From Rhizobium sp. GN54 (GTDB lineage Bacteria; Pseudomonadota; Alphaproteobacteria; Rhizobiales; Rhizobiaceae): a stretch of 64,000 nt of DNA. Below, piece by piece: positions 1 to 64,000 of the stretch (position 1 is its first letter; every line of letters begins with the position of its first letter). The notes below the pieces were generated by a model, which was not told the DNA's origin, ran no database searches, and saw only the letters and a program-made list of their open reading frames with translations. The stretch is taken from the NCBI RefSeq assembly GCF_021026345.1, contig NZ_JAJNCZ010000009.1, positions 1 through 64,000 on the forward strand, in the 5' to 3' direction. Made by a program: the position numbers and the translations under genes.

Positions 1-42
1 TGACATTTCGACTTTGCACAACTACGGACATTTCAACATGGC
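1..42. repeat. Possible insertion-sequence end (two short direct repeats)
   Basis: Two 16-bp units, at 2-17 and 27-42, share 13 of 16 bases and both begin GACATTTC. Closely spaced repeats of this kind occur at the ends of some IS21-type elements, where they bind the transposase. No transposase is visible because the window starts here. The stretch 43-241 shows no further gene. The IS interpretation is a guess from memory of such ends. Confidence 0.3.
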
Positions 43-241
43 CGCCACATCTTGCGTTACCGGGTGGGCGCAAGTTTGACGTGCGACATGCCAATGATTT
101 CCATACGCGATCGCCCCTCGCCGATCGGCGAGATGGATCGCCAGCTTGGGCGCCATCGTTCGATGAACCGCTGCAGGTGATCGAACTCTTTCGCTCCCGG
201 CGCCGGACAGGATAGCATGTTGTCGGCGAGCGGGAGGCTTC

Positions 242-1420
242 ATGGCGGACGACAGGCGGTATTGGCTGCGCAAGGACGATGCGGAGGCTTCGAGCGCGAG
301 TTTTCCCGAACTCTTTTTCGATCTCGTCTTCGTCTTCGCGCTGATCCAGCTGTCGGAGACGCTGGTGGAGGATTTCACCTTCGGCATTGCGAGCGAGGCC
401 GTGCTGTTCATCCTGGCGCTCTGGTGGGTGTGGATCCATACGACCTGGGTGACCAATCTGCTCGATTCCGAGATCGTGCCGGTCAGGATCTTTCTGTTCG
501 TACTGATGTTCCTCGGGATCGTGCTGGCGATCGCGCTTCCGAAGGCGTTCACCGACATGGGGCTCGTCTTCGCCCTCGCCTACTGTGCGATGCAACTCAG
601 CCGTTCGCTCCTTGCCCTCTACGCGTTCCGCAACGGCGATCGCGCCGCATTCACGACGTTCCTGCGTATCACCGCCTGGCTTGTGGTATCCGGTGCGCTG
701 TGGGTTGCCGGCGGCCTGTCGGAGCCGCATCTGCGCGTGCTCTTCTGGGTGGCCGCGCTCGCCGTCGAATATGTCGGCCCGGTGGTGCGCTACTGGCTGC
801 CGTCGATCGGCGCGTCGCCGCCCGAGGCGCTCAATGTCGATGGCGAGCATCTGGCCGAACGCTGTGCGCTCTTCGTCATCATCGCGCTCGGCGAGACGAT
901 CCTGACGACAGGCAAGAACGCCTCGGCGCATCTCGAAAATGCGGCTACGATGCCGGTCCTCGTGCTGGCCTTTCTCACCACCGTGCTGATGTGGTGGCTC
1001 TACTTCCACCACGGCCAGGAGAAGGCGGCCGAGAAGGCGGAACGGACGAGCAGGCCGCAGGAAACCGCCCAGCATCTCTTCACCTATGGCCACCTGCCGA
1101 TCATCGCCGGTATCATCCTGACCGCCGTCGGTGAGGATTTCAGCCTCACCCACCCGTTAGAGAGCGGTTCGGCCAGCAGCGCCCTGGCGCTTCTCGGCGG
1201 CCCTGCCCTCTATCTCGCCGGCCTCGGCTGGATGCGGGCGGCTTCGTCGCGCATCGTCCCCTACGCCCATATCGCCGGCATCGCCCTGCTCGGCGCCACC
1301 TATCTGCTGGTGTCGAACACCACCAATTTTCTGATCCATCTGACCGCGGTGGCCATCCTCCTCGGCGTGGCCGTCGGCGAGGCGGCGGCCGTGAAACGGT
1401 ACGGCTCGCGCGCCGCCTGA
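242..1420 (+). CDS. Low temperature requirement protein A (LtrA family)
   Basis: This is a 392-aa polytopic membrane protein of the LtrA family, named after a Listeria gene needed for growth in the cold. Its transport or other activity is not established. The N-terminal signature FPELFFDLVFVFAL at residues 21-34 is typical of the family and is followed by about ten or more hydrophobic segments to the C-terminus. The length fits the family (about 380-400 aa). The start is supported by a GGGAGG ribosome site five bases upstream. It stands alone, ahead of the EF-G-like gene. The family assignment is firm and the function is open. Confidence 0.85.
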   Translation: MADDRRYWLRKDDAEASSASFPELFFDLVFVFALIQLSETLVEDFTFGIASEAVLFILALWWVWIHTTWVTNLLDSEIVPVRIFLFVLMFLGIVLAIALPKAFTDMGLVFALAYCAMQLSRSLLALYAFRNGDRAAFTTFLRITAWLVVSGALWVAGGLSEPHLRVLFWVAALAVEYVGPVVRYWLPSIGASPPEALNVDGEHLAERCALFVIIALGETILTTGKNASAHLENAATMPVLVLAFLTTVLMWWLYFHHGQEKAAEKAERTSRPQETAQHLFTYGHLPIIAGIILTAVGEDFSLTHPLESGSASSALALLGGPALYLAGLGWMRAASSRIVPYAHIAGIALLGATYLLVSNTTNFLIHLTAVAILLGVAVGEAAAVKRYGSRAA

Positions 1421-1551
1421 TGCCGCCGGCTGCCTAGGCTGCCGAAGACAGCATTGCGACCGGGCACGGCTTGGGCCTTGAAAGAAAATGCGTTCCCCTC
1501 TCTGGCGCTTCCGTCCGCTTCGCGTCATCCTGTTGAAAGGAGAGAGTTGCG

Positions 1552-3528
1552 ATGCTGGCAGAGGGAGGAATGCCGATGCGCTGCTTTGCCGTGGTCGGTC
1601 CGTCGCAGGCGGGCAAATCGACGCTCGTCGAAAAACTGGGCGCGCTGGAGGGCGGCGGCAAGAAGACCGCCTCGCCGTCCGGATTGAACATAAGCACCTT
1701 CGAATACGGCGGTGAAGCCTGGTGCGCGCTCGATACGCCGGGCTCGGTCGAGGCCATCGCCCATGCGCAGAACGCGCTGCTGGCCAGCGACGCCTGCATC
1801 CTGTGCGTTTCGCCGGCGCCGGAGGAAGCCGTTCTCGCCGCGCCCTATCTCAGGGTCATCGAGGCGTCCGGGACGCCCTGCATCATCTTCGTCAACCGGA
1901 TCGACGAGCCGCGCGGCCGCATCCGCGACGTGATCGCGGCCCTCCAGGATTATGCCGGCCATACGCTCGTCCTCCGGCAGGTGCCGATCCGTGAGGGCGA
2001 GACGATCGTCGGCAGCGTCGATCTCATTTCCGAGCGAGCCTGGCGCTACCGCGAGGGCCAGCCATCCAATCTCGTCGCCCTGCCGAAGGACGTCACGGAG
2101 CGCGAACAGGAGGCGCGCACCGAGCTTCTCGAGCATCTTTCGGAGTTCGACGACTGGCTGCTGGAGGAACTGATCGAGGATCGCGAGCCGGACGGCGCCG
2201 CCCTCTATTCCATCGCCACCCGCATCCTGAAGGAAAACCGCATCACCCCCGTCTTCATCGGCTCGGCCGGCCACGGCAACGGCATGCAGCGGCTGATGAA
2301 GGCGCTGCGCCACGAGGCGCCGCCGGTCGAAGCCCTGCGCGACCGGCTCGCCGCGGCGGCCGGTGCCGACATTGCCGCCATGACCTTCCACGCCTTCCAT
2401 CGCCAGAACATCGGCAAGACCGTGCTGGGCCGCGCGCTCGGCGAAATCAAACAGGCCGCGGCCCTCGGCGAAGGCGGTCTCGGCACGCTGCAGGATCCAA
2501 TTGCCGCCCGCCCGGTCGCCAACGGCCAGCTTGCGCCGGGAGAGGTGTTCGCCTCGGTCAAGTCGGATCGCCTGCCCGTCCCTGCCCTGCTCGCGGTCGG
2601 CACTGCCTTCCCGCCGCCGGACTGGACGGCGCCGCCCTCGCCCATGCTGGAGCGGATCCTCGTTCCGAACAACGAACGCGACGAGACCAAGCTGTCCTCG
2701 GCGCTCGCCAAGATCGCCGAGACAGACCGCGGCCTGCGCCTGTCGCAGGAGGAAGGCACCGGCGCCTACCTGATCAGCATCCAGGGCCTCCTGCATCTGC
2801 GCGAGGTCGCAAGGACGCTCTCCGACGTCTTCCACATCGTGGTGGAGGACCAGCCGCCGAGCCCGGTCTATCGGGAGACGATCTCGCGGCCGTCAGACGT
2901 CCACTATCGCCACCGCAAGCAGACGGGCGGCGCCGGCCAGTTCGCCGACGTCAAGCTCAGCGTCCATCCGAACGGCCGCGGCGACGGCTTTTCCTTTGCC
3001 GAGGTCGTCAAGGGCGGCGCGGTGCCGCGCAACTTCATCCCAGCCGTCGAGGCCGGCGCGCGCGAGGCCATGGACAAGGGACCGCTCGGCTTCGGCGTCA
3101 TCGATGTCGGCGTGACCCTGACGGACGGCCAGCATCATGCCGTCGACAGCTCAGAATATGCCTTCCGCACCGCCGCCAAGATGGGGGCGCGGCAGGCCAT
3201 GGCACAGGCCGCGCCGGTGCTGATGCAGCCGATAGCTCGCGTCGAGATCCACATCCCCTCGGTCTATACCGGCGGGCTGGTGCAGATCGTGTCGGCGCTC
3301 AAGGGCCAGGTGCTCGGCTTCGACCGCGACGAGGCAGCCAAGGGTTGGGACACGTTCCGCGCCCTCATTCCCGCCAGCATGCTCGAGGACCTGGCCCGCT
3401 CGCTCCGCTCGGCCACCCAGGGCATCGGCTACTTCTCCAAGGCGTTCGACCATTTCGAGGAGGTCTACGGCAAGGAGGCGGATGCGATCGTGGCAGCGCA
3501 CGGGCAGCAGATGGCGCACGGCCAATGA
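1552..3528 (+). CDS. Elongation factor G-like GTPase
   Basis: This 658-aa protein has the EF-G domain order: GTPase domain with a P-loop (GPSQAGKST, about residues 13-21), DTPG (about 62-65) and NRID in place of NKxD, then domain II, and domains III to V. The C-terminal half keeps the EF-G domain IV and V pattern, for example FIPAVEAGAREAM and VQIVSALKGQVLGF. It is shorter than canonical EF-G (about 700 aa) and belongs to the EF-G-like paralogues common in alphaproteobacteria, whose role is not settled. An AGGAG site precedes the chosen ATG. An internal ATG at 1570 with its own GGAGG is an alternative start. The gene stands alone rather than with rpsL/rpsG/tuf, which fits a paralogue, not the housekeeping factor. 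Confidence 0.85.
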   Translation: MLAEGGMPMRCFAVVGPSQAGKSTLVEKLGALEGGGKKTASPSGLNISTFEYGGEAWCALDTPGSVEAIAHAQNALLASDACILCVSPAPEEAVLAAPYLRVIEASGTPCIIFVNRIDEPRGRIRDVIAALQDYAGHTLVLRQVPIREGETIVGSVDLISERAWRYREGQPSNLVALPKDVTEREQEARTELLEHLSEFDDWLLEELIEDREPDGAALYSIATRILKENRITPVFIGSAGHGNGMQRLMKALRHEAPPVEALRDRLAAAAGADIAAMTFHAFHRQNIGKTVLGRALGEIKQAAALGEGGLGTLQDPIAARPVANGQLAPGEVFASVKSDRLPVPALLAVGTAFPPPDWTAPPSPMLERILVPNNERDETKLSSALAKIAETDRGLRLSQEEGTGAYLISIQGLLHLREVARTLSDVFHIVVEDQPPSPVYRETISRPSDVHYRHRKQTGGAGQFADVKLSVHPNGRGDGFSFAEVVKGGAVPRNFIPAVEAGAREAMDKGPLGFGVIDVGVTLTDGQHHAVDSSEYAFRTAAKMGARQAMAQAAPVLMQPIARVEIHIPSVYTGGLVQIVSALKGQVLGFDRDEAAKGWDTFRALIPASMLEDLARSLRSATQGIGYFSKAFDHFEEVYGKEADAIVAAHGQQMAHGQ

Positions 3529-3742
3529 AGCGGGGTGCGAGCGGCAACGGGCAGTTCGCCACCATGCCGGCAATCTGGCACGCTGAATCTCAGGCGTCGC
3601 ATTAGAATTGTTACAGATATAACTGATATTAAATCATAAATATCTGGATTTATTAGCCAGGAGCCCTCCTCCCGCCCTGCCTATGCCCTCTTCCAAATCT
3701 CAGGATGTGCGCTAGCTTTCACAGATGGGATCGGAGCGCGCC

Positions 3743-4165
3743 ATGAAGATCGTCCGGGCTGCCCTCGCAGTCTGCACGCTGCTGCTGCCGCCGGCAGGAC
3801 CGGCCACGGCAGACGATCCGGTCCTGACCGTGCAGAAGGTGATCGCTGCACAGATCGAGGCTTTTCTTGCCGACGATGCGGCTGCGGCCTATGCCTTCGC
3901 CTCCCCGGCCATCCGGCAAAAATTCCCCGACGAGACGTCCTTCTTCGACATGGTCAAGCGCGGTTATGCGCCCGTCTATCGCCCCGGCAATTTCGCCTTC
4001 GGCCGCAGCAGGGTCGCAGACGACACCGTCCTGCAGGAGGTCCTAATCAGCGGCAGCGACGGCAAGGACTGGACCGCCGTCTACCAGGTCGTGCGCCAGC
4101 CCGATGGCAGCTACAGGATCAACGGCGTGCACATGATGCGCTCGGTGGCGGGGCCGGACATCTGA
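3743..4165 (+). CDS. DUF4864 domain secreted protein
   Basis: This is a 140-aa protein with an N-terminal signal peptide (MKIVRAALAVCTLLLPPAGPA, cleavage expected near ATADD), so it is exported. The mature part matches the DUF4864 pattern: QIEAFLADDAAAAYAFASPAI followed by a compact NTF2/SnoaL-like fold ending in YRINGVHMMRS. No catalytic function is known. The start at 3743 was preferred over the upstream ATG at 3725 because it begins directly at the signal peptide. It is a single gene, convergent with tgt. Confidence 0.75.
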   Translation: MKIVRAALAVCTLLLPPAGPATADDPVLTVQKVIAAQIEAFLADDAAAAYAFASPAIRQKFPDETSFFDMVKRGYAPVYRPGNFAFGRSRVADDTVLQEVLISGSDGKDWTAVYQVVRQPDGSYRINGVHMMRSVAGPDI

Positions 4166-4244
4166 GCGGCCTCATACCCGAACCTGTTTTTCAGGAAATC
4201 CAATTATCCTACTGTTTTTAATAATACTCGTAGCATAATCGGTG

Positions 4245-5384
4245 TCAGGCGTTCTTCTTCGCTTCCGCCTCGCCGCGCGCCCAGCCGTCCTGCGTCTCCG
4301 CCATGAAGTCGCTGTAGCGACCCTCTTCGATCGCAGCGCGGATGCCGGCCATCAGTTCCTGGTAGTAGGCGAGGTTGCTCCAGGTCAAAAGCATGCCGCC
4401 GAGCGATTCGTTGGCGCGCACGAGGTGATGCAGATAGGCGCGCGAGTAGTCGCGGGTCGCCGGGCAGGCCGATTGCTCGTCGAGCGGGCGCATGTCCTCG
4501 GCATGGCGGGCGTTGCGGATGTTGATGCGGCCGTGGCGGGTGAAGGCCAGGCCGTGACGGCCGGAGCGGGTCGGCATCACGCAGTCAAACATGTCGATGC
4601 CGTGTGCCACCGATTTCAGGATATCGTCCGGCGTGCCGACGCCCATCAGGTAGCGCGGCTTTTCGTACGGCAGGTGCGGACAGGTGGTGTCGATCATTTC
4701 GAGCATGATCGCCTGCGGCTCGCCGACCGCCAGGCCGCCGATCGCATAGCCCTTGAGGTCGAGGCCGGAAAGCGCCTGCGCCGAGCGCACGCGCAGTTCC
4801 GCGATGTCGCCGCCCTGGACGATGCCGAACATCGCCTTGCCCGGCTGATTGCCGAAGGCCACCTTGCAGCGCTCGGCCCAGCGGTAGGACATCTCCATCG
4901 CCCGCTCGATCTCTTTCGGTTCCGCGGGCAGGCGCACGCATTCGTCGAGCTGCATCTGGATGTCGCTGTCGAGCAGGCCCTGGATCTCGATCGAGCGCTC
5001 CGGCGACATATGGTGCAGCGAGCCGTCGACATGGCTCTTGAAGGTCACGCCCTGCTCGTCGAGCTTGCGCAGGCCGGAGAGCGACATCACCTGGAAGCCG
5101 CCGGAATCGGTCAGGATCGGCCAGGGCCAGCGGATCAGTTCGTGCAGGCCGCCGAGGCGGGCGACGCGTTCGGCGCCCGGGCGCAGCATCAGGTGATAGG
5201 TGTTGCCGAGGATGATGTCGGCGCCGAGGTCGCGCACCTGGTCCAGATACATCGCCTTGACGGTGCCGACCGTGCCGACCGGCATGAAGGCCGGCGTGCG
5301 GATCGTCCCGCGCGGCATGGAGACTTCGCCGCGCCGCGCCTTGCCGTCGGTCGCAAGCAGCTTGAATTCGAAGCGTTCGGTCAT
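4245..5384 (-). CDS. tgt: Queuine tRNA-ribosyltransferase (Tgt)
   Basis: Tgt exchanges guanine-34 for the queuine precursor preQ1 in tRNAs with GUN anticodons. The 379-aa protein has the (beta/alpha)8 family landmarks [21 protein letters not shown] (general Asp) and [13 protein letters not shown] (nucleophile Asp). The usual C-terminal zinc site (Cys-x-Cys-x2-Cys plus a His about 26 residues later) is largely absent. The aligned stretch reads [17 protein letters not shown] and later TWSNL, so three of the four ligands are replaced. The start overlaps the stop of queA by four bases (ATGA), which fits translational coupling in a queuosine operon. Confidence 0.95.
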
Positions 5385-6466
5385 GGTTCTTTCCGGAAGA
5401 GCAGGCTGGCGTCGCCATAGGAGTAGAAGCGATAGCCGGTCTCGATGGCGTGCGCATAGGCCGCCCGCATCGTCTCCAGCCCGCTGAAGGCCGAGACGAG
5501 CATGAACAGCGTCGACTTCGGCAGATGGAAATTGGTCATCAGCACGTCGGCGGTGCGAAACCGGTAGCCCGGCGTGATGAAGATGCCGGTGGCGCCCGAC
5601 CAGGGCTCGATCGTGCCGTCCTCGCGCGCCGCACTTTCGAGCAGACGGAGCGAGGTTGTTCCGACACAGACGATCCGACCGCCGCGTGCCCGCACGGCGT
5701 TCAGCGCCTCTGCCGTCCGCCTCGAAACATAACCGATCTCCTGGTGCATGACGTGGTCGTCGGTATCGTCGGCCTTGACCGGCAGGAACGTCCCCGCCCC
5801 CACATGCAGCGTCACGAAATGGCGCTCGACGCCCTTGCGATCGAGCGCCTCGAACAGCGCCTCGGTGAAGTGCAGGCCGGCCGTGGGCGCGGCGACGGCG
5901 CCCTCCTCGCGGGCATAGATCGTCTGGTAGTCGCGGCGGTCGTCGGCGTCGTCCTCGCGCTTGGAGGCGATATAGGGCGGCAGCGGGATGTGGCCGACCG
6001 CGGCGATCGCCTCGTCGAGGATGGGGCCGGACAGATCGAAGCGCAACGTCACCTCGCCGCCCTCGCCCTTCTCCTCCACGATCGCATCGAGCGCGCCGAG
6101 CAGGCAGGCGTTGCCGCCGTGGCCGAAGGCGATGCGGTCGCCGACCTTGATCCGCTTGCCGGGGCGGGCAAACGCTTTCCAGCGATCGGCGGCGATGCGC
6201 ATGTGCAGCGTGGCGGAGACCTGCTGGCCGCCTGCCCCTTCGCGATGGCGGATGCCTTCCAGCTGCGCCGGGATCACGCGGGTATCGTTGAAGACCAGGG
6301 CGTCGCCCGCCTGCAGGAAGTCCGGCAGGTCGCCGACATGGCGATCCTCGAAAGGCCGGGCTTCGCCGGGACGGACGACGAGCAGCCGCGCCGCCTCGCG
6401 CGGGGTCACCGGGCGTAGGGCGATCCGCTCCTCGGGGAGCTCGAAGTCGAACAGGTCAATGCGCAT
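5381..6466 (-). CDS. queA: S-adenosylmethionine:tRNA ribosyltransferase-isomerase (QueA)
   Basis: QueA transfers and isomerises the ribosyl group of SAM onto preQ1-modified tRNA to make epoxyqueuosine, the step after Tgt. The 361-aa product starts with the family pattern [19 protein letters not shown] and contains APTAGLHFT and [11 protein letters not shown]. Upstream in-frame codons to 6547 exist, but the MRIDLF start matches the family. The stop overlaps the tgt start by four bases, so the two genes form one operon. Confidence 0.95.
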
Positions 6467-6577
6467 CGGAACTAGGATCTTCGGGTTCGTCGTGGCGATA
6501 AACCATTTCGGCGAAAAAGGGAAACCCGCCCCGGCGCCTGCGCGCAAACGGAGCGGGTTTCCGGCACGTTGCAGCGA

Positions 6578-7087
6578 TCAGGCGTCGGCTGCGACCTTCA
6601 TCGAGACGATGGTGTCGGGATCCTTCACCGGCTCGCCACGCTTGATCTTGTCGATGTTGTCCATCCCGTCGATGACCTGGCCCCAGACCGAATACTGCTT
6701 GTTCAGCCAGGGGGCGTCGGTGAAGCAGATGAAAAACTGCGAGTTGGCCGAATTCGGCATCTGGCTGCGGGCCATCGAGCAGGTGCCGCGGACGTGGCTC
6801 ATGTTCGAGAATTCGGCCTTCAGGTCCGGCTTTTCCGAGCCGCCCATGCCGGCACGGGCGGGGTTGAAGTCCTTGCCGCCGGTCTTGCCGTACTGGACGT
6901 CGCCGGTCTGGGCCATGAAGTCCTCGATGACGCGGTGGAACACGACGCCGTCATAGGCGCCCTCGCGCGTCAGCTCCTTGATGCGGGCGACGTGGCCGGG
7001 GGCGAGATCCGGCAGAAGCTGGATGACGACCTTGCCCTTCGAGGTCTCCATGATGATGGTGTTTTCCGGATCCTTGATCTCGGCCAT
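6578..7087 (-). CDS. Peptidyl-prolyl cis-trans isomerase, cyclophilin type, cytoplasmic
   Basis: This is a 169-aa cyclophilin (PpiB type) without a signal peptide, so a cytoplasmic prolyl isomerase is expected. Family landmarks are VVFHRVIEDFMAQTGD, the GSEKPDLKAEFSN loop and NSANSQFFICF. A paralogue with a signal peptide lies just upstream on the same strand, 25 bp away, suggesting duplication followed by division between compartments. An AGGAGA ribosome site precedes the start. The pair sits between coaD and queA. Confidence 0.92.
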   Translation of the reverse strand: MAEIKDPENTIIMETSKGKVVIQLLPDLAPGHVARIKELTREGAYDGVVFHRVIEDFMAQTGDVQYGKTGGKDFNPARAGMGGSEKPDLKAEFSNMSHVRGTCSMARSQMPNSANSQFFICFTDAPWLNKQYSVWGQVIDGMDNIDKIKRGEPVKDPDTIVSMKVAADA

Positions 7088-7112
7088 GGTCTTTCTCCTT
7101 GGTTTGGAAGGC

Positions 7113-7688
7113 TTACTTTCCGACGGTGACCTTGATCATCCGGTCGGGCTCGGTGACGGCGCCGTTGTTGGCATCGTCGCCGCGCTTGATCTTGTCGACG
7201 TTCTCCATGCCTTCGACCACCTGGCCGACGACCGTGTACTGGCCGTTCAGGAAATCGCCCGGGGCGAACATGATGAAGAACTGCGAATTGGCGGAATTGG
7301 GGTCCTGGGCGCGCGCCATGCCGACCGTGCCGCGCACGAAGGGCACGTCGGAGAACTCGGCCGGCAGGTTCGGCTCCGAAGAACCGCCGGTGCCGGCGGC
7401 CGAAGCGTCGAAGCCCTGCTCCATGTCGCCGTACTGGACGTCGCCGGTCTGCGCCATGAAGCCGTCGATGACGCGGTGGAAGGCGACGTTGTCGTATTCG
7501 CCCTTCTCCGCCAGCGCCTTGAGGCGCTCGACATGCTTGGGCGCGACATCCGGACGCAACTCGACGACGACCGGGCCGTCCTTCAGCTGGATCGTCAGGT
7601 ATTCCTTCGCCTGGGCCCAGGCGCTGCCGCTGGCGGTAGCAAGAAGGAGGGCGCCGGCAAGGGCGTACTTGAAGAGTTTCATGGTCAC
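7113..7688 (-). CDS. Peptidyl-prolyl cis-trans isomerase, cyclophilin type, periplasmic
   Basis: This 191-aa cyclophilin has an N-terminal signal peptide (MKLFKYALAGALLLATASGSAWA), so the enzyme should act on proteins folding in the periplasm. It keeps FHRVIDGFMAQTGD and NSANSQFFIMF. It is the upstream member of a tandem cyclophilin pair and follows coaD by 19 bp. A GGAG site lies before the start. A lipid-type cleavage site is not apparent. Confidence 0.92.
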   Translation of the reverse strand: MTMKLFKYALAGALLLATASGSAWAQAKEYLTIQLKDGPVVVELRPDVAPKHVERLKALAEKGEYDNVAFHRVIDGFMAQTGDVQYGDMEQGFDASAAGTGGSSEPNLPAEFSDVPFVRGTVGMARAQDPNSANSQFFIMFAPGDFLNGQYTVVGQVVEGMENVDKIKRGDDANNGAVTEPDRMIKVTVGK

Positions 7689-7707
7689 TCCGTTTCGTTG
7701 AAATGGA

Positions 7708-8202
7708 TCAGGTGCGCCTGCGCGCCTTCAACGCTGCATCGACGACCCTGGGAACAAAGGCGCTGACGTCACCGCCCATTCCCGCGATCTGACGAACCAA
7801 TGTGGCGGTTATGGGTCGCGATGCAACCCCCGCAGGCAGGAATACGGTCTGGACGTCCGGTGCCATCTGCTGGTTCATGCCGGCCATCTGCATCTCGTAG
7901 TCGAGATCGGTGCCGTCGCGCAGGCCCCGGATCAGGAGGTGCGCGGCATGGGACCTCGCCGCATCGACCACCAGCTTGTCGAAGGAGACCACGGTGACGT
8001 CGGCAGCGCGCGCGGGCAGCGCCTCGGCGATCGCCTGCCGGATCAGGTCGGCGCGCTCATCGAAGGAGAACAGCGGCGTCTTGCCGGGATGGATGCCGAT
8101 CGCGACCACCACCTTCGGCGCAATGTTCAGCGCCTGCACAAGCACGTCGAGGTGCCCGTTGGTGATCGGGTCGAAGGAACCCGGATAGAAGGCGACGGCC
8201 AT
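7708..8202 (-). CDS. coaD: Phosphopantetheine adenylyltransferase (CoaD)
   Basis: CoaD adenylates 4'-phosphopantetheine to dephospho-CoA, the penultimate step of coenzyme A synthesis. The 164-aa length is standard. The nucleotidyltransferase signature [14 protein letters not shown] (with the T/HxGH element) lies at residues 7-20, and [15 protein letters not shown] matches the family core. It leads the run coaD-ppi-ppi-queA-tgt on the minus strand. The 8203-8450 gap upstream carries only its promoter region. Confidence 0.95.
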
Positions 8203-8450
8203 GGCGTTTTCCCGTTTTGGCGCGTTGTGTCATGCGGCAGAGCCATAAGCAAGAGAGCGGCCTGCCGAAGCCACCGGTGTCCCCGTCAAACTGACGGGCT
8301 CGATGCCACCGACGCGACGTGCAGGACCGGTCCGCCGCGTATGGCTTCGATGTCCATATAGGTGATCGGGAACAAATGTCGAAGCAGCGGCGTTCTGGTT
8401 GCAAGTTCAATCAAGGGAATGCGTTTTCCGATAGGAAAAGGAAAAGCACC

Positions 8451-8591
8451 ATGGCACTCGCACTACTCTGCCTGACGATGTTCGTCCTCCTGACCACGGC
8501 CAGCATGCGGGCCACCCGCCGCGAAGCGCGCCGGAGCTCCATCGCGGCCAGCCCGCGCGGCAAGTGGATCCGCACCCATCGGGAGGCTTGA
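8451..8591 (+). CDS. Small membrane protein, 46 aa (first of tandem pair)
   Basis: This 46-aa ORF has one N-terminal hydrophobic segment (ALALLCLTMFVLLTTASM) followed by a strongly basic tail (RATRREARRSSIAASPRGK). A purine-rich stretch with GGAAAAGG precedes the ATG. Its stop is two bases before the start of a second ORF of exactly the same length and layout, which argues that both are translated. No family was recognised. The topology suggests a bitopic inner-membrane microprotein with a cytoplasmic basic end. Confidence 0.55.
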   Translation: MALALLCLTMFVLLTTASMRATRREARRSSIAASPRGKWIRTHREA

Positions 8592-8593
8592 TC

Positions 8594-8734
8594 ATGACCG
8601 CCGTGATGATGTTCTTCGCCATCCTGATCAGCATGATCTTCACCATCGACTTTTCGCGGACCATCCTGGCGCTGCGCCAGGAGCGGGTCGCGATCAGGGC
8701 GATGCGACGGAAAGCAGGCGGCTTCGACGTGTAA
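8594..8734 (+). CDS. Small membrane protein, 46 aa (second of tandem pair)
   Basis: This 46-aa ORF begins MTAVMMFFAILISMIFTIDF, a single hydrophobic segment, and ends in a basic amphipathic tail (ALRQERVAIRAMRRKAGGF). GGGAGG lies eight bases before the ATG, at the end of the preceding microprotein gene, which suggests coupled translation. The matching length and order (membrane segment, then basic tail) suggest a paralogous or functionally paired set. The function is unknown. It is convergent with gyrA, and the shared hairpin at 8844-8870 lies between them. Confidence 0.55.
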   Translation: MTAVMMFFAILISMIFTIDFSRTILALRQERVAIRAMRRKAGGFDV

Positions 8735-8843
8735 GGCGCAAGGCCGGTTTCCGGAAAGAAGGCAACACCGGAACCCGTCCCCGCCGCACCTCCCCTTGCC
8801 GCCGTCCTCGCAGGCGCTTTCCCCTCAAGCGACCTGCATGAAG

Positions 8844-8870
8844 AAAGGCCGGCGCCCCGCGCCGGCCTTT
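8844..8870. terminator. Hairpin terminator between microprotein pair and gyrA
   Basis: A perfect 12-bp stem (AAAGGCCGGCGC / GCGCCGGCCTTT) with a three-base loop lies between two convergent units. The A and T runs at the stem ends make it usable in both directions, although the U tract is short. Confidence 0.7.
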
Positions 8871-8914
8871 CCCCTGTCTATCGCCAAGTCATTGCCGCCT
8901 GGTGACGGTCGTGC

Positions 8915-11731
<2,817 letters not shown>

Positions 11732-11970
11732 TGTCTGTCACGATCTTTGTTCGGAATCAGTCGCGGAATTTATAGCCTAACGGCTTGAACTGCGCCAATT
11801 TTGCGGGAAGTTTTGAACAGTCTTTTGCCAGAAATCCGCCAATTGCCGCAATTTGATGGCGGCTTTCAACGGCGACCGCCGCCCGCCCTTCCCTTCCCCG
11901 CGTCTGTCGCCTAACAATGGTGCAAAGCGCATCGCCAGAATGCGCATGAACCGGCACAGGGGATCGCCGC

Positions 11971-12600
11971 ATGTACGATTGGAATCTGGTCGTCAATGCC
12001 ATGGCGACCTTGCTGGTGACGCTGGACCCGCCCGGGCTTGCGCCGATCTTCCTGGGGCTCACCGTCGGCATGAACCGCTCGGAGCGGACCCAGGTCGCGT
12101 TCCGCGGCTCCATCATCGCCTTTGCCATCCTCGCGGCCTTCGCCCTGTTCGGGGCCGGGATCCTCGGCGTGCTCGGCATATCCATGGCCGCCTTCCGCAT
12201 CGCGGGCGGCCTGCTCCTCTTCTTCATCGCCTTCGAGATGGTGTTCGAGCGCCGGCAGGAACGGAAGAAGAAGACCTCGGAGGTGGCCGTCACCAAGGAT
12301 CACATCCGCAACATCGCCGTCTTTCCGCTGGCCCTGCCGTTGATCGCGGGCCCCGGCGCCATTTCGGCGACGCTGCTTCTGGCGGGCTCGATGTCCTCGC
12401 CTGTCGGACGGGTGGCCCTGATCGGCGTCATCGCGCTCTGCGTCGCCATCGTGTTCGCGACGCTCTATGTCGCCGAAAGGATCGACCGCTACCTCGGCGT
12501 CACCGGACGGGCGATCCTGACGCGGCTCCTCGGCGTCATCCTCGCAGCCCTTGCCGTGCAGTTCGTCGTCGACGGCACCCGTGCCGCCTTCGTCATCTGA
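11971..12600 (+). CDS. MarC family integral membrane protein
   Basis: This 209-aa protein has six predicted hydrophobic segments and the MarC/UPF0056 pattern: LLVTLDPPGLAPIFL near the N-terminus and FPLALPLIAGPGAIS in the middle. MarC proteins were named from the E. coli mar locus but are not needed for multidrug resistance, and their transport role is unresolved. The gene is divergent from gyrA across about 240 bp in which no further gene was seen. Confidence 0.9.
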   Translation: MYDWNLVVNAMATLLVTLDPPGLAPIFLGLTVGMNRSERTQVAFRGSIIAFAILAAFALFGAGILGVLGISMAAFRIAGGLLLFFIAFEMVFERRQERKKKTSEVAVTKDHIRNIAVFPLALPLIAGPGAISATLLLAGSMSSPVGRVALIGVIALCVAIVFATLYVAERIDRYLGVTGRAILTRLLGVILAALAVQFVVDGTRAAFVI

Positions 12601-12713
12601 CGGGCCGGGTCGCGGCGGACGCGTCGCAAAATAAGTGTTGGCGCCATGCCACTCCTGATTGCAAGTCGGTCGCACCGTTGATACGGACGATCCGTGCAAT
12701 CGGAGATAGAGCC

Positions 12714-13049
12714 ATGAATCGCACCCGCATCCTGACACTCATGCTTTCCGTCGGCCTCCTCGCGGGCTGTGCGCCCACCGAAAGGGAGTACGAGGCCCTC
12801 GTGACCACGCTGCAGGGCAGCGCGAAGGCCCGGCAGCTCGCGGTCAGCGAATGTACGAAGGGCTTTTCCACCAGCCAGAAACGCGCAGCCGCCGTCATCA
12901 TCGACAGCACGGAAAAGAATGCTGCCCGGTTGGCGTGCACCCGGGCCGTCGAAGCCATGCGGTCTGGCCGACTCACCTATGCCGATGCCGTCGACATGAA
13001 GAGGGGCAAGTTCACGCCGAAGCTGGTCAAGATCGTCCAGGGACGATAG
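12714..13049 (+). CDS. Small lipoprotein, hypothetical
   Basis: This 111-aa protein begins MNRTRILTLMLSVGLLAGC, a lipoprotein signal with the lipobox LLAGC, so Cys19 should be lipidated. The mature part is helical and charged with two further cysteines (SECTKGF and RLACTRAV). The downstream gene runs the opposite way. No family was recognised with confidence. The start was chosen because it opens the lipoprotein signal and follows GGAG at a normal distance. Confidence 0.65.
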   Translation: MNRTRILTLMLSVGLLAGCAPTEREYEALVTTLQGSAKARQLAVSECTKGFSTSQKRAAAVIIDSTEKNAARLACTRAVEAMRSGRLTYADAVDMKRGKFTPKLVKIVQGR

Positions 13050-13083
13050 GCGCTCCGATCCCCCGGCGGCACCCCGATGCCGC

Positions 13084-14382
13084 TCACGCGAGCAGTGCCG
13101 GCTTCTCCCCGCCATAGGCCCAGTCCAGAAGCTCGATCGTGTGCAGGATCGGCACGTCGGTTCCCGTGGCGATCTGGGTGATGCAGCCGATGTTGCCGGT
13201 GGCGATCACGTCGGGCTTGGTCGCTTCGAGGTTCTTGACCTTGCGCGCCTTCAGCTTCGCCGAGATCTCCGGCTGCATGATGTTGTAGGTGCCGGCCGAG
13301 CCACAGCAGAGGTGGCCCTCGGCCGGATCGCGGACGGTGAAGCCGGCGGTCTTCAGCAGCGTCTTCGGCAGCTGCGTGATCTTCTGGCCGTGCTGCATCG
13401 AGCAGGCGGAATGATAGGTTACGGTCACCTGCTTCGTCTCCTGCTGCGGCAGGTCGAGGGTGGCGAGATATTCCGTGACGTCCTTCGCCAGCGCCGACAC
13501 GCGCGCCGCCTTTTCCGCATAGTCCGGATCGAGGCGCAGCATGAAGCCGTAGTCCTTGATGGTTGTGCCGCAGCCCGACGCCGTGACGATGATGGCGTCG
13601 AGCCCGCCGTTGTCGACCTCGCGCAGCCAGACGTCGACATTGCGGCGCGCCGATTGCAGCGCCTGCTCCTCACGACCCATGTGGTGGACGAGCGAACCGC
13701 AGCAGACCTCGCCGGCCGGCGCGACCACCTCGACGCCGAGGCGGGTCAGGAGCCTGATCGTCGCCTCGTTGATCCCGGGCTCCAGCACCGGCTGCGCGCA
13801 GCCGGACAGGATCGCCACGCGGCCGCGGCGGGTGCCTGTCGGCGGATGCGTGGCCGGGCGGGCGCTTGACGAGGGCTTGGGGACGCGGCGTGGCGCCAGG
13901 TCCAGCATGGCGGCGAAGGGCTCGAGCCCCTTCACCTTCCGCAGCAGCCCGGCGAAGGGCCGGCCGAGGGAGGCCGCATGCAGGGCCAGCCGGAAGCGCG
14001 CGGGATAAGGCAGTACCGCCGCCAGCAGGTTGCGGATCATTCGTTCCCGGAACGGGCGCCGGTAGGTGTTCTCGATATGCACCCGCGCGTGATCGACCAG
14101 ATGCATGTAGTCGACGCCGGACGGACAGGTGGTCGTGCAGGCGAGGCAGGAGAGGCAGCGGTCGATGTGGGTGACCACCTGCTCGTCGGCCGCACGGCCG
14201 TTCTCCAGCATGTCCTTGATCAGGTAGATGCGCCCGCGCGGACTGTCGAGCTCGTTGCCGAGGGTGACATAGGTCGGACAGGTGGCCGTGCAGAAGCCGC
14301 AATGGACGCATTTGCGCAGGATCTTCTCCGACGTCGCGACATGCGGATCAGCGAGCTGTTCGGCGGTGAAATTGGTCTGCAT
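13084..14382 (-). CDS. glcF: Glycolate oxidase iron-sulfur subunit (GlcF)
   Basis: GlcF carries electrons from the GlcD/GlcE flavoprotein to the membrane quinone pool during glycolate oxidation to glyoxylate. The 432-aa protein has two 4Fe-4S motifs (CVHCGFCTATCP and CLSCLACTTTCP) and two cysteine-rich CCG domains (EVCCGSLVHHMG and HLCCGSAGTYN). The true start is MQTNFTAEQLAD at 14382, and the upstream in-frame extension runs through an inverted repeat. It is the last gene of glcDEF and is separated from glcE by about 250 bp holding that repeat. Confidence 0.93.
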   Translation of the reverse strand: MQTNFTAEQLADPHVATSEKILRKCVHCGFCTATCPTYVTLGNELDSPRGRIYLIKDMLENGRAADEQVVTHIDRCLSCLACTTTCPSGVDYMHLVDHARVHIENTYRRPFRERMIRNLLAAVLPYPARFRLALHAASLGRPFAGLLRKVKGLEPFAAMLDLAPRRVPKPSSSARPATHPPTGTRRGRVAILSGCAQPVLEPGINEATIRLLTRLGVEVVAPAGEVCCGSLVHHMGREEQALQSARRNVDVWLREVDNGGLDAIIVTASGCGTTIKDYGFMLRLDPDYAEKAARVSALAKDVTEYLATLDLPQQETKQVTVTYHSACSMQHGQKITQLPKTLLKTAGFTVRDPAEGHLCCGSAGTYNIMQPEISAKLKARKVKNLEATKPDVIATGNIGCITQIATGTDVPILHTIELLDWAYGGEKPALLA

Positions 14383-14432
14383 CAGGCCGAACCCTCTGTC
14401 TGTGTCGCATCGTGGGGATCGGCAAGGAAAGT

Positions 14433-14586
14433 CCCCTCCCCAACCCCTCCCCACAAGGGGAAGGGGCTTGCCGTGCCGCACCGCTCCAGGTTCTGCAGCA
14501 AGGTTGCGCCTGGCGCCGACGACCCGTTTGCCGAGGCCGTTCGGCAGTCTAGCCCCTCCCCCTTGTGGGGAGGAGTTGGGAAGGGG
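14433..14586. repeat. 154-bp element with 36-bp inverted ends (MITE-like)
   Basis: The arms 14433-14468 and 14551-14586 are inverted copies matching at 33 of 36 bases, built from CCCCTCCCC and CACAAGGGG blocks, and enclose 82 bp of non-coding sequence. It lies between glcE and glcF inside the operon. Similar GC-rich palindromes are dispersed in rhizobial genomes. Whether it is a mobile MITE or a REP-type repeat is not decided here. No clear target duplication was seen. Confidence 0.65.
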
Positions 14587-14633
14587 TTCCTGTCCACCGA
14601 AGAAGAGAAGAAGTTCCAGGCCATCATCGCCCC

Positions 14634-15824
14634 TCACCGCCCCGCCGGAAACAGGCCGGCCGGGTCGAACTTCTCCTTGATCCGCGCGGTCAGCGCCTCG
14701 ATCGCCTCGGCCTGCGGCTGCAGCACCGGCGTTGCTGCCATGGCGGCGGCAGATGCGCGCAGCAGCGTCGCGTGCCCGCCACCGAGCGCCTTGATGTAGC
14801 GGCGGACGAGTTCGGCCTCCGGATCGGCCTCCATCCGCAGCCAGACGAGGCCACCCTGCCAGTCGTAATAGGCGTCCACGCCCGTCTCCAGGCGCAGGGC
14901 GGCGACGAGCTGATGGCCGACGGTCGGGGCAACGGAGACGCGCCAGAGCGGGCGCGCCGTACCGTCGGCATAGGGCTGGACGTCTCGGATCTCGCGCCAG
15001 AGCTGCGCGGTCGCGCCGGCGTCCAGCATCGATACCGCGCCGAACGGCGCCATGACAGAGGAAAGCTTCCCGGCACGGGCCGAGACCGAAGCCGCCAGCC
15101 CCTCGAGCCGAAGCACGGTCGCAGCGCCATCCGGCAGCCGTCCGCCGAGGATGCGGCCGCGCACGCTTTCGGGCAGGTGAGCGGCACCGGAGACCTCGAC
15201 CGTCATCGACATGGCGGTCGCCATGGCGGCTGCGGCCTCCGCGTCGTTCAGGCCGGAGACGACGATCGTTGCCGCATCCTCCGGGACCGGCAGCAGCCGG
15301 AAGGTGACCTCGGTGAGGAAGGCGAGCGTGCCGCGCGAGCCGGCGAGCAGCTTCGAAAGGTCGAGACCGGTGACGTTCTTCATCACCCGTCCGCCCGCCT
15401 TGACGATCCCGCCCGCGCCATTGACGAAACGGACGCCGAGGAGGCTGTCGCGGGCGGCGCCGGCGACGAAGCGACGGGGGCCGGAAGCGTTGGTGGCAAA
15501 GACCCCGCCGATGGTCGGGATGCCGCCGGTGCCGAGCGCGGGGCGCAGGTCGAGCGGCTCGAAGGCGAGCATCTGGCGGTGTCTTGCGAGCGCGGCCGTG
15601 ATGTCCTCGAGCGGGGTGCCGGCCTTGGCCGTCATCGTCATCTCGGCCGGATTGTAGGCGACGATGCCGGAGAGGTTGGCCGAGGACAGGATATCGCGGC
15701 CGCCGGCCTGGGCCAGCGTGCGCGTCCCGCCGCCGCGGATCTGCAAGGGGCTTCCGGCCGCCGCGGCGGACAGGACGATCCGCGCGGCGGCGTCTTCGGA
15801 GAGAGGATCGTGGATGACGCTCAT
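14634..15824 (-). CDS. glcE: Glycolate oxidase FAD-binding subunit (GlcE)
   Basis: GlcE is the second, shorter flavoprotein subunit of glycolate oxidase. The 396-aa protein has the PCMH-type FAD-binding pattern (PLQIRGGGTRTLAQ, then GTGGIPTIGGVFATNASGPRR) and RVMKNVTGLDLSKL. The MSVIHDPL start overlaps the glcD stop by four bases (ATGA), so the two subunits are translationally coupled. GlcF follows after a repeat element. Confidence 0.92.
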   Translation of the reverse strand: MSVIHDPLSEDAAARIVLSAAAAGSPLQIRGGGTRTLAQAGGRDILSSANLSGIVAYNPAEMTMTAKAGTPLEDITAALARHRQMLAFEPLDLRPALGTGGIPTIGGVFATNASGPRRFVAGAARDSLLGVRFVNGAGGIVKAGGRVMKNVTGLDLSKLLAGSRGTLAFLTEVTFRLLPVPEDAATIVVSGLNDAEAAAAMATAMSMTVEVSGAAHLPESVRGRILGGRLPDGAATVLRLEGLAASVSARAGKLSSVMAPFGAVSMLDAGATAQLWREIRDVQPYADGTARPLWRVSVAPTVGHQLVAALRLETGVDAYYDWQGGLVWLRMEADPEAELVRRYIKALGGGHATLLRASAAAMAATPVLQPQAEAIEALTARIKEKFDPAGLFPAGR

Positions 15825-17257
15825 GCCGCCGGTCGCCCTTCCAGCGGGAAGACCTTGGACGGGTTCAGGATCCATTGCGGATCGAAGGCAGCGCGCACCG
15901 CCATCTGCTGGGCGAGATCGGCCTCGGCATACTGGTGGCGCATCAGGTCGCGCTTCTCGATGCCGACCCCGTGCTCGCCGGTCAGGCAGCCGCCGGCATC
16001 GACGCAGAGCTTGAGGATCTCGTTGCCCGCCTCCTCGGCGCGGGCGGCATCCTCCGGATCGTTGGCGTTGAAGAGGATCAGCGGATGCATGTTGCCGTCG
16101 CCGGCGTGGAAGACGTTGGCGACGCGCAGGCCGTGGCGCTCGACGATCTCGGCGGTGCCGCGCAGCACGTTCGGCAGTTGGCTGAGCGGCACGGTGCCGT
16201 CCATGCAGATATAGTCGGCGATGCGGCCGGTGGCGCCGAAGGCGGACTTGCGGCCCTTCCAGATCAGCGCCGCCTGGGTGGCCGACTGGCTTTCCTTGAC
16301 CACCTTCACCCCGTGGCGCCGGGCGATGTCGATGATCGCATGCAGCATGTCGTCCATCTCGGCCTCGGAGCCCTCAACCTCGACGATCAGCAACGCCTCG
16401 ACGTCGCTCGGGTAGCCGGCGCCGGCAAAGGCTTCGCAGATGGTAATCGCCGGCCTGTCCATGAATTCGATGGCGACGGGGATGATGCCGGCTGCGATGA
16501 TGTCGGCGACGCAGGCGCCGGCTTCCTCCGAACTGTCGAAGCCGAACAGCACCGGGCGGGCGCCTTCGGGCTTGGCGATCAGGCGCACCGTCGCCTCGGT
16601 GACGATGCCGAGCTGCCCCTCGGAGCCGCAGACGAGGCCGAGCAGGTCCAGTCCCGGCGCGTCGAGCGCCTTGCCGCCGAGTTCGACCACCGTGCCGTCG
16701 ACGAGCACCAGCTTGACGCCCAGCAGGTTGTTCGTCGTCACGCCGTATTTGAGGCAATGGGCACCGCCGGAGTTCATGCCGATATTGCCGCCGATCGTGC
16801 AGGCGAGCTGGGAGCTCGGATCGGGTGCGTAGAAGTATCCGTCGGCGGAGACGGCATCCGAAATCGCAAGATTGGTGACGCCCGCCTGCACGGTGGCGCT
16901 GCGGTTGGCATAGTCGACGTCGAGGATGCGCGACATCTTGGAGAGGCCGAGCACGACGGCGTCCTCCTGCGGGATTGCGCCGCCGGACAGCGAAGTGCCG
17001 GCGCCGCGGGGAACGACGGGGATGGCGTAGCGATGGCAGTATTTCATCACTGCTGCGACCTGCGCCGTCGTCTCGGGCAGAGCGACCGCCAGCGGCACCC
17101 GGCGGTAGGAGACGAAGGCATCGGTTTCGAAGGGGACCAGTTCGCGCGGCTCGTGCACGAGGCAGCCCTCGGGCAGGAGATCCGCCAGGTCGGCGACGAT
17201 CTCGCGCCGTCGCGACAGCACCGCCGCCCTCGGCGGCAGAAAGCCGATCTGCTCCAT
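15821..17257 (-). CDS. glcD: Glycolate oxidase FAD-linked subunit (GlcD)
   Basis: GlcD is the catalytic flavoprotein that oxidises glycolate (and often D-lactate) to glyoxylate. The 478-aa protein shows PVVPRGAGTSLSGGA and CTIGGNIGMNSGGAH for FAD binding and the C-terminal HAGDGNMHP and TGEHGVGIEK motifs. The start MEQIGFLPP fits the family better than an in-frame codon 35 positions upstream. It is first in glcDEF and divergent from a LysR regulator, which is its likely controller. Confidence 0.93.
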   Translation of the reverse strand: MEQIGFLPPRAAVLSRRREIVADLADLLPEGCLVHEPRELVPFETDAFVSYRRVPLAVALPETTAQVAAVMKYCHRYAIPVVPRGAGTSLSGGAIPQEDAVVLGLSKMSRILDVDYANRSATVQAGVTNLAISDAVSADGYFYAPDPSSQLACTIGGNIGMNSGGAHCLKYGVTTNNLLGVKLVLVDGTVVELGGKALDAPGLDLLGLVCGSEGQLGIVTEATVRLIAKPEGARPVLFGFDSSEEAGACVADIIAAGIIPVAIEFMDRPAITICEAFAGAGYPSDVEALLIVEVEGSEAEMDDMLHAIIDIARRHGVKVVKESQSATQAALIWKGRKSAFGATGRIADYICMDGTVPLSQLPNVLRGTAEIVERHGLRVANVFHAGDGNMHPLILFNANDPEDAARAEEAGNEILKLCVDAGGCLTGEHGVGIEKRDLMRHQYAEADLAQQMAVRAAFDPQWILNPSKVFPLEGRPAA

Positions 17258-17302
17258 CGCGAAGCCTCCCCGATTCCAGAATTGGTCTTTTTTGTTTACC
17301 AC

Positions 17303-17322
17303 TTTGCACATGCCCAGGCAAA
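17303..17322. promoter_or_regulatory. Candidate LysR-type operator between glcD and regulator
   Basis: An inverted repeat TTTGC-N10-GCAAA lies in the 107-bp gap between divergent glcD and the LysR gene. LysR proteins usually bind dyads containing T-N11-A, which this site satisfies. The site is inferred from position and symmetry only. Confidence 0.4.
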
Positions 17323-17364
17323 TGCTAAGCACCTTTTCCACTAGGGCGAAAATGGACCGCATTT

Positions 17365-18267
17365 GTGACGGACCTGGGTGATCTGGACATATTCTCGCGC
17401 GTCGTCGCCACCGGCAGCATGTCGGCTGCGGGGCGGACGCTGGGGCTGTCGCCGGCGGTCGTTTCCAAGCGAATCAAGCGGCTGGAGGAAAGGCTCGGCA
17501 CGCGGCTCCTCCAGCGCACCACCCGGCAGATCTCGCTGACGGAAGCCGGACAGGGCTTTCACGAGCGCATCGTCGCCATCCTTGCCGGCATCGAGGATGC
17601 GGAAGCCTTCGTCTCCGGCCGCGCGTCGGCGATGAAGGGGAGTTTGCGGATCTCCGCGCCCACATCCTTCGGGCGGATGCACATCGCCCCGCATCTGAAC
17701 GGCTTCATGGAAGCCAATCCGGAACTCGTCGTCAACCTCGTCCTGACCGACGATTTCTCCGACATCGTCGGCGAGGGTTTCGATCTCGCGATCCGGATCG
17801 GCGAACTGCAGGATTCCTCGCTCGTCGCCCGCAGGCTCGCTCCGGTCCGGCGCGTGCTCGCCGCCGCGCCCTCCTATCTGGAGCGCCACGGAGCGCCGCA
17901 ATCGATCGGCGACCTTGCCGGCCACGTCTGCATCCCGCCGCACAGCCAGGACGCTTGGCGACTGGAGGGACCGGACGGTACGGTGATCTACCGGCCGCAG
18001 GGAATGCTCGTCACCAATTCCAGCGAGGTGGTGCGCGAGGCGGTGATCGCCGGCATGGGGATCGCGCTCCGCTCGACTTGGGACATCGGCGCCGAGCTCA
18101 GCGACGGCCGGCTGGTGCAGGTGCTGCCGCAATACGAGGGCTCGCGCAACGTCGTGCTCTCGGCGATCTATGCCAGCCGGCAGTTCCTGCCCGCCAAAGT
18201 TCGCGTCTTCATCGACTATCTGGCCGAGCTCTACGGCCCGACACCCTACTGGGAACACGCCCTTTAA
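17365..18267 (+). CDS. LysR family transcriptional regulator
   Basis: This is a 300-aa LysR protein with an N-terminal winged helix (DIFSRVVATGSMSAAGRTLGL) and a periplasmic-binding-like effector domain. The start is GTG. An ATG 13 bases upstream is out of frame. It is transcribed away from glcDEF across a short gap with a dyad, the standard layout for a LysR gene and its target, so control of glycolate oxidation is likely but inferred. Its end is three bases from the convergent DUF3422 gene. Confidence 0.88.
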   Translation: MTDLGDLDIFSRVVATGSMSAAGRTLGLSPAVVSKRIKRLEERLGTRLLQRTTRQISLTEAGQGFHERIVAILAGIEDAEAFVSGRASAMKGSLRISAPTSFGRMHIAPHLNGFMEANPELVVNLVLTDDFSDIVGEGFDLAIRIGELQDSSLVARRLAPVRRVLAAAPSYLERHGAPQSIGDLAGHVCIPPHSQDAWRLEGPDGTVIYRPQGMLVTNSSEVVREAVIAGMGIALRSTWDIGAELSDGRLVQVLPQYEGSRNVVLSAIYASRQFLPAKVRVFIDYLAELYGPTPYWEHAL

Positions 18268-18270
18268 GGT

Positions 18271-19548
18271 TCAATGCGCGTCCTCCTCCGCATGGCGGCG
18301 GCGGATCGCGCGGACCAGCAGCCACATGCCGAAGACGACGACCGGAACCGACAGGCCCGTCAGCGTCTCCGGCTTGGCCGGCAGGCCGAGGTCGTGCAGG
18401 GCCTTGGCGACGTAGCCGAACAGGCCGACGACATAGTAGGAGATCGCCGCGACCGACAGCCCCTCGACCGTCTGCTGCAGGCGCAACTGCAGCTTCGCGC
18501 GGCGGTCCATCGAGTTCAGCAGCGTCGCGTTCAACTGCTCCAGTTCCACGTCGATCCAGCTGCGCAGGAGTGAGGTCGCCCGGGCGAGCTTGCGCGACAG
18601 GTTGGCCTGGCGCTCCTCGACGGACTGGCAGGTGCGCATCGCCGGCGCGAGACGGCGCTCTAGGAAGAAGCCGAGCGTCTCGTGGCCGGGAATCGCCACC
18701 TCCGCCAGCGTGCGGATGCGCTCCTGCACGATGCCGTAATAGGCGCGGCTGGCGCCGAAGCGGTAGAGGCTGAGCGCGGCATTGGCCTCGAGCTCGGCGG
18801 CGAGCCGGGTGATCTCGGCGAGCATCGAATCGGCCTCGTCGCGCGCATGCTGCTTCATCCGCTGGGTCACGGCCGTCAGCCCGTCCTCGATGCGGCGGAT
18901 CTCCGGCGAGAGCGACTGGGCGAGCGGCAGCCCCATCATGGCGAGCGTCCGGTAGGTCTCGATGTCGAGCAGGCGCTGCACCAGCGCGCCGCGGCCGGCG
19001 GGCGTCATGCCGCGGTCGATGACGAGGATCTGCGTCAACCCGTCGCCGTTCTGGCGGAAGTCGGTGACGATCGTCGCCTGCCCGTCCTTGACGTCGCTGT
19101 AGCAGAGGCTGGTGGGATCGAAGACGCTGATCGCCTCGCGCGTCTCGGGCGTGTCGGGGCGAAGCTCCAGGCGGATGCCGGCGATCAGCGTGCCGGGCGG
19201 GGAGAAGCTGTCGCCGAAGGGATGGACGGGCACCACCTCGCCGAATTTCGCAGGCGCCGGACTGTCCCAGAAATAGGTCGAGAACTCGGTATGGCGCTCC
19301 CAGCGCAGCGTCCCCTGCCCCCAGCCCATGGCGTGGTGGTTGGCGTCGCGCGCCGGCGGCGATACCCCGCGCGAACGCGACAGTTCCGCCAGCACCGCAT
19401 GATCGACCGCAGTCCCCCCTTCGGTCAAAAACGCCAGCTGGAAGATCACGCGCGGCGAGGCCACCAGCGTATAGGGCCTTGCGTGGATCTCGCCGAGCGC
19501 CTGTGCGCGCTGGGCCGCCGGCGGAAACGCGAAGCTTCCGTTCTTCAT
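18271..19548 (-). CDS. DUF3422 family membrane protein
   Basis: This 425-aa protein belongs to the DUF3422 family. The N-terminal region (REIHARPY-like GEIHARPYTLV, FSTYFWD) is cytosolic, and two hydrophobic segments lie near the C-terminus (ISYYVVGLFGYVAKAL and VPVVVFGMWLLVRAI). A long helical region with a likely coiled coil precedes them. The function is unknown. It is convergent with the LysR gene, and the 19549-19724 gap is its promoter side, divergent from the FadR regulator. Confidence 0.85.
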   Translation of the reverse strand: MKNGSFAFPPAAQRAQALGEIHARPYTLVASPRVIFQLAFLTEGGTAVDHAVLAELSRSRGVSPPARDANHHAMGWGQGTLRWERHTEFSTYFWDSPAPAKFGEVVPVHPFGDSFSPPGTLIAGIRLELRPDTPETREAISVFDPTSLCYSDVKDGQATIVTDFRQNGDGLTQILVIDRGMTPAGRGALVQRLLDIETYRTLAMMGLPLAQSLSPEIRRIEDGLTAVTQRMKQHARDEADSMLAEITRLAAELEANAALSLYRFGASRAYYGIVQERIRTLAEVAIPGHETLGFFLERRLAPAMRTCQSVEERQANLSRKLARATSLLRSWIDVELEQLNATLLNSMDRRAKLQLRLQQTVEGLSVAAISYYVVGLFGYVAKALHDLGLPAKPETLTGLSVPVVVFGMWLLVRAIRRRHAEEDAH

Positions 19549-19724
19549 CTCCGCATCGTCCCCTCCTGGCGCATGCTTGCATGTTCAGCTTAAACGACAA
19601 TTCAGCGCTGCAAAGGGCGCAGTGACGCATCCCCCACGAATTTACAGGCCATTCATTCTTCGCCCCTCATCGCGCAGCTGGACAAGTTTATTGACCAGTT
19701 ACCGGCGGCTGCTATCCTCAGCGC

Positions 19725-20534
19725 ATGGAAAGCGTCCCGACCCGCCCCGATTTCGATCTCTTCGCGCGCGTCAGCCACAGCCGCACGGCGGACGAGGTCG
19801 TGCGACAGATCGAGCTTCTGCTGCTCGAAGGCATCCTGCGCGACGGCGACCGGCTGCCGGGCGAGCGCGAGCTTTCGCAGCGCCTCGACGTCTCCCGCCC
19901 GATCCTGCGCGCGGCGCTGAAGGAACTGGAGACGCGCGGCCTGCTCGTCAGCCACCACGGCGGCGGCACCTATGTGACCGACATCATCGGCCAGGTCTTT
20001 TCCAGGCCCGTGGTCGAGCTGATTGCCCGCCACCAGCGCGCCACGATCGACTACCTGGAGTATCGCCGCGCACTGGAGGGCATCACCGCGGAGCTTGCCG
20101 CACAGCGCGCGACGGACCTCGACCGGAAGATGCTGGTCGGTATCCTCGAGGACATGCGCCGGGCGCATGCGAGCGGCCGGTTCGAGGACGAGCTTGCCGC
20201 CGATGTCGACCTGCACAACGCCATCGGCGAGGCGGCGCACAACATCATCCTGCTGCACACGCTGCGCTCCTGCTACCGGCTATTGGAACAGGGGATCTTC
20301 TTCCATCGCCATCTCGTCTTCGCCTCCGAAGAGGCGCGGCTGCAGCTTCTCCGTCAGCATGAGGCGATCTGCGAGGCCATCGTCGGCGGCGATCCGGCCG
20401 CTGCCAAGGCGGCCGCGCAGGCGCATATCGACCATATCGCCGGCGCGATCCGCGAGGCCGAGCGGACCGGCGAATGGCAGCGTATCTCCCAACTCAGGAT
20501 GCAGCAGCGCAACGCTTCCGCAAAAAGCGTGTAG
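19725..20534 (+). CDS. FadR subfamily GntR-type regulator
   Basis: This 269-aa protein has a GntR winged helix at about residues 22-90 (GERELSQRLDVSRPILRAALKELETRGLL, read in parts) and an all-helical FCD ligand domain with the metal-binding residues expected in D-x3-H and two later His (DVDLHNAIGEAAHN, RQHEAI, AAQAHIDHI). FadR/GlcC/LldR relatives sense small hydroxy- or keto-acids. Its target is not shown. It is about 2.5 kb from glcD, so a glycolate or lactate role is possible but not supported by an operator. Confidence 0.88.
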   Translation: MESVPTRPDFDLFARVSHSRTADEVVRQIELLLLEGILRDGDRLPGERELSQRLDVSRPILRAALKELETRGLLVSHHGGGTYVTDIIGQVFSRPVVELIARHQRATIDYLEYRRALEGITAELAAQRATDLDRKMLVGILEDMRRAHASGRFEDELAADVDLHNAIGEAAHNIILLHTLRSCYRLLEQGIFFHRHLVFASEEARLQLLRQHEAICEAIVGGDPAAAKAAAQAHIDHIAGAIREAERTGEWQRISQLRMQQRNASAKSV

Positions 20535-20667
20535 CACCACCGCCATTTGGCCCATATTTGTCGCTATCGCAGGGCCTTCGCCCACCGCGGCCGGTTTACA
20601 GGGCTGCAAAAGCTTTCATACTTCGATCGAGACGGAACCCGAATCAGCCCGCGTGAAGCTGGAAGGA

Positions 20668-21189
20668 ATGAAGAAGAAATTGAACCTCGTGCACCGTATA
20701 GCCAGCGACGTGAGTCTGATGTTCCGGCGGCCTGCGCGCCTGCAGTATGCAGCGCTGTGCTACCGGCACAGGAAGAAGCTCGACGCGCTCGAGGTGCTGC
20801 TGATCACCAGCCGCGACACCGGCCGTTGGGTCATCCCGAAAGGCTGGCCGATGCAGGGCCGGGAGTCCTATGCCGTTGCCGAGCGCGAGGCCTATGAAGA
20901 GGCCGGCGTCAAGGGCAAGGTGCACAAGGAACCGGTCGGCTACTACATGTATGAAAAGGGACTGGCGCAGGGGATGACGGTGCCCTGCAAGGTGCACGTC
21001 TATGCGCTGGAGGTCGACGACCTCTGCAAGAACTTTCCCGAAAAGGACGAACGCCGGCTGGAATGGGTCAGCCCGTCCGAGGCCGCCGAACGCGTGGCCG
21101 AACCCGGCCTGAAGTCCCTGCTCGTCCATTTCGAGCGGGACTGGAAGGCCCGGCACCAGGCCGCGCCTGCGAAAAATGCGCGGGCCTGA
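20668..21189 (+). CDS. Nudix hydrolase (DIPP-like)
   Basis: This 173-aa Nudix protein has the core REAYEEAG within a slightly irregular Nudix box starting at KGWPMQGRES. The WVIPKGWPM context resembles diphosphoinositol/diadenosine polyphosphate hydrolases. The substrate is not determined. The ATG at 20668 follows AAGGA directly. A GTG five codons upstream is an alternative. It is co-directional with the phosphate transporter 65 bp downstream. Confidence 0.82.
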   Translation: MKKKLNLVHRIASDVSLMFRRPARLQYAALCYRHRKKLDALEVLLITSRDTGRWVIPKGWPMQGRESYAVAEREAYEEAGVKGKVHKEPVGYYMYEKGLAQGMTVPCKVHVYALEVDDLCKNFPEKDERRLEWVSPSEAAERVAEPGLKSLLVHFERDWKARHQAAPAKNARA

Positions 21190-21253
21190 TCGCCCCATCT
21201 TATTGCTCTCGCGATCCTGAGGCATTAGTGCCACCGTGACGCTGGAGCATCGG

Positions 21254-22756
21254 ATGGAAAATACCCCCAAGCGGCTGGGCAAGCCGACACTCGACAAGGA
21301 TCTCGACAAGCTGACGCGGGTCGAGGCGGCGACGCAGTTCGTGTCGCGGGGGCTGATCGCGCCGGGGATCGGCTTCATCTTCCTGGCGCTCGCCATGATC
21401 GTCGCCGGTTCCTATGTGATCGACCAGCCGGGGGCTGCCATCGTCGTCGCCGGCGCGGCACTCGCAGCCTACATGGCCATGAACATCGGCGCCAACGACG
21501 TCGCCAACAACGTCAGCCCCGCCGTCGGCTCGGGCGCGTTGACGATGGCCGCCGCACTGGTGATCGCGGCCATCTTCGAGACGCTGGGGGCGGTGTTCGC
21601 CGGCGGCGATGTCGTCTCCACTATCTCCGAGGGGATCGTCGCGCCTACCTCGATGCCCGCTGCGACGCTCGTCTGGGCCATGCTCGCCGCACTGCTCGCG
21701 GCCGCCGTCTGGATCAACGTCGCGACCTGGATCGGCGCGCCGATCTCGACCACGCATGCCATCGTCGGCGCCGTCATGGGTGTCGGGATCGCCGCCGCCG
21801 GCCCGGATTCGGTGAACTGGAGACTGATGTCGGGCATTGCGACGAGCTGGGTGGTCTCGCCGCTGCTCGGCGGGGTCGTGGCGGCCGGGACGCTGTACTT
21901 CATCAAGGAAACGATCATCTACCGCGACGACAAGATCGAGGCGGCGCGGCGGTGGGTGCCGGTGCTGATCGCGATCATGAGCGGCAGCTTCGCCGCCTAT
22001 CTGGTGTTCAGCCCGCTCGACCACATCATGGGCCTCGGGCTCGTCGCCTGCCTTCTGGTCGGGCTCGCCATCGGCGGACTGACCTACGTCGTCAGCGTGC
22101 CGGTGATTGCCCGGCAATCGGTCGGACTGGAAAACCGCAACCAGTCGCTGCGCAAGCTGTTCCGCGTGCCGCTGATCGTTTCCGCAGCGCTGCTGTCCTT
22201 TGCCCACGGCGCCAACGACGTGGCCAACGCCATCGGGCCGCTCGCCGCCATCGTGCATGCCACCCGCACCATGGAAACGGGTTTCGACAACGTCTTGCCG
22301 CAATGGGTGATGCTAATCGGCGCGCTCGGCATTTCGCTCGGGCTGCTGCTCTACGGGCCGAAACTGATCGACCTCGTCGGTAAGGAGATCACCAAGCTCA
22401 ATCCGATGCGGGCCTATTGCGTGGCGCTCTCGGCCGCCGCCACGGTCCTTCTGGCCTCCGCCTTCGGGATGCCGGTCAGTTCGACGCATATCGCTGTCGG
22501 CTCGGTCTTCGGCGTCGGCCTCCTGCGCGAATGGTATACGAAGAATTCCCCGCGCCGCCTCGAATACATCCGCCGGCGTGGCGGCATCGTCAGCCCGGAG
22601 GACATGGAGGAGCGCAACCCGTACGAGATCAGGCGGCGCCGGCTGGTGCGCCGCTCGCATTTCATGACCATCATCGCGGCCTGGATCGTCACCGTGCCGG
22701 TCACTGCGATCGTGGCGGCGATCCTGTTCACCATCCTCCACGCCCTGTTCGGCTGA
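21254..22756 (+). CDS. Inorganic phosphate transporter, Pit family
   Basis: This 500-aa Pit-type (PiT/SLC20) permease should take up metal-phosphate complexes with protons. It has the duplicated signature GANDVANNVSPAVGSG (N-terminal half) and GANDVANAIGPLAA (C-terminal half) and about ten to eleven membrane segments. The ATG was preferred over the GTG at 21236 because GGAG is correctly placed before it. The unusual N-terminal hydrophilic stretch of about 35 residues precedes the first helix. rsmE follows 12 bp later. Confidence 0.9.
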   Translation: MENTPKRLGKPTLDKDLDKLTRVEAATQFVSRGLIAPGIGFIFLALAMIVAGSYVIDQPGAAIVVAGAALAAYMAMNIGANDVANNVSPAVGSGALTMAAALVIAAIFETLGAVFAGGDVVSTISEGIVAPTSMPAATLVWAMLAALLAAAVWINVATWIGAPISTTHAIVGAVMGVGIAAAGPDSVNWRLMSGIATSWVVSPLLGGVVAAGTLYFIKETIIYRDDKIEAARRWVPVLIAIMSGSFAAYLVFSPLDHIMGLGLVACLLVGLAIGGLTYVVSVPVIARQSVGLENRNQSLRKLFRVPLIVSAALLSFAHGANDVANAIGPLAAIVHATRTMETGFDNVLPQWVMLIGALGISLGLLLYGPKLIDLVGKEITKLNPMRAYCVALSAAATVLLASAFGMPVSSTHIAVGSVFGVGLLREWYTKNSPRRLEYIRRRGGIVSPEDMEERNPYEIRRRRLVRRSHFMTIIAAWIVTVPVTAIVAAILFTILHALFG

Positions 22757-22768
22757 CGGGAGAAGACA

Positions 22769-23506
22769 ATGCGGGCCAACTATCGCATGCAGCGGCTGTT
22801 CGTGGAGGCAGACCTTGTCGCCGGGTCCTCGTTCGAGGTCTCCAAGGAGCATTTCCACTATCTCGCCAACGTGCTCAGGGCCGAGGACGGCACGCGACTG
22901 CTCGTCTTCAACGGGCGCGACGGCGAATGGACGGCCGACGTCTCCTATCCCACCCGAAAGCGGCTGCTTCTCACCGTGGCCGAGCAGTCCCGCCCGCAGC
23001 CGGCGGCGAGCGACCTGCACTATCTCTTCGCACCGCTCAAGGTCGGCCGTCTCGACTATCTCGTACAGAAGGCCGTCGAGATGGGCGCCGGCGTCCTGCA
23101 GCCGGTCATGACCCAGCACGTGCAGGGAAAGATCGGCAGCCTGGAGCGGCTGGAGGCGAACGTGATTGAGGCGGCCGAGCAATGCGGCATCCTCGGCATT
23201 CCGAAGGTTGCCCCGCCCCGCCGCCTCGACGAACTTCTCCGCGACTGGCCGCAGGATCGCCGCATCGTCTTCTGCGACGAGGGTCATGACAGCCAGAATC
23301 CGCTGTCCGTTCTCCAGGCAATCGGCGAGCGAAAGCTTGCCCTTCTCGTCGGGCCGGAAGGTGGATTTTCCGATGCCGAGCGGGCGCTGCTGCGCGGCCT
23401 TCCCTTCGTCACGCCGATCCCGCTCGGGCCGCGGATCCTGCGGGCCGATACGGCTGCGGTCGCGGCCATGGCGGTGATCCAGGCCACCGTCGGCGACTGG
23501 CACTGA
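22769..23506 (+). CDS. rsmE: 16S rRNA m3U1498 methyltransferase (RsmE)
   Basis: RsmE methylates N3 of U1498 in 16S rRNA in the 30S subunit. The 245-aa protein has an N-terminal PUA-like domain ([15 protein letters not shown]) and a C-terminal SPOUT domain with the knot region [14 protein letters not shown] and [14 protein letters not shown]. Length and motifs are standard. It lies 12 bp after the phosphate transporter, so co-transcription is likely. A separate promoter for gshA follows. Confidence 0.93.
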
Positions 23507-23678
23507 ACAGCCGGCGCCAACGTCCCGGAATTCCGCGTCAAAGGCTTGCGACAAAAGAGCTTTCTGTTTTTTTGAAGGCATCTTGAAAGAAATTTGCTTG
23601 CACCGCACATAATTACGGTCCAAGCACCTTCACCTGCCTGGCCTTGCGGCCGGGTCCCACCTGCACAAGAAGACGCCC

Positions 23679-25052
23679 ATGGCCCGTGACACCACCGACC
23701 AGACGCCGGTTCGCTCGACAGCGGAATTGGCCGAATACCTCGCTTCCGGCTGCAAGCCGAAGGAGCAGTTCCGGATCGGCACGGAACACGAGAAGTTCGT
23801 CTTCTTCACCGCCGACAACAGCCCGGTTCCCTATTTCGGCGAGCGCAGCATCTCCGCGCTCCTGACCGGCATGCAGCAGAAGACGGGCTGGGAACCGATC
23901 GAGGACGGCGACAACATCATCGGGCTTGCCGGCCCCTCCGGCGCCGGCGCGATCTCGCTGGAGCCCGGCGGGCAGTTCGAGCTCTCCGGCGCGCCGCTGG
24001 AAAACCTCCACCAGACCTGCAAGGAATCGAACCAGCACCTGGCGACGCTGCGCGAGGTCGCCGAACCGCTCGGTATCCGCTTCCTCGGCATGGGTGGCAG
24101 CCCGAAATGGACGCTGGACGAAACCCCGCGCATGCCGAAATCGCGCTACGAGATCATGACCCGCTACATGCCCAAGGTCGGCACCAGGGGGCTGGACATG
24201 ATGTACCGCACCTGCACGATCCAGGTGAACCTCGACTTCTCGTCCGAAGCAGACATGCGCCGCAAGATGCAGGTGTCGCTGAAGCTGCAGGCGCTCGCGA
24301 CCGCGCTCTTCGCCTCCTCCCCCTTCACCGACGGCCGGCCGAACGGCCTGCTCTCCTGGCGCGGCGACATCTGGCGCGACACCGACAACAACCGCGCCGG
24401 GCTGATCCCTTTCAGCTTCGCTGCGGATTTCGGTTTCGAGCGCTACGTCGAATGGGCGCTGGACGTGCCGATGTACTTCGTGGTCCGCGACGGCAAATAT
24501 CACGATTGTACGCACATCACCTTCCGCCAGTTCATGGCCGGTGCGCTGAAGGGCGAGATCACCGACTGGCAGCCCAACATGGGCGACTGGACCAACCATC
24601 TCTCCACCCTCTTCCCAGACGTCCGGCTCAAGCGCTTCCTGGAGATGCGCGGCGCCGACGGCGGCCCCTGGCGACGGATCTGTGCGCTGCCGGCCTTCTG
24701 GGTCGGGCTTCTCTATGACGACACCGCCCTTGCCGCCGCCGAGGACCTGACGCGCGACTGGACGGTCGAGGAAGTCTCGGCGCTGCGCGATGCCGTGCCG
24801 GCACAGGGCCTCGCTACGGTCCATCGCGGCAAGCCGCTGTGGGATCTCGCCCGCGAGGTGATCGCGATCTCGCGTGCCGGCCTTGCCGCCCGCGCCCATC
24901 TCAACGGCGACGGCGTGGACGAGACCGTCTTCCTGTCGCCGCTGGACGAGGTGCTGGCCAAGAAGGCGACGCTCGCCGAGGACATGCTGGCGCTCTACAA
25001 CGGCCGCTGGAAGGGCTCCGTCGAGCCGGTCTTCGCCGAATACCAGTACTGA
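23679..25052 (+). CDS. gshA: Glutamate-cysteine ligase
   Basis: This enzyme makes gamma-glutamylcysteine, the first step of glutathione synthesis. The 457-aa protein is of the alphaproteobacterial/plant GCS2 type: FRIGTEHEKF near the N-terminus, SLEPGGQFELSG, and the pair of cysteines in TCTIQVNLDF-like MMYRTCTIQVNLD. Length and motifs agree with the family. The upstream 23507-23678 gap carries an AT-rich promoter-like region. Confidence 0.93.
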   Translation: MARDTTDQTPVRSTAELAEYLASGCKPKEQFRIGTEHEKFVFFTADNSPVPYFGERSISALLTGMQQKTGWEPIEDGDNIIGLAGPSGAGAISLEPGGQFELSGAPLENLHQTCKESNQHLATLREVAEPLGIRFLGMGGSPKWTLDETPRMPKSRYEIMTRYMPKVGTRGLDMMYRTCTIQVNLDFSSEADMRRKMQVSLKLQALATALFASSPFTDGRPNGLLSWRGDIWRDTDNNRAGLIPFSFAADFGFERYVEWALDVPMYFVVRDGKYHDCTHITFRQFMAGALKGEITDWQPNMGDWTNHLSTLFPDVRLKRFLEMRGADGGPWRRICALPAFWVGLLYDDTALAAAEDLTRDWTVEEVSALRDAVPAQGLATVHRGKPLWDLAREVIAISRAGLAARAHLNGDGVDETVFLSPLDEVLAKKATLAEDMLALYNGRWKGSVEPVFAEYQY

Positions 25053-25207
25053 TGCGTTCGTCCTGAAGCGTTCGTCGCCGGCGACAGACCGGCCGGACCG
25101 GTCACGGAAGAAACCGGTTTCCGCCGCCGCTATTGCCGTTATAGTGCAAGGTCATGCAGCCGCATGCACCGGCGCTCGACGCCGGCACGACGACAAGGGG
25201 AACGGCG

Positions 25208-26077
25208 ATGATCGCACTGTACGACTTGATGCTGAAGGCCCAGAACGGCAGCGCTCTGGACGTGATGGCAAAGCAGTTCGGGCTGGCCCAGCAGCAGGCG
25301 AACGAGGCGATCTCGGCGCTGATGCCGGCCTTCTCGGAAGGGATGAAGCGCAGCACTGCCAACCCCTATGATTTCAGCAGCTTCCTGAAGGCGCTCTATT
25401 CCGGTGACCACGCGAAATATTTCGAGGACATGACCAAGGCGTTCACGCCGACGGGCATTGCCGAAGGCAACGACCTGCTTTCGCAGTTCTTCGGCTCCAA
25501 GGAGGTGTCGCGGGCGATTGCCGCGCAGGCCGCCCAGATGACCGGCATCGGGCAGGAGATCTACAAGCAGATGCTGCCGGTGGTCGCAAACACCCTGATG
25601 GGCGGCCTGTTCAAGCAATCGACCTCGTCCTTCTTCCCCGGCATGCAGCAGCAGGGCGCCGACAATCCCTTCCTGGCGGCCATGCAGCAATGGATGGAGG
25701 CGACGGGGATGGCCCGGAAGCCGGAGCCGCAGACCAATCCTTTCAGCAATCCGTTCAACAATCCCTTCACCCAGGCCTTCTTCGGCACGGCGCCGAAGAA
25801 GGAGACCCAGGACCTCTTTGCCGACAATCCCTTCGCCAAGGCGTTTGCCGACATGATGGGGGCGATGTCGGGCAAGAAGCCGGATGCGGATGCGCCCCCG
25901 GAGAAGGCCGAGACGCCGGCCGATTCCTGGTCGAAGTTCGTCAACACGCTGTTCGACACCGGGCTCGAGATGCAGAAGGACTACCAGAAGAACATCGAAG
26001 GCATCTTCGACACGATGACCAGGCAGGCCGAGGCCGGCACGCAGAAGCCGAAGAAGGCCCCGAAAGCCCCGGAGTGA
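25208..26077 (+). CDS. DUF937 domain protein
   Basis: This 289-aa protein has an N-terminal DUF937 domain (about residues 1-140: LYDLMLKAQNGSALDVM, GLAQQQANEAISALMPAF) and a Pro/Asn/Phe-rich central part with repeated NPF motifs (TNPFSNPFNNPFTQAFF, DNPFAKAF), ending in a Lys/Pro-rich tail. The function is unknown. The start at 25208 with GGGGAACGGCG upstream fits better than the ATG 54 bases earlier, since the family begins at this point. Confidence 0.75.
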   Translation: MIALYDLMLKAQNGSALDVMAKQFGLAQQQANEAISALMPAFSEGMKRSTANPYDFSSFLKALYSGDHAKYFEDMTKAFTPTGIAEGNDLLSQFFGSKEVSRAIAAQAAQMTGIGQEIYKQMLPVVANTLMGGLFKQSTSSFFPGMQQQGADNPFLAAMQQWMEATGMARKPEPQTNPFSNPFNNPFTQAFFGTAPKKETQDLFADNPFAKAFADMMGAMSGKKPDADAPPEKAETPADSWSKFVNTLFDTGLEMQKDYQKNIEGIFDTMTRQAEAGTQKPKKAPKAPE

Positions 26078-26107
26078 CAGCCAGGGGCCGGCACCCAGTC
26101 CAGAATG

Positions 26108-26146
26108 AAAAAAGCCCGGCGGAACCGTGAAGGTCGCGCGCCGGGC
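26108..26146 (-). terminator. Rho-independent terminator of the DUF1127 gene
   Basis: Read on the minus strand, an eight-base GC-rich stem (GCCCGGCG / CGCCGGGC) is followed by six U residues, a standard intrinsic terminator about 50 bp after the DUF1127 stop. Confidence 0.75.
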
Positions 26147-26197
26147 AAGCGGCAGGGTTATTGGCTCTCACCCTGCGGGGAAGCTTGGAGGGGGACC

Positions 26198-26494
26198 TCA
26201 GTCGGTCCGGCCGCTCCGGATGTGTCTGCGCGCCCGTTCGCGCGCCGTGATCGTCAGGTGCAGGCCGGGATCGGCGAAGAAGGTCGAGGTCATCGCCTCG
26301 GCGATGTCCCCGCGCCTGAGCCCGATATCCAGCAACTGATGGTCGTCGAGTTCGTTCAGGTGGCCGATCGCGACCCGGTTACGCCATGTGCGGACCATCC
26401 GGACGGCCGACAGGCGGAAGCGGGCAAAAAGCGAGGGGACGGGGCGGCGCGAACCGGCGAGGTCGAGGTCGACATGATGGTCAAAGGTGCGCAT
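26198..26494 (-). CDS. DUF1127 domain protein
   Basis: This 98-aa protein has the short DUF1127 motif at about residues 37-70: RNRVAIGHLNELDDHQLLDIGL followed by RRGDI (given here in parts). The Arg-rich helix in this family can bind RNA, and some alphaproteobacterial members affect small-RNA turnover and phosphate or stress physiology. Whether this one does is unknown. It has its own terminator downstream. Confidence 0.75.
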   Translation of the reverse strand: MRTFDHHVDLDLAGSRRPVPSLFARFRLSAVRMVRTWRNRVAIGHLNELDDHQLLDIGLRRGDIAEAMTSTFFADPGLHLTITARERARRHIRSGRTD

Positions 26495-26767
26495 GGCACT
26501 TCTCCTTTCCGGTGCAACGCGCCATCACGGCAAAAATGCGCGCACCTGTAATCGTTTCGCCAGCCGGGATCGGCGGGCGGCAAAGGTTTTCGGTCTTGCA
26601 AAAAGTCCCTCCCGGCTGGAACGCGCCCGGGACGGATCTGTACTCCTCCAGGGCGACGTCCGGCGGACCGTTCGTTCACCCTGCAAGGCCTTTTTCGCAA
26701 AATGACATTGATCAGTCCAACGAATGTTTCTAATAGTATTTATCAAACCCTCTGATGGAACATCGCC

Positions 26768-27721
26768 ATGTCCGCTCCGCTGGATATCGATCAGCTGCAT
26801 ACCTTCGTCGCGATTGCCGACACCGGCTCCTTCACCAAGGCTGCCGATCGGGTGTTCAAGACCCAGTCCGCCGTCTCCATGCAGATGCGCCGGCTGGAGG
26901 AGCGCATCGGCAAGCAGCTTTTCATGAAGGACGGCCGCGGCAACAGGCTGACGGCGGAGGGCGACCGGCTGCTGAACTTCGCGCGGCGGATGATCCGGCT
27001 GAACAACGAGGCGATCGCCGCCTTCGACGACAACCGCCTCGAGGGTTCGCTGCGCATCGGCACGCCGGACGACTATGCCGACCGCTACATGCCCGAAATC
27101 ATCATGCGTTTCGCCAAGACCCATCCCAACGTCGAGCTCTACATCGTCTGCGAGCCCTCGGTGGATCTGGCCGAGAAGATGAGCAAGGGCGAGCTCGACA
27201 TTGCGCTCGTGACCCACAATCCGCGCGAGCGCCAATCGGACGTGGTCCGCACCGAGCCGCTCTGCTGGGTGATGTCGGCCAACCATCCCCTGCCCGAGAA
27301 CGCGCCGGTGCCGCTCGCGGTCGGCCGGCGCGACTGTCAGTGGCGGCAGGTCGCCTGTGCAGCGCTCGATTCGGTCGGCCGCGACTACCAGGTACTCTTT
27401 ACCAGTTGGTCCTCGACCGTCGTCGCCGCTGCCGTCATGGCCGGCATGGCCGTCTCCGTCCTGCCGGAATCCGCACTGCGGCCCGGCATGCGGGTCCTGA
27501 CGCAGGCCGACGGCTTCCCGCCGCTCGCCCCCGTCCAGATCGGCATCATGAAGCGGCCGGGGCTTTCGCCGTCGCTGATGAACGCGATCACCAGCCACAT
27601 CACCGCCTGCCTCGACAACATCTCGCCGCTCGCCGTCAACGACGACCTGCCGGAGGCCGAGGTCAAGACCTTCCCCCGTCTGCCGCGCCTGCGGCCGGGT
27701 CATGTGCTGCCGGGGTGGTGA
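26768..27721 (+). CDS. LysR family transcriptional regulator
   Basis: This 317-aa LysR regulator begins with the winged helix (DIDQLHTFVAIADTGSFTKAA, ...RVFKTQSAVSMQMRRLE) and has a LysR substrate-binding domain. The pair of motifs LRIGTPDDYADRYMPEI and WSSTVVAAAVMAGMAVSVLPES is normal for the fold. The target and effector are not evident. It is convergent with ddl. The short gap to the DUF1127 gene holds its promoter. Confidence 0.85.
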   Translation: MSAPLDIDQLHTFVAIADTGSFTKAADRVFKTQSAVSMQMRRLEERIGKQLFMKDGRGNRLTAEGDRLLNFARRMIRLNNEAIAAFDDNRLEGSLRIGTPDDYADRYMPEIIMRFAKTHPNVELYIVCEPSVDLAEKMSKGELDIALVTHNPRERQSDVVRTEPLCWVMSANHPLPENAPVPLAVGRRDCQWRQVACAALDSVGRDYQVLFTSWSSTVVAAAVMAGMAVSVLPESALRPGMRVLTQADGFPPLAPVQIGIMKRPGLSPSLMNAITSHITACLDNISPLAVNDDLPEAEVKTFPRLPRLRPGHVLPGW

Positions 27722-27823
27722 GCCGGCCGCGCGCCGCCTCCCGGTCGTAGCCCGGCGGCATTTGTGCCCGCCAGGCCGATCGTGGGGCATTCAGGACAGT
27801 GAAATTCCGTTGCGGCCCCGACG

Positions 27824-28894
27824 CTAACGCCCGGCGCGCGCCAAGCCGTGCGCCACCAGCCGGTCGATAACCTCGGCATAGGGAACTCCGCTCGCCGCCA
27901 TCGCCTTGGAATACATGCTGATATCGGTGAAGCCCGGGATGGTGTTGAGCTCGTTGACGACAAAGCCCATGTCGTCGGTGACGAAGAAATCGACGCGGGC
28001 CATGCCGTCGCAGCCGACGGCGCGGAAGGCTCTGGCCGCCGTCTCGCGGATCCTGTCCTCGACCTCCGGCGGCAGTTCCGCCGGGACCTTCAGCGCCGCC
28101 CCCGCCTCGTCGACATACTTGGCGTCGTAGCTGTAGAAGCCGTGGCTTTCCGCCGGCACGATCTCGCCCGGGCGGGAGACGAAGAGGCCGCCCTCTGTGT
28201 CTTCGAGAACGCTGCACTCGATCTCGCGGCCGCGAACGAACTCTTCCGCCAGGAGCTTGCGGTCATGGCGGAAGCCTTCGGTCAGAGCCGCCTCGTACTG
28301 CGCGGCACTCGAGACCTTGCTCACGCCGACGGACGAGCCCTGCCGGGCCGGTTTGATGAAGACCGGCAGGCCGAGAGCCGCCTCGACGTCCGCGAAGGCC
28401 GGAGCCGCGTCCTGCCGAATCGTCAGCGAGCGTGCAGCCGGCAGGCCAGCCTCCAGCAGCAGCCGCTTGGCGATGTCCTTGTCGAGCGCCGTCGCCGAAC
28501 CGAGGATGCCACAGCCGACGAGGGGGACGCGCGCGACCTCCGCCAGCCCCTGAACGGAGCCGTCCTCGCCGAAAAGACCGTGCAGGACGGGAAACAGGAC
28601 ATCGATCTTCGCCAGTTCGTGCGGCGCGCCTTCGGTCGGGATCGCCACGATCCGCCCCTCCCCGCCGGCAACGAGGCAGAGTTCGGTTCCCTCGGTGGGA
28701 CGTGTGAGCTCGGCGCCATCGAACCGGCTGAGCAGCCACAGCCCCTCGCGGGTGACGAAGACCGGCACGGCGTCGTATCTCGTAGGGTCCAGCGCCCGCA
28801 TCACGTTGGTCGCCGACATCACGGAGACGTCGTGCTCGCTGGAGCGGCCGCCGAAAAGCACAGCGATGCGCAATCTGCTGGATGTGTCTGGCAT
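27824..28894 (-). CDS. ddl: D-alanine--D-alanine ligase
   Basis: This ATP-grasp ligase makes D-Ala-D-Ala for peptidoglycan. The 356-aa protein has VLFGGRSSEHDVSV at the N-terminus, FIKPARQGSSVGVSK, EFVRGREIECSVL and NELNTIPGFTDISMY. Length and stand-alone position (outside the mur-fts cluster) fit the DdlA type rather than the shorter DdlB. The start MPDTSSRLR at 28894 was chosen over an upstream in-frame codon. A second ligase elsewhere in the genome is likely but not seen. Confidence 0.92.
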   Translation of the reverse strand: MPDTSSRLRIAVLFGGRSSEHDVSVMSATNVMRALDPTRYDAVPVFVTREGLWLLSRFDGAELTRPTEGTELCLVAGGEGRIVAIPTEGAPHELAKIDVLFPVLHGLFGEDGSVQGLAEVARVPLVGCGILGSATALDKDIAKRLLLEAGLPAARSLTIRQDAAPAFADVEAALGLPVFIKPARQGSSVGVSKVSSAAQYEAALTEGFRHDRKLLAEEFVRGREIECSVLEDTEGGLFVSRPGEIVPAESHGFYSYDAKYVDEAGAALKVPAELPPEVEDRIRETAARAFRAVGCDGMARVDFFVTDDMGFVVNELNTIPGFTDISMYSKAMAASGVPYAEVIDRLVAHGLARAGR

Positions 28895-29106
28895 GCGGTC
28901 CCCCGATTGGTGCTGGTGCGATCGGATCGAGCAATTGCGTCGACGTGAGGGCAACCGCAAGGCGGGTGACGCTTTATACAGCGAAATCAGCGAGCGCCGG
29001 GAGGACGACAGGCTGTCGGATGGGGACCCCGGTCCCGTCAGGCTGCGATCCCGCCCCGTCGCCGGGGCAGGATCTTCTACTTTGTCAGGGCTCTACCGCC
29101 CTCGCC

Positions 29107-30591
29107 TTACTCGGCCGCCGTGCTGATTGTATCGGCCTCATAGCCGTGCGCGGCCTTCAGCGCGGCGCGCACGCCGGCCTCGTAATCCGGATGCACCTGC
29201 CGGTAATGGGCCATCTGGCGCTCGATGATCGCCCCCGGCACGCCGCCCATGGCTGCGGCGATGTTCGAGAACAGGCGACCCTTCTGCTCGTCGTTGAACA
29301 GGTTGAAGAGCGCGCGCGGCTGCGAATAGTCGTCGTTGCCGATACGGTGGTTGTAGCGGTCGGCATCGCCGGTGATCGCCAGCGGCGGCTCCTTGGCCGA
29401 CGGCAGTTCGGCGGCCGAGCCCGATACCGAGTTCGGCTCGTAGTAGGCGTCGACATTGCCGGTCTTCTGGCCGAAGAAGTTCATCTGCCCGTCCTTGTGG
29501 TAGTGGTGGACGGGACAGCGGGGGGCGTTGACCGGAAGCGCCTCGTAGTGCGTGCCGAGGCGATGGCGGTGGGCGTCGGCATAGGAGAAGACGCGTGCCT
29601 GCAGCATCTTGTCCGGCGAGTGGCTGATACCGGGGACGATGTTCGACGGCGAGAACGCGGCCTGCTCGATCTCGGCGAAATAGTTCTCCGGATTGCGGTT
29701 CAGCTCCATGACGCCGATGTCGATCGGCGGATAGTCCGCATGCGGCCAGACCTTGGTCAGGTCGAAGGGGTTGTAGGAAGTCTTGTCGGCGTCGGCCTCC
29801 GGCATGATCTGCACCTGGACCGTCCAGCGCGGGAACCTGCCGTCCTCGATCGCGCCGAACAGCGCCTCCTGATAGCCCTCGCGGGTCTTGCCGATGATGC
29901 CCTCGGCCACCTCGTTTGTGTAGTGCTCGTGGCCCTGCTGGGTCTTGAAGTGGAACTTCACCCAGAAGCGTTCGCCGGCATCGTTCCAGAACGAATAGGT
30001 GTGCGAGCCGTAGCCGTTCATGTGCATCGGGGTGATCGGCAGGCCACGATCGGAGAACAGGATCGTCGTCTGGTGCAGGCTTTCCGGCGACAGCGACCAG
30101 AAGTCCCACATCGCCGTCGGCGAGCGCAGGTTGGTCTTCGGATGGCGCTTCTGCGTGTGGATGAAGTCGGGGAACTTGTAGGGGTCGCGGACGAAGAAGA
30201 CCGGCGTGTTGTTGCCGACCAGGTCCCAGTTGCCCTCTTCGGTATAGAACTTCAGCGCAAAGCCGCGCACGTCGCGCTCGTGGTCGGCGGCACCCAGTTC
30301 GCCGGCAACGGTCGAGAATCGGGCGATCATCGGCGTCTCGGCGCCGGGCTGCAGCGCCTTGGCGCGGGTATATTTCGAGATGTCGCCGGTGATCTTCAGC
30401 GTGCCGTAGGCACCCCAGCCCTTGGCGTGCACGACCCGCTCGGGGATGCGCTCGCGGTTCTGGTGGGCGAGCTTCTCGAGCAGTTGGTAATCCTGCATCA
30501 GGATTCCGCCGCGCGGGCCGGCCGTCAGCGAATTCTGGTTGTCACTTATCGGCGCACCGGCCGTCGTGGTCATCGTAGGGCGATCAGACAT
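29107..30591 (-). CDS. katA: Catalase (small-subunit, haem)
   Basis: This haem catalase breaks down hydrogen peroxide. The 494-aa length is that of clade 3 small-subunit catalases. Landmarks are [13 protein letters not shown] (distal His), [15 protein letters not shown] and the proximal Tyr motif [12 protein letters not shown]. It is divergent from oxyR, so peroxide-induced expression through OxyR is expected. A GC-rich dyad at 29047-29074 lies downstream and may help end transcription. Confidence 0.95.
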
Positions 30592-30768
30592 GGGATCCTC
30601 CTGTTTGCATTCCCTTCACAGGCGCCCGGCCAACGGAGAAGGCGGCGCGTCCTCCGTTCTAGGCCAGGCTTTCGGCTTTCGTGTGAAAGCCGGCCTTCCT
30701 GGAATTGTTCTAACGAGCCTTTGTCCCATCCCTGAAAGATAATTTCCAATTGTATTTCCATTCAATAT

Positions 30769-30787
30769 TGATAAGAAAATCCTATCA
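30769..30787. promoter_or_regulatory. Candidate OxyR half-operator at the oxyR start
   Basis: TGATA-N9-TATCA overlaps the first base of the oxyR start codon. Its core ATAA-N7-CTAT matches the OxyR half-site ATAG-N7-CTAT with one mismatch. A second half-site at the expected spacing is poorly preserved. Autoregulation of oxyR is inferred. Confidence 0.45.
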
Positions 30788-31686
30788 TGACTACCATTCG
30801 TCAAATGCGCTATTTCGATGCGCTGGCCGCCACCCTGCATTTCGGCCGCGCCGCCGAGCTGGTCCATGTCAGCCAGCCGGCGCTGTCCCAGCAGATCAAG
30901 GAGATGGAGGAGGCGCTGGGCGCGAAGCTCGTCGAGCGCAGCCGCGGCAACACGCTGCTGACCCGCAAGGGCGAGGAGATTCTGGCCCATGTGCGCACGA
31001 TCCTTTCCGAGCTCGACCGGCTGGAGCATACCGCGCGGCGCAGCGACGGCATCCTCGGCGGGCTGATCCGGCTCGGCATCATCCCAACCGTCGCGCCATA
31101 CCTGGTGCCGCGGCTGGTGCCGCACCTGCGCAAGGCGCATCCGGCAATCGAGATCGAGCTGAGGGAGGCGGTGACCGACCGCCTCGTCGGCGACCTCACC
31201 GAGGGCCGGCTCGACCTCGTGATCGCCGCCTTGCCGATCGACAACGAGGCGATTTCGACGCGACCGCTGTTCCGCGACCGGTTCTACATGGCGATGGCGG
31301 AGAACGACAGCGAGGTGCTGATGTCGCCGCTGTCGGAATCGGACGTCGACCCCAACCGCCTGCTGCTGCTCGAGGAAGGTCACTGCCTGCGCGACCAGGC
31401 GCTTGCCGTCTGCGGCACGGCGGGAAAGCGCAGCCTCGTCAATTTCGGCGCCACCTCGATGGCGACGCTCCTGCAGATGGTGTCCCACGACATGGGCATG
31501 ACGCTGATTCCCGAGATCGCGGTGCCCACCGAGACGCTGCGCAACGCGATCCGCATCGTCCCCTTCGCCGATCCCCAGCCATCCCGCGAGATCGGGCTCG
31601 CCTGGCGCCGGGGAATCGTCGGTGCGGAGGAAACCGACGCGATCGCACAGGCCGTGCTGGCCTGCGTGGAGACACAGAACGGGTGA
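30787..31686 (+). CDS. oxyR: Hydrogen peroxide sensor-regulator OxyR
   Basis: OxyR is a LysR-type regulator that forms an intramolecular disulfide when peroxide appears. The 299-aa protein has the winged helix (MRYFDALAATLHFGRAAEL) and both redox cysteines, Cys200 and Cys209, in GHCLRDQALAVC. Divergent placement with katA is the usual arrangement in rhizobia. The start is MTTIRQMRYF. Confidence 0.93.
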   Translation: MTTIRQMRYFDALAATLHFGRAAELVHVSQPALSQQIKEMEEALGAKLVERSRGNTLLTRKGEEILAHVRTILSELDRLEHTARRSDGILGGLIRLGIIPTVAPYLVPRLVPHLRKAHPAIEIELREAVTDRLVGDLTEGRLDLVIAALPIDNEAISTRPLFRDRFYMAMAENDSEVLMSPLSESDVDPNRLLLLEEGHCLRDQALAVCGTAGKRSLVNFGATSMATLLQMVSHDMGMTLIPEIAVPTETLRNAIRIVPFADPQPSREIGLAWRRGIVGAEETDAIAQAVLACVETQNG

Positions 31687-31806
31687 ACCGCTGCGTGATC
31701 GCGGCGGTTGTGCTATGCTCGCGCCGACTTGCGGCCGAAAAGGGCGAAAAGCCTCTGTGAGGCGCAATGCCCCGGACGTCGTGCACGGATCCTCCGGAGC
31801 GGGCTG

Positions 31807-33162
31807 ATGCGAAAGTTCGATGCCATTGTTGTCGGCGCCGGCCAGGCCGGGCCATCGCTTGCCGCACGCATCGCCGAAGGCGGCAGGACAGTCGCAATCG
31901 TCGAACGAAAGTTCCTTGGCGGAACCTGCGTCAATGCCGGATGCATGCCCACGAAGACGCTTGTGGCCAGCGCCCGCGCGGCGCATGTCGGTCGGCGAGC
32001 GGCGGACTTCGGCGTCAGGGTTTCTGGCGACGTCACGGTCGACATGAAGGTCGTCAGCCGGCGGGCGCAACGGATCACCCTGGATGCGCGCAACGGATTG
32101 GAAGACTGGCTCGGCAAGATGGAGCGCGTGACCATCGTCCGCGGCCATGCCCGTTTCGAGGCGAGCGACAGGCTCAGCGTCGATGGCGAGCCGATGATCG
32201 CCCCCTGGATCTTTCTCAATGTCGGCGCCCGCCCCGCAATTCCCGACATGGAGGGCCTCGACGGCATCGATTTCCTCACGAGCACCTCCATTCTGAGCCT
32301 CGACACCCTGCCCCGCCATCTGGCCATTGTCGGCGGCAGCTACATCGCCCTGGAGTTTGCGCAGATGTACCGGCGGTTCGGCGCAGAGGTCACCGTGATC
32401 GAGCGCGGTGCCCGGATCGCTCCACGCGAGGACGAGGATGTCTCTCGGGCCATCCGCGAGATCCTCGAAGCGGAGGGCATCCATGTCCTGACCGGGGCGG
32501 AGCATCCGGCCTTTGCGCGGAGCAGGAGCGGCACGCGGATAACCGTCGGAGAAACCGAGATCGACGCCAGCCATGTCCTGCTCGCAACCGGACGCAGGCC
32601 CAACACGGATGATCTCGGTCTCGAAGCGGCCGGGATCGTGGTGGATCGCAAGGGCTATGTCACGGTCGACGACAAGCTTGCGACCAGCGTGCCCGGCATA
32701 TGGGCACTCGGCGACTGCAACGGGCACGGCGCCTTCACCCATACCTCCTACAACGACTTCGAGATTGTCGCAGCCAACCTGCTCGACGGAGAGGATCGCA
32801 AAGTCTCAAGCCGCATCCCCGCCTACGCGCTCTATATCGACCCGCCGCTCGGCCGGGTGGGAATGACCGAGCAGGAGGCCCTGGCTTCCGGCCGCAAGGT
32901 GCTGGTGTCAAAGCGGGCGATGAGCCAGGTGGGGCGCGCCAAGGAGCGCGACGAGACCAAGGGCTTCATGAAAGTGGTCGCCGATCCGCAGAGCGGAAAG
33001 ATCCTCGGCGCCGCCATTCTGGGCATCGAGGGAGACGAAGCCATCCACGGCATCGTCAATGCCATGAATGCCGGGACCGGCTACCGCGACCTCGAATGGT
33101 CGGTCCCGATCCATCCGACGGTTTCGGAGCTGATCCCCACGCTCCTGCGCGGTCTCGCCTAG
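31807..33162 (+). CDS. FAD-dependent pyridine nucleotide-disulfide oxidoreductase (mercuric reductase-like)
   Basis: This 451-aa class I flavin disulfide reductase has an FAD fold (VVGAGQAGPSLA), the redox pair in GGTCVNAGCMPTKT, an NAD(P) fold (AIVGGSYIALEFAQMY) and the C-terminal interface base motif IHPTVSEL. It is close to MerA-like and dihydrolipoamide dehydrogenase-like enzymes but lacks the MerA C-terminal cysteine pair and a metal-binding N-domain, so mercury reduction is not supported. It lies downstream of oxyR, co-directional. A peroxide-stress role is only a possibility. Confidence 0.82.
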   Translation: MRKFDAIVVGAGQAGPSLAARIAEGGRTVAIVERKFLGGTCVNAGCMPTKTLVASARAAHVGRRAADFGVRVSGDVTVDMKVVSRRAQRITLDARNGLEDWLGKMERVTIVRGHARFEASDRLSVDGEPMIAPWIFLNVGARPAIPDMEGLDGIDFLTSTSILSLDTLPRHLAIVGGSYIALEFAQMYRRFGAEVTVIERGARIAPREDEDVSRAIREILEAEGIHVLTGAEHPAFARSRSGTRITVGETEIDASHVLLATGRRPNTDDLGLEAAGIVVDRKGYVTVDDKLATSVPGIWALGDCNGHGAFTHTSYNDFEIVAANLLDGEDRKVSSRIPAYALYIDPPLGRVGMTEQEALASGRKVLVSKRAMSQVGRAKERDETKGFMKVVADPQSGKILGAAILGIEGDEAIHGIVNAMNAGTGYRDLEWSVPIHPTVSELIPTLLRGLA

Positions 33163-33268
33163 AGCATTTCCGACGATTATTGAATCGCCGGCAATGCTCT
33201 ATCTCCTTGGTTTTACGCAATTCCAGACGCAAAATCGGTTCCCACTTTTGCTGGAATTGCTTTAGGCG
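33161..33268. repeat. Rhizobial dispersed palindromic repeat
   Basis: Two hairpins sit back to back: AGAGCATT / AATGCTCT (33161-33168, 33193-33200) and GCAATTCCAG / CTGGAATTGC (33217-33226, 33251-33260) with an inner CAAAA/TTTTG pair. The second half closely resembles an intergenic mosaic element seen many times in rhizobial genomes. It lies between two convergent genes and probably also ends transcription. Confidence 0.7.
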
Positions 33269-33319
33269 TGTCATCGCGGTGCCCACCGGGACGCGGATGG
33301 CCCTGCGCTGCGGCCTTCT

Positions 33320-34066
33320 TCAATGTCCGGGATGCAGCGCGTCGTTCAGGTACATGCAGGCCAGCATGGTGAAGACGTAGGCCTGGATTAGCGCCATCAG
33401 AAACTCCAGCGCCGTGATCGCCACAGTCATCAGCAGCGGCATGATGGCTGCGACGACCCCAAGGGTCCCCAACCCGCCGAGGCCGACGACGAAGCCGGCA
33501 AACACCTTCAGCGTGATATGCCCCGCAAGCATGACGGCGAACAGACGCACGGAGTGGCTGACCGGCCGGGACATGTAGGAAATGATCTCGATCGGCACGA
33601 TGATCGGAACCAGGATCGCGGGCACGCCGGCCGGTTTGAAAAGCCGAAGAAAGCCGAGGCCGTGCCGGAAGAGCCCGTAAAGGGTCACGGTCGCAAAGAC
33701 GATGCCCGCGAGCGCGGCGGTGACGACGATATGGCTGGTGACGGTGAAGGCGTAGGGAAACATGCCGATCAGGTTCGCCACGAGGATGAACATGAAGAGG
33801 GAGAACACCAGCGGAAAGAAGCGCATGCCCTGTTCTCCGGCATTGTCCCTCAGCGTCTTTGCGACGAACTCGTAGAGCATTTCGGCGCTGGATTGCCAGC
33901 GCCCGGGAACAATCAGCCCCTTCGCCGTCGCCAGGACCAGAAAGCCGCTGGCTATGGCGACCGTTGCCACCATGTATGCGGACGCATTGGTAAAGCTCAG
34001 GTCCAGGGATCCGATGCCGAGGTTCACCAGCGGGTTGACTTCAAATTGTTCAATGGGACCGGCCAT
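33320..34066 (-). CDS. atpB: ATP synthase F0 subunit a, solitary copy
   Basis: Subunit a forms the proton half-channels of F0. The 248-aa protein has the full set of membrane helices and the essential Arg (R174) in [11 protein letters not shown]. Usual sequences read VRLFANMLAGH, so the conserved Asn is Val here. Rhizobial atpB normally sits in an atpI-atpB-atpE-atpF cluster, but here neither neighbour is an ATP synthase gene, so this looks like a second, displaced copy. Whether a normal copy exists elsewhere cannot be seen in the window. Confidence 0.85.
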
Positions 34067-34330
34067 GACTTTCCTTCGACAGTCTGCGGGCGCGAGGATG
34101 CATGCACGCGACGACGCCTGCGCGCCGCGGCGCGCTTACGGATCGCGAACCTGGTGAAAATTCTGAATTGGGGAACGTGTTCATTCCGGCGGCCCGTTGA
34201 TCCCGATTGCGAGATGCGGGGCCGTCCCCGGAACGTTTCAAGGCGCAGGTCGTCCTGCGCGCGTGTTCTTTAGCCGGACCGCCCCTGCATTGCAAGAACC
34301 TCCCGGTCCTGCGCGTCGCCGGAAAGCAGG

Positions 34331-35212
34331 CTATCCGTTCAGGTTCTTCTTCAGGAACTCGACCGTGCGCTGCCAGGCGAGTTCGGCTGCGGCCTTGTCG
34401 TAGCGGGCGGCCGAGGTGTCGTTGTTGAAGGCGTGGTTGACGCCCTCGTAGAGGAACAGTTCGTAGGTCGCACCCGCGTCGTCGAGCGCCTTCCTGTAGG
34501 CGTCGATGCCGGCGTTGATGCGCTCGTCGAGGCCGGCATAGTGCAGCATGACCGCCGCCTTGATGCCGCCCACGCCCTCGGCCGGCGGCTGGGCGCCGTA
34601 GTAGGCGACGGCCGCCTTGAGGTTCGGGTCGGCGACGGCCAGCTGGTTGACCAGCCCGCCGCCCCAGCAGAAGCCGATCGCGCCGACCCTGCCGTTCATC
34701 CAGTCGAGCTCGGACATGTAGGCGACGGTGGCGACCGCGTTCTCGACGGTCACGGCACGGTCGAGCTTGCCGAACATCTCGCGCGCCTTGTCCTCGTCGG
34801 GCGGCGTGCCGCCTTCCAGCGAGAGAAAATCGGGGGCGAGCGCCACGAAGCCCTCGAGCGCCATGCGCCGCGCCACGTCGCGGATATGCGCGTTGAGGCC
34901 GCGGTTCTCATGGATGACGATGACGCCGCCGAGCTGGCCCTGCGCGTCCTTCGGCCGGGCGATATAGCCACGCATCTGCCCCTTGGGTGCCGCCCAGGTC
35001 ACCTCCTCCGTGGTCAGCCGCGTGTCGCTTTCGGCGACGATCTGGGCGCTGGCGCTGTTGGCGGCCAGCAGCGGCGCGATCGCTGCGGCACCGGCGGCCG
35101 ATCCGGCCAGCGCCGTCAGCCGCTCCATGAAGCGGCGACGGTCGAGCGTCAGGTGCGTGTATTCGTCATAGGCGTCGATCATCGCCTGGGTGATCTTCGG
35201 CATGCGTTCCAT
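34331..35212 (-). CDS. Dienelactone hydrolase family protein, Tat-exported
   Basis: This is a 293-aa alpha/beta hydrolase of the dienelactone hydrolase (carboxymethylenebutenolidase) family. The catalytic triad is visible: Cys in GFCWGGG, Asp in AGLDERIN and His in GVNHAFNN. An N-terminal twin-arginine region (LDRRRFMERLTALAGSAAGAA, read in parts) precedes a hydrophobic stretch and ASA, so periplasmic export is likely. The substrate is unknown. The 34067-34330 gap upstream of it holds nothing recognised. Confidence 0.87.
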   Translation of the reverse strand: MERMPKITQAMIDAYDEYTHLTLDRRRFMERLTALAGSAAGAAAIAPLLAANSASAQIVAESDTRLTTEEVTWAAPKGQMRGYIARPKDAQGQLGGVIVIHENRGLNAHIRDVARRMALEGFVALAPDFLSLEGGTPPDEDKAREMFGKLDRAVTVENAVATVAYMSELDWMNGRVGAIGFCWGGGLVNQLAVADPNLKAAVAYYGAQPPAEGVGGIKAAVMLHYAGLDERINAGIDAYRKALDDAGATYELFLYEGVNHAFNNDTSAARYDKAAAELAWQRTVEFLKKNLNG

Positions 35213-35387
35213 GACCCCGTCCTCCCGTTCGTTGACGCCTGCCCGGCGCAGGTTCCGGCGAGGAAGGATAAGTCAACAGGCGCAGCATTTCGAAGGCAAC
35301 CCTATCACGAACGCGTGATATCGGGTCGCGCGCGCCTTGCAGCCCGCCGGCGCCACCTCCACGCCGGCGCGGAGGACGCGTCGCGCC

Positions 35388-36416
35388 TCAGGAACCGAGC
35401 CCGAGGACGATGCGGCCGTCGATCTTTCCCTGCTCCATGCACTCGAAGATCGCGTTGATGTTTTCGATCCTGTCCATGGAGTAATGCGCCGCGACCTTGC
35501 CCTCACCTGCAAACTCCAGCGCCTCCTCCAGATCCTGGCGAGTGCCGACGATCGAGCCGCGCACGGTGATCCGCTTGAGTACGGTATCGAACACAGGAAG
35601 CGAGATGAAGCCGGGCGGCAGGCCGACGAGCGCCATCGTGCCCTTCGAGCGCAGGAACCCGTAGGCCTGCTCCATGGCCTTGGGGGAGACGGCGGTGACC
35701 AGCGCGCCGTGGACGCCGCCGATCTCCTTCTGCACGGTCGCGACCGCATCGGGCTTGCGCGCGTCGACGACGAGGTCGGCGCCGAGATTCTTGGCGAGCG
35801 CCAGCTTGTCCTCGAAGAGGTCGGCCGCGACGACGTTCATGCCCATCGCCTTGGCATATTGCACCGCCATGTGGCCGAGGCCGCCAATACCGGAGACCAC
35901 CACCCATTCGCCCGGCTTCACTTCTGCTTCCTTCAACCCCTTGTAGACGGTGACGCCGGCGCAGAGCACCGGGGCCGCGGGTGCGAATTCGAGATTGGCC
36001 GGCAGGTGGCCGACGAAGGCCGGATCGGCCAGGCCAAACTCGGCAAAGGTGCCGTCGACGGAATAGCCGGTGTTCTGCTGTTCGGCGCAAAGCGTCTCCC
36101 AGCCGGTGTTGCAGTAGCTGCAGCAGCGGCAGGCGGTATGCAGCCACGGCACGCCGACGCGGTCGCCCTCCTTCACGCGCCTGACCTTGGCGCCGATCTT
36201 GGCGACATAGCCGACGCCCTCGTGCCCGGGAATGAACGGCGGGTTGGGCTTCACCGGCCAGTCGCCCTTTGCCGCGTGGAGATCGGTGTGGCAGACGCCG
36301 GTCGCTTCGTACTTCACCAGAATCTGGTCCGGGGCGGGCTCGGGAACATCCACTTCCTCGATCGTCAGCGGCTTGCCGAACGCCCGTACGACGGCTGCTT
36401 TCATCCTGCTTGCCAT
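35388..36416 (-). CDS. adhP: Zinc-dependent alcohol dehydrogenase AdhP
   Basis: This 342-aa medium-chain alcohol dehydrogenase has catalytic zinc ligands in GVCHTDLH and PGHEGVG, the structural four-cysteine loop (CRCCSYCNTGWETLC) and the NAD fold GIGGLGHMAVQYAK. It closely fits the AdhP/propanol-preferring type. The start was placed at 36416 because GGGAG lies seven bases before it. An ATG at 36422 is an alternative. A short dyad upstream (36562-36581) may be regulatory. Confidence 0.9.
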   Translation of the reverse strand: MASRMKAAVVRAFGKPLTIEEVDVPEPAPDQILVKYEATGVCHTDLHAAKGDWPVKPNPPFIPGHEGVGYVAKIGAKVRRVKEGDRVGVPWLHTACRCCSYCNTGWETLCAEQQNTGYSVDGTFAEFGLADPAFVGHLPANLEFAPAAPVLCAGVTVYKGLKEAEVKPGEWVVVSGIGGLGHMAVQYAKAMGMNVVAADLFEDKLALAKNLGADLVVDARKPDAVATVQKEIGGVHGALVTAVSPKAMEQAYGFLRSKGTMALVGLPPGFISLPVFDTVLKRITVRGSIVGTRQDLEEALEFAGEGKVAAHYSMDRIENINAIFECMEQGKIDGRIVLGLGS

Positions 36417-36561
36417 GGCCATTCTCCCTTCCCTTCCCTTGCGTGCCGTGCCGGTCGGAGTGCCCCGCCGGCGCGGGTGTTTCCGTTTGCCCAGGCGGAT
36501 CGCACGGGGCGGCGGCCGCCTGTCGCTGGCGCCGCCGGCCACGCCGGGGGTACCCGAAACA

Positions 36562-36581
36562 CTATGGCCAATGCGCCATAG
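36562..36581. promoter_or_regulatory. Palindrome upstream of adhP
   Basis: CTATGGC-N6-GCCATAG is a perfect seven-base inverted repeat about 150 bp upstream of the adhP start. Symmetry and position suggest an operator, but no binding protein is indicated. Confidence 0.3.
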
Positions 36582-36634
36582 AGGGAAGTTGACCTCGGTC
36601 AAACGTGTCTTCGCGCCTGTCGCAGAAATGCGAC

Positions 36635-36663
36635 GGCGGCCGTCGATCTGACCGACGACCGCC
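36635..36663 (-). terminator. Weak terminator hairpin after guaB
   Basis: An 11-base stem with one mismatch (GGCGGCCGTCG / CGACGACCGCC) lies about 40 bp past the guaB stop. There is no U tract on the minus strand, so it is only a candidate. Confidence 0.35.
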
Positions 36664-36703
36664 GCGCCAACGGCTTCTTTCCGCGGAAGGTCCCGTCAGT
36701 CGA

Positions 36704-38203
<1,500 letters not shown>

Positions 38204-38333
38204 GGCCAAATCCCTTCGGTGAACAAGCTACGGTCCAGGGGACCCCTTGGGAATGGTCCGCCTGGTGGCTTGCAAGATAAGTCTTGGAAGTTGGCGAGGG
38301 CTCGTAACACGTTCGTGACGGATTGGAAATAGC

Positions 38334-38358
38334 AAAAAGCCCGGGATCGCTCCCGGGC
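38334..38358 (-). terminator. Rho-independent terminator of the MBL-fold gene
   Basis: On the minus strand an eight-base stem (GCCCGGGA / TCCCGGGC) with a four-base loop is followed by five U residues, directly after the hydrolase stop. Confidence 0.8.
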
Positions 38359-38382
38359 CGGTTCGCATGGCTCCACCTGGCC

Positions 38383-39369
38383 TCAGAGGTCGAACTGATA
38401 GCTGGCCGGGACGAAGCGATAGCCCTCGGCGCCCTTTTCGGCAAAGCCCACCGCCGGGAAGGGCATGTGGTAGCCGACGAAGGCCAGCCTGTCGGTGGCG
38501 ACCATGTCGAACACCTTCTTGCGGGTCGCAGCCGCGGCCGCCTTGTCCATGTCGAAGCGCACCTCCCAGTCGGGACGCTGCAGCGACAGCACGTAGTGGT
38601 TGGCGGTGTCGGCCGTCAGGACCAGCGGCTTGCCGTCCGATTCGATCCGGAAGATCATGTGGCCCGGAGAGTGGCCGAAGGCGTTGATGCCGGTCACGCC
38701 CGGAACCACCTCGCCGCCATCCTCGATGAAGGTGATCTTCTCGGCGAGCGGCTTGACCTTGGCGAGCACGCCCTTGTGGCCCTGCTCTGCGCCGGTGCCG
38801 ACCCGGTCCGGGCTGACCCAGAAGTCGTATTCGGTCCTGCCGGTGACGTAGCGGGCGTTCGGGAACGCCGGGGCATCCCCTTCCGTCAAGCCGCCGATAT
38901 GGTCGCCGTGCATATGCGTGATGACGACCACCGATACCTGCTCCGGCGTGTAGCCCAGCGCCTTCAGGCCTTCCGCAAGCCGGCCGAGGCCGCCTTCGCG
39001 CCCGCCCTCGCCGAGGCCGGTGTCGAAGAGCACGACCTCCGATCCGGTATCGACCAGCGTCGGCGCGAAGCTGTTGACGAAGTTGTCCGTCGGCAGGAAA
39101 TTCTCCGTCAACAGGGCGGCGACCGCCTCCGGCGACTGGTTGGTGCCGAAGGTCTCGCTGGGCGCACCGGATGCACGCATGCCGTCGCGGATGACAGCGA
39201 CGCGGAACGTGCCGAGCTTGAAGCTTCTGGTCTCGACGGGGGATGTTGTCATTTTTGCTTCCGTTTCCGAGGCCGCGAGGACCACGGAGCTGTTCAGGAC
39301 GAAGGGAGCTGCCAGCGTGCCGATGCCGGCCGCCTGCAGGAGCGATCTGCGTGTGATGTCCGTTGCCAT
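38383..39369 (-). CDS. Metallo-beta-lactamase-fold hydrolase, Tat-exported
   Basis: This 328-aa MBL-fold enzyme has the zinc motif THMHGDHIGGL, a downstream His (GHSPGHMIF) and Asp (LTADTANHY). The N-terminus carries a twin-arginine signal (DITRRSLLQAAG) followed by a hydrophobic stretch, so a periplasmic zinc hydrolase is expected. Its substrate is unknown. Lactonases, sulfatases and beta-lactamases share this fold. The start MATDITRRS was chosen as the base of the Tat signal. It has its own terminator. Confidence 0.85.
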   Translation of the reverse strand: MATDITRRSLLQAAGIGTLAAPFVLNSSVVLAASETEAKMTTSPVETRSFKLGTFRVAVIRDGMRASGAPSETFGTNQSPEAVAALLTENFLPTDNFVNSFAPTLVDTGSEVVLFDTGLGEGGREGGLGRLAEGLKALGYTPEQVSVVVITHMHGDHIGGLTEGDAPAFPNARYVTGRTEYDFWVSPDRVGTGAEQGHKGVLAKVKPLAEKITFIEDGGEVVPGVTGINAFGHSPGHMIFRIESDGKPLVLTADTANHYVLSLQRPDWEVRFDMDKAAAAATRKKVFDMVATDRLAFVGYHMPFPAVGFAEKGAEGYRFVPASYQFDL

Positions 39370-39645
39370 GCCAATCCTCCCGCCAGCCCGGGCCTGCCCG
39401 CCCATCGCCGCATTTCGCGCAGGCGGCGCGGGATCATGGCACGAAACGAACGCCGCCTCCCCTCACGAATGACGGCACCACCATCACGGGTTTGTGAAAC
39501 CGCGACCAAGGCAGGCGTTTGACACTGCGGCGAAGCAGGCGCACAAGCGTGCCGATCGCAGGCGCGCCTGCCCGCCCGGTCGCCCACCGTCATCGGCTGG
39601 GTCCTGCTTCCGTTCCGTCCAGGCCGTCGTCCAAAATCCGTCGTC

Positions 39646-41050
39646 ATGAGCCGTATCGTTCCCCTCATTCTCGCCGTTGCCCTCTTCATGGAGCAGATGG
39701 ATTCGACCGTCATCGCGACGTCGCTTCCCGCCATCGCCCATGACCTCGGCGTCGGCCCGATCACGCTCAAGCTGGCGCTGACGACCTACATGGTGGCGCT
39801 CGCGATCTTTATTCCGCTCAGCGGCTGGATGGCAGACCGCTTCGGCGCCAAGCGCATTTTCCGGCTGGCCATGGTCGTCTTCATCATCGGCTCCATCCTC
39901 TGCGCCGTCTCCGACAGCCTCATCGCCTTCGTCGTCTCGCGGTTCATCCAAGGCATGGGCGGGGCGATGATGACGCCGGTCGCCCGCCTCGTGCTGGTGC
40001 GCAGCACCTCGCGCAGCGAGCTCGTCTCGGCCATGGCGACGCTGACGATCCCTGCCCTCGTCGGACCGCTGGCGGGCCCGCCGCTCGGTGGCTTCATCAC
40101 CACCTATTTCTCCTGGCACTGGATCTTCCTCATCAACGTGCCGGTCGGCATTGTCGGCTACGTGCTGTCCGGCATCTACCTGCCTGAGGTGGAATCCGCG
40201 CCACCCGGCCCGCTGGACTTCAAGGGCTTCCTGCTGGCCGCGGTCGCGGCCGCGGGCACCATGTTCGGCCTGTCCGTCATCAGCCTGCCGGCGTTGCCGC
40301 CGGAAATCGGCTTCGCCACCACCGCGTTCGGTCTTTTGTGCGGATACCTCTACCTGCGCCATGCCCGGCGCCATCCACGGCCGGTGCTGGACCTGAAACT
40401 GTTCGAGGACAGCGCCTTCCGGGCGGCTGCGATCGGGGGAACGCTGTTTCGCATCTCGATCGGCGCCGTTCCGTTCCTGATGCCGCTGATGCTGCAGCTC
40501 GGTTTCGGCTTCACGCCGTTCCAATCGGGCCTGATCACGTTTACCGGCGCGGTCGGGGCGATCATCACCAAGTTCCTCGCCCGGCGCGTCCTCAGCCGCA
40601 CCGGCTTCCGGACCACGCTGATCGTCGCCAGCATCACCGGCGCCATCCTCACCTTCGTCAACGGCCTGTTCACGCCGGCGACGCCCGTGGTCGTGATCGT
40701 TCGTGCTGCTTCTCGCCGGCTTCGCGCGCTCGTTCTTCTTCACCAGCGTCAATGCGCTGTCCTTTGCCGATATTTCCGACAGGGACGCCAGCAAGGCCAC
40801 CTCGATGAGCGCGGTCCTGCAGCAGATGAGCCTCGCGCTCGGCGTGGCGGTCGCCGGCACGATCCTGGAAGTCGAGACGATGATCACCGGCACAGCACTT
40901 CAGCTGCGCGATTTCCACATCGCCTTCATGATCATCTCGGTGCTGACGCTGGCGGCGGTCATCCCGTTCCTGACGATGGCCAAGAATGCGGGCGCGGCCG
41001 TCTCGGGGCACCGGGTGGCATCGCGGGAGGAGGTCGCGGGCGTCAAGTAA
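39646..41050 (+). pseudogene. MFS drug-efflux transporter (EmrB/QacA-like), frameshifted
   Basis: The first 350 residues are a clear drug/proton antiporter (LPAIAHDLGVGPITLKLAL, WMADRFGAKRIFRLA, GPLAGPPLGGF) with many membrane helices. After VVVIVR (about 40690-40702) the reading frame is lost, and the rest of the protein (LLLAGFARSFFFTSVNALSF to VASREEVAGVK) continues in the next frame from about 40703 to 41050. One extra base (or two missing) near 40700 explains this. The result would be a truncated permease lacking its last helices. It could be a true inactivation or a sequencing error. Confidence 0.8.
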
Positions 41051-41441
41051 CGCCGGCCGGCTCCGGACGCTCGCAGACGATCGAAAGCTTGTTGCCGTCC
41101 AGGTCGCGAACGAAGGCGGCGTAGAAATCGGGATGGAACGGCCGGATCCCCGGCGCGCCCTCGTCCGTGCCGCCATGGGCCAGCGCGGCCGCATGGAAAT
41201 CGTCCACCGCCGCCCGGCTCGGCGCGTCGAAGGCGATCGTGACGCCGTTGCCGTAGGTGGCCGGCTCGCGGTTGAACGGCTCGACGATCCAGAACCGGCA
41301 GCGCACGTCGCCGTCCGCGCTGTATCCGATCTCCCCTTCCGCCTGCTTCTGGCGGCGATAGCCGAGAAGCGGGAGCACCGCGTCGTAGAAGCGGCCGGCC
41401 CGATCGAGGTCGTTGGTGCCGACGGTGACGTAGAGCAGCAT
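41043..41441 (-). CDS. VOC family protein (glyoxalase/bleomycin-resistance fold)
   Basis: This 132-aa protein has two beta-alpha-beta-beta-beta units typical of the VOC superfamily (LLYVTVGTNDLDRAGRFYDAV and the FVRDLDGNKLSIV end). These proteins are metal-dependent lyases, dioxygenases or binding proteins. The substrate is unknown. The start shares one base with the stop of rlmE (TGATG), so the two are translated together. Confidence 0.8.
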   Translation of the reverse strand: MLLYVTVGTNDLDRAGRFYDAVLPLLGYRRQKQAEGEIGYSADGDVRCRFWIVEPFNREPATYGNGVTIAFDAPSRAAVDDFHAAALAHGGTDEGAPGIRPFHPDFYAAFVRDLDGNKLSIVCERPEPAGVT

Positions 41442-42172
41442 CAGGCGTCCGCCTCCGCCGCATCGTCCTCCAATACCGGCCTGCGGCCCTTGAAGCCCTT
41501 GGCGAGCAGGAACATCTCGACCGATTCGGCGCGCGAGGCCCCCGGCTTGACATGGATGACCTGGCGGAAATTCTGCTTCAGCATGGCGAGCAGCTCGCGC
41601 TCCGCGCCGCCCTGGAAGGTCTTGGCGAGGAAATGCCCGCCGTCCGCCAGCACCTCGACTGCAAAATGGGCCGCGACCTCGCAGAGGTGCATGGTGCGGA
41701 TATGGTCGGTCTGGCGGTGACCGGTCGTCGGCGCCGCCATGTCGGACAGGACCAGTTGCGGCGCCCCACCGATCGCCTCCTTCAGCTTCTCCGGCGCCAG
41801 CGGATCGAGGAAGTCCATCTGCAGGATCCGCACTCCGGGCAGCGGGTCCATCTCGAGGAAATCGATGGCGGCGACGCGCGGGTCGGCATCGGTGGAATTG
41901 GTCATTTTGGCGGCGATCTGCGACCAGCTGCCAGGAGCGGCCCCCAGGTCGATGATGCGCCTGGCGCCGTCGAGGATCTTGTGCTTCTCGTCGATCTCCA
42001 GAAGCTTGAAGGCCGCGCGCGCGCGATAGCCCTCGAGGCGGGCGCGCTGGACGTAGGGGTCGTTGATGTGACGCTCGATCCAGCGCCGCGAGGACGCCTT
42101 CAGCTTGCCCTTCTTGACCTTCTGGCCGAGCTTTCGCCCGGTCCGGCTGCCGCCGGCAGGTGGCTTCGTCAT
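41441..42172 (-). CDS. rlmE: 23S rRNA 2'-O-methyltransferase RlmE (FtsJ)
   Basis: RlmE methylates the ribose of U2552 in 23S rRNA late in 50S assembly. The 243-aa protein has the K-D-K-E style catalytic set within the FtsJ fold: [40 protein letters not shown] and [11 protein letters not shown]. It overlaps the upstream exopolyphosphatase gene by four bases and the downstream VOC gene by one base, an unusually tight three-gene operon. A basic N-terminal extension of about 20 residues is present. Confidence 0.93.
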
Positions 42173-43818
42173 GTCTGTTGTCCCTCCGGCCGGCCGGGGT
42201 GGCGGAAGCCGCTGCGGTTCTGGCGACGGTGGCGGCCGCGCCGCCAGACACCGTCGTCGGCCATCATGTCGGTGAGGAGGCCCTCGCGCAGTCCGCGGTC
42301 GGCGACGCGCATGCGCCGCGACGGCCAGCGGTTGCGGATCGCCTCCAGGATGGCGCAGCCGGCAAGCACCAGGTCGGCCCGGTCCGGACCGATGCAGGGA
42401 TTGGCCGCGCGGGCGGAAAAGTCCCAGGACAGAAGCCGCGCCTGCATGGCGCTGACCTCCGCATCGAGCAGCCAGACGCCGTCCACCTGGCGGCGGTCGT
42501 AGCGCGGCAGGTCGAGATGGACGCCGGCGAGCGTCGTCACCGTTCCGGAGGTGCCGATCAGGTGGAAATCCGGCGCCTCGCGGCCGCCATGGGCGGGGCA
42601 ATCGAAGTCCGCCAGCATGCCCTCGACCTCGCGCACCATGGCGGCGAAGCTCTCGGGGGTGACGTCGCGGCCGCCGTGGCGCTCCGACAGGGTGACGACG
42701 CCGACCGGCAGCGAGGTCCAGTGGGTGATGTGGTTGGCGAGCCGGTTGGAGCGGTTGTCGTCGATGCGGATCACCGCGATTTCCGACGAGCCGCCACCGA
42801 TATCGAACAGCACCACCGACTTCGTCTCGCGACCGACCAGCGACGAGCAGCCGGATACGGCCAGCCGCGCCTCGGTCTCCCGGTTGATGATCTCGAGGTC
42901 GAGCCCGGTCTCGGCGCGGACGCGGGCCAGGAACGCCTCGCCGTTCTCCGCCCGGCGGCAGGCCTCGGTGGCGATCAGGCGGCTGCGACGGATGTCGCGA
43001 CTCTTCAGCTTCGCCGCGCAGATCTTCAGCGCCTCGATCGAGCGGTCCATCGCATCCTCGGAGAGCCGCCCGCTGGCGGCAAGCCCCTCGCCCAGCCGGA
43101 CGATGCGCGAAAAGGCATCGACGACGCGGAACTGGCCGGGACGGGTCGGCTGGGCGACCAGCAGCCGGCAATTGTTGGTGCCGAGATCGAGGGCCGCATA
43201 GAGCGGTGCGTCGTCAAGGCGCGGTTCGCTGCGCGCCAGGCCGCCCGCCGCAGGGTCGCGTCCGTGCGGATGGCCGCCCCTCGGTGCGCCATGCGGGTGA
43301 CCGTAGCGCTGGCCCCGATCCTGACCCGGTTGATGGCCCTGATTCTGGCCGTGACTCGGCCCCTTGGACGGACCTTGCTGCTGCGCCTGCGCCGGTTTTC
43401 CCGCCGATGCCACGAATTCGGGCGTCTTTTCAGGCCCCTTGAGCGGCCGGCCCTGCAGGCCCCGCCCCTGATGCCGCCTGTCGCGACCGGTACGGCCCTG
43501 CCCCGCCTGTTCGGCAACGGGCGCGGCGACGCGTTCGGTCTCGGACGGAAGCTGTTGCGGCTTGGCTGCACCGCCCTTGCCGCGGCGACGACGCTTGCGC
43601 TTGCGGACGGCATCGCCATCCTGCGTGCTCTGGTGGGGGCGTGGCTCCTGGCCGTTGCGGCCGGTGTCGCCGTTGCGCGGGGTAAGGGAGCCGGAGGACG
43701 GATTTTGAGCCCGCTTTTCCTTTCCCTTGCGGCGGCGCGACCGCTTCGGTCTTGCCTCTCCGCCCGTGCCCTGCGCCCCTGATACGGACGGCCCAAGGCC
43801 GCGGTCGGGGTCGTTCAC
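42169..43818 (-). CDS. Ppx/GppA family phosphatase with long basic N-terminal region
   Basis: This 549-aa protein has a C-terminal half that is an actin-fold exopolyphosphatase/guanosine pentaphosphatase ([40 protein letters not shown]). The first 200 residues are a low-complexity Gln/Gly/Pro/Arg-rich extension with [11 protein letters not shown] blocks, likely RNA- or polyphosphate-binding, a feature seen in rhizobial members. The start was placed at a GTG ([10 protein letters not shown]). A TTG eight codons upstream is possible. It is coupled to rlmE. Confidence 0.87.
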
Positions 43819-44122
43819 GTTTCTGCCTATCGCGCCGCGCAAGGCCGTTTCGGGCCGCAGCAGGCGCTGTCTCGAATTTTCGTTGCCGCGACCTTAACAG
43901 CGGCCGCCACGTTCGACAAATTCTTTTTGCGCAGCGTCTTGGCGCGCCGGCTGCCCCGCGCAACATCCGCCAGCAAGCCGGCCGCTTGCCGCGAGGCCCA
44001 ATTGCCCACGCGCGAAATCCACAACCGGCCGGCAAAAAAATTCTGCAGGCCTATTTGCATCCGCCAGGCTTTTGGTTATAAGCCGCCCACACCGACAGGG
44101 CGCCGCCTGCGCCGCCCATCGT
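43819..44122. other. Intergenic gap upstream of tRNA-Gln
   Basis: About 300 bp between the divergent phosphatase start and the tRNA. The last 70 bp carry a promoter for the tRNA (see separate entry). No gene was seen in the rest. Confidence 0.6.
44055..44082 (+). promoter_or_regulatory. Candidate promoter of tRNA-Gln
   Basis: TTGCAT and TATAAG are separated by 16 bases and end about 40 bp before the tRNA. This is near the sigma-70 pattern and suits a stable-RNA gene. Confidence 0.5.
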
Positions 44123-44196
44123 TGGGGAATAGTTCAATGGTAGAACGGCGGACTCTGACTCCGTTAATCTTGGTTCGAATCCAGGTTCCCCAGCCA
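44123..44196 (+). tRNA. tRNA-Gln (anticodon CUG)
   Basis: The cloverleaf is complete: acceptor stem TGGGGAA / TTCCCCA, anticodon loop CTCTGAC with anticodon CTG, T-loop TTCGAAT and an encoded GCCA end. It reads CAG codons. The 3' half (GGTTCGAATCCAGGTTCCCC) is the expected integration site for the tyrosine recombinase that begins about 150 bp downstream. Confidence 0.95.
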
Positions 44197-44269
44197 ATTC
44201 TCGCTAAAATCCCTTAATTCCTTGATTTTCCAGTCGTGCCGGATATCGTTTTGGCATCATTGGCGACCT

Positions 44270-44302
44270 GATGCCCAGAACTGATGCCCACAGGTGATGC
44301 CC
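44270..44302 (+). repeat. Three tandem TGATGCCCA units next to the integrase
   Basis: TGATGCCCA occurs three times at short spacing just downstream of the tRNA and overlapping the upstream start candidates of the integrase. These may be recombinase arm-binding or directionality-factor sites. They are inferred from position only. Confidence 0.4.
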
Positions 44303-44350
44303 ACGCGAAAAATTGCGTGCCGTCGCCGGTGGCGAGCAAGGGCAGTTCCC

Positions 44351-46438
44351 ATGGCGGTCCGCCACGACGTCGAGAACCTCATTCGCCGCGGTAACATCTT
44401 TTACTGGCGCGCGCGTGTTCCACTCTCCTTCATCCGATGCACACCAGGCAGCCGGCTTTCACTCAGTCTTCAGGTATCCGATCATAAGAAAGCACAGATG
44501 ATCGCGCGGCAACTCAACATGCGGCTTGCCGAGATGAAATTGAAACCGAAGGAAATCATGGCTGACAGGGAACAGCTCCAGAAGCTTTTCGAGCGTGTCC
44601 GGAACGCCATGCTCGAGGACCTTGACGACGTCAATGTGCTGGCCAAGCGGAAGGGCCGGGCGGGTCATGTCCGAGAGATGGAACTCGATCTGGAGGCAGG
44701 CTGGGCCTACAACCTTATCGCCAAATTCGGCGCAGCCAAGGATCTCACCCTGGCGGGCGACTGCACGGGCTTGAGCTTCCTGCTGAGGAGCGGAGTACCG
44801 ATCTCCCACGTGGATGCGATCCGGGCAAATCATATCGCTGGATTGAAGCTGGTACGAAGCCCGGATGTCCAAGAAGCTGTCCGAGGCTTGATGGTCACTT
44901 TCGGCATCCCTGACACCCCGCTAAATCGGGAGCGGGCCATGACTAAGTTCTGTGAAGCCCGCGCCGCAGCCCTGCTTGACATCGACGACCGCCACGAGCT
45001 CGTCGATAGAAGCCTCAGTGAACTCACAGGCGGCGGCAGAGCCAACAAATCCTCGACCGAGGTGAAGCCTGCAGGGGTCGAACCAGCGACCCCTGCTTCC
45101 CCGACACTGGCCGAAGAGAGCGTACCGGCAACGACTGCGCCGGATATCCCGGAGGAGGAGGCATTCGCCCACCTCGACTTAACGCCAAGCCCCGCAACTG
45201 CCAGGAAGGCTTCACTCAAACCTCAGGAAGCTGAACAGCGCGTCGTTGTCGTATCGGAGTTTGAGGAGGAATGTGAAAAGCTCATCAAGAACATGGGTGA
45301 AGATTGGGAGCCGGCAACAGCTCGAGATGCAATGGCGCTGGTACGGATGTTCAAATCGGTGCTCCATGAACATGGCGTCGAGCATTCCGGGCAGATCGAG
45401 CAATACCACATTGGGCTGCTGCGACAGCATTTCAACGACATTCCGACCAACTGGGGCAAAAGCGCCCGGATGAGAAGCATGTCGGCGCCGGAGCTTCGTG
45501 CGGAGGGTGAGAAATTGCTCAAGGCGGCTGATATCGCGGGCACTAAGGCGAAGGTTGGTCTGGCCCCAACAACAATCCGCAAACACTTCGGGAACCTGCA
45601 ACACTTTCTCACACACCTGAAAGGCCACGGGTTCGAAATCGAGAGCTGGACATTTGAGGGCCTGCGCCCGAGAAAGCCCAAAGCCGGAGACGTCCGTCAC
45701 CAGCAGTACAAGCCAAAGCCTCAGGACATCGCTCCGATTTTCTCAAGTCCCGTCTATATGGGCTCGCAAGATCACCTGCGAGGAAAACGGAGGAAGCCAG
45801 GCAAGCGCGTCTTTCACGATTCGCTCTACTATCTGCCGATCCTGTTCACCTATCTGGGCCCCAGGCGCAACGAGTTTGCCGGGCTTCATGTCAACGACAT
45901 TGCAAAGGAGGAGGACGGCTACGTCATCATCCTTCAAACGAACAGCATTCGTCGACTGAAGAACGCACAGTCCAAACGACTGCTGCCAATGCCTGAGGAA
46001 TTGGTTCGGCTTGGCTTCATCGAATACGTGCAGGCCATCAAGAGGCTGGGATATGAGGCACTTTTCCCGGATCTGTTCTCAGACAAGACCGACAACAATC
46101 CGGGCGATCGGTTCTATGATACGTTCGTGCCCGTCATGCAGGAGGCACTCGGTGAGAAAATGTGGGATCGAGCGATCCACGCCTTTCGCCACGGCATGGC
46201 AGATACCCTGAAACAAGCAGGTGTCTCTCCGGATGTCATTGACGACATCTCCGGACGACTGACCGAGGGGAGCGAAACAAATACGCGCTACACCAATCCG
46301 GCTGGCCTCCCATTGATGCGGAGCGCGCTCAAGCACTATCCGATCATTACCTCCGCCGTCGAGCCGAAACCGTTGCAGCTCCTGCCGTGGATCGAGAACA
46401 AGCAACCACCTTCATGGGCGCGCAATGGCAAGAAATGA
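44351..46438 (+). CDS. Tyrosine recombinase (island integrase)
   Basis: This 695-aa site-specific recombinase is far longer than usual integrases (about 400 aa), with a long N-terminal region of unknown role. The C-terminal catalytic domain shows Arg in YLGPRRNEF (about residue 505), His-x2-Arg in HAFRHGMADTLK (about 610-613), and a nucleophile Tyr in TRYTNP (about 647). The start MAVRHDVENLIRRGNIFYWR was chosen because it opens the family-like N-terminal domain. GTG/ATG at 44294-44297 is possible. It should insert and excise the island at the adjacent tRNA. Confidence 0.87.
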   Translation: MAVRHDVENLIRRGNIFYWRARVPLSFIRCTPGSRLSLSLQVSDHKKAQMIARQLNMRLAEMKLKPKEIMADREQLQKLFERVRNAMLEDLDDVNVLAKRKGRAGHVREMELDLEAGWAYNLIAKFGAAKDLTLAGDCTGLSFLLRSGVPISHVDAIRANHIAGLKLVRSPDVQEAVRGLMVTFGIPDTPLNRERAMTKFCEARAAALLDIDDRHELVDRSLSELTGGGRANKSSTEVKPAGVEPATPASPTLAEESVPATTAPDIPEEEAFAHLDLTPSPATARKASLKPQEAEQRVVVVSEFEEECEKLIKNMGEDWEPATARDAMALVRMFKSVLHEHGVEHSGQIEQYHIGLLRQHFNDIPTNWGKSARMRSMSAPELRAEGEKLLKAADIAGTKAKVGLAPTTIRKHFGNLQHFLTHLKGHGFEIESWTFEGLRPRKPKAGDVRHQQYKPKPQDIAPIFSSPVYMGSQDHLRGKRRKPGKRVFHDSLYYLPILFTYLGPRRNEFAGLHVNDIAKEEDGYVIILQTNSIRRLKNAQSKRLLPMPEELVRLGFIEYVQAIKRLGYEALFPDLFSDKTDNNPGDRFYDTFVPVMQEALGEKMWDRAIHAFRHGMADTLKQAGVSPDVIDDISGRLTEGSETNTRYTNPAGLPLMRSALKHYPIITSAVEPKPLQLLPWIENKQPPSWARNGKK

Positions 46439-46664
46439 GAAGATTGAGGCGGAAATGATTTCCGCCCGGCTTGCGGGGGGTGGCCGAGCCGAACGACCTG
46501 AAGAAGTGGGCCCATCTACCCCTCAAAAAATCCGATTCAGAATCAAACGGCATTCTATGAAGTAATGGGGGGAGAAACCGCAAACCAACCAAACGCCGTT
46601 AGGCGTTTACCCGACCCGTTTAGTAAGCCCATTTGGCAACGATAGACCAGGCGGACGGGAACGC

Positions 46665-46979
46665 TCAGACCTCTTGGTCGGCGCCGTCGGGATAGAGCAG
46701 ATGGATTTTTCGGCGGAACGGCGAGCCGCCCGTCCGGTATCGCGCGATCAGATCGTCGAACACCGCATCGCTTTCGTGCTCATCGAAACCTTGATCGACC
46801 AACATCGAAACGATCTTGGCCCGGAACTTCTCAAGCTCGGCTTGCTGGCCCTTTTCGATCGCTCGCCGGATTAGCCAGAACAGCGCCACGCGAGCCACGT
46901 CATCTCTATCTGGCCTCCTGGACATTCGATTGGCGTCGCGAAGTGCCTTCTGTCGCTGCCTTGCTGCCTTCTGGTTCAT
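46665..46979 (-). CDS. Hypothetical protein, 104 aa
   Basis: This 104-aa highly charged helical protein begins MNQKAARQRQKALRDANRMSR. A basic N-terminus precedes a hydrophobic-amphipathic stretch (VARVALFWLIRRAIEK) and a C-terminal segment with DEHESDAVFDDL. No known family was recognised. It sits behind the integrase. The start at 46979 removes ten unlikely upstream residues. Confidence 0.5.
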   Translation of the reverse strand: MNQKAARQRQKALRDANRMSRRPDRDDVARVALFWLIRRAIEKGQQAELEKFRAKIVSMLVDQGFDEHESDAVFDDLIARYRTGGSPFRRKIHLLYPDGADQEV

Positions 46980-47298
46980 GATGCTCCTGCCGATCCTCAA
47001 CCTCTTCAATGATCATAGGACCGGCCTGCCGGCGCAAGCCTTGCCCGGCTGAATCGGAAATTTCAGACTTTGAATCGGCTGCGCAGAACAATGAATCAAA
47101 TGACCGCAACTTGTTTCGAGTTGCGCGCACGTTATCTCACGTCAAGACGACCTGTTCGACCGCGAACGGCGTTGGTGAATCATCGTATTCGAGTTCCGAA
47201 TCAAAAATCCGGTGTTCGGAATCAAATGAGCGCAATTTGTTTCAGGTTGCCGGAGACTTGATGTGAGTTGCCAACAACGTGGCACACCTTGTCTCAAA
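46980..47298. other. Intergenic gap with repeated palindromes
   Basis: About 320 bp between two minus-strand genes with no convincing ORF. It contains the pair of 31-bp direct repeats listed separately, plus several AATC-starting short repeats. Confidence 0.6.
47094..47250. repeat. Pair of 31-bp near-identical direct repeats with inner dyad
   Basis: Copies at 47094-47124 and 47220-47250 both start AATCAAATGA and differ at five or fewer bases. Each contains a dyad GCAAC-N9-GTTGC (GCAAT in the second copy). Such paired sites look like binding sites for a regulator or replication/partition protein of the island. Confidence 0.6.
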
Positions 47299-48227
47299 TC
47301 ATGTCGCATCATCGCGATGGTGTCCGAGGATCCAGCCCTCCCATTTGCGGACGGCATCGATTGCCGGAATGCCTTTACCCCGCCGGCCGTCAACGACATC
47401 AAGCATGCCCAGCAGTCCGATGACAGCATCGAAACGATCCTCGCCTGCCTTGTCCGAGCCGAAGCCATCGTTGATGGCGGAAAGGAGCAGATCGGTATCG
47501 AGGCCCGGGCGCGCCGCAAGCCAAGGCAAGATATTCTGTCCCATCCGTAGCCGGTCTACGTGACGCCGCTTGCTCCAGCCACTTCGTGGCATGCCGAACT
47601 GACGGTACACGTCGCCAGGATAGGTTTCTACAACGACGACTGGTTTTCTGTTAGCGAGTTCAGCCAGCCTTCCATCGAAGGGCCACAGTCCAATCTCGGC
47701 ACAATGACTTCCCGCCATCCCGAGATCGCGCCTTTGCCGACCTGATTGCCGCCAAGCGTCCAGAACAACATGCAGGCAGCCTGCCGATCGGCAGTCGCCC
47801 GTTCGCAGACACGCAAGAGCTATGACGCACCAGAAATCCCAAGGGCATCGAAGAGATGGGCACGCGCCGTGCCACCAGGGCGGACGGGATAGAACGGGCG
47901 CTGCAGCGAGATATGGTCGCGATGACTGGCGACATTGTACCAATCCGACCAGATCCCGGAGCCGAATAATGTCAACGCCTCCTGGAAAGAACCGAGGCCG
48001 ATTGCTCGCGCATAGGCCGCCGGCAGGCCGATCGGGAAGTCGAAGCCGATGAGAAGCGCGCCAGGATCGACGGCACGACACTGTAGTCGGTCGAACAAGC
48101 TCGATGTGTCACCGACGAGTTCCGGAGGCTGAACATGCCAGTGTCCGTCGCGTTGGATGGCCACAGCCATCCAGCGCTTTTTCTGCTCCATGCTCCAATC
48201 GGAATGGGCTACGACTGCAACACTCAT
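47299..48227 (-). pseudogene. DUF429-like RNase H-fold protein, broken
   Basis: Joining three segments gives one protein of about 310 aa: from 48227 to a TAG at 47820-47822, then in the same frame to about 47690, then in the next frame to 47299. The pieces carry the family's acidic motifs GFDFPIGLP, VVVVETYPGDVY and DRFDAVIGLLGML, as in predicted nucleases of the DUF429 type. One nonsense and one frameshift separate them. It starts 42 bp after the M41 gene on the same strand, so it may once have been the last gene of that operon. Confidence 0.75.
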
Positions 48228-48269
48228 CCTGCACTCCGTTTCTCCTCATCGGCCGCATGACCATCAGCT

Positions 48270-49046
48270 TCAGGGCGGCAGATCATCGTCTCTCAGTATG
48301 TGCATCACCGCGTTTTCATCCATTGCCTGGGCATCGAACAGCGCCTTGGCGAGGGCATGAAAGACCGGCCTGCGCCTCCTGAGGATCGCGGCGGCTCTAT
48401 CGAGCGCCACCTCCAACCTGGCGTGAACGCATGCAGCGAGTTCTGGGTCCCGGTCCAGAACCGCGCCCGGATCGCGACGCGGGCGATAGAGCAGTGGATG
48501 CTCAGCGCCAAAGCCAAGCGTCCGCTCCATGTCGAACGCGACCCGCGTGGCCCGCGCCAAATCACTTTCGTCGGCGCCCGCCGAGCCGCTGGATACCCGC
48601 TTCAGCGCCAGTTTTTCGGCAGCCCTCCCGGCCATCAACACGGTGAGCATGTTTTCGTACCAGGTGTAGGTATTGGTTCCGGATGCATGGAAGCCGAGCA
48701 GATTATAGGCGCCCTCCCCGGTGTCGATATTGAGACCTCGGACGGGGCCGAGATCGAGCGCATGATGGACGACGGCATGCCCCGCCTCGTGGAATGCGTA
48801 GCGCCAGCGCAAATCGATGGGTAGGGGTGGGCGATTGCCGCGAATCCCCTCTTCGAGGTCCTCGTAGCGGATCGCGCGCTTGCCGCGGCGCGCCCTCAAT
48901 CGCGCCTCCCGTACGATGCGCTCGATATCCGCGCCCGTCAGTCCCATCGCCCGCGTGGCGAGACGCCGCAGGATCGCGTCGACCGGATTGCCCTGCTGCG
49001 CGGCTGCCGGTGTTGCCGTCGTGGTGTTGTTCTGCGGCTCGGTCAT
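48270..49046 (-). CDS. M41 zinc metalloprotease half of a split FtsH-like protease
   Basis: This 258-aa protein starts with a low-complexity tail, then at about residues 33-62 has the helical lid of an AAA module (GLTGADIERIVREARLRARR) that normally belongs to the ATPase. The M41 peptidase follows: HEAGH (86-90) with the third zinc ligand expected at Asp162 (SGSAGADESDLARA). There is no membrane segment. Its start overlaps the stop of the upstream AAA gene by four bases, so the two chains are made together and should assemble into one FtsH-type protease. Confidence 0.82.
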   Translation of the reverse strand: MTEPQNNTTTATPAAAQQGNPVDAILRRLATRAMGLTGADIERIVREARLRARRGKRAIRYEDLEEGIRGNRPPLPIDLRWRYAFHEAGHAVVHHALDLGPVRGLNIDTGEGAYNLLGFHASGTNTYTWYENMLTVLMAGRAAEKLALKRVSSGSAGADESDLARATRVAFDMERTLGFGAEHPLLYRPRRDPGAVLDRDPELAACVHARLEVALDRAAAILRRRRPVFHALAKALFDAQAMDENAVMHILRDDDLPP

Positions 49047-51040
49047 CGGCCTGCTTCCTTCCGTTCGTCTTCTGCCTCTTCCTTCAGATGGTCGGCGACG
49101 ATCTTCCTCAGCGAGAACCCATCATCGGCTTCCGACCGGGTGTCAGGTACCGGCTCGCCGATCAGCGACGTCACATCGTCGCCGAGATGATGAGCGAGGA
49201 TCTCCGCAAGCGTCGGCACATCGGGTTTCGGAATCTCGATATGCGTTTCCAGCCTCCCGGACCGCTTGATGGCCTCATCGATATGGTCAGGGCGGTTGGT
49301 CGCGCCGACGACGATCAATCCCTCGGATTTTACGGCGCCATCGAGCAGTTCCAGCAACTTGTTGACCACGGCATTCCAGTAATCGGAATACTCACGCTCG
49401 GCAGGTTGCCGCTTGCCGATGCCGTCGATCTCGTCGATGAACAGGATCGCTGGCGCGATGGCACGGGCCTCGACAAAGGTCTTGTTCATCTTGTCGATCA
49501 CGTCATTGAGATGGCCGCCCTGAAGCCAGGTCGAGACCGAGGTGACGACCAGCGGAACCTGCAGGCTGTTGCACAGCGCACGGGCAAACGTCGTCTTCCC
49601 GGTTCCGGGTGGGCCGGACAAAAGCAGCTTGGTGCTCATTTCCGACCAGGTGAGGATGCTGGCTCGGTAATCGTCCAGGTCCGCCTTGAGATCGAGCGCC
49701 CAGTCTTTTGCTCGGCCGTATCCGGAAAGGGTCTCGACGGTCATCGGTGACCTGTCGCCAAGTTCGACGGGTGTCGGCAATAGCTCCGGCTGGATCACTT
49801 CGGCACCCGACGGCTTGTCCTTCTTCAAGCGGCCGTTGCTGTCACTGTCGGAGGCCTTCGGCTTTTCGCCCGACCCCGAGGGTTTCTCGGTAGAGGTGGA
49901 GGAAGGCTTGGATCCGGATCCCTTTGTCTTCTCGCTCCCAGCGTCTTCCTCGCCATCGCCTTCCTCGAAGTCGCTGCGATTGCGTTCGATGAGCGAGGCA
50001 AGGACATGCAGCGCGTCCCGAACATGCCGTCCCGGCCGAAACGCAAGGACCAGATCCTCCAGCGACAGCCACCGCGCATCCGAATCCGATGGCAGGGGAA
50101 CGCTTTCAATTACCGTGTCCGGATAGAGCACCTCGATCAGGTCAGCGACAAACCTGCGGTCAAGCTTTCCCGTCTCCAGCGACAGATCGGCGGAGATGCG
50201 CAAGAGCGAGGGAATATCCGATCGCTTCTCGGCGATGGCAAGGATGGGCAAGTCGCGGGACAGCGCGCTGATCATCCGCCGACGCAGGGCATTGCCGGTT
50301 ACGCGATGCACGCCAGCGCCTGAGAATGCCACAAGCCGCTTTCGAACCTCTCCTTCATGAACGTCGAAGTGGTTGTCATCGAACATATGGTCGGCATCGA
50401 TGATGGCGAACGGACCGCCAGGCACCAGCCGGGATTTTTCCAGGAGCCTCACCCCCTCCCGTTCGAAGCCATCGAGCGGCGCATGGAGCGTGATGACCGG
50501 TGTCACATGGATCAGGGTGTGAACAATCTCCCGCAGCGACCGTCCGCTGCCGCGCGCCGCGCGCGCCAACACCAGGGCCGCCACGACATGACTGACCAGC
50601 GTCGGCGCTGCTGCGCTGTCCACAAGACGAAACGTGTAGGCACGGCGATCGAAGCCTTTGCCCAGCACCGTATCTTGCGCGATTGAACTGCGACGCTTCC
50701 GGGGAAAGGCAAGCAGCGGCGAAACGGGCGTCATGTCGATGACCTCCATCGTCACGACACCGCCGCCGTCTCCGCCGGGACCGGGGCCGGAACCTGGTTT
50801 GCTCGCCTCCTTCGGTGCAATAAGCCCTCCGCCAAAGTTTTGTCGGAACCAGAGACCATCGCGAACCGGATCGCCGGTCAGCCTTGTCGTGTCGAAAGCC
50901 GGGCTGTAGCAGCAAAGCAGATGACCATCGACATCGGCGACTTTCCCTTCCAGCAGACCATTGCGCAGCGCGGTCCGGCGCGCCTCGCGGCGGGCAAGAT
51001 GCCGGAGGCGGCGGATGAACAGACGAGCCAGTTTATCCAT
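49043..51040 (-). CDS. AAA+ ATPase half of a split FtsH-like protease
   Basis: This 665-aa protein has an uncharacterised N-terminal part of about 380 residues, a Ser/Lys/Asp-rich linker (about 380-440) and a C-terminal AAA core: Walker A GPPGTGKT (about 476-483), Walker B ILFIDEIDG (about 530), and the second region of homology GATNRPDHIDEA with an arginine-finger SGRLETH. The helical lid is missing at the C-terminus and is found instead at the start of the next gene. It overlaps the downstream M41 gene by four bases and the upstream small gene by eight. The start MDKLARLFIRRL was chosen over an upstream in-frame codon. Confidence 0.82.
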   Translation of the reverse strand: MDKLARLFIRRLRHLARREARRTALRNGLLEGKVADVDGHLLCCYSPAFDTTRLTGDPVRDGLWFRQNFGGGLIAPKEASKPGSGPGPGGDGGGVVTMEVIDMTPVSPLLAFPRKRRSSIAQDTVLGKGFDRRAYTFRLVDSAAAPTLVSHVVAALVLARAARGSGRSLREIVHTLIHVTPVITLHAPLDGFEREGVRLLEKSRLVPGGPFAIIDADHMFDDNHFDVHEGEVRKRLVAFSGAGVHRVTGNALRRRMISALSRDLPILAIAEKRSDIPSLLRISADLSLETGKLDRRFVADLIEVLYPDTVIESVPLPSDSDARWLSLEDLVLAFRPGRHVRDALHVLASLIERNRSDFEEGDGEEDAGSEKTKGSGSKPSSTSTEKPSGSGEKPKASDSDSNGRLKKDKPSGAEVIQPELLPTPVELGDRSPMTVETLSGYGRAKDWALDLKADLDDYRASILTWSEMSTKLLLSGPPGTGKTTFARALCNSLQVPLVVTSVSTWLQGGHLNDVIDKMNKTFVEARAIAPAILFIDEIDGIGKRQPAEREYSDYWNAVVNKLLELLDGAVKSEGLIVVGATNRPDHIDEAIKRSGRLETHIEIPKPDVPTLAEILAHHLGDDVTSLIGEPVPDTRSEADDGFSLRKIVADHLKEEAEDERKEAGR

Positions 51041-51566
51041 CGACGCGCCCTCCCGTCTCCGCGGCAATAATTGCCGTTTCGAGGTTTTGCACCGGATCGC
51101 GCGGACGCGTCCGACCACGCCGCCGTTCGCCCCTGGGGCCGGACCTCGCGGAAGCCGCCAGCACACGCTCGCGCGGCGAACGGCGCGGCAGATGGATGTC
51201 AGCCGCCACCGCTACCGGGGTCGGTGAGATCAGATGCTCGTTCCGGGACCAACCGAGATCCCGGTTGCGGCTTCGCAGCCAGTCAAGCAGCAAGCGGCAG
51301 GCCGCATTGCCGCCGTCTGCGAGCGCATTCAATCGACGCATCAGAGGCTCCGGCACAGGACCATCCAGCAGAGGGCTTTGCCGCGCAAAGGCGAACGCCA
51401 GGCCGATCAAAACGGCGGGGTCATCCGCGACGCGATCGATGCCGGCGGGTTTGGCATGGGCGATAGTCGCCAGCCTGCTGTGAAGGCAAGGCGACGTGAT
51501 GGTGTCGGTCGTGACCGCTTCGCAACGGAAGCCTGCCACAGACGAGCGGTGGGTTTCGATGGACAT
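51033..51566 (-). CDS. Hypothetical 177-aa protein of the split-protease operon
   Basis: This 177-aa protein begins MSIETHRSSVAGFRCEAVTT. It is helical in the middle (AVLIGLAFAFARQSPLLDG, LLDWLRSRNRD) and ends in a basic stretch (RGERRRGRTRPRD). No family was recognised. Its stop overlaps the AAA start by eight bases, so it is translationally coupled and likely acts with it. It could be an adaptor or substrate-recognition factor, but nothing in the sequence proves this. Confidence 0.6.
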   Translation of the reverse strand: MSIETHRSSVAGFRCEAVTTDTITSPCLHSRLATIAHAKPAGIDRVADDPAVLIGLAFAFARQSPLLDGPVPEPLMRRLNALADGGNAACRLLLDWLRSRNRDLGWSRNEHLISPTPVAVAADIHLPRRSPRERVLAASARSGPRGERRRGRTRPRDPVQNLETAIIAAETGGRVDG

Positions 51567-51679
51567 GACTGTCTCCTCGCCGGAGCGCGTTCGCCTCCGG
51601 CGTTCATGGAAATGGAAGGATGAGGGAAGCCGGCCACACACGGCGCGGCCGCGATCGGTGACGCTAGGCCAGTGGCGCG

Positions 51680-52747
51680 TCAGTGCCGGCGGGGACGACG
51701 GGCAAAGCCGACCCGGATTCGGACCGGTTCCGGTTCGTCATCCTGATCCTCGTCGAAGCAGCCAAGATCGCAGTGACCATCGTCCTCGTCCTGCGCGGCC
51801 ATCGCCTGCTCTTCTTCATAGCTCCGCGCCGGACCGTTCAGGGCGATGAGCGGCCTGTCGGCGATGGCCGAAGCAGGCGCCGTGTTGGAGACGGCCGCCT
51901 CCGGAACACCGAGCGCTTTGCGCGCTTCCGCTTCGAGAAGCTGCTGGACGCGGCGGCCGAAGCGCAGGCGCAGTTCGGCCATGCAGGCGGCGACACCGTC
52001 GATCTCCAGCAAGTCGTCGATTTCGGAAAGCGCCCAGATGCCGGTGGCATGATCGCTCGGACGGCTGGCGCCATCGACAATCGCGACCTCGACGGTGTCG
52101 ACCATCATGCGCTTGTGGTGCTTGTAGAGCCAGTCGGGCAGCACCATGGCGCCGGCCATCATCTTGAACTTCAGCTCTTCGAGGCGGCTGGTGTCACCGT
52201 ACGAGGCGAGCGAACGCTTGACGTCGAGGATGTAGGCGGTATGCCGTGCGCGGTTTACGACGATCAGGTCCGGCGTGTAACTGCCCTTGGCCGGCGCCTC
52301 GCAATCGAGCTTCACGCCGTCGAGGCAAGACCAGTCGTTTCCGGAAACGGCTTCAAGCGCCGCCTTGACCAGCGGCAGTTTGAGCGACTGCGTCAGCACG
52401 GTCACATTCGGATTGGCTTTCGCCAGACGATCAACCGCCTGCTCGAGCAGTTTGCCTTCCCGGAACGACACGGCGCGGACAAGCGAAGCAATGTGAACGT
52501 AGTGGCCAAGGATTTCGTCCTCGACCGGCTCGCCGTCGGCGATTGCCGCAATGGCGCGATCGATCAGCAGGTCGAGATCGGCCTCGACGTCGGCGAAGCG
52601 AATGATGTGCGGATGGCGGCGCAACGCGGCCGGTTCGTTGATGCTGTTGGCACCAAGGCCGAACGGACGCTGAGAGAACATCGAGGTCGAGACGGCGGTC
52701 GAACGGAGAACTTCCCCGGCGGGGACAGAGAGAGTATGCGTGGTCAT
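51680..52747 (-). CDS. PD-(D/E)XK-type nuclease-like protein
   Basis: This 355-aa protein has a core fitting the PD-(D/E)XK nuclease fold: Glu97 on a helix (REGKLLEQAV), then TPDLIVV with Pro159-Asp160, followed by YILDVKRSL with Asp175-Val-Lys177. The C-terminus is acidic and low-complexity. The fold call rests on the motif and spacing only. It lies upstream of the 177-aa, AAA and M41 genes on the same strand, 113 bp away, and is probably part of the same unit. A DNA- or RNA-cleaving role is inferred. Confidence 0.6.
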   Translation of the reverse strand: MTTHTLSVPAGEVLRSTAVSTSMFSQRPFGLGANSINEPAALRRHPHIIRFADVEADLDLLIDRAIAAIADGEPVEDEILGHYVHIASLVRAVSFREGKLLEQAVDRLAKANPNVTVLTQSLKLPLVKAALEAVSGNDWSCLDGVKLDCEAPAKGSYTPDLIVVNRARHTAYILDVKRSLASYGDTSRLEELKFKMMAGAMVLPDWLYKHHKRMMVDTVEVAIVDGASRPSDHATGIWALSEIDDLLEIDGVAACMAELRLRFGRRVQQLLEAEARKALGVPEAAVSNTAPASAIADRPLIALNGPARSYEEEQAMAAQDEDDGHCDLGCFDEDQDDEPEPVRIRVGFARRPRRH

Positions 52748-53079
52748 AGCCCGATTCCTTTTGCATAAGGCTTGAGGGTCAGGCCCTTGGTAGCGTTGGC
52801 GCGCTGCCTTGGGCCGTTTTGTGTTCGGTCATCCGAACGCCCCCAACCTGGCAGGACCGGCGACCGGGCTCAAGGACCCGGAACAGTAAAAAGGAACAAA
52901 GCCGGTACGTAGTTAACGGTGGGCTCACGAAGCCCGAGACCGGTGAAGGCTTACGGCGATCGGCACCATTCGCCTGTGCGTTTCCACTCGGCATCCGAAG
53001 GCAAAGCAAAAGGGCCGACATGCGGCCCTCTCGAGTTTGGTGGGAAGGTCGGTTCACAGCCTCCAAGCCCGCGCGATCA
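52748..53079. other. Intergenic gap with a terminator
   Basis: About 330 bp upstream of the nuclease-like gene. Apart from the hairpin at 53001-53029 and a plausible promoter side, nothing was identified. The 95-aa ORF here is not convincing. Confidence 0.6.
53001..53029 (-). terminator. Terminator after the DUF3102-like gene
   Basis: On the minus strand, stem AGGGCCG / CGGCCCT with a five-base loop is followed by UUUUGCUUUG, an intrinsic terminator just past the stop at 53080. Confidence 0.75.
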
Positions 53080-54324
53080 CTAGGCGGCAGATGCAGCTAC
53101 ATCGTCGGCTTTGTTGGCGGCCGGCTTGACGCGGTCAAGGAAGGCTGGCCGTCTAAAGGCCTTCGGGGGCTCGGCCATAGATTCTGCCAGAGACGGGATC
53201 GAGTCTTCCGGAAGAATCTGCCTGGATGTCGCCGACTGCTCCATCGTGACTTTGGCCCCGAATGGCGCAAGCATGGCCTCGAGCCGCTTTACAGCTTCCG
53301 CTTCGACAGAGTCCCTTTCGGAGCCGGCAACGACCGAGACCCCGTCATCCTGGTGCCGCTGCTGATTGGCAGCCAGCAAGCTTGTGTCGACCAACAATGT
53401 GGCTGCTGGCGAGATCGACGCCTTGTCGGCCTTCGGCCAGACAGGGTCCTTGGTTTTCGCCGAAGCCCACTCCAACAATGGCAAGACTTCGTTTTCAAGC
53501 CATGTCCGGAGTTCTCCCTTTTCCGGCCAGGTGTCCGTGCCACCGATCTTGTGAAGCAGATTCCCGACGTCGTTCCACCGGGTTTTCGCCGGAAGCTTGG
53601 TCTCCCAGATCACGTAGTGATAGTGCGGATTGGGCATGACAAACTGGGCAAGACTTTCAAGCTCCTTGCGGGCAAGGCGGGCAGTCAAATGAATCTGAGC
53701 CGCAAGCGTCTTTTTGATCAACCGCTTCTCCAGAACCGCCTCACTGACATGCGCGCGGATCTCCTCGAGGTGACCAATGAAGGATTTGACGCCATCCCGG
53801 ACTTTGATCGCGATGATCGCCTTGAGCCCGTCAAGGCCGCCGACATCGTATGGATCGATCTGCGGCCCTGCCTCTGTCTCGTTTTTCGAGCCGGCCACAA
53901 TCGCTACGACGTCCTGAACCCTGAGTCTGCCGTTCTGGGCGGCAAAGCCAATGGCCTGCTCGATCTGCTCGGGCTCGAAGGCACTCAACTTTCCAAGAAC
54001 CGTCGGACCGACGGCCAGTTCCACCAGAATATCCTTGTAGCGAGCCAGATTGCGAAACACCGCGCGCTGGGTCCGGACATGGCGCGCCGTGTAGCCGCAG
54101 CGCTCCACGGCCCATTTTTCGAGTGTTCCTTCCGGGAGCAGCCCGGCTGCGCGCTCAAGATGCTCGCCCAACTTGAAAGTCTCTTCGGTCGAACGGCGCG
54201 AAACGCCGATGAGGAACATGGCCGTCTCTTCGAGCTGGCTCTTAGTGTCCTCGGCGAGCGAATAGGCTTCGTAGAACGTGCGAGCGGCGGACGGGAGGGT
54301 GAATGCGTCGGTAGTCTTGGTCAT
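53080..54324 (-). CDS. DUF3102-like protein, putative DNA-binding
   Basis: This 414-aa protein has an N-terminal helical region resembling DUF3102 (GEHLERAAGLLPEGTLEKWAVERCGYTARH, in parts), a possible helix-turn-helix at about 50-90, and a middle region PHYHYVIWETKLPAK. A metal-site-like HYHYV is seen. The C-terminal third is low-complexity. The start MTKTTDAF follows GGAGATAACC. It has its own terminator, so it is transcribed apart from the nuclease-like gene. Function unknown. Confidence 0.45.
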   Translation of the reverse strand: MTKTTDAFTLPSAARTFYEAYSLAEDTKSQLEETAMFLIGVSRRSTEETFKLGEHLERAAGLLPEGTLEKWAVERCGYTARHVRTQRAVFRNLARYKDILVELAVGPTVLGKLSAFEPEQIEQAIGFAAQNGRLRVQDVVAIVAGSKNETEAGPQIDPYDVGGLDGLKAIIAIKVRDGVKSFIGHLEEIRAHVSEAVLEKRLIKKTLAAQIHLTARLARKELESLAQFVMPNPHYHYVIWETKLPAKTRWNDVGNLLHKIGGTDTWPEKGELRTWLENEVLPLLEWASAKTKDPVWPKADKASISPAATLLVDTSLLAANQQRHQDDGVSVVAGSERDSVEAEAVKRLEAMLAPFGAKVTMEQSATSRQILPEDSIPSLAESMAEPPKAFRRPAFLDRVKPAANKADDVAASAA

Positions 54325-54680
54325 GGTTATCTCCATGTAAGAGGAATGTCAGTAAAAGCATAACCGCCTTTACCCCTCTATTATCTCAGAACACGCACCA
54401 AATTAAAGCAATCGTAAGTTTTGCAATAAATTGTGGCAAAGAATAACTATGACTAATACATCGAACAATTCCTTACGATACTATCGATCACTTAAAAAAT
54501 GCGGCGAATCAAAAAATTTTCATTTCCATGAAAACAAGCAACGTCCACAATTAATACGTGCACGCTTTCAGCTAAAACGAGGACTGACGCGTCGGGAGTG
54601 TCCGGGCCTTTTCAAGTCAGCCTTCCGCCTGGTACCAAGATGCAGGCACCTGATCTCCGGAGTGAGAGCGAGTCCATCCG
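54325..54680. other. AT-rich intergenic gap
   Basis: This 356-bp stretch is clearly richer in A and T than its neighbours. It holds the divergent promoters of the DUF3102-like and HNH genes and an inverted repeat TTTTCA-N6-TGAAAA at 54517-54534. No gene was identified. The composition suggests foreign origin. Confidence 0.6.
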
Positions 54681-55615
54681 ATGGCAAAGGCCATACTCAC
54701 AACCAAGGTCGATCCGACATACGACGACCTTCCGGAATAGCGGTATCATTTCCCGCGCACCTATCTGCGTCAGGTCGAGGCGGCTCGCGGGGACTGGATC
54801 GTTTATTACGAGCCCAGACGTCCGAACGGCGACCTGATGAAGACAGGCGGCAAACAGGCGTATTTCGCGACCGCCCGGATAACGGACATCATTCCCGATC
54901 CATCGAAGCCTGATCACTTTTACGCGCTCATCGCGGATTTCCTGCATTTCAGTCATGCCGTCCCGTTCAAGGAGGCCGACCTTACTACGAGTGCGGCCTA
55001 CGCAAGGAGGACGGCTCGACCAACAAAGGTGCGTTCGGCCGCGCTGTCCGCAACATTCCCGACGCCGAGTATGACCTGATCCTCGCTGCCGGCTTTGCGC
55101 ATGTCATTGGAAACCGTGACCGCGAGAGGCCGACGCCGGATCCGGCCGAGGAAGCCCGGATCGGATTTGGCGACAATCCGCAGGTGCCCTACGAGATTGA
55201 TCGTGTCGATCGTAGGCTCGTGTCGCAGGTTCTGCAGCGGCCCTTCCGCGATCGCGCCTTCTCCGCGGCCATCAAGACAGCCTATCATGACACCTGCGCC
55301 GTCACCGGCCTCAAGCTAATCAACGGCGGCGAACGCTCAGAAGTCCAGGCCGCCCACATTCGTCCGGTGGCAGATCGAGGGCCGGACAGCGTTCGCAACG
55401 GGCTTGCGCTTTCCGGCACGGTGCACTGGATGTTCGACCGCGGGCTGATTTCGGTCGATGACGATTACGGCCTGCTGATTGCGTGTGGCGGCGTGCCGGA
55501 TACGATCACGCGGCTCATCAATCCCGAGCGGCGCCTGCTCGTCCCATCACGGCCGGACGAGCGGCCGCATACGCAGTTTTTGCACTACCACCGCGAGAAG
55601 GTGTTCAAGGGATAA
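54681..55615 (+). pseudogene. HNH endonuclease, broken
   Basis: The intact family member would be about 310 aa, starting MAKAILTTKVDPTYDDLPE. Here codon 20 is TAG (54738-54740) and one T is missing near 54982, which turns CTTTACTAC into CTTACTAC. The later HNH core is intact in the shifted frame (TCAVTGLKLINGGERSEVQAAHI, in parts, and ALSGTVHWMFDRG). The C-terminal 143 residues (GTG at 55184) could still be made alone. Such HNH proteins are often restriction-like. Confidence 0.78.
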
Positions 55616-55651
55616 GGACGCGGAAATGATTTCCGCCCTACACGCAGCAGC

Positions 55652-55804
55652 TCAGTCCTCGCTGAAAAAGTCCTCGTCCAGCCGCTTGAATTCGACAGTG
55701 CGGTAGCTGCGGACGCCGACGCCGTGTTCGATCATCAAGTCGGCCAGTTCCTGTCCATCGATGAGGATCACCCGGTGGACCAAGTGCTTGACGTAGTCGC
55801 GCGC
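55652..55804 (-). pseudogene. mrr: C-terminal remnant of an Mrr-type restriction enzyme
   Basis: About 50 residues (ARDYVKHLVHRVILIDGQEL, then LADLMIEHGVGVRSYRTVEF and KRLDEDFF) match the C-terminal end of Mrr, which cuts methylated foreign DNA. The N-terminal DNA-binding part and most of the nuclease domain are missing. Truncation lies next to a perfect hairpin at 55825-55864, perhaps the scar of the event that removed the rest. Confidence 0.65.
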
Positions 55805-55824
55805 CGGCTGGCGGCAACGTTCGT

Positions 55825-55864
55825 GCCCCCCACGCCTTCGTTCGCTCGCGAAGGCGTGGGGGGC
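55825..55864. repeat. Perfect 16-bp hairpin
   Basis: GCCCCCCACGCCTTCG and its exact reverse complement flank an eight-base loop. No T tract on either side, so it is not a standard terminator. It abuts the mrr remnant and could be a palindromic repeat of a REP/MITE type. Confidence 0.7.
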
Positions 55865-55899
55865 CGCCGCGGCTGGGTTCCATCCTCGTCCCACGGGCA

Positions 55900-57603
55900 T
55901 TATGTTTCCCTTTGCCTGGCCATCCTTCGCCTTATCCGCACGACATTGTGCAGGTACAGGCAATAGCCCGAGATGAAATGCTCGACGTCGTCGATGCGGA
56001 CGCGGAAGGCGTGGTGCCTGCTGAAAAAACTTCCAGCGATTTTTTGCGGCGCTTTGAAGTACATGGCGATCTCCGGATAGAAGCAGGCGAACCGCTGATG
56101 TTCGGCACGGTGATCGATCGCCTCGACCAATGCCCGGACATCAAATGGCGGCGGGAGCGGATTGCCGGTGGTCTTCATTGTGTCGACGAGCAACAGCGTC
56201 GCCATCAACAGTTCCAGAAAGGTCGGATATGCCGTTTCTCGCTCTCGAATGAATGGCAGGTTGCCGAAACCGTTTTTCAACCCGAACTCGAAATATCGTT
56301 GTTCCGGATGGTAGCGCGTGATCTCATTGGCGCAGTAGGCGAGCCAATGATCGTGATGCTTCCAGTGATCTGTGCGAATGAAATGTTCGAACGCCTTGAT
56401 CGCCGACGTCAGCCAAAGGGGATCTCTGTCGATCTCGTGAAGACGAAGAAGCGCCAATACCGCCTCTCCGTCATAGAAGACGATGCGGAAGCGATCCTTG
56501 ACAGTGAGAGTATCGCCCTGAAGAACATGCACAAACGCGCCGCTTGCTGCATCGAGGAACCGGTCGACGATGCCTTTGGCCAGGGCGCGCCCAACGGGGA
56601 GATAACGAGCATCGCGCGTCAGCGACGCAAATTTGGCAATCGTGAGGACCAGAACCGCCTGCGCACCGAGCTTGATCTCGCCGTGGTTCGCGTGATCGAC
56701 GACGAAGAGCCGCTCGCCATCCCGTCGCATCGCAGTGCGCAGCACTTGGTCGATACCCCGCGGCACGTGACGGCCGATCTCGCCGTTTCCGGTTGCCTCC
56801 CACGCCTCGAGCATCGCATAGAGTGTCCCGCAATGACGAAGTATGTTGTAGGTGGGAATGACCGCGTCATATGCGGGGAAGTAGCCGTAGACGAAGGAAC
56901 CGTCATCCCGCATTTGCCTAGTGAGGTACATGCCGGCATTGTCGATGAGGTTTTCGATCTCGTCGGCGACCATCGGTGCGGCCCGGAGTCCTTGGCCGAA
57001 GCCGCAATCGGCAAGGATGCGGACCTCGCCCGTCCGATCGCTAAACAGGCTCTTCGTATCGAACAGGTACCATGCGGGCAGTTGCTGCACGCCGCTGGAA
57101 AGCGGCGGCTGTTTGCGTGACGTCTGCAGGTACCGGTTTATCCGTTCAAAGTTCAGTCCGAGCGGACGGCCGGCATCACAGACCCAGGCCGCGATACCGT
57201 TCAACTCCTGTTCAAGGAGAGCGGTATTGAAATTCGGGTCGAAAGCGATGCCGTGGCGGAAATAGTTTCGCCGTCGGCCGGACAACTCAGCAAGGACCTC
57301 CGGCGGCGTGGCGACACGAATGGAGTGTAATACGTCGATCTTGATCCATCGCCAGCGATTTTCATCGGGGATTCGCTTCCTGAGGTGTGCGATGGCTGCG
57401 CGCCAGGCGGTGTCCAGCGAGTTTCCAACGCCCGTGGCGCAAATCGCCCGGGTTCGGGCATCCGAAACAGATGCGATCAGGACGAGCTTGGGCTTACGCC
57501 CAAAGTGCGACGAAGTGGCGTCAAGGGCTTCCCCCTCGAGAGTGGCGGCGGCTTGGCGAAGGTTGGCGAGCACTCTCTCAGTCGGAACTTGCAGTTTGGT
57601 CAT
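55900..57603 (-). CDS. Protein of unknown function, possible six-hairpin fold
   Basis: This is a 567-aa soluble protein. The region at about residues 200-500 has repeated helical, aromatic-rich segments (DDGSFVYGYFPAYDAVIPTY, ILRHCGTLYAMLEAWEATG) like the (alpha/alpha)6 barrels of six-hairpin glycosidases or epimerases. The first 170 residues are of another type. No signal peptide is present. It follows the autotransporter gene by 73 bp on the same strand. Neither substrate nor pathway can be told. Confidence 0.5.
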   Translation of the reverse strand: MTKLQVPTERVLANLRQAAATLEGEALDATSSHFGRKPKLVLIASVSDARTRAICATGVGNSLDTAWRAAIAHLRKRIPDENRWRWIKIDVLHSIRVATPPEVLAELSGRRRNYFRHGIAFDPNFNTALLEQELNGIAAWVCDAGRPLGLNFERINRYLQTSRKQPPLSSGVQQLPAWYLFDTKSLFSDRTGEVRILADCGFGQGLRAAPMVADEIENLIDNAGMYLTRQMRDDGSFVYGYFPAYDAVIPTYNILRHCGTLYAMLEAWEATGNGEIGRHVPRGIDQVLRTAMRRDGERLFVVDHANHGEIKLGAQAVLVLTIAKFASLTRDARYLPVGRALAKGIVDRFLDAASGAFVHVLQGDTLTVKDRFRIVFYDGEAVLALLRLHEIDRDPLWLTSAIKAFEHFIRTDHWKHHDHWLAYCANEITRYHPEQRYFEFGLKNGFGNLPFIRERETAYPTFLELLMATLLLVDTMKTTGNPLPPPFDVRALVEAIDHRAEHQRFACFYPEIAMYFKAPQKIAGSFFSRHHAFRVRIDDVEHFISGYCLYLHNVVRIRRRMARQRET

Positions 57604-57676
57604 CCTCCAGATTCCAACCGCGCACCCTCTCCGGCATATCTCACCCCATCACAGGCGGCAGGGAACGGCAGCGGCG

Positions 57677-60600
57677 TCACCACCTGATACGCAGGCCCAC
57701 ATTCCCCTCAATGCCGTGGAAGTCATTTCCCGAAACGTCCGTGTTGTATGACACACTTGCGTAGATACGGGTGTTCTGGTCGAAATCCGCTGTAAGCCCG
57801 GTGCCAAGCTCCAACGTGGTTGCCTCTCGCGTCGAGGTGAAACCAGTGGCGTTGAATGCGACTGTACTGTCGGCGCCAAATTCGTGCCAGAGGTTGGCGA
57901 GAAGGAATGGATTGACCTTCGCGCCATTCACATCGTAGCTGCCGAGGAGGCGCGCACCGATGCGCCCCGTCCAGGCATTTTCATCGTCGATGGCGATGCG
58001 CCCGCCGGGATCCTGGACTGTGTCGAAGTCCTGATGCTGCCAAATCAACTGCGCTTGCGGCTCGATGGACCAATTCTCATGAACGTCAAATTTCGTCCCA
58101 GCCTCGAGCGAAGCCGTGATCGCAGTTCCGTCGACATTGGACGTGTATCGGCCGATTGAACTCGTGTCCGCGTCCAGCCAGGAATGCATGAGGACCGCGT
58201 CGACATAGCCTCCGCCGGGCCACGTGTGGGTCCAGTAGCCGCCAATGCTGTAGGCATCGATATCCAGGGTGCCGACGGTTATGTCGAAGCGACCCAGTGC
58301 AAACCCTTCGATCTCGCCGCTGGCACGACTATAGCCCAGAAAGAGACCCAACGTATCCTCCTGGCTATTGGCATGCTCAACCTTATAGACAGGAGCGCCG
58401 GCCTGGATACCCCAGGTCGTCCCGTCGAAACTGGGGTTCAGAATTCCTTCCAGATCCTGACTGTAGCTTTCTCCGAACATCCGCGTCCAAACGAGATGCT
58501 TCGGATTCTCGCTGTCGAACCAGTTCTGCTCGCCATGACGTTCGTGGAACGTCCCGAGCGTCGAGCGGAGCAGACCGCGTGATACGCTGGGGAGAACGGT
58601 GAAAATTGGAACTTCCGGCCGGTAGGACGGTATGAACCCACTCCCGCCGCCATCATCCCCGTCTCCATCTCCGTCCCCGTCTCCGTCTCCATCTCCATCA
58701 CCGTCGCCATCCCCGTCGCCATCACCGTCGCCATCCCCATCGCCGTCCCCGTCGCCGTCCCCGTCGCCATCACCGTCGCCATCACCGTCGCCATCACCGT
58801 CGCCATCTCCATCCCCGTCTCCGTCACCGTCGCCGTCTCCGTCACCGTCGCCGTCACCGTCGCCGTCTCCATCGCCATCCCCATCACCGTCGCCGTCTCC
58901 ATCGCCATCCCCATCGCCGTCTCCATCACCGTCCCCGTCTCCATCACCGTCGCCATCCCCATCGCCGTCCCCGTCGCCATCCCCGTCTCCGTCGCCGTCG
59001 CCGTCGCCGTCTCCATCGCCATCACCGTCGCCATCCCCATCGCCGTCGCCGTCACCGTCGCCATCCCCATCGCCGTCCCCGTCGCCATCACCGTCATCGC
59101 GGAGATGATTGCGCAGGTACCAGTTTTCGGCCGTCTCATCCTCTTCGCCGCCTCTGAACAATAAGTACTCGTAGGCCCCGGCGGTGACCCGGTGGAGCAG
59201 GCGAAAGGATCGTGGCGCGGTAGTGCCGCCATTGGTCGCTTCCACGACGAGGATGCCATCTTCCTGGGTTCGCGCGCCCTCACCGCCAACATTCTCAACA
59301 CCCACTCGGGTCACACCGGACGCTTCACCGCCAGAGACGACGAGCTTGTCTGCCGGCGAAGTGTCATCGCCCAGCACCGATTGGAGCAGCAACTGCCCGG
59401 AATCGCCAAGGTAGTCGCCCTGTATCGTCAGGCTGTCGGTCGTCGAGTTGGAGCCGGATGCCAGGTCGATCACGCCGCTGTTCTCGACGCTCACGAGGGC
59501 AGATCCGAAGGGCAGGACCGACGTTTGACGCCCGCCGCCGAAGAGCGTGCTCGTCTCGTCGATGGTCAACGTTCCGGTCGCCGTCCCGCTATCCCCGAGC
59601 GTAAGGTTTTCCGTCATCTGCAGGGACGAACTCTCCGTAAGGGCAATGAGCTCCCAGTTCACAAGTCTCTGGGGACCGGCGCCTTGGGTATCTTCCCATG
59701 TCAGGGTGTCCCTGTTCATTCCGCCGTCAACGCGGATTGTCTTGAGCTCGGCGTCGTCAAGGCCCCGGAACAGCGCGCGGTCGCGGTTGTCGCCCATATC
59801 GATGCCGCCGATCAGACCGCCGGTCCACACCATCGTATCCCGCCCGGTGCCCGCTTCCAGGTTGCCGGTGACCTCACCACCGATCAGCCGAAAGGTGTCG
59901 CGGCCGGCGGCCTGCTGAACACTGGCGCTGACGCGGCCACCTTCCATGCGGAAGAGATCGTTGCCGCTCCCTTGGTCGACGCTTCCATTGATGGAGCCCG
60001 GATCGTAGTTGATGATCGTATCATCGCCGCTTCCAAGTGCGACCGTGCTCTGAATGGTGCCGTAGTTGGTTATGTCCGTCTCGCTTGCGCCGATGACGAA
60101 CACCCCGTTGTTGATGAATGCGCCCGAATTGTTGACGATCCCTGTCGTGCCGTTGCCGTCGATCGTTACACCGTTGTTCAGCGTTCCGCTGTTGGCGATG
60201 CTGTTATCGCTGTCACCGGTAAAGCTGAACGGTGAATTGATCGCAGAACCGGCATTGTTCACGACGGAGTAGTTCCCATCTCCGGTGATGACGAGCCCGT
60301 TGTTCATGTTGCCGGAATTCTCGAAAATCACGACATCGTTGTCGTCGAGCGTCACACTGTTCAGATTGCCGGCACTGGTGACGTCAAGCAGGCCTGTGTT
60401 CGAGGCGCTGAACGGCCCGTTGAAGTTTGTGCCAGCGAGGATGTCAACATAGAGTTCATCGAGGCCGTTGGTGGTGTATCCGGCCGGATTGCCATCGCAG
60501 ACGACCGTGTCTCCCGAGGAAGGAGCCGCCGGATTGCAGTCCGCGAGCGCAATGCCGGCATCGGGAAGTAAGAAGATACTCGCAAGGGCGGCCTTGCGCA

Positions 60601-60691
60601 GCGGATGGGGCGACTTCCGGCGTGCGATGGAGGGCGGCCTGCGATGGCGTCGCTGGAACGTGCTCCTTTTGCCAGACCCGCTGTTCGACAT
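57677..60691 (-). CDS. Autotransporter with long Asp-Gly repeat
   Basis: This 1004-aa autotransporter has an extended basic signal region (SFQRRHRRPPSIARRKSPHP-like), a passenger with many short NSG/DG-rich strands (CNPAAPSSGDTVVC start, then beta-helix-like repeats), a 73-unit Asp-Gly stretch at residues about 533-678, and a C-terminal beta-barrel of about 300 residues ending in Arg-Ile-Arg-Trp. The barrel should insert in the outer membrane and expose the passenger. The DG stretch is likely a calcium-binding or flexible linker. The start follows GGGGAGAGAG. Confidence 0.87.
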   Translation of the reverse strand: MSNSGSGKRSTFQRRHRRPPSIARRKSPHPLRKAALASIFLLPDAGIALADCNPAAPSSGDTVVCDGNPAGYTTNGLDELYVDILAGTNFNGPFSASNTGLLDVTSAGNLNSVTLDDNDVVIFENSGNMNNGLVITGDGNYSVVNNAGSAINSPFSFTGDSDNSIANSGTLNNGVTIDGNGTTGIVNNSGAFINNGVFVIGASETDITNYGTIQSTVALGSGDDTIINYDPGSINGSVDQGSGNDLFRMEGGRVSASVQQAAGRDTFRLIGGEVTGNLEAGTGRDTMVWTGGLIGGIDMGDNRDRALFRGLDDAELKTIRVDGGMNRDTLTWEDTQGAGPQRLVNWELIALTESSSLQMTENLTLGDSGTATGTLTIDETSTLFGGGRQTSVLPFGSALVSVENSGVIDLASGSNSTTDSLTIQGDYLGDSGQLLLQSVLGDDTSPADKLVVSGGEASGVTRVGVENVGGEGARTQEDGILVVEATNGGTTAPRSFRLLHRVTAGAYEYLLFRGGEEDETAENWYLRNHLRDDGDGDGDGDGDGDGDGDGDGDGDGDGDGDGDGDGDGDGDGDGDGDGDGDGDGDGDGDGDGDGDGDGDGDGDGDGDGDGDGDGDGDGDGDGDGDGDGDGDGDGDGDGDGDGDGDGDGDGDGDGDGDGDGDGDGDGDGDGDGDGDGDGDDGGGSGFIPSYRPEVPIFTVLPSVSRGLLRSTLGTFHERHGEQNWFDSENPKHLVWTRMFGESYSQDLEGILNPSFDGTTWGIQAGAPVYKVEHANSQEDTLGLFLGYSRASGEIEGFALGRFDITVGTLDIDAYSIGGYWTHTWPGGGYVDAVLMHSWLDADTSSIGRYTSNVDGTAITASLEAGTKFDVHENWSIEPQAQLIWQHQDFDTVQDPGGRIAIDDENAWTGRIGARLLGSYDVNGAKVNPFLLANLWHEFGADSTVAFNATGFTSTREATTLELGTGLTADFDQNTRIYASVSYNTDVSGNDFHGIEGNVGLRIRW
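58658..59095 (-). repeat. 73 tandem Asp-Gly codon pairs
   Basis: The region encodes an unbroken run of (Asp-Gly)73 in the autotransporter. Codon third positions vary (GAC/GAT with GGC/GGT/GGA/GGG), so the protein unit is kept while the DNA is not a perfect microsatellite. Slipped-strand length change is possible. Confidence 0.9.
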
Positions 60692-60856
60692 GGCTCTCTC
60701 CCCGATCCTTGCAGTCCTTCGAGATGCTATCGATGGTGATTTCGTTCGATGTTCCAAACGCTAACAGAGTGGAAGGTTAACGCTTGATGCCGCCGCCATC
60801 GCCAGCGCCGAAGCAGTGTCCCCAATTGGCTCCCGCCCGTGAGTTTCTCGGGCAAA

Positions 60857-62104
60857 TCAAAGAAGGAGGAGCTTCTTCAGGACGGACACGACCTCCTTGT
60901 ATGGCAGCTTCGTCGCTCCTGCGACGGCGAATGGGATGAGAGCACCCGCGGCAACCGGAACCACTGCTGATCGACTGACCAGGACGACCGAAAGCTTTCG
61001 CGATGCCTCATAATGCTTTGCCGGATCCGACATCTCACTGTCAGGTTCGGGTGTGGGATCAGAAAATACGTTTCGCCCGATTGCCTTCCGTTCTGCCGTT
61101 CTGCAGTATTGGGTGGCCTGTGCGCCAAGCAGCGCCAGCCCCTCTTCCCTGAGGCGCGAAAGCGGAGGCGTAAACGCGGACAGCGGATAGGCGAAGAAGC
61201 TGATAACGATCGCCAGCCAGCCGCTCATCACCATGGTGAAGGTGGTCATCGTCAAGCCTTCGTGAAGAAAGTTCTTGGCAACCGCTGCGGCCACGGCACA
61301 GCTCATCCCGAAAACAAAGAAAACATACGCATTGGGGTATTGCGCAAGAAAGGCCAGCCCGCCCTTGCCGTCAGGATGGGTAGCGACCAGGCGCAAGTCC
61401 AGCCTTGCAAGCCCACGCAACAATTGCGCCCATACGAAATGCCGCCAGATCCCGCGCAAGAAGAGGAAGACGAACAGCGGCAGGCTGAAGCATATCGACC
61501 ACCATCCTGCCGCCGAGATCCTGTTGCCTGCCGGGAGGTGTTCAACCGCCCAGGAAGAGGTACCGACCGTGTGGAAGTTGAGATAGGAGAGACAGGACGC
61601 AAAAATCGCAATCAGCAAGCACATGAGTTCTGCTACGCGCGAATCGCGCTTCCGAAGCGCCGCCGAAACAATCGCCGCAGCTTCTGGAATGGACGCCGGC
61701 GCAATGATCGGTGCGCGGACCATCTGCGACAATTTCGCCTGTAACCCTCGTTCCACTTGCTGCTCGGCGAGAACAAAAGCGCCGATTCCGATGAAGAACT
61801 TCGCCCACACCCCGAGATCGGCCAGATAGGCACCGCGGCCGTGGTCCAGCGAAAAGCTGCGCGGAAGGCCGAGCAGGAACGGCACGCCCCATGCCAGCGC
61901 CACGAATAGCGCAGCACGCGCGGGCGCACGGAGCGCACTTTGGCGCAGCAACTTGAGTTGCTCCTGCAATTCGAAGAACGGACCGCCATGCGAGGCAAGA
62001 AACTCGCCAAGCTCCGTCGCATTGGAGTCCGTCCGGGGATCTTTTACTCTCAGGTCAGAGAGGGGCTCGGAGTGAGCTTCGTTCATCGCTTCGGTTACTC
62101 CCAT
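60857..62104 (-). CDS. Multi-pass membrane protein, unknown
   Basis: This 415-aa protein has several hydrophobic segments (AALFVALAWGVPFLLGL, LICFSLPLFVFLFLRGI-like, VFFVFGMSCAVAAAVA, MTTFTMVMSGWLAIVIS, ALIPFAVAGATKL). The N-terminus is cytosolic. A possible start is also MNEAHSEPL at 62086, closer to a GGAG site. No family was recognised. It is upstream of the autotransporter on the same strand (165-bp gap). Confidence 0.55.
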   Translation of the reverse strand: MGVTEAMNEAHSEPLSDLRVKDPRTDSNATELGEFLASHGGPFFELQEQLKLLRQSALRAPARAALFVALAWGVPFLLGLPRSFSLDHGRGAYLADLGVWAKFFIGIGAFVLAEQQVERGLQAKLSQMVRAPIIAPASIPEAAAIVSAALRKRDSRVAELMCLLIAIFASCLSYLNFHTVGTSSWAVEHLPAGNRISAAGWWSICFSLPLFVFLFLRGIWRHFVWAQLLRGLARLDLRLVATHPDGKGGLAFLAQYPNAYVFFVFGMSCAVAAAVAKNFLHEGLTMTTFTMVMSGWLAIVISFFAYPLSAFTPPLSRLREEGLALLGAQATQYCRTAERKAIGRNVFSDPTPEPDSEMSDPAKHYEASRKLSVVLVSRSAVVPVAAGALIPFAVAGATKLPYKEVVSVLKKLLLL

Positions 62105-62529
62105 GGGGAAGCAGATCTTGGGGCGAAACGCCGACGCAGAGAAAGCCTATCTTGCTGATGGAACTGCGCAAGTCGTTCGCCCGGGAGAACATGTTCGTAC
62201 CTGTTCGCACCTGTCGGTTTTAGGTGATTGAGCGAGTATGTATCCGTCGCACAGCCGCGGGAGGCGAACCCATCGGTGAGTGCAGGAGTGGCGGGAGTTA
62301 CATCCGCGACAATCCAGGCAGCGACCGCACCGTCAGAACGGAACGCAAGGTTTCTTGCGAGCGCCAACAGGGAGACTTGTCGAGATCAATTCCTTTCCCA
62401 TCACCCATTTTGGAGCATCGGTCGACGGCGCCCGATATCGCTCTGACCAACGATCAAGTTCCTGCGCTAATGGACCCGGCCGATGGCCCTCAGGCTTTCC
62501 AAATATTCAAGCTGATCAAGGAGCAGAGA
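62105..62529. other. Intergenic gap, nothing identified
   Basis: This 425-bp stretch between a divergent membrane-protein gene and a short plus-strand ORF contains only weak, unsupported frames. No RNA, repeat or operator was recognised. Confidence 0.5.
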
Positions 62530-62715
62530 ATGAGCTTTCCAGATGCCGAAACTTCCAAGGCCAACCGTCCGCTGAATATCAATCGTCGCGATCCGCTGCT
62601 TGGCGGCACAGTGCTCGTGGCTGCCTCTGCAGCCATTGCATCAGGTGCCCCGGGCACGGCCCGAGCGCAGGAACAGCCGGCCGGCGGCGGCACAGATCAG
62701 CGTCTCGCCTCCTGA
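62530..62715 (+). CDS. Short Tat-leader-like ORF, possible gene remnant
   Basis: This 61-aa ORF reads MSFPDAETSKANRPLNINRR then DPLLGGTVLVAASAAIASG, a twin-arginine signal with cleavage near ARAQE. It ends soon after, without a mature domain. Similar leaders occur in front of rhizobial arylsulfatases, so it may be the stump of a lost sulfatase gene. It could also be a translated secreted peptide. Confidence 0.45.
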   Translation: MSFPDAETSKANRPLNINRRDPLLGGTVLVAASAAIASGAPGTARAQEQPAGGGTDQRLAS

Positions 62716-62900
62716 TGGAAATATTGACCGCGGCGGCAACGGGTGCAACCGATCGCGATCGGCGGTCTTGGTCCTATCAAGTCCTGTCGCGTTATCAACT
62801 GCTGCTTGTCAGGGTCAAGTCAAGCTCTATTTCAAGCTCGGCACCACTGCGGTCGGGCAGCCATTTTCACAGTGTCACTGGAATTCGATGGAGGTTGTAA

Positions 62901-64000
62901 ATGCGAATTGGGATGAGAATAAGCCTACTTCTTCTTGCTGCCAGCGCGTTGACGGCAGCAACACCCTCACTGGCCCAAGAGGCAGCAGCGGAAAAGCCAA
63001 ACATCCTTGTCATTTTCGGCGATGATATCGGGCAGACCAATCTATCCACATACAGCTTCGGGCTCATGGGGTACACCACCCCAAATATCGACCGAATTGC
63101 GAACGAAGGTTTGAAGTTTACAGACTACTACGCCGAGCAAAGCTGCACCGCCGGACGCTCAACTTTCCTGACCGGCCAGGCCACGCTACGTACCGGACTT
63201 TCCAAGGTCGGCCTGCCCGGCGCCGATGTTGGGCTGCAACCCTCCGACGTAACAATCGCATCAATCCTCAAGGATCAGGGTTACGCCACGGGCCAGTTCG
63301 GCAAGAACCATCTTGGCGATAAGGACGAGTTCCTTCCGACGGCACATGGTTTCGACGAGTTCTTCGGCAATCTTTACCATCTCAATGCCGAAGAAGAACC
63401 CGAAAACTTCAACTACCCGCAGGACCCCGAGTTCCGCAAAAGTTTCGGGCCGCGCGGCGTCATCAAGGCCTCGGCTGACGGCAAGATAGAAGACACCGGA
63501 GCTCTGACGCGCAAGCGGATGGAAACCATAGATGATGAAACATCGGGGGCGGCGATAGACTTCATCGACAGGCAGGTGAAGGCAGACAAGCCGTTTTTCG
63601 TGTGGATGAACACGACACGGATGCATTTCCGCACACACGTCCGCCCCGAAAACCGCAGCAAACCAGGTCTGACAGCCTTGACCGAGTATGCCGACGGCAT
63701 GATCGAAACCGACAAGCTTGTTGGCACCGTCCTCGACAAGCTTGACCAACTTGGAATTGCTGAGAACACAATCGTGGTCTATACCACCGACAATGGCCCG
63801 CATCAGAACTCGTGGCCAGATGCCGGCACAACGCCGTTCCGGAGCGAGAAGAATACCAATTGGGAGGGTGCTTTCCGCGTGCCAGCGATGGTTCGTTGGC
63901 CCGGACACATCAAACCCGGTACCATCGCCACTGGCATCTTCTCGGGCCTTGACTGGTTGCCAACCCTGGCGGCTGCCGCTGGCGACGGCAACATAAAGGA
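62901..64000 (+). CDS. Type I sulfatase (arylsulfatase), partial
   Basis: The gene runs off the window. The N-terminus has a Sec signal (MRIGMRISLLLLAASALTAA, cleavage near SLAQE). The mature enzyme begins KPNILVIFGDDIGQTN with the metal-binding Asp pair, then the formylglycine motif CTAGRS (Cys converted by a sulfatase-modifying enzyme) and GQFGKNHLGD. It would remove sulfate from periplasmic or external aryl or sugar sulfates. A GGAGG site precedes the ATG. Confidence 0.9.
   Translation, partial: MRIGMRISLLLLAASALTAATPSLAQEAAAEKPNILVIFGDDIGQTNLSTYSFGLMGYTTPNIDRIANEGLKFTDYYAEQSCTAGRSTFLTGQATLRTGLSKVGLPGADVGLQPSDVTIASILKDQGYATGQFGKNHLGDKDEFLPTAHGFDEFFGNLYHLNAEEEPENFNYPQDPEFRKSFGPRGVIKASADGKIEDTGALTRKRMETIDDETSGAAIDFIDRQVKADKPFFVWMNTTRMHFRTHVRPENRSKPGLTALTEYADGMIETDKLVGTVLDKLDQLGIAENTIVVYTTDNGPHQNSWPDAGTTPFRSEKNTNWEGAFRVPAMVRWPGHIKPGTIATGIFSGLDWLPTLAAAAGDGNIK

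Follow-up and report, generated by a model that had tools for sequence, protein, structure and literature searches.

The window analysed here, a stretch of 64,000 nt from Rhizobium sp. GN54, carries five genes on the minus strand, whose positions stood as the earlier note gave them when the ORF coordinates were rechecked (Table 1). They encode a PD-(D/E)XK-like protein (P3), a small protein (P1), an ATPase (P2), an M41 protease (P4) and a broken DUF429-like protein. The P1 stop overlaps the start of the P2 gene, and the P4 gene overlaps the P2 stop. That the genes lie in a tRNA-borne island, as had been proposed, was borne out by a direct repeat of the tRNA-Gln 3′ end, 22 nt of which (44177–44198) recur at contig position 100703–100724, 56.5 kb away. 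An HNH gene and an Mrr remnant (55655–55810; 92% identity over 52 aa), both mentioned earlier, are indeed present near the operon. The locus also includes features absent from the earlier note: two linked genes (53080–54336 and 46665–46979) and a leader with a predicted antisense RNA.

Table 1. Features of the locus in order of position in the window
Feature	Positions	Strand	Basis
tRNA-Gln (CTG), integration site; att repeat 44177–44198	44123–44196	+	
P6, tyrosine integrase of the island (DUF6538)	44294–46438	+	domain match; tRNA-Gln adjoins in relatives
P7, linked 104-aa protein of unknown family	46665–46979	-	alignment A5; 32/151 genomes
Broken DUF429-like gene, passenger	47299–48227	-	two frames; intact-looking single ORF in 18 related loci
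P4, AAA lid and M41 zinc protease	48270–49046	-	PF17862, PF01434; HEAGH
P2, ATPase	49043–51040	-	PF00004; alignment A7; model and structural comparison
P1, small protein (177 aa)	51033–51566	-	alignment A4; conserved core of ~50 aa
P3, PD-(D/E)XK-like protein (355 aa)	51680–52747	-	motif, AlphaFold model, structural matches
Predicted antisense -35 element CTTCCC	52711–52716	+	position-specific conservation, 103 loci
Predicted antisense -10 element GTATGC, spacer 17	52734–52739	+	conservation, 103 loci
Predicted cis-antisense RNA of ~77 nt, both ends inferred	52746–52822	+	two-hairpin fold, then GTTTTG
Structured leader of the P3 gene; its end, start codon included, reads AAGGAATCGGGCTATG	52748–52936	-	alignments A9, A10; covariation; model R1
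Hairpin D with variable loop (window allele CGCCAA, sense strand)	52782–52815		alignment and covariation
Terminator-like hairpin after P5 (weak candidate)	53007–53033	-	scan and alignment
P5, DUF3102-like protein (418 aa), linked upstream gene	53080–54336	-	profile; Pfam in relatives

Six of these genes (those for P1–P5 and P7) are co-inherited and form a module at the core of a family of plasmids and integrative islands in rhizobia. All six profiles were matched in 68 of 80 named loci. Taken singly, P1 was matched in 77 and P5 in 74, while the figures for P2 (77) and P4 (73) are upper bounds since both profiles can match other AAA or FtsH proteins. Among 151 genomes of the family P3 is found in 34, with weak matches in 2 of 384 other genomes of the class (the first P3 alignment was too diverse for the collection scan and a closer sequence set was used instead). 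P4 is present in 31 and P7 in 32 of the 151 genomes, and each has 27 in common with P3 (Fisher 2.6e-19 and 1.5e-18, respectively, from genome lists compiled by hand from profile searches). The earlier note had treated the five genes as a unit and regarded ATPase/protease pairs occurring outside islands and without the nuclease-like gene as a sign of chance grouping. We ran this co-occurrence check on the 41 strong P4 matches in the 151 genomes (>200 bits, counted by hand): P3 lies at most 5 kb away in 32, three are at a contig end and six lack P3, two of these being decayed or fragmentary, two retaining most other genes of the unit and two having other neighbours. Since most strong protease matches have the nuclease-like gene nearby, the grouping is not due to chance; more distant fused AAA-M41 proteins do exist without it. 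The nuclease-like, small, ATPase and M41 genes are thus conserved together, while the DUF429-like gene falls outside the conserved unit. Apparently frameshifted in the window and a single ORF of 307–316 aa in the 18 related loci, it was rejected as a member, its cluster comprising the window and 24 further loci, whereas the ATPase/protease cluster has 74. For P5, 9 of 22 members match Pfam DUF3102 (PF11300; best E 2.3e-4), and the protein of the window itself has no match.

The carriers of the module differ and include elements with a tyrosine integrase at tRNA-Gln, elements with large serine recombinases, and repABC plasmids; rep genes lie near the module in 4 of the 6 plasmid stretches examined. 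In the genomes sampled it is nearly confined to one family. A tblastn search with P3 gave no match in 50,697 phage records, and viral contigs yielded a single relative (L157). The module was not found described in the open-access literature, among the best-ranked papers on its proteins, its RNA control and its analogues.

P2 and P4 together are, as their domains predict, one FtsH/Cdc48-like enzyme divided within the AAA+ module: P2 ends after the AAA core and P4 opens with AAA_lid_3. The N-terminal part of P2 (~130–362) is probably an inactive AAA-like domain in the model, and the second part a predicted active AAA core without lid. In model comparisons this core reaches Z 22.6 to AFG3L2 and 21.2 to FtsH, and some double-AAA proteins align with P2 over ~150–629 with a large rmsd. 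Among 116 distinct ATPase/protease loci, which are automatic ORF picks and include sister-family loci, HExGH occurs in 110, Walker A in 108 and the strict Walker B pattern in 99. Like FtsH and m-AAA proteases, the pair thus has an AAA core with Walker motifs and an M41 domain with the HExxH active site, and its partial double-AAA alignment recalls p97-like proteins; unlike FtsH/m-AAA, it has an extra AAA-like domain and carries lid and protease on a separate polypeptide. The single polypeptide of FtsH corresponds to two genes in the window and to one in some relatives. The occurrence of these fused forms suggests that both halves act as one enzyme. An unrooted tree of 106 rows, 44 of its forks being open, requires at least four changes between the fused and split states.

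P3 is a PD-(D/E)XK-like protein and a putative nuclease. The motif PD...[DE]xKR is present in 107 of 112 distinct nuclease-like proteins, the exceptions being L036, L053, L070, L075 and L076. A restriction-endonuclease-like fold is a candidate for P3: its AlphaFold model gives modest structural matches (Foldseek E 4.6e-3 and Z 8.5 at best), of which the best are, to judge by their titles, mostly PD-(D/E)XK nucleases; for the VIA search, a fold missing from the results does not mean that it is excluded. None of Pfam, NCBIfam and PHROGs gives a family match for P3. The residues that the earlier note had singled out for mutation (HEAGH, Walker A and Asp175/Lys177) are present and conserved, judging from the motif counts over distinct loci and proteins. 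A conserved C-terminal VGFA motif of P3 was considered as a degradation tag and dropped: it is modelled as a terminal strand (pLDDT ~82).

Upstream of P3 lies a structured leader of ~190 nt whose covariance model, R1, matches 34 of the 151 family genomes. It is also present without a detected nuclease gene in L171, L172 and G014, and is absent from four genomes in which the nuclease profile was matched. Leaders were cut from 86 to 68 at 93% identity, and 55 and 45 of the 68 were retained in alignments A9 and A10, respectively, the remainder being dropped by hand as divergent or redundant. In the proposed structure 94.9% of alignment cells are paired; 40 cells show double changes against 12.2 in shuffles (0 of 500 reach it) and 0–7 when slid, and the covariation score is 0.200 against 0.104 (0 of 500). 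Two of the five covariation measures are no better than shuffles: 4 pairs are changed on both sides against 3.1 (106 of 500) and further pair types number 5 against 8.1 (500 of 500). Of the 40 double-change cells, 38 come from three pairs of hairpin D; in the structure that RNAalifold itself proposes, 3 of 29 pairs have changes on both sides. At the gathering score Rfam identified only tRNA in window positions 43900–56000 and in seven relatives; with a relaxed threshold one match fell near the leader, asX2, at 18 bits against a cut-off of 70. The terminator-like hairpin was the one site found against 0.5 in shuffles, and a similar hairpin occurs in most of 17 aligned sequences.

The loop of hairpin D switches between recurring alleles almost independently of ancestry. 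At least 41 allele changes are needed for 73 labelled rows of a 75-row tree, and 200 shuffles give 42–49. The loop differs in 25 of 36 pairs whose flanks are at least 90% identical and in only 2 of 7 pairs at 98% or more, counts made without removal of near-identical leaders and showing a weaker effect than an earlier, biased count. Read either in the loop itself or in its complement, YUNR occurs in 105 of 117 copies and in 21 of 29 alleles, compared to 28–37% of random loops. There is no avoidance of identical loops within a genome, as 2 of 23 pairs share a loop against 2.9 expected; in these YUNR and sharing counts ~10 loci appear twice. A pseudoknot partner in cis was also sought and rejected: complementary 6-mers on the sense strand within 1.5 kb at 74 loci are not in excess over shuffled assignments, as expected if the partner of the loop is the antisense strand.

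The strand opposite the leader is predicted to encode an antisense RNA. At 103 loci it shows a promoter-like pattern of two hexamers at a fixed distance, with a 17-nt spacer (C.97 T.99 T.94, then NTA with T.92 and A.92). This pattern was first noticed by eye and tallied afterwards, and a generic promoter scan found no antisense promoter. In 49 more distant loci both elements (C.94 T.98 T.88; T 1.0 A 1.0) and their spacing are kept, while the interval between CTT and NTA is little conserved and the peptides encoded underneath differ. The predicted RNA of the window folds into two hairpins with z -3.1, the four folded loci spanning -3.0 to -3.8, and the T-tract that follows is short (T.37.80.73.39 in 98 loci).

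This arrangement can be compared to several known systems. According to PMC1891008, SymE of E. coli promotes RNA cleavage, inhibits growth and is checked by a cis-antisense RNA, SymR, and an AAA+ protease, Lon. The module is alike in placing a putative toxic protein under an antisense RNA and an AAA+ protease, both predicted here, and differs in having a PD-(D/E)XK-like protein and an operon-encoded protease, whereas SymE has an AbrB fold and Lon is a host protease. In I-complex (IncI/IncK/IncB) and IncFII plasmids an antisense hairpin RNA pairs with a leader hairpin and loop bases affect compatibility (PMC10724649); one of the loop alleles found here is the hexamer UUGGCG, which appears in the title of a reference cited by that paper. 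In contrast to those replicons, the downstream gene here is no replication initiator, the loop alleles are many and no pseudoknot partner was found in cis. Type I toxin-antitoxin loci such as hok/Sok also rely on an antisense RNA and a YUNR contact loop (PMC6562991) and share both with the module, where the RNA is predicted; their toxin is small and hydrophobic, in contrast to the large nuclease-like product and co-transcribed protease here. PMC5717011 describes Cop repressor proteins, rather than antisense RNA, that hinder establishment of a cognate plasmid, and may offer by analogy a loose precedent for the module.

We give an even chance to the reading that antisense RNA silences the module, whose role would lie in the maintenance, entry or competition of elements and not in phage defence as such. 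Transcription from the opposite-strand promoter would yield an RNA of ~77 nt with its 5′ end across from the start codon; it would span the Shine-Dalgarno sequence and base-pair with the leader, hairpin D making the contact through its loop. In a cell where the element resides, this RNA would keep the nuclease operon off. Loss of the element, or its arrival in a cell that lacks a matching antisense RNA, would switch the operon on. In that event the nuclease would act and the protease would limit it or remove host or rival proteins, perhaps guided by the small protein P1. Silencing would also reach, in trans, any element with an identical loop, which would make loop alleles behave like compatibility groups, and the benefit would be element maintenance or competition between elements. 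More tentatively, and with a lower probability, the interchangeable loops of 6–7 nt may constitute an RNA compatibility code across several kinds of rhizobial elements, deciding entry, coexistence and loss: a resident antisense RNA would silence the incoming nuclease and two-piece AAA+ zinc protease, or let them fire.

The earlier note had proposed a defence or conflict function. A real functional unit, a probable nuclease-like fold, a split FtsH-type protease and a mobile context hold good; the anti-phage role is unsupported because PADLOC matches are few, phage records gave none for P3, the module is nearly confined to one family in the sampled genomes and its predicted regulation resembles that of plasmid incompatibility or type I toxins. 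It is unlikely, in our estimation, that the nuclease cuts incoming phage or plasmid DNA with the AAA+ protease as sensor or activator and the leader serving only to stop leaky toxicity. The adjacency of an AAA ATPase and a protease recalls IetAS, and the module has an HNH gene close by in the window, as it has an Mrr gene in one relative. IetA models are indeed the first PADLOC matches of P2, yet they are limited to its AAA domain; P7 has two marginal matches (E 0.029 and 0.049), P1, P3, P4 and P5 have none, and the core proteins of no one system were matched. The IetAS protease is subtilisin-like, whereas that of the module is M41. The near confinement to one family and the tie, together with P5 and P7, to several element types also argue against defence.

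Alternatively, the leader might be a riboregulator binding a protein or ligand (for example of P5 or P7), the opposite-strand pattern reflecting a constraint on the sense strand. P5 and P7 are co-inherited with it, and the antisense RNA is a sequence prediction with a negative generic scan behind it; we nevertheless judge this improbable in view of the CTT/NTA spacing kept across the 49 distant loci and of loop alleles that swap without an excess of matching sites in cis. Control of replication or copy number, with an antisense-regulated product needed for replication or transfer like Rep of IncFII and the I-complex, is very unlikely: a short ORF in the leader, the antisense hairpin and the loops UUGGCG/CGCCAA fit those replicons as PMC10724649 describes them, and rep genes lie nearby in the 4 of 6 plasmid stretches, but the regulated protein is PD-(D/E)XK-like with no Rep family match, repABC plasmids already own a replicon and the island copies are integrated.

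A natural AAA module spread over two proteins, with single-protein counterparts in some relatives, offers a handy system for studying the assembly of AAA+ rings. If the proposed antisense silencing is true, the compatibility of an element would be readable from a loop of 6–7 nt, and one regulatory logic would join plasmid incompatibility with toxin-antitoxin control, and islands with repABC plasmids, in the Rhizobiaceae, a family that includes major symbionts and plant pathogens.

The earlier note had proposed a defence-type operon of five genes encoding a PD-(D/E)XK-like protein (P3), a small protein (P1), an AAA+ ATPase (P2), an M41 protease (P4) and a DUF429-like protein. On the minus strand of the window, the order is the P5 side (P5 being a DUF3102-like protein), P3, P1, P2, P4, the frameshifted DUF429-like gene, P7 (a 104-aa protein) and the integrase side. 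Among 151 Rhizobiaceae genomes, P3 is present in 33 by single-sequence search and 34 by profile search; elsewhere in the Alphaproteobacteria, two weak partial matches were found among the 384 other genomes drawn. Co-occurrence was counted in a named genome collection, using the best 80 of the 98 relatives found there. The P3 profile matches all 80 loci and, inside the fetched stretches, those of P5, P1, P2, P4 and P7 match 74, 77, 77, 73 and 75 respectively. All six occur together in 68/80 loci; misses are due in part to contig ends, and some of the matches to P2 or P4 may come from different AAA proteins. From the protease side, P3 lies within 5 kb of 32 of the 41 strong matches (>200 bits, tallied by hand from the match list), three others being at contig ends and six without P3. 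On these two sets of counts, the grouping of nuclease-like, small, ATPase and protease genes holds, with exceptions. The DUF429-like gene does not belong to the unit: its cluster covers the window and 24 other loci. At two related loci (L170, L173), relatives of the ATPase/protease pair have other neighbours where the nuclease would stand, in L170 an AAA protein which we take, on our own reading, to be Lon-like. A 777-aa protein usually encoded between P7 and the integrase (Table) clusters in 21 related loci; it has no match in Pfam or PHROGs and its cluster was not seen in the window.

The PD...[DE]xKR motif is present in 107/112 P3 proteins. The core of the P3 model is confident and its best structural matches, with modest scores, are mostly PD-(D/E)XK nucleases (R2 retrotransposon, EcoO109I, cap-snatching endonucleases), a class assigned here from the titles of the matches. 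P3 is PD-(D/E)XK-like and a putative nuclease. Domain searches place the AAA core in P2 and the AAA lid and M41 domain in P4, and several loci from Aurantimonas, Aureimonas, Fulvimarina and Phyllobacterium encode both as a single fused protein. As modelled by AlphaFold, P2 (mean pLDDT 75, pTM 0.49) resembles the cores of m-AAA (Z 22.6) and FtsH (Z 21.2). Some double-AAA proteins (p97, NVL, Rix7) align over about residues 150-629 (rmsd 17-19), which suggests that the modelled P2 includes an inactive first AAA-like domain. In the alignment, WL is conserved at the expected pore-loop position, where it may be a Vps4-like feature. A sister AAA-M41 protein is encoded by one gene in the same genome (Table), followed by ORFs that we read as metallophosphoesterase-like and PHP-like; searches detected neither the leader in that stretch nor, beyond the window, a P3 elsewhere in this genome.

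Locations of additional features
Feature	Location	Remark
Sister AAA-M41 gene	L166 (G000:C11:24000-40231), ORF 9051-10997	single gene, same genome as the window
Autotransporter	window 57677-60757	on the island; long GDGDGD repeat tract
777-aa protein	L078:16303-18636	

The structured leader upstream of P3 (~190 nt) has 72% mean column identity over 55 aligned sequences, 13 of the 68 distinct leaders being omitted. Its RNA model, R1, is present in 34/151 family genomes, 30 of them among the 34 with P3 (two of the four remaining matches are weak), and in 1/371 other genomes of the class. L171, L172 and genome G014 carry the leader without a detected P3. The leader AUG opens an ORF that continues into P3 in the window group and a separate short ORF ahead of P3 in many distant members. 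One small genome (G078; L187-L190, L075) has six leader copies, some of them followed by highly divergent nuclease-like genes. RNAalifold predicted 29 pairs, of which three, all in hairpin D, changed on both sides. With a structure of 13 fixed pairs, derived from the very sequences on which covariation was scored, 94.9% of cells pair in 45 sequences. Double-side changes occupy 40 cells, compared with 12.2 for shuffled data (40 reached in 0 of 500) and 0-7 when slid; pairs changed on both sides (4 vs 3.1) and further pair types (5 vs 8.1) are not above shuffles. Leader covariation is strong, but it rests on hairpin D.

Rhizobial RpoD promoters have the consensus CTTGAC-N17-CTATAT. The opposite strand of the leader resembles it in 103 loci, with CTT at positions -37 to -35, TA at positions -13 and -12 (counting back from where the complement of the start codon ends; 17 nt between hexamers) and less conservation between. 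This pattern was spotted first and tallied afterwards, and a generic promoter scan did not flag it. A comparable pattern, with C.94 T.98 T.88 and then T 1.0 A 1.0, is seen across another 49 loci that are more distant, where the peptides read beneath it differ. The predicted antisense transcript would extend through the start region and hairpin D to a short U-tract, where it would end; four such stretches of 76-78 nt, when folded, gave z of -3.0 to -3.8.

The hairpin D loop, readable in 117/128 loci (about ten fetched twice), exists in recurrent forms: CGCCAA (34), CUACCAA (13), CUGGUAA (12), UUUGCAC (9), UUGGCG (7) and 24 rarer ones. On a quick tree of 75 P3 rows, 73 of them labelled, at least 41 loop changes are needed, against 42-49 in 200 shuffles. 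Among pairs whose flanks share at least 90% identity, 25/36 differ in loop, but at 98% 2/7 do, counted without prior removal of near-identical leaders. YUNR, the U-turn motif that PMC6562991 describes for the contact loops of antisense RNAs, is found in the loop or its complement in 105/117 copies and 21/29 alleles, against 28-37% of random loops. Loop bases influence the compatibility of IncK and IncB/O plasmids, according to PMC10724649. If loops played such a compatibility role, copies sharing one genome would be expected to carry different loops; this direct prediction found no support (2/23 pairs equal, 2.9 expected). No excess of sites matching the loop was found elsewhere in cis.

The module region is a tRNA-Gln island: in the window it is flanked by P5 on one side and a tRNA-Gln integrase on the other, and 22 nt of the tRNA-Gln 3′ end recur 56.5 kb away on the contig. 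In 30 related loci scanned, this integrase family adjoins tRNA-Gln (CTG) in 20 and tRNA-Gln (TTG) in 3; no tRNA was found beside it in 7. Three kinds of mobility genes accompany the module: the tyrosine integrase (37 loci, including the window), large serine recombinases (17 loci, one example identified) and repABC plasmids (rep genes in view in 4/6 annotated plasmid stretches opened). In Ensifer adhaerens Lc04 (L077), ORFs read by eye comprise serine recombinases, the module and little else before seemingly ordinary chromosomal genes. Four of the six plasmid stretches (L031, L032, L034, L036) have a small gene with a WGR domain close to the module. One IMG/VR contig catalogued as viral (L157) has the module together with an integrase of the tRNA-Gln type; it may represent an island and not a virus.

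Addiction, an entry burst or exclusion would be alternative roles for the module, among which sequence cannot discriminate. An anti-phage defence role is possible from the gene types, beyond which this analysis gave no positive evidence for it. To our knowledge, the nearest known system in logic is SymE, whose repressors, according to PMC1891008, are LexA, an antisense RNA and Lon. The best account of the module is a putative nuclease, silenced by a predicted antisense RNA and equipped with its own protease, that would serve the maintenance, entry or competition of elements.
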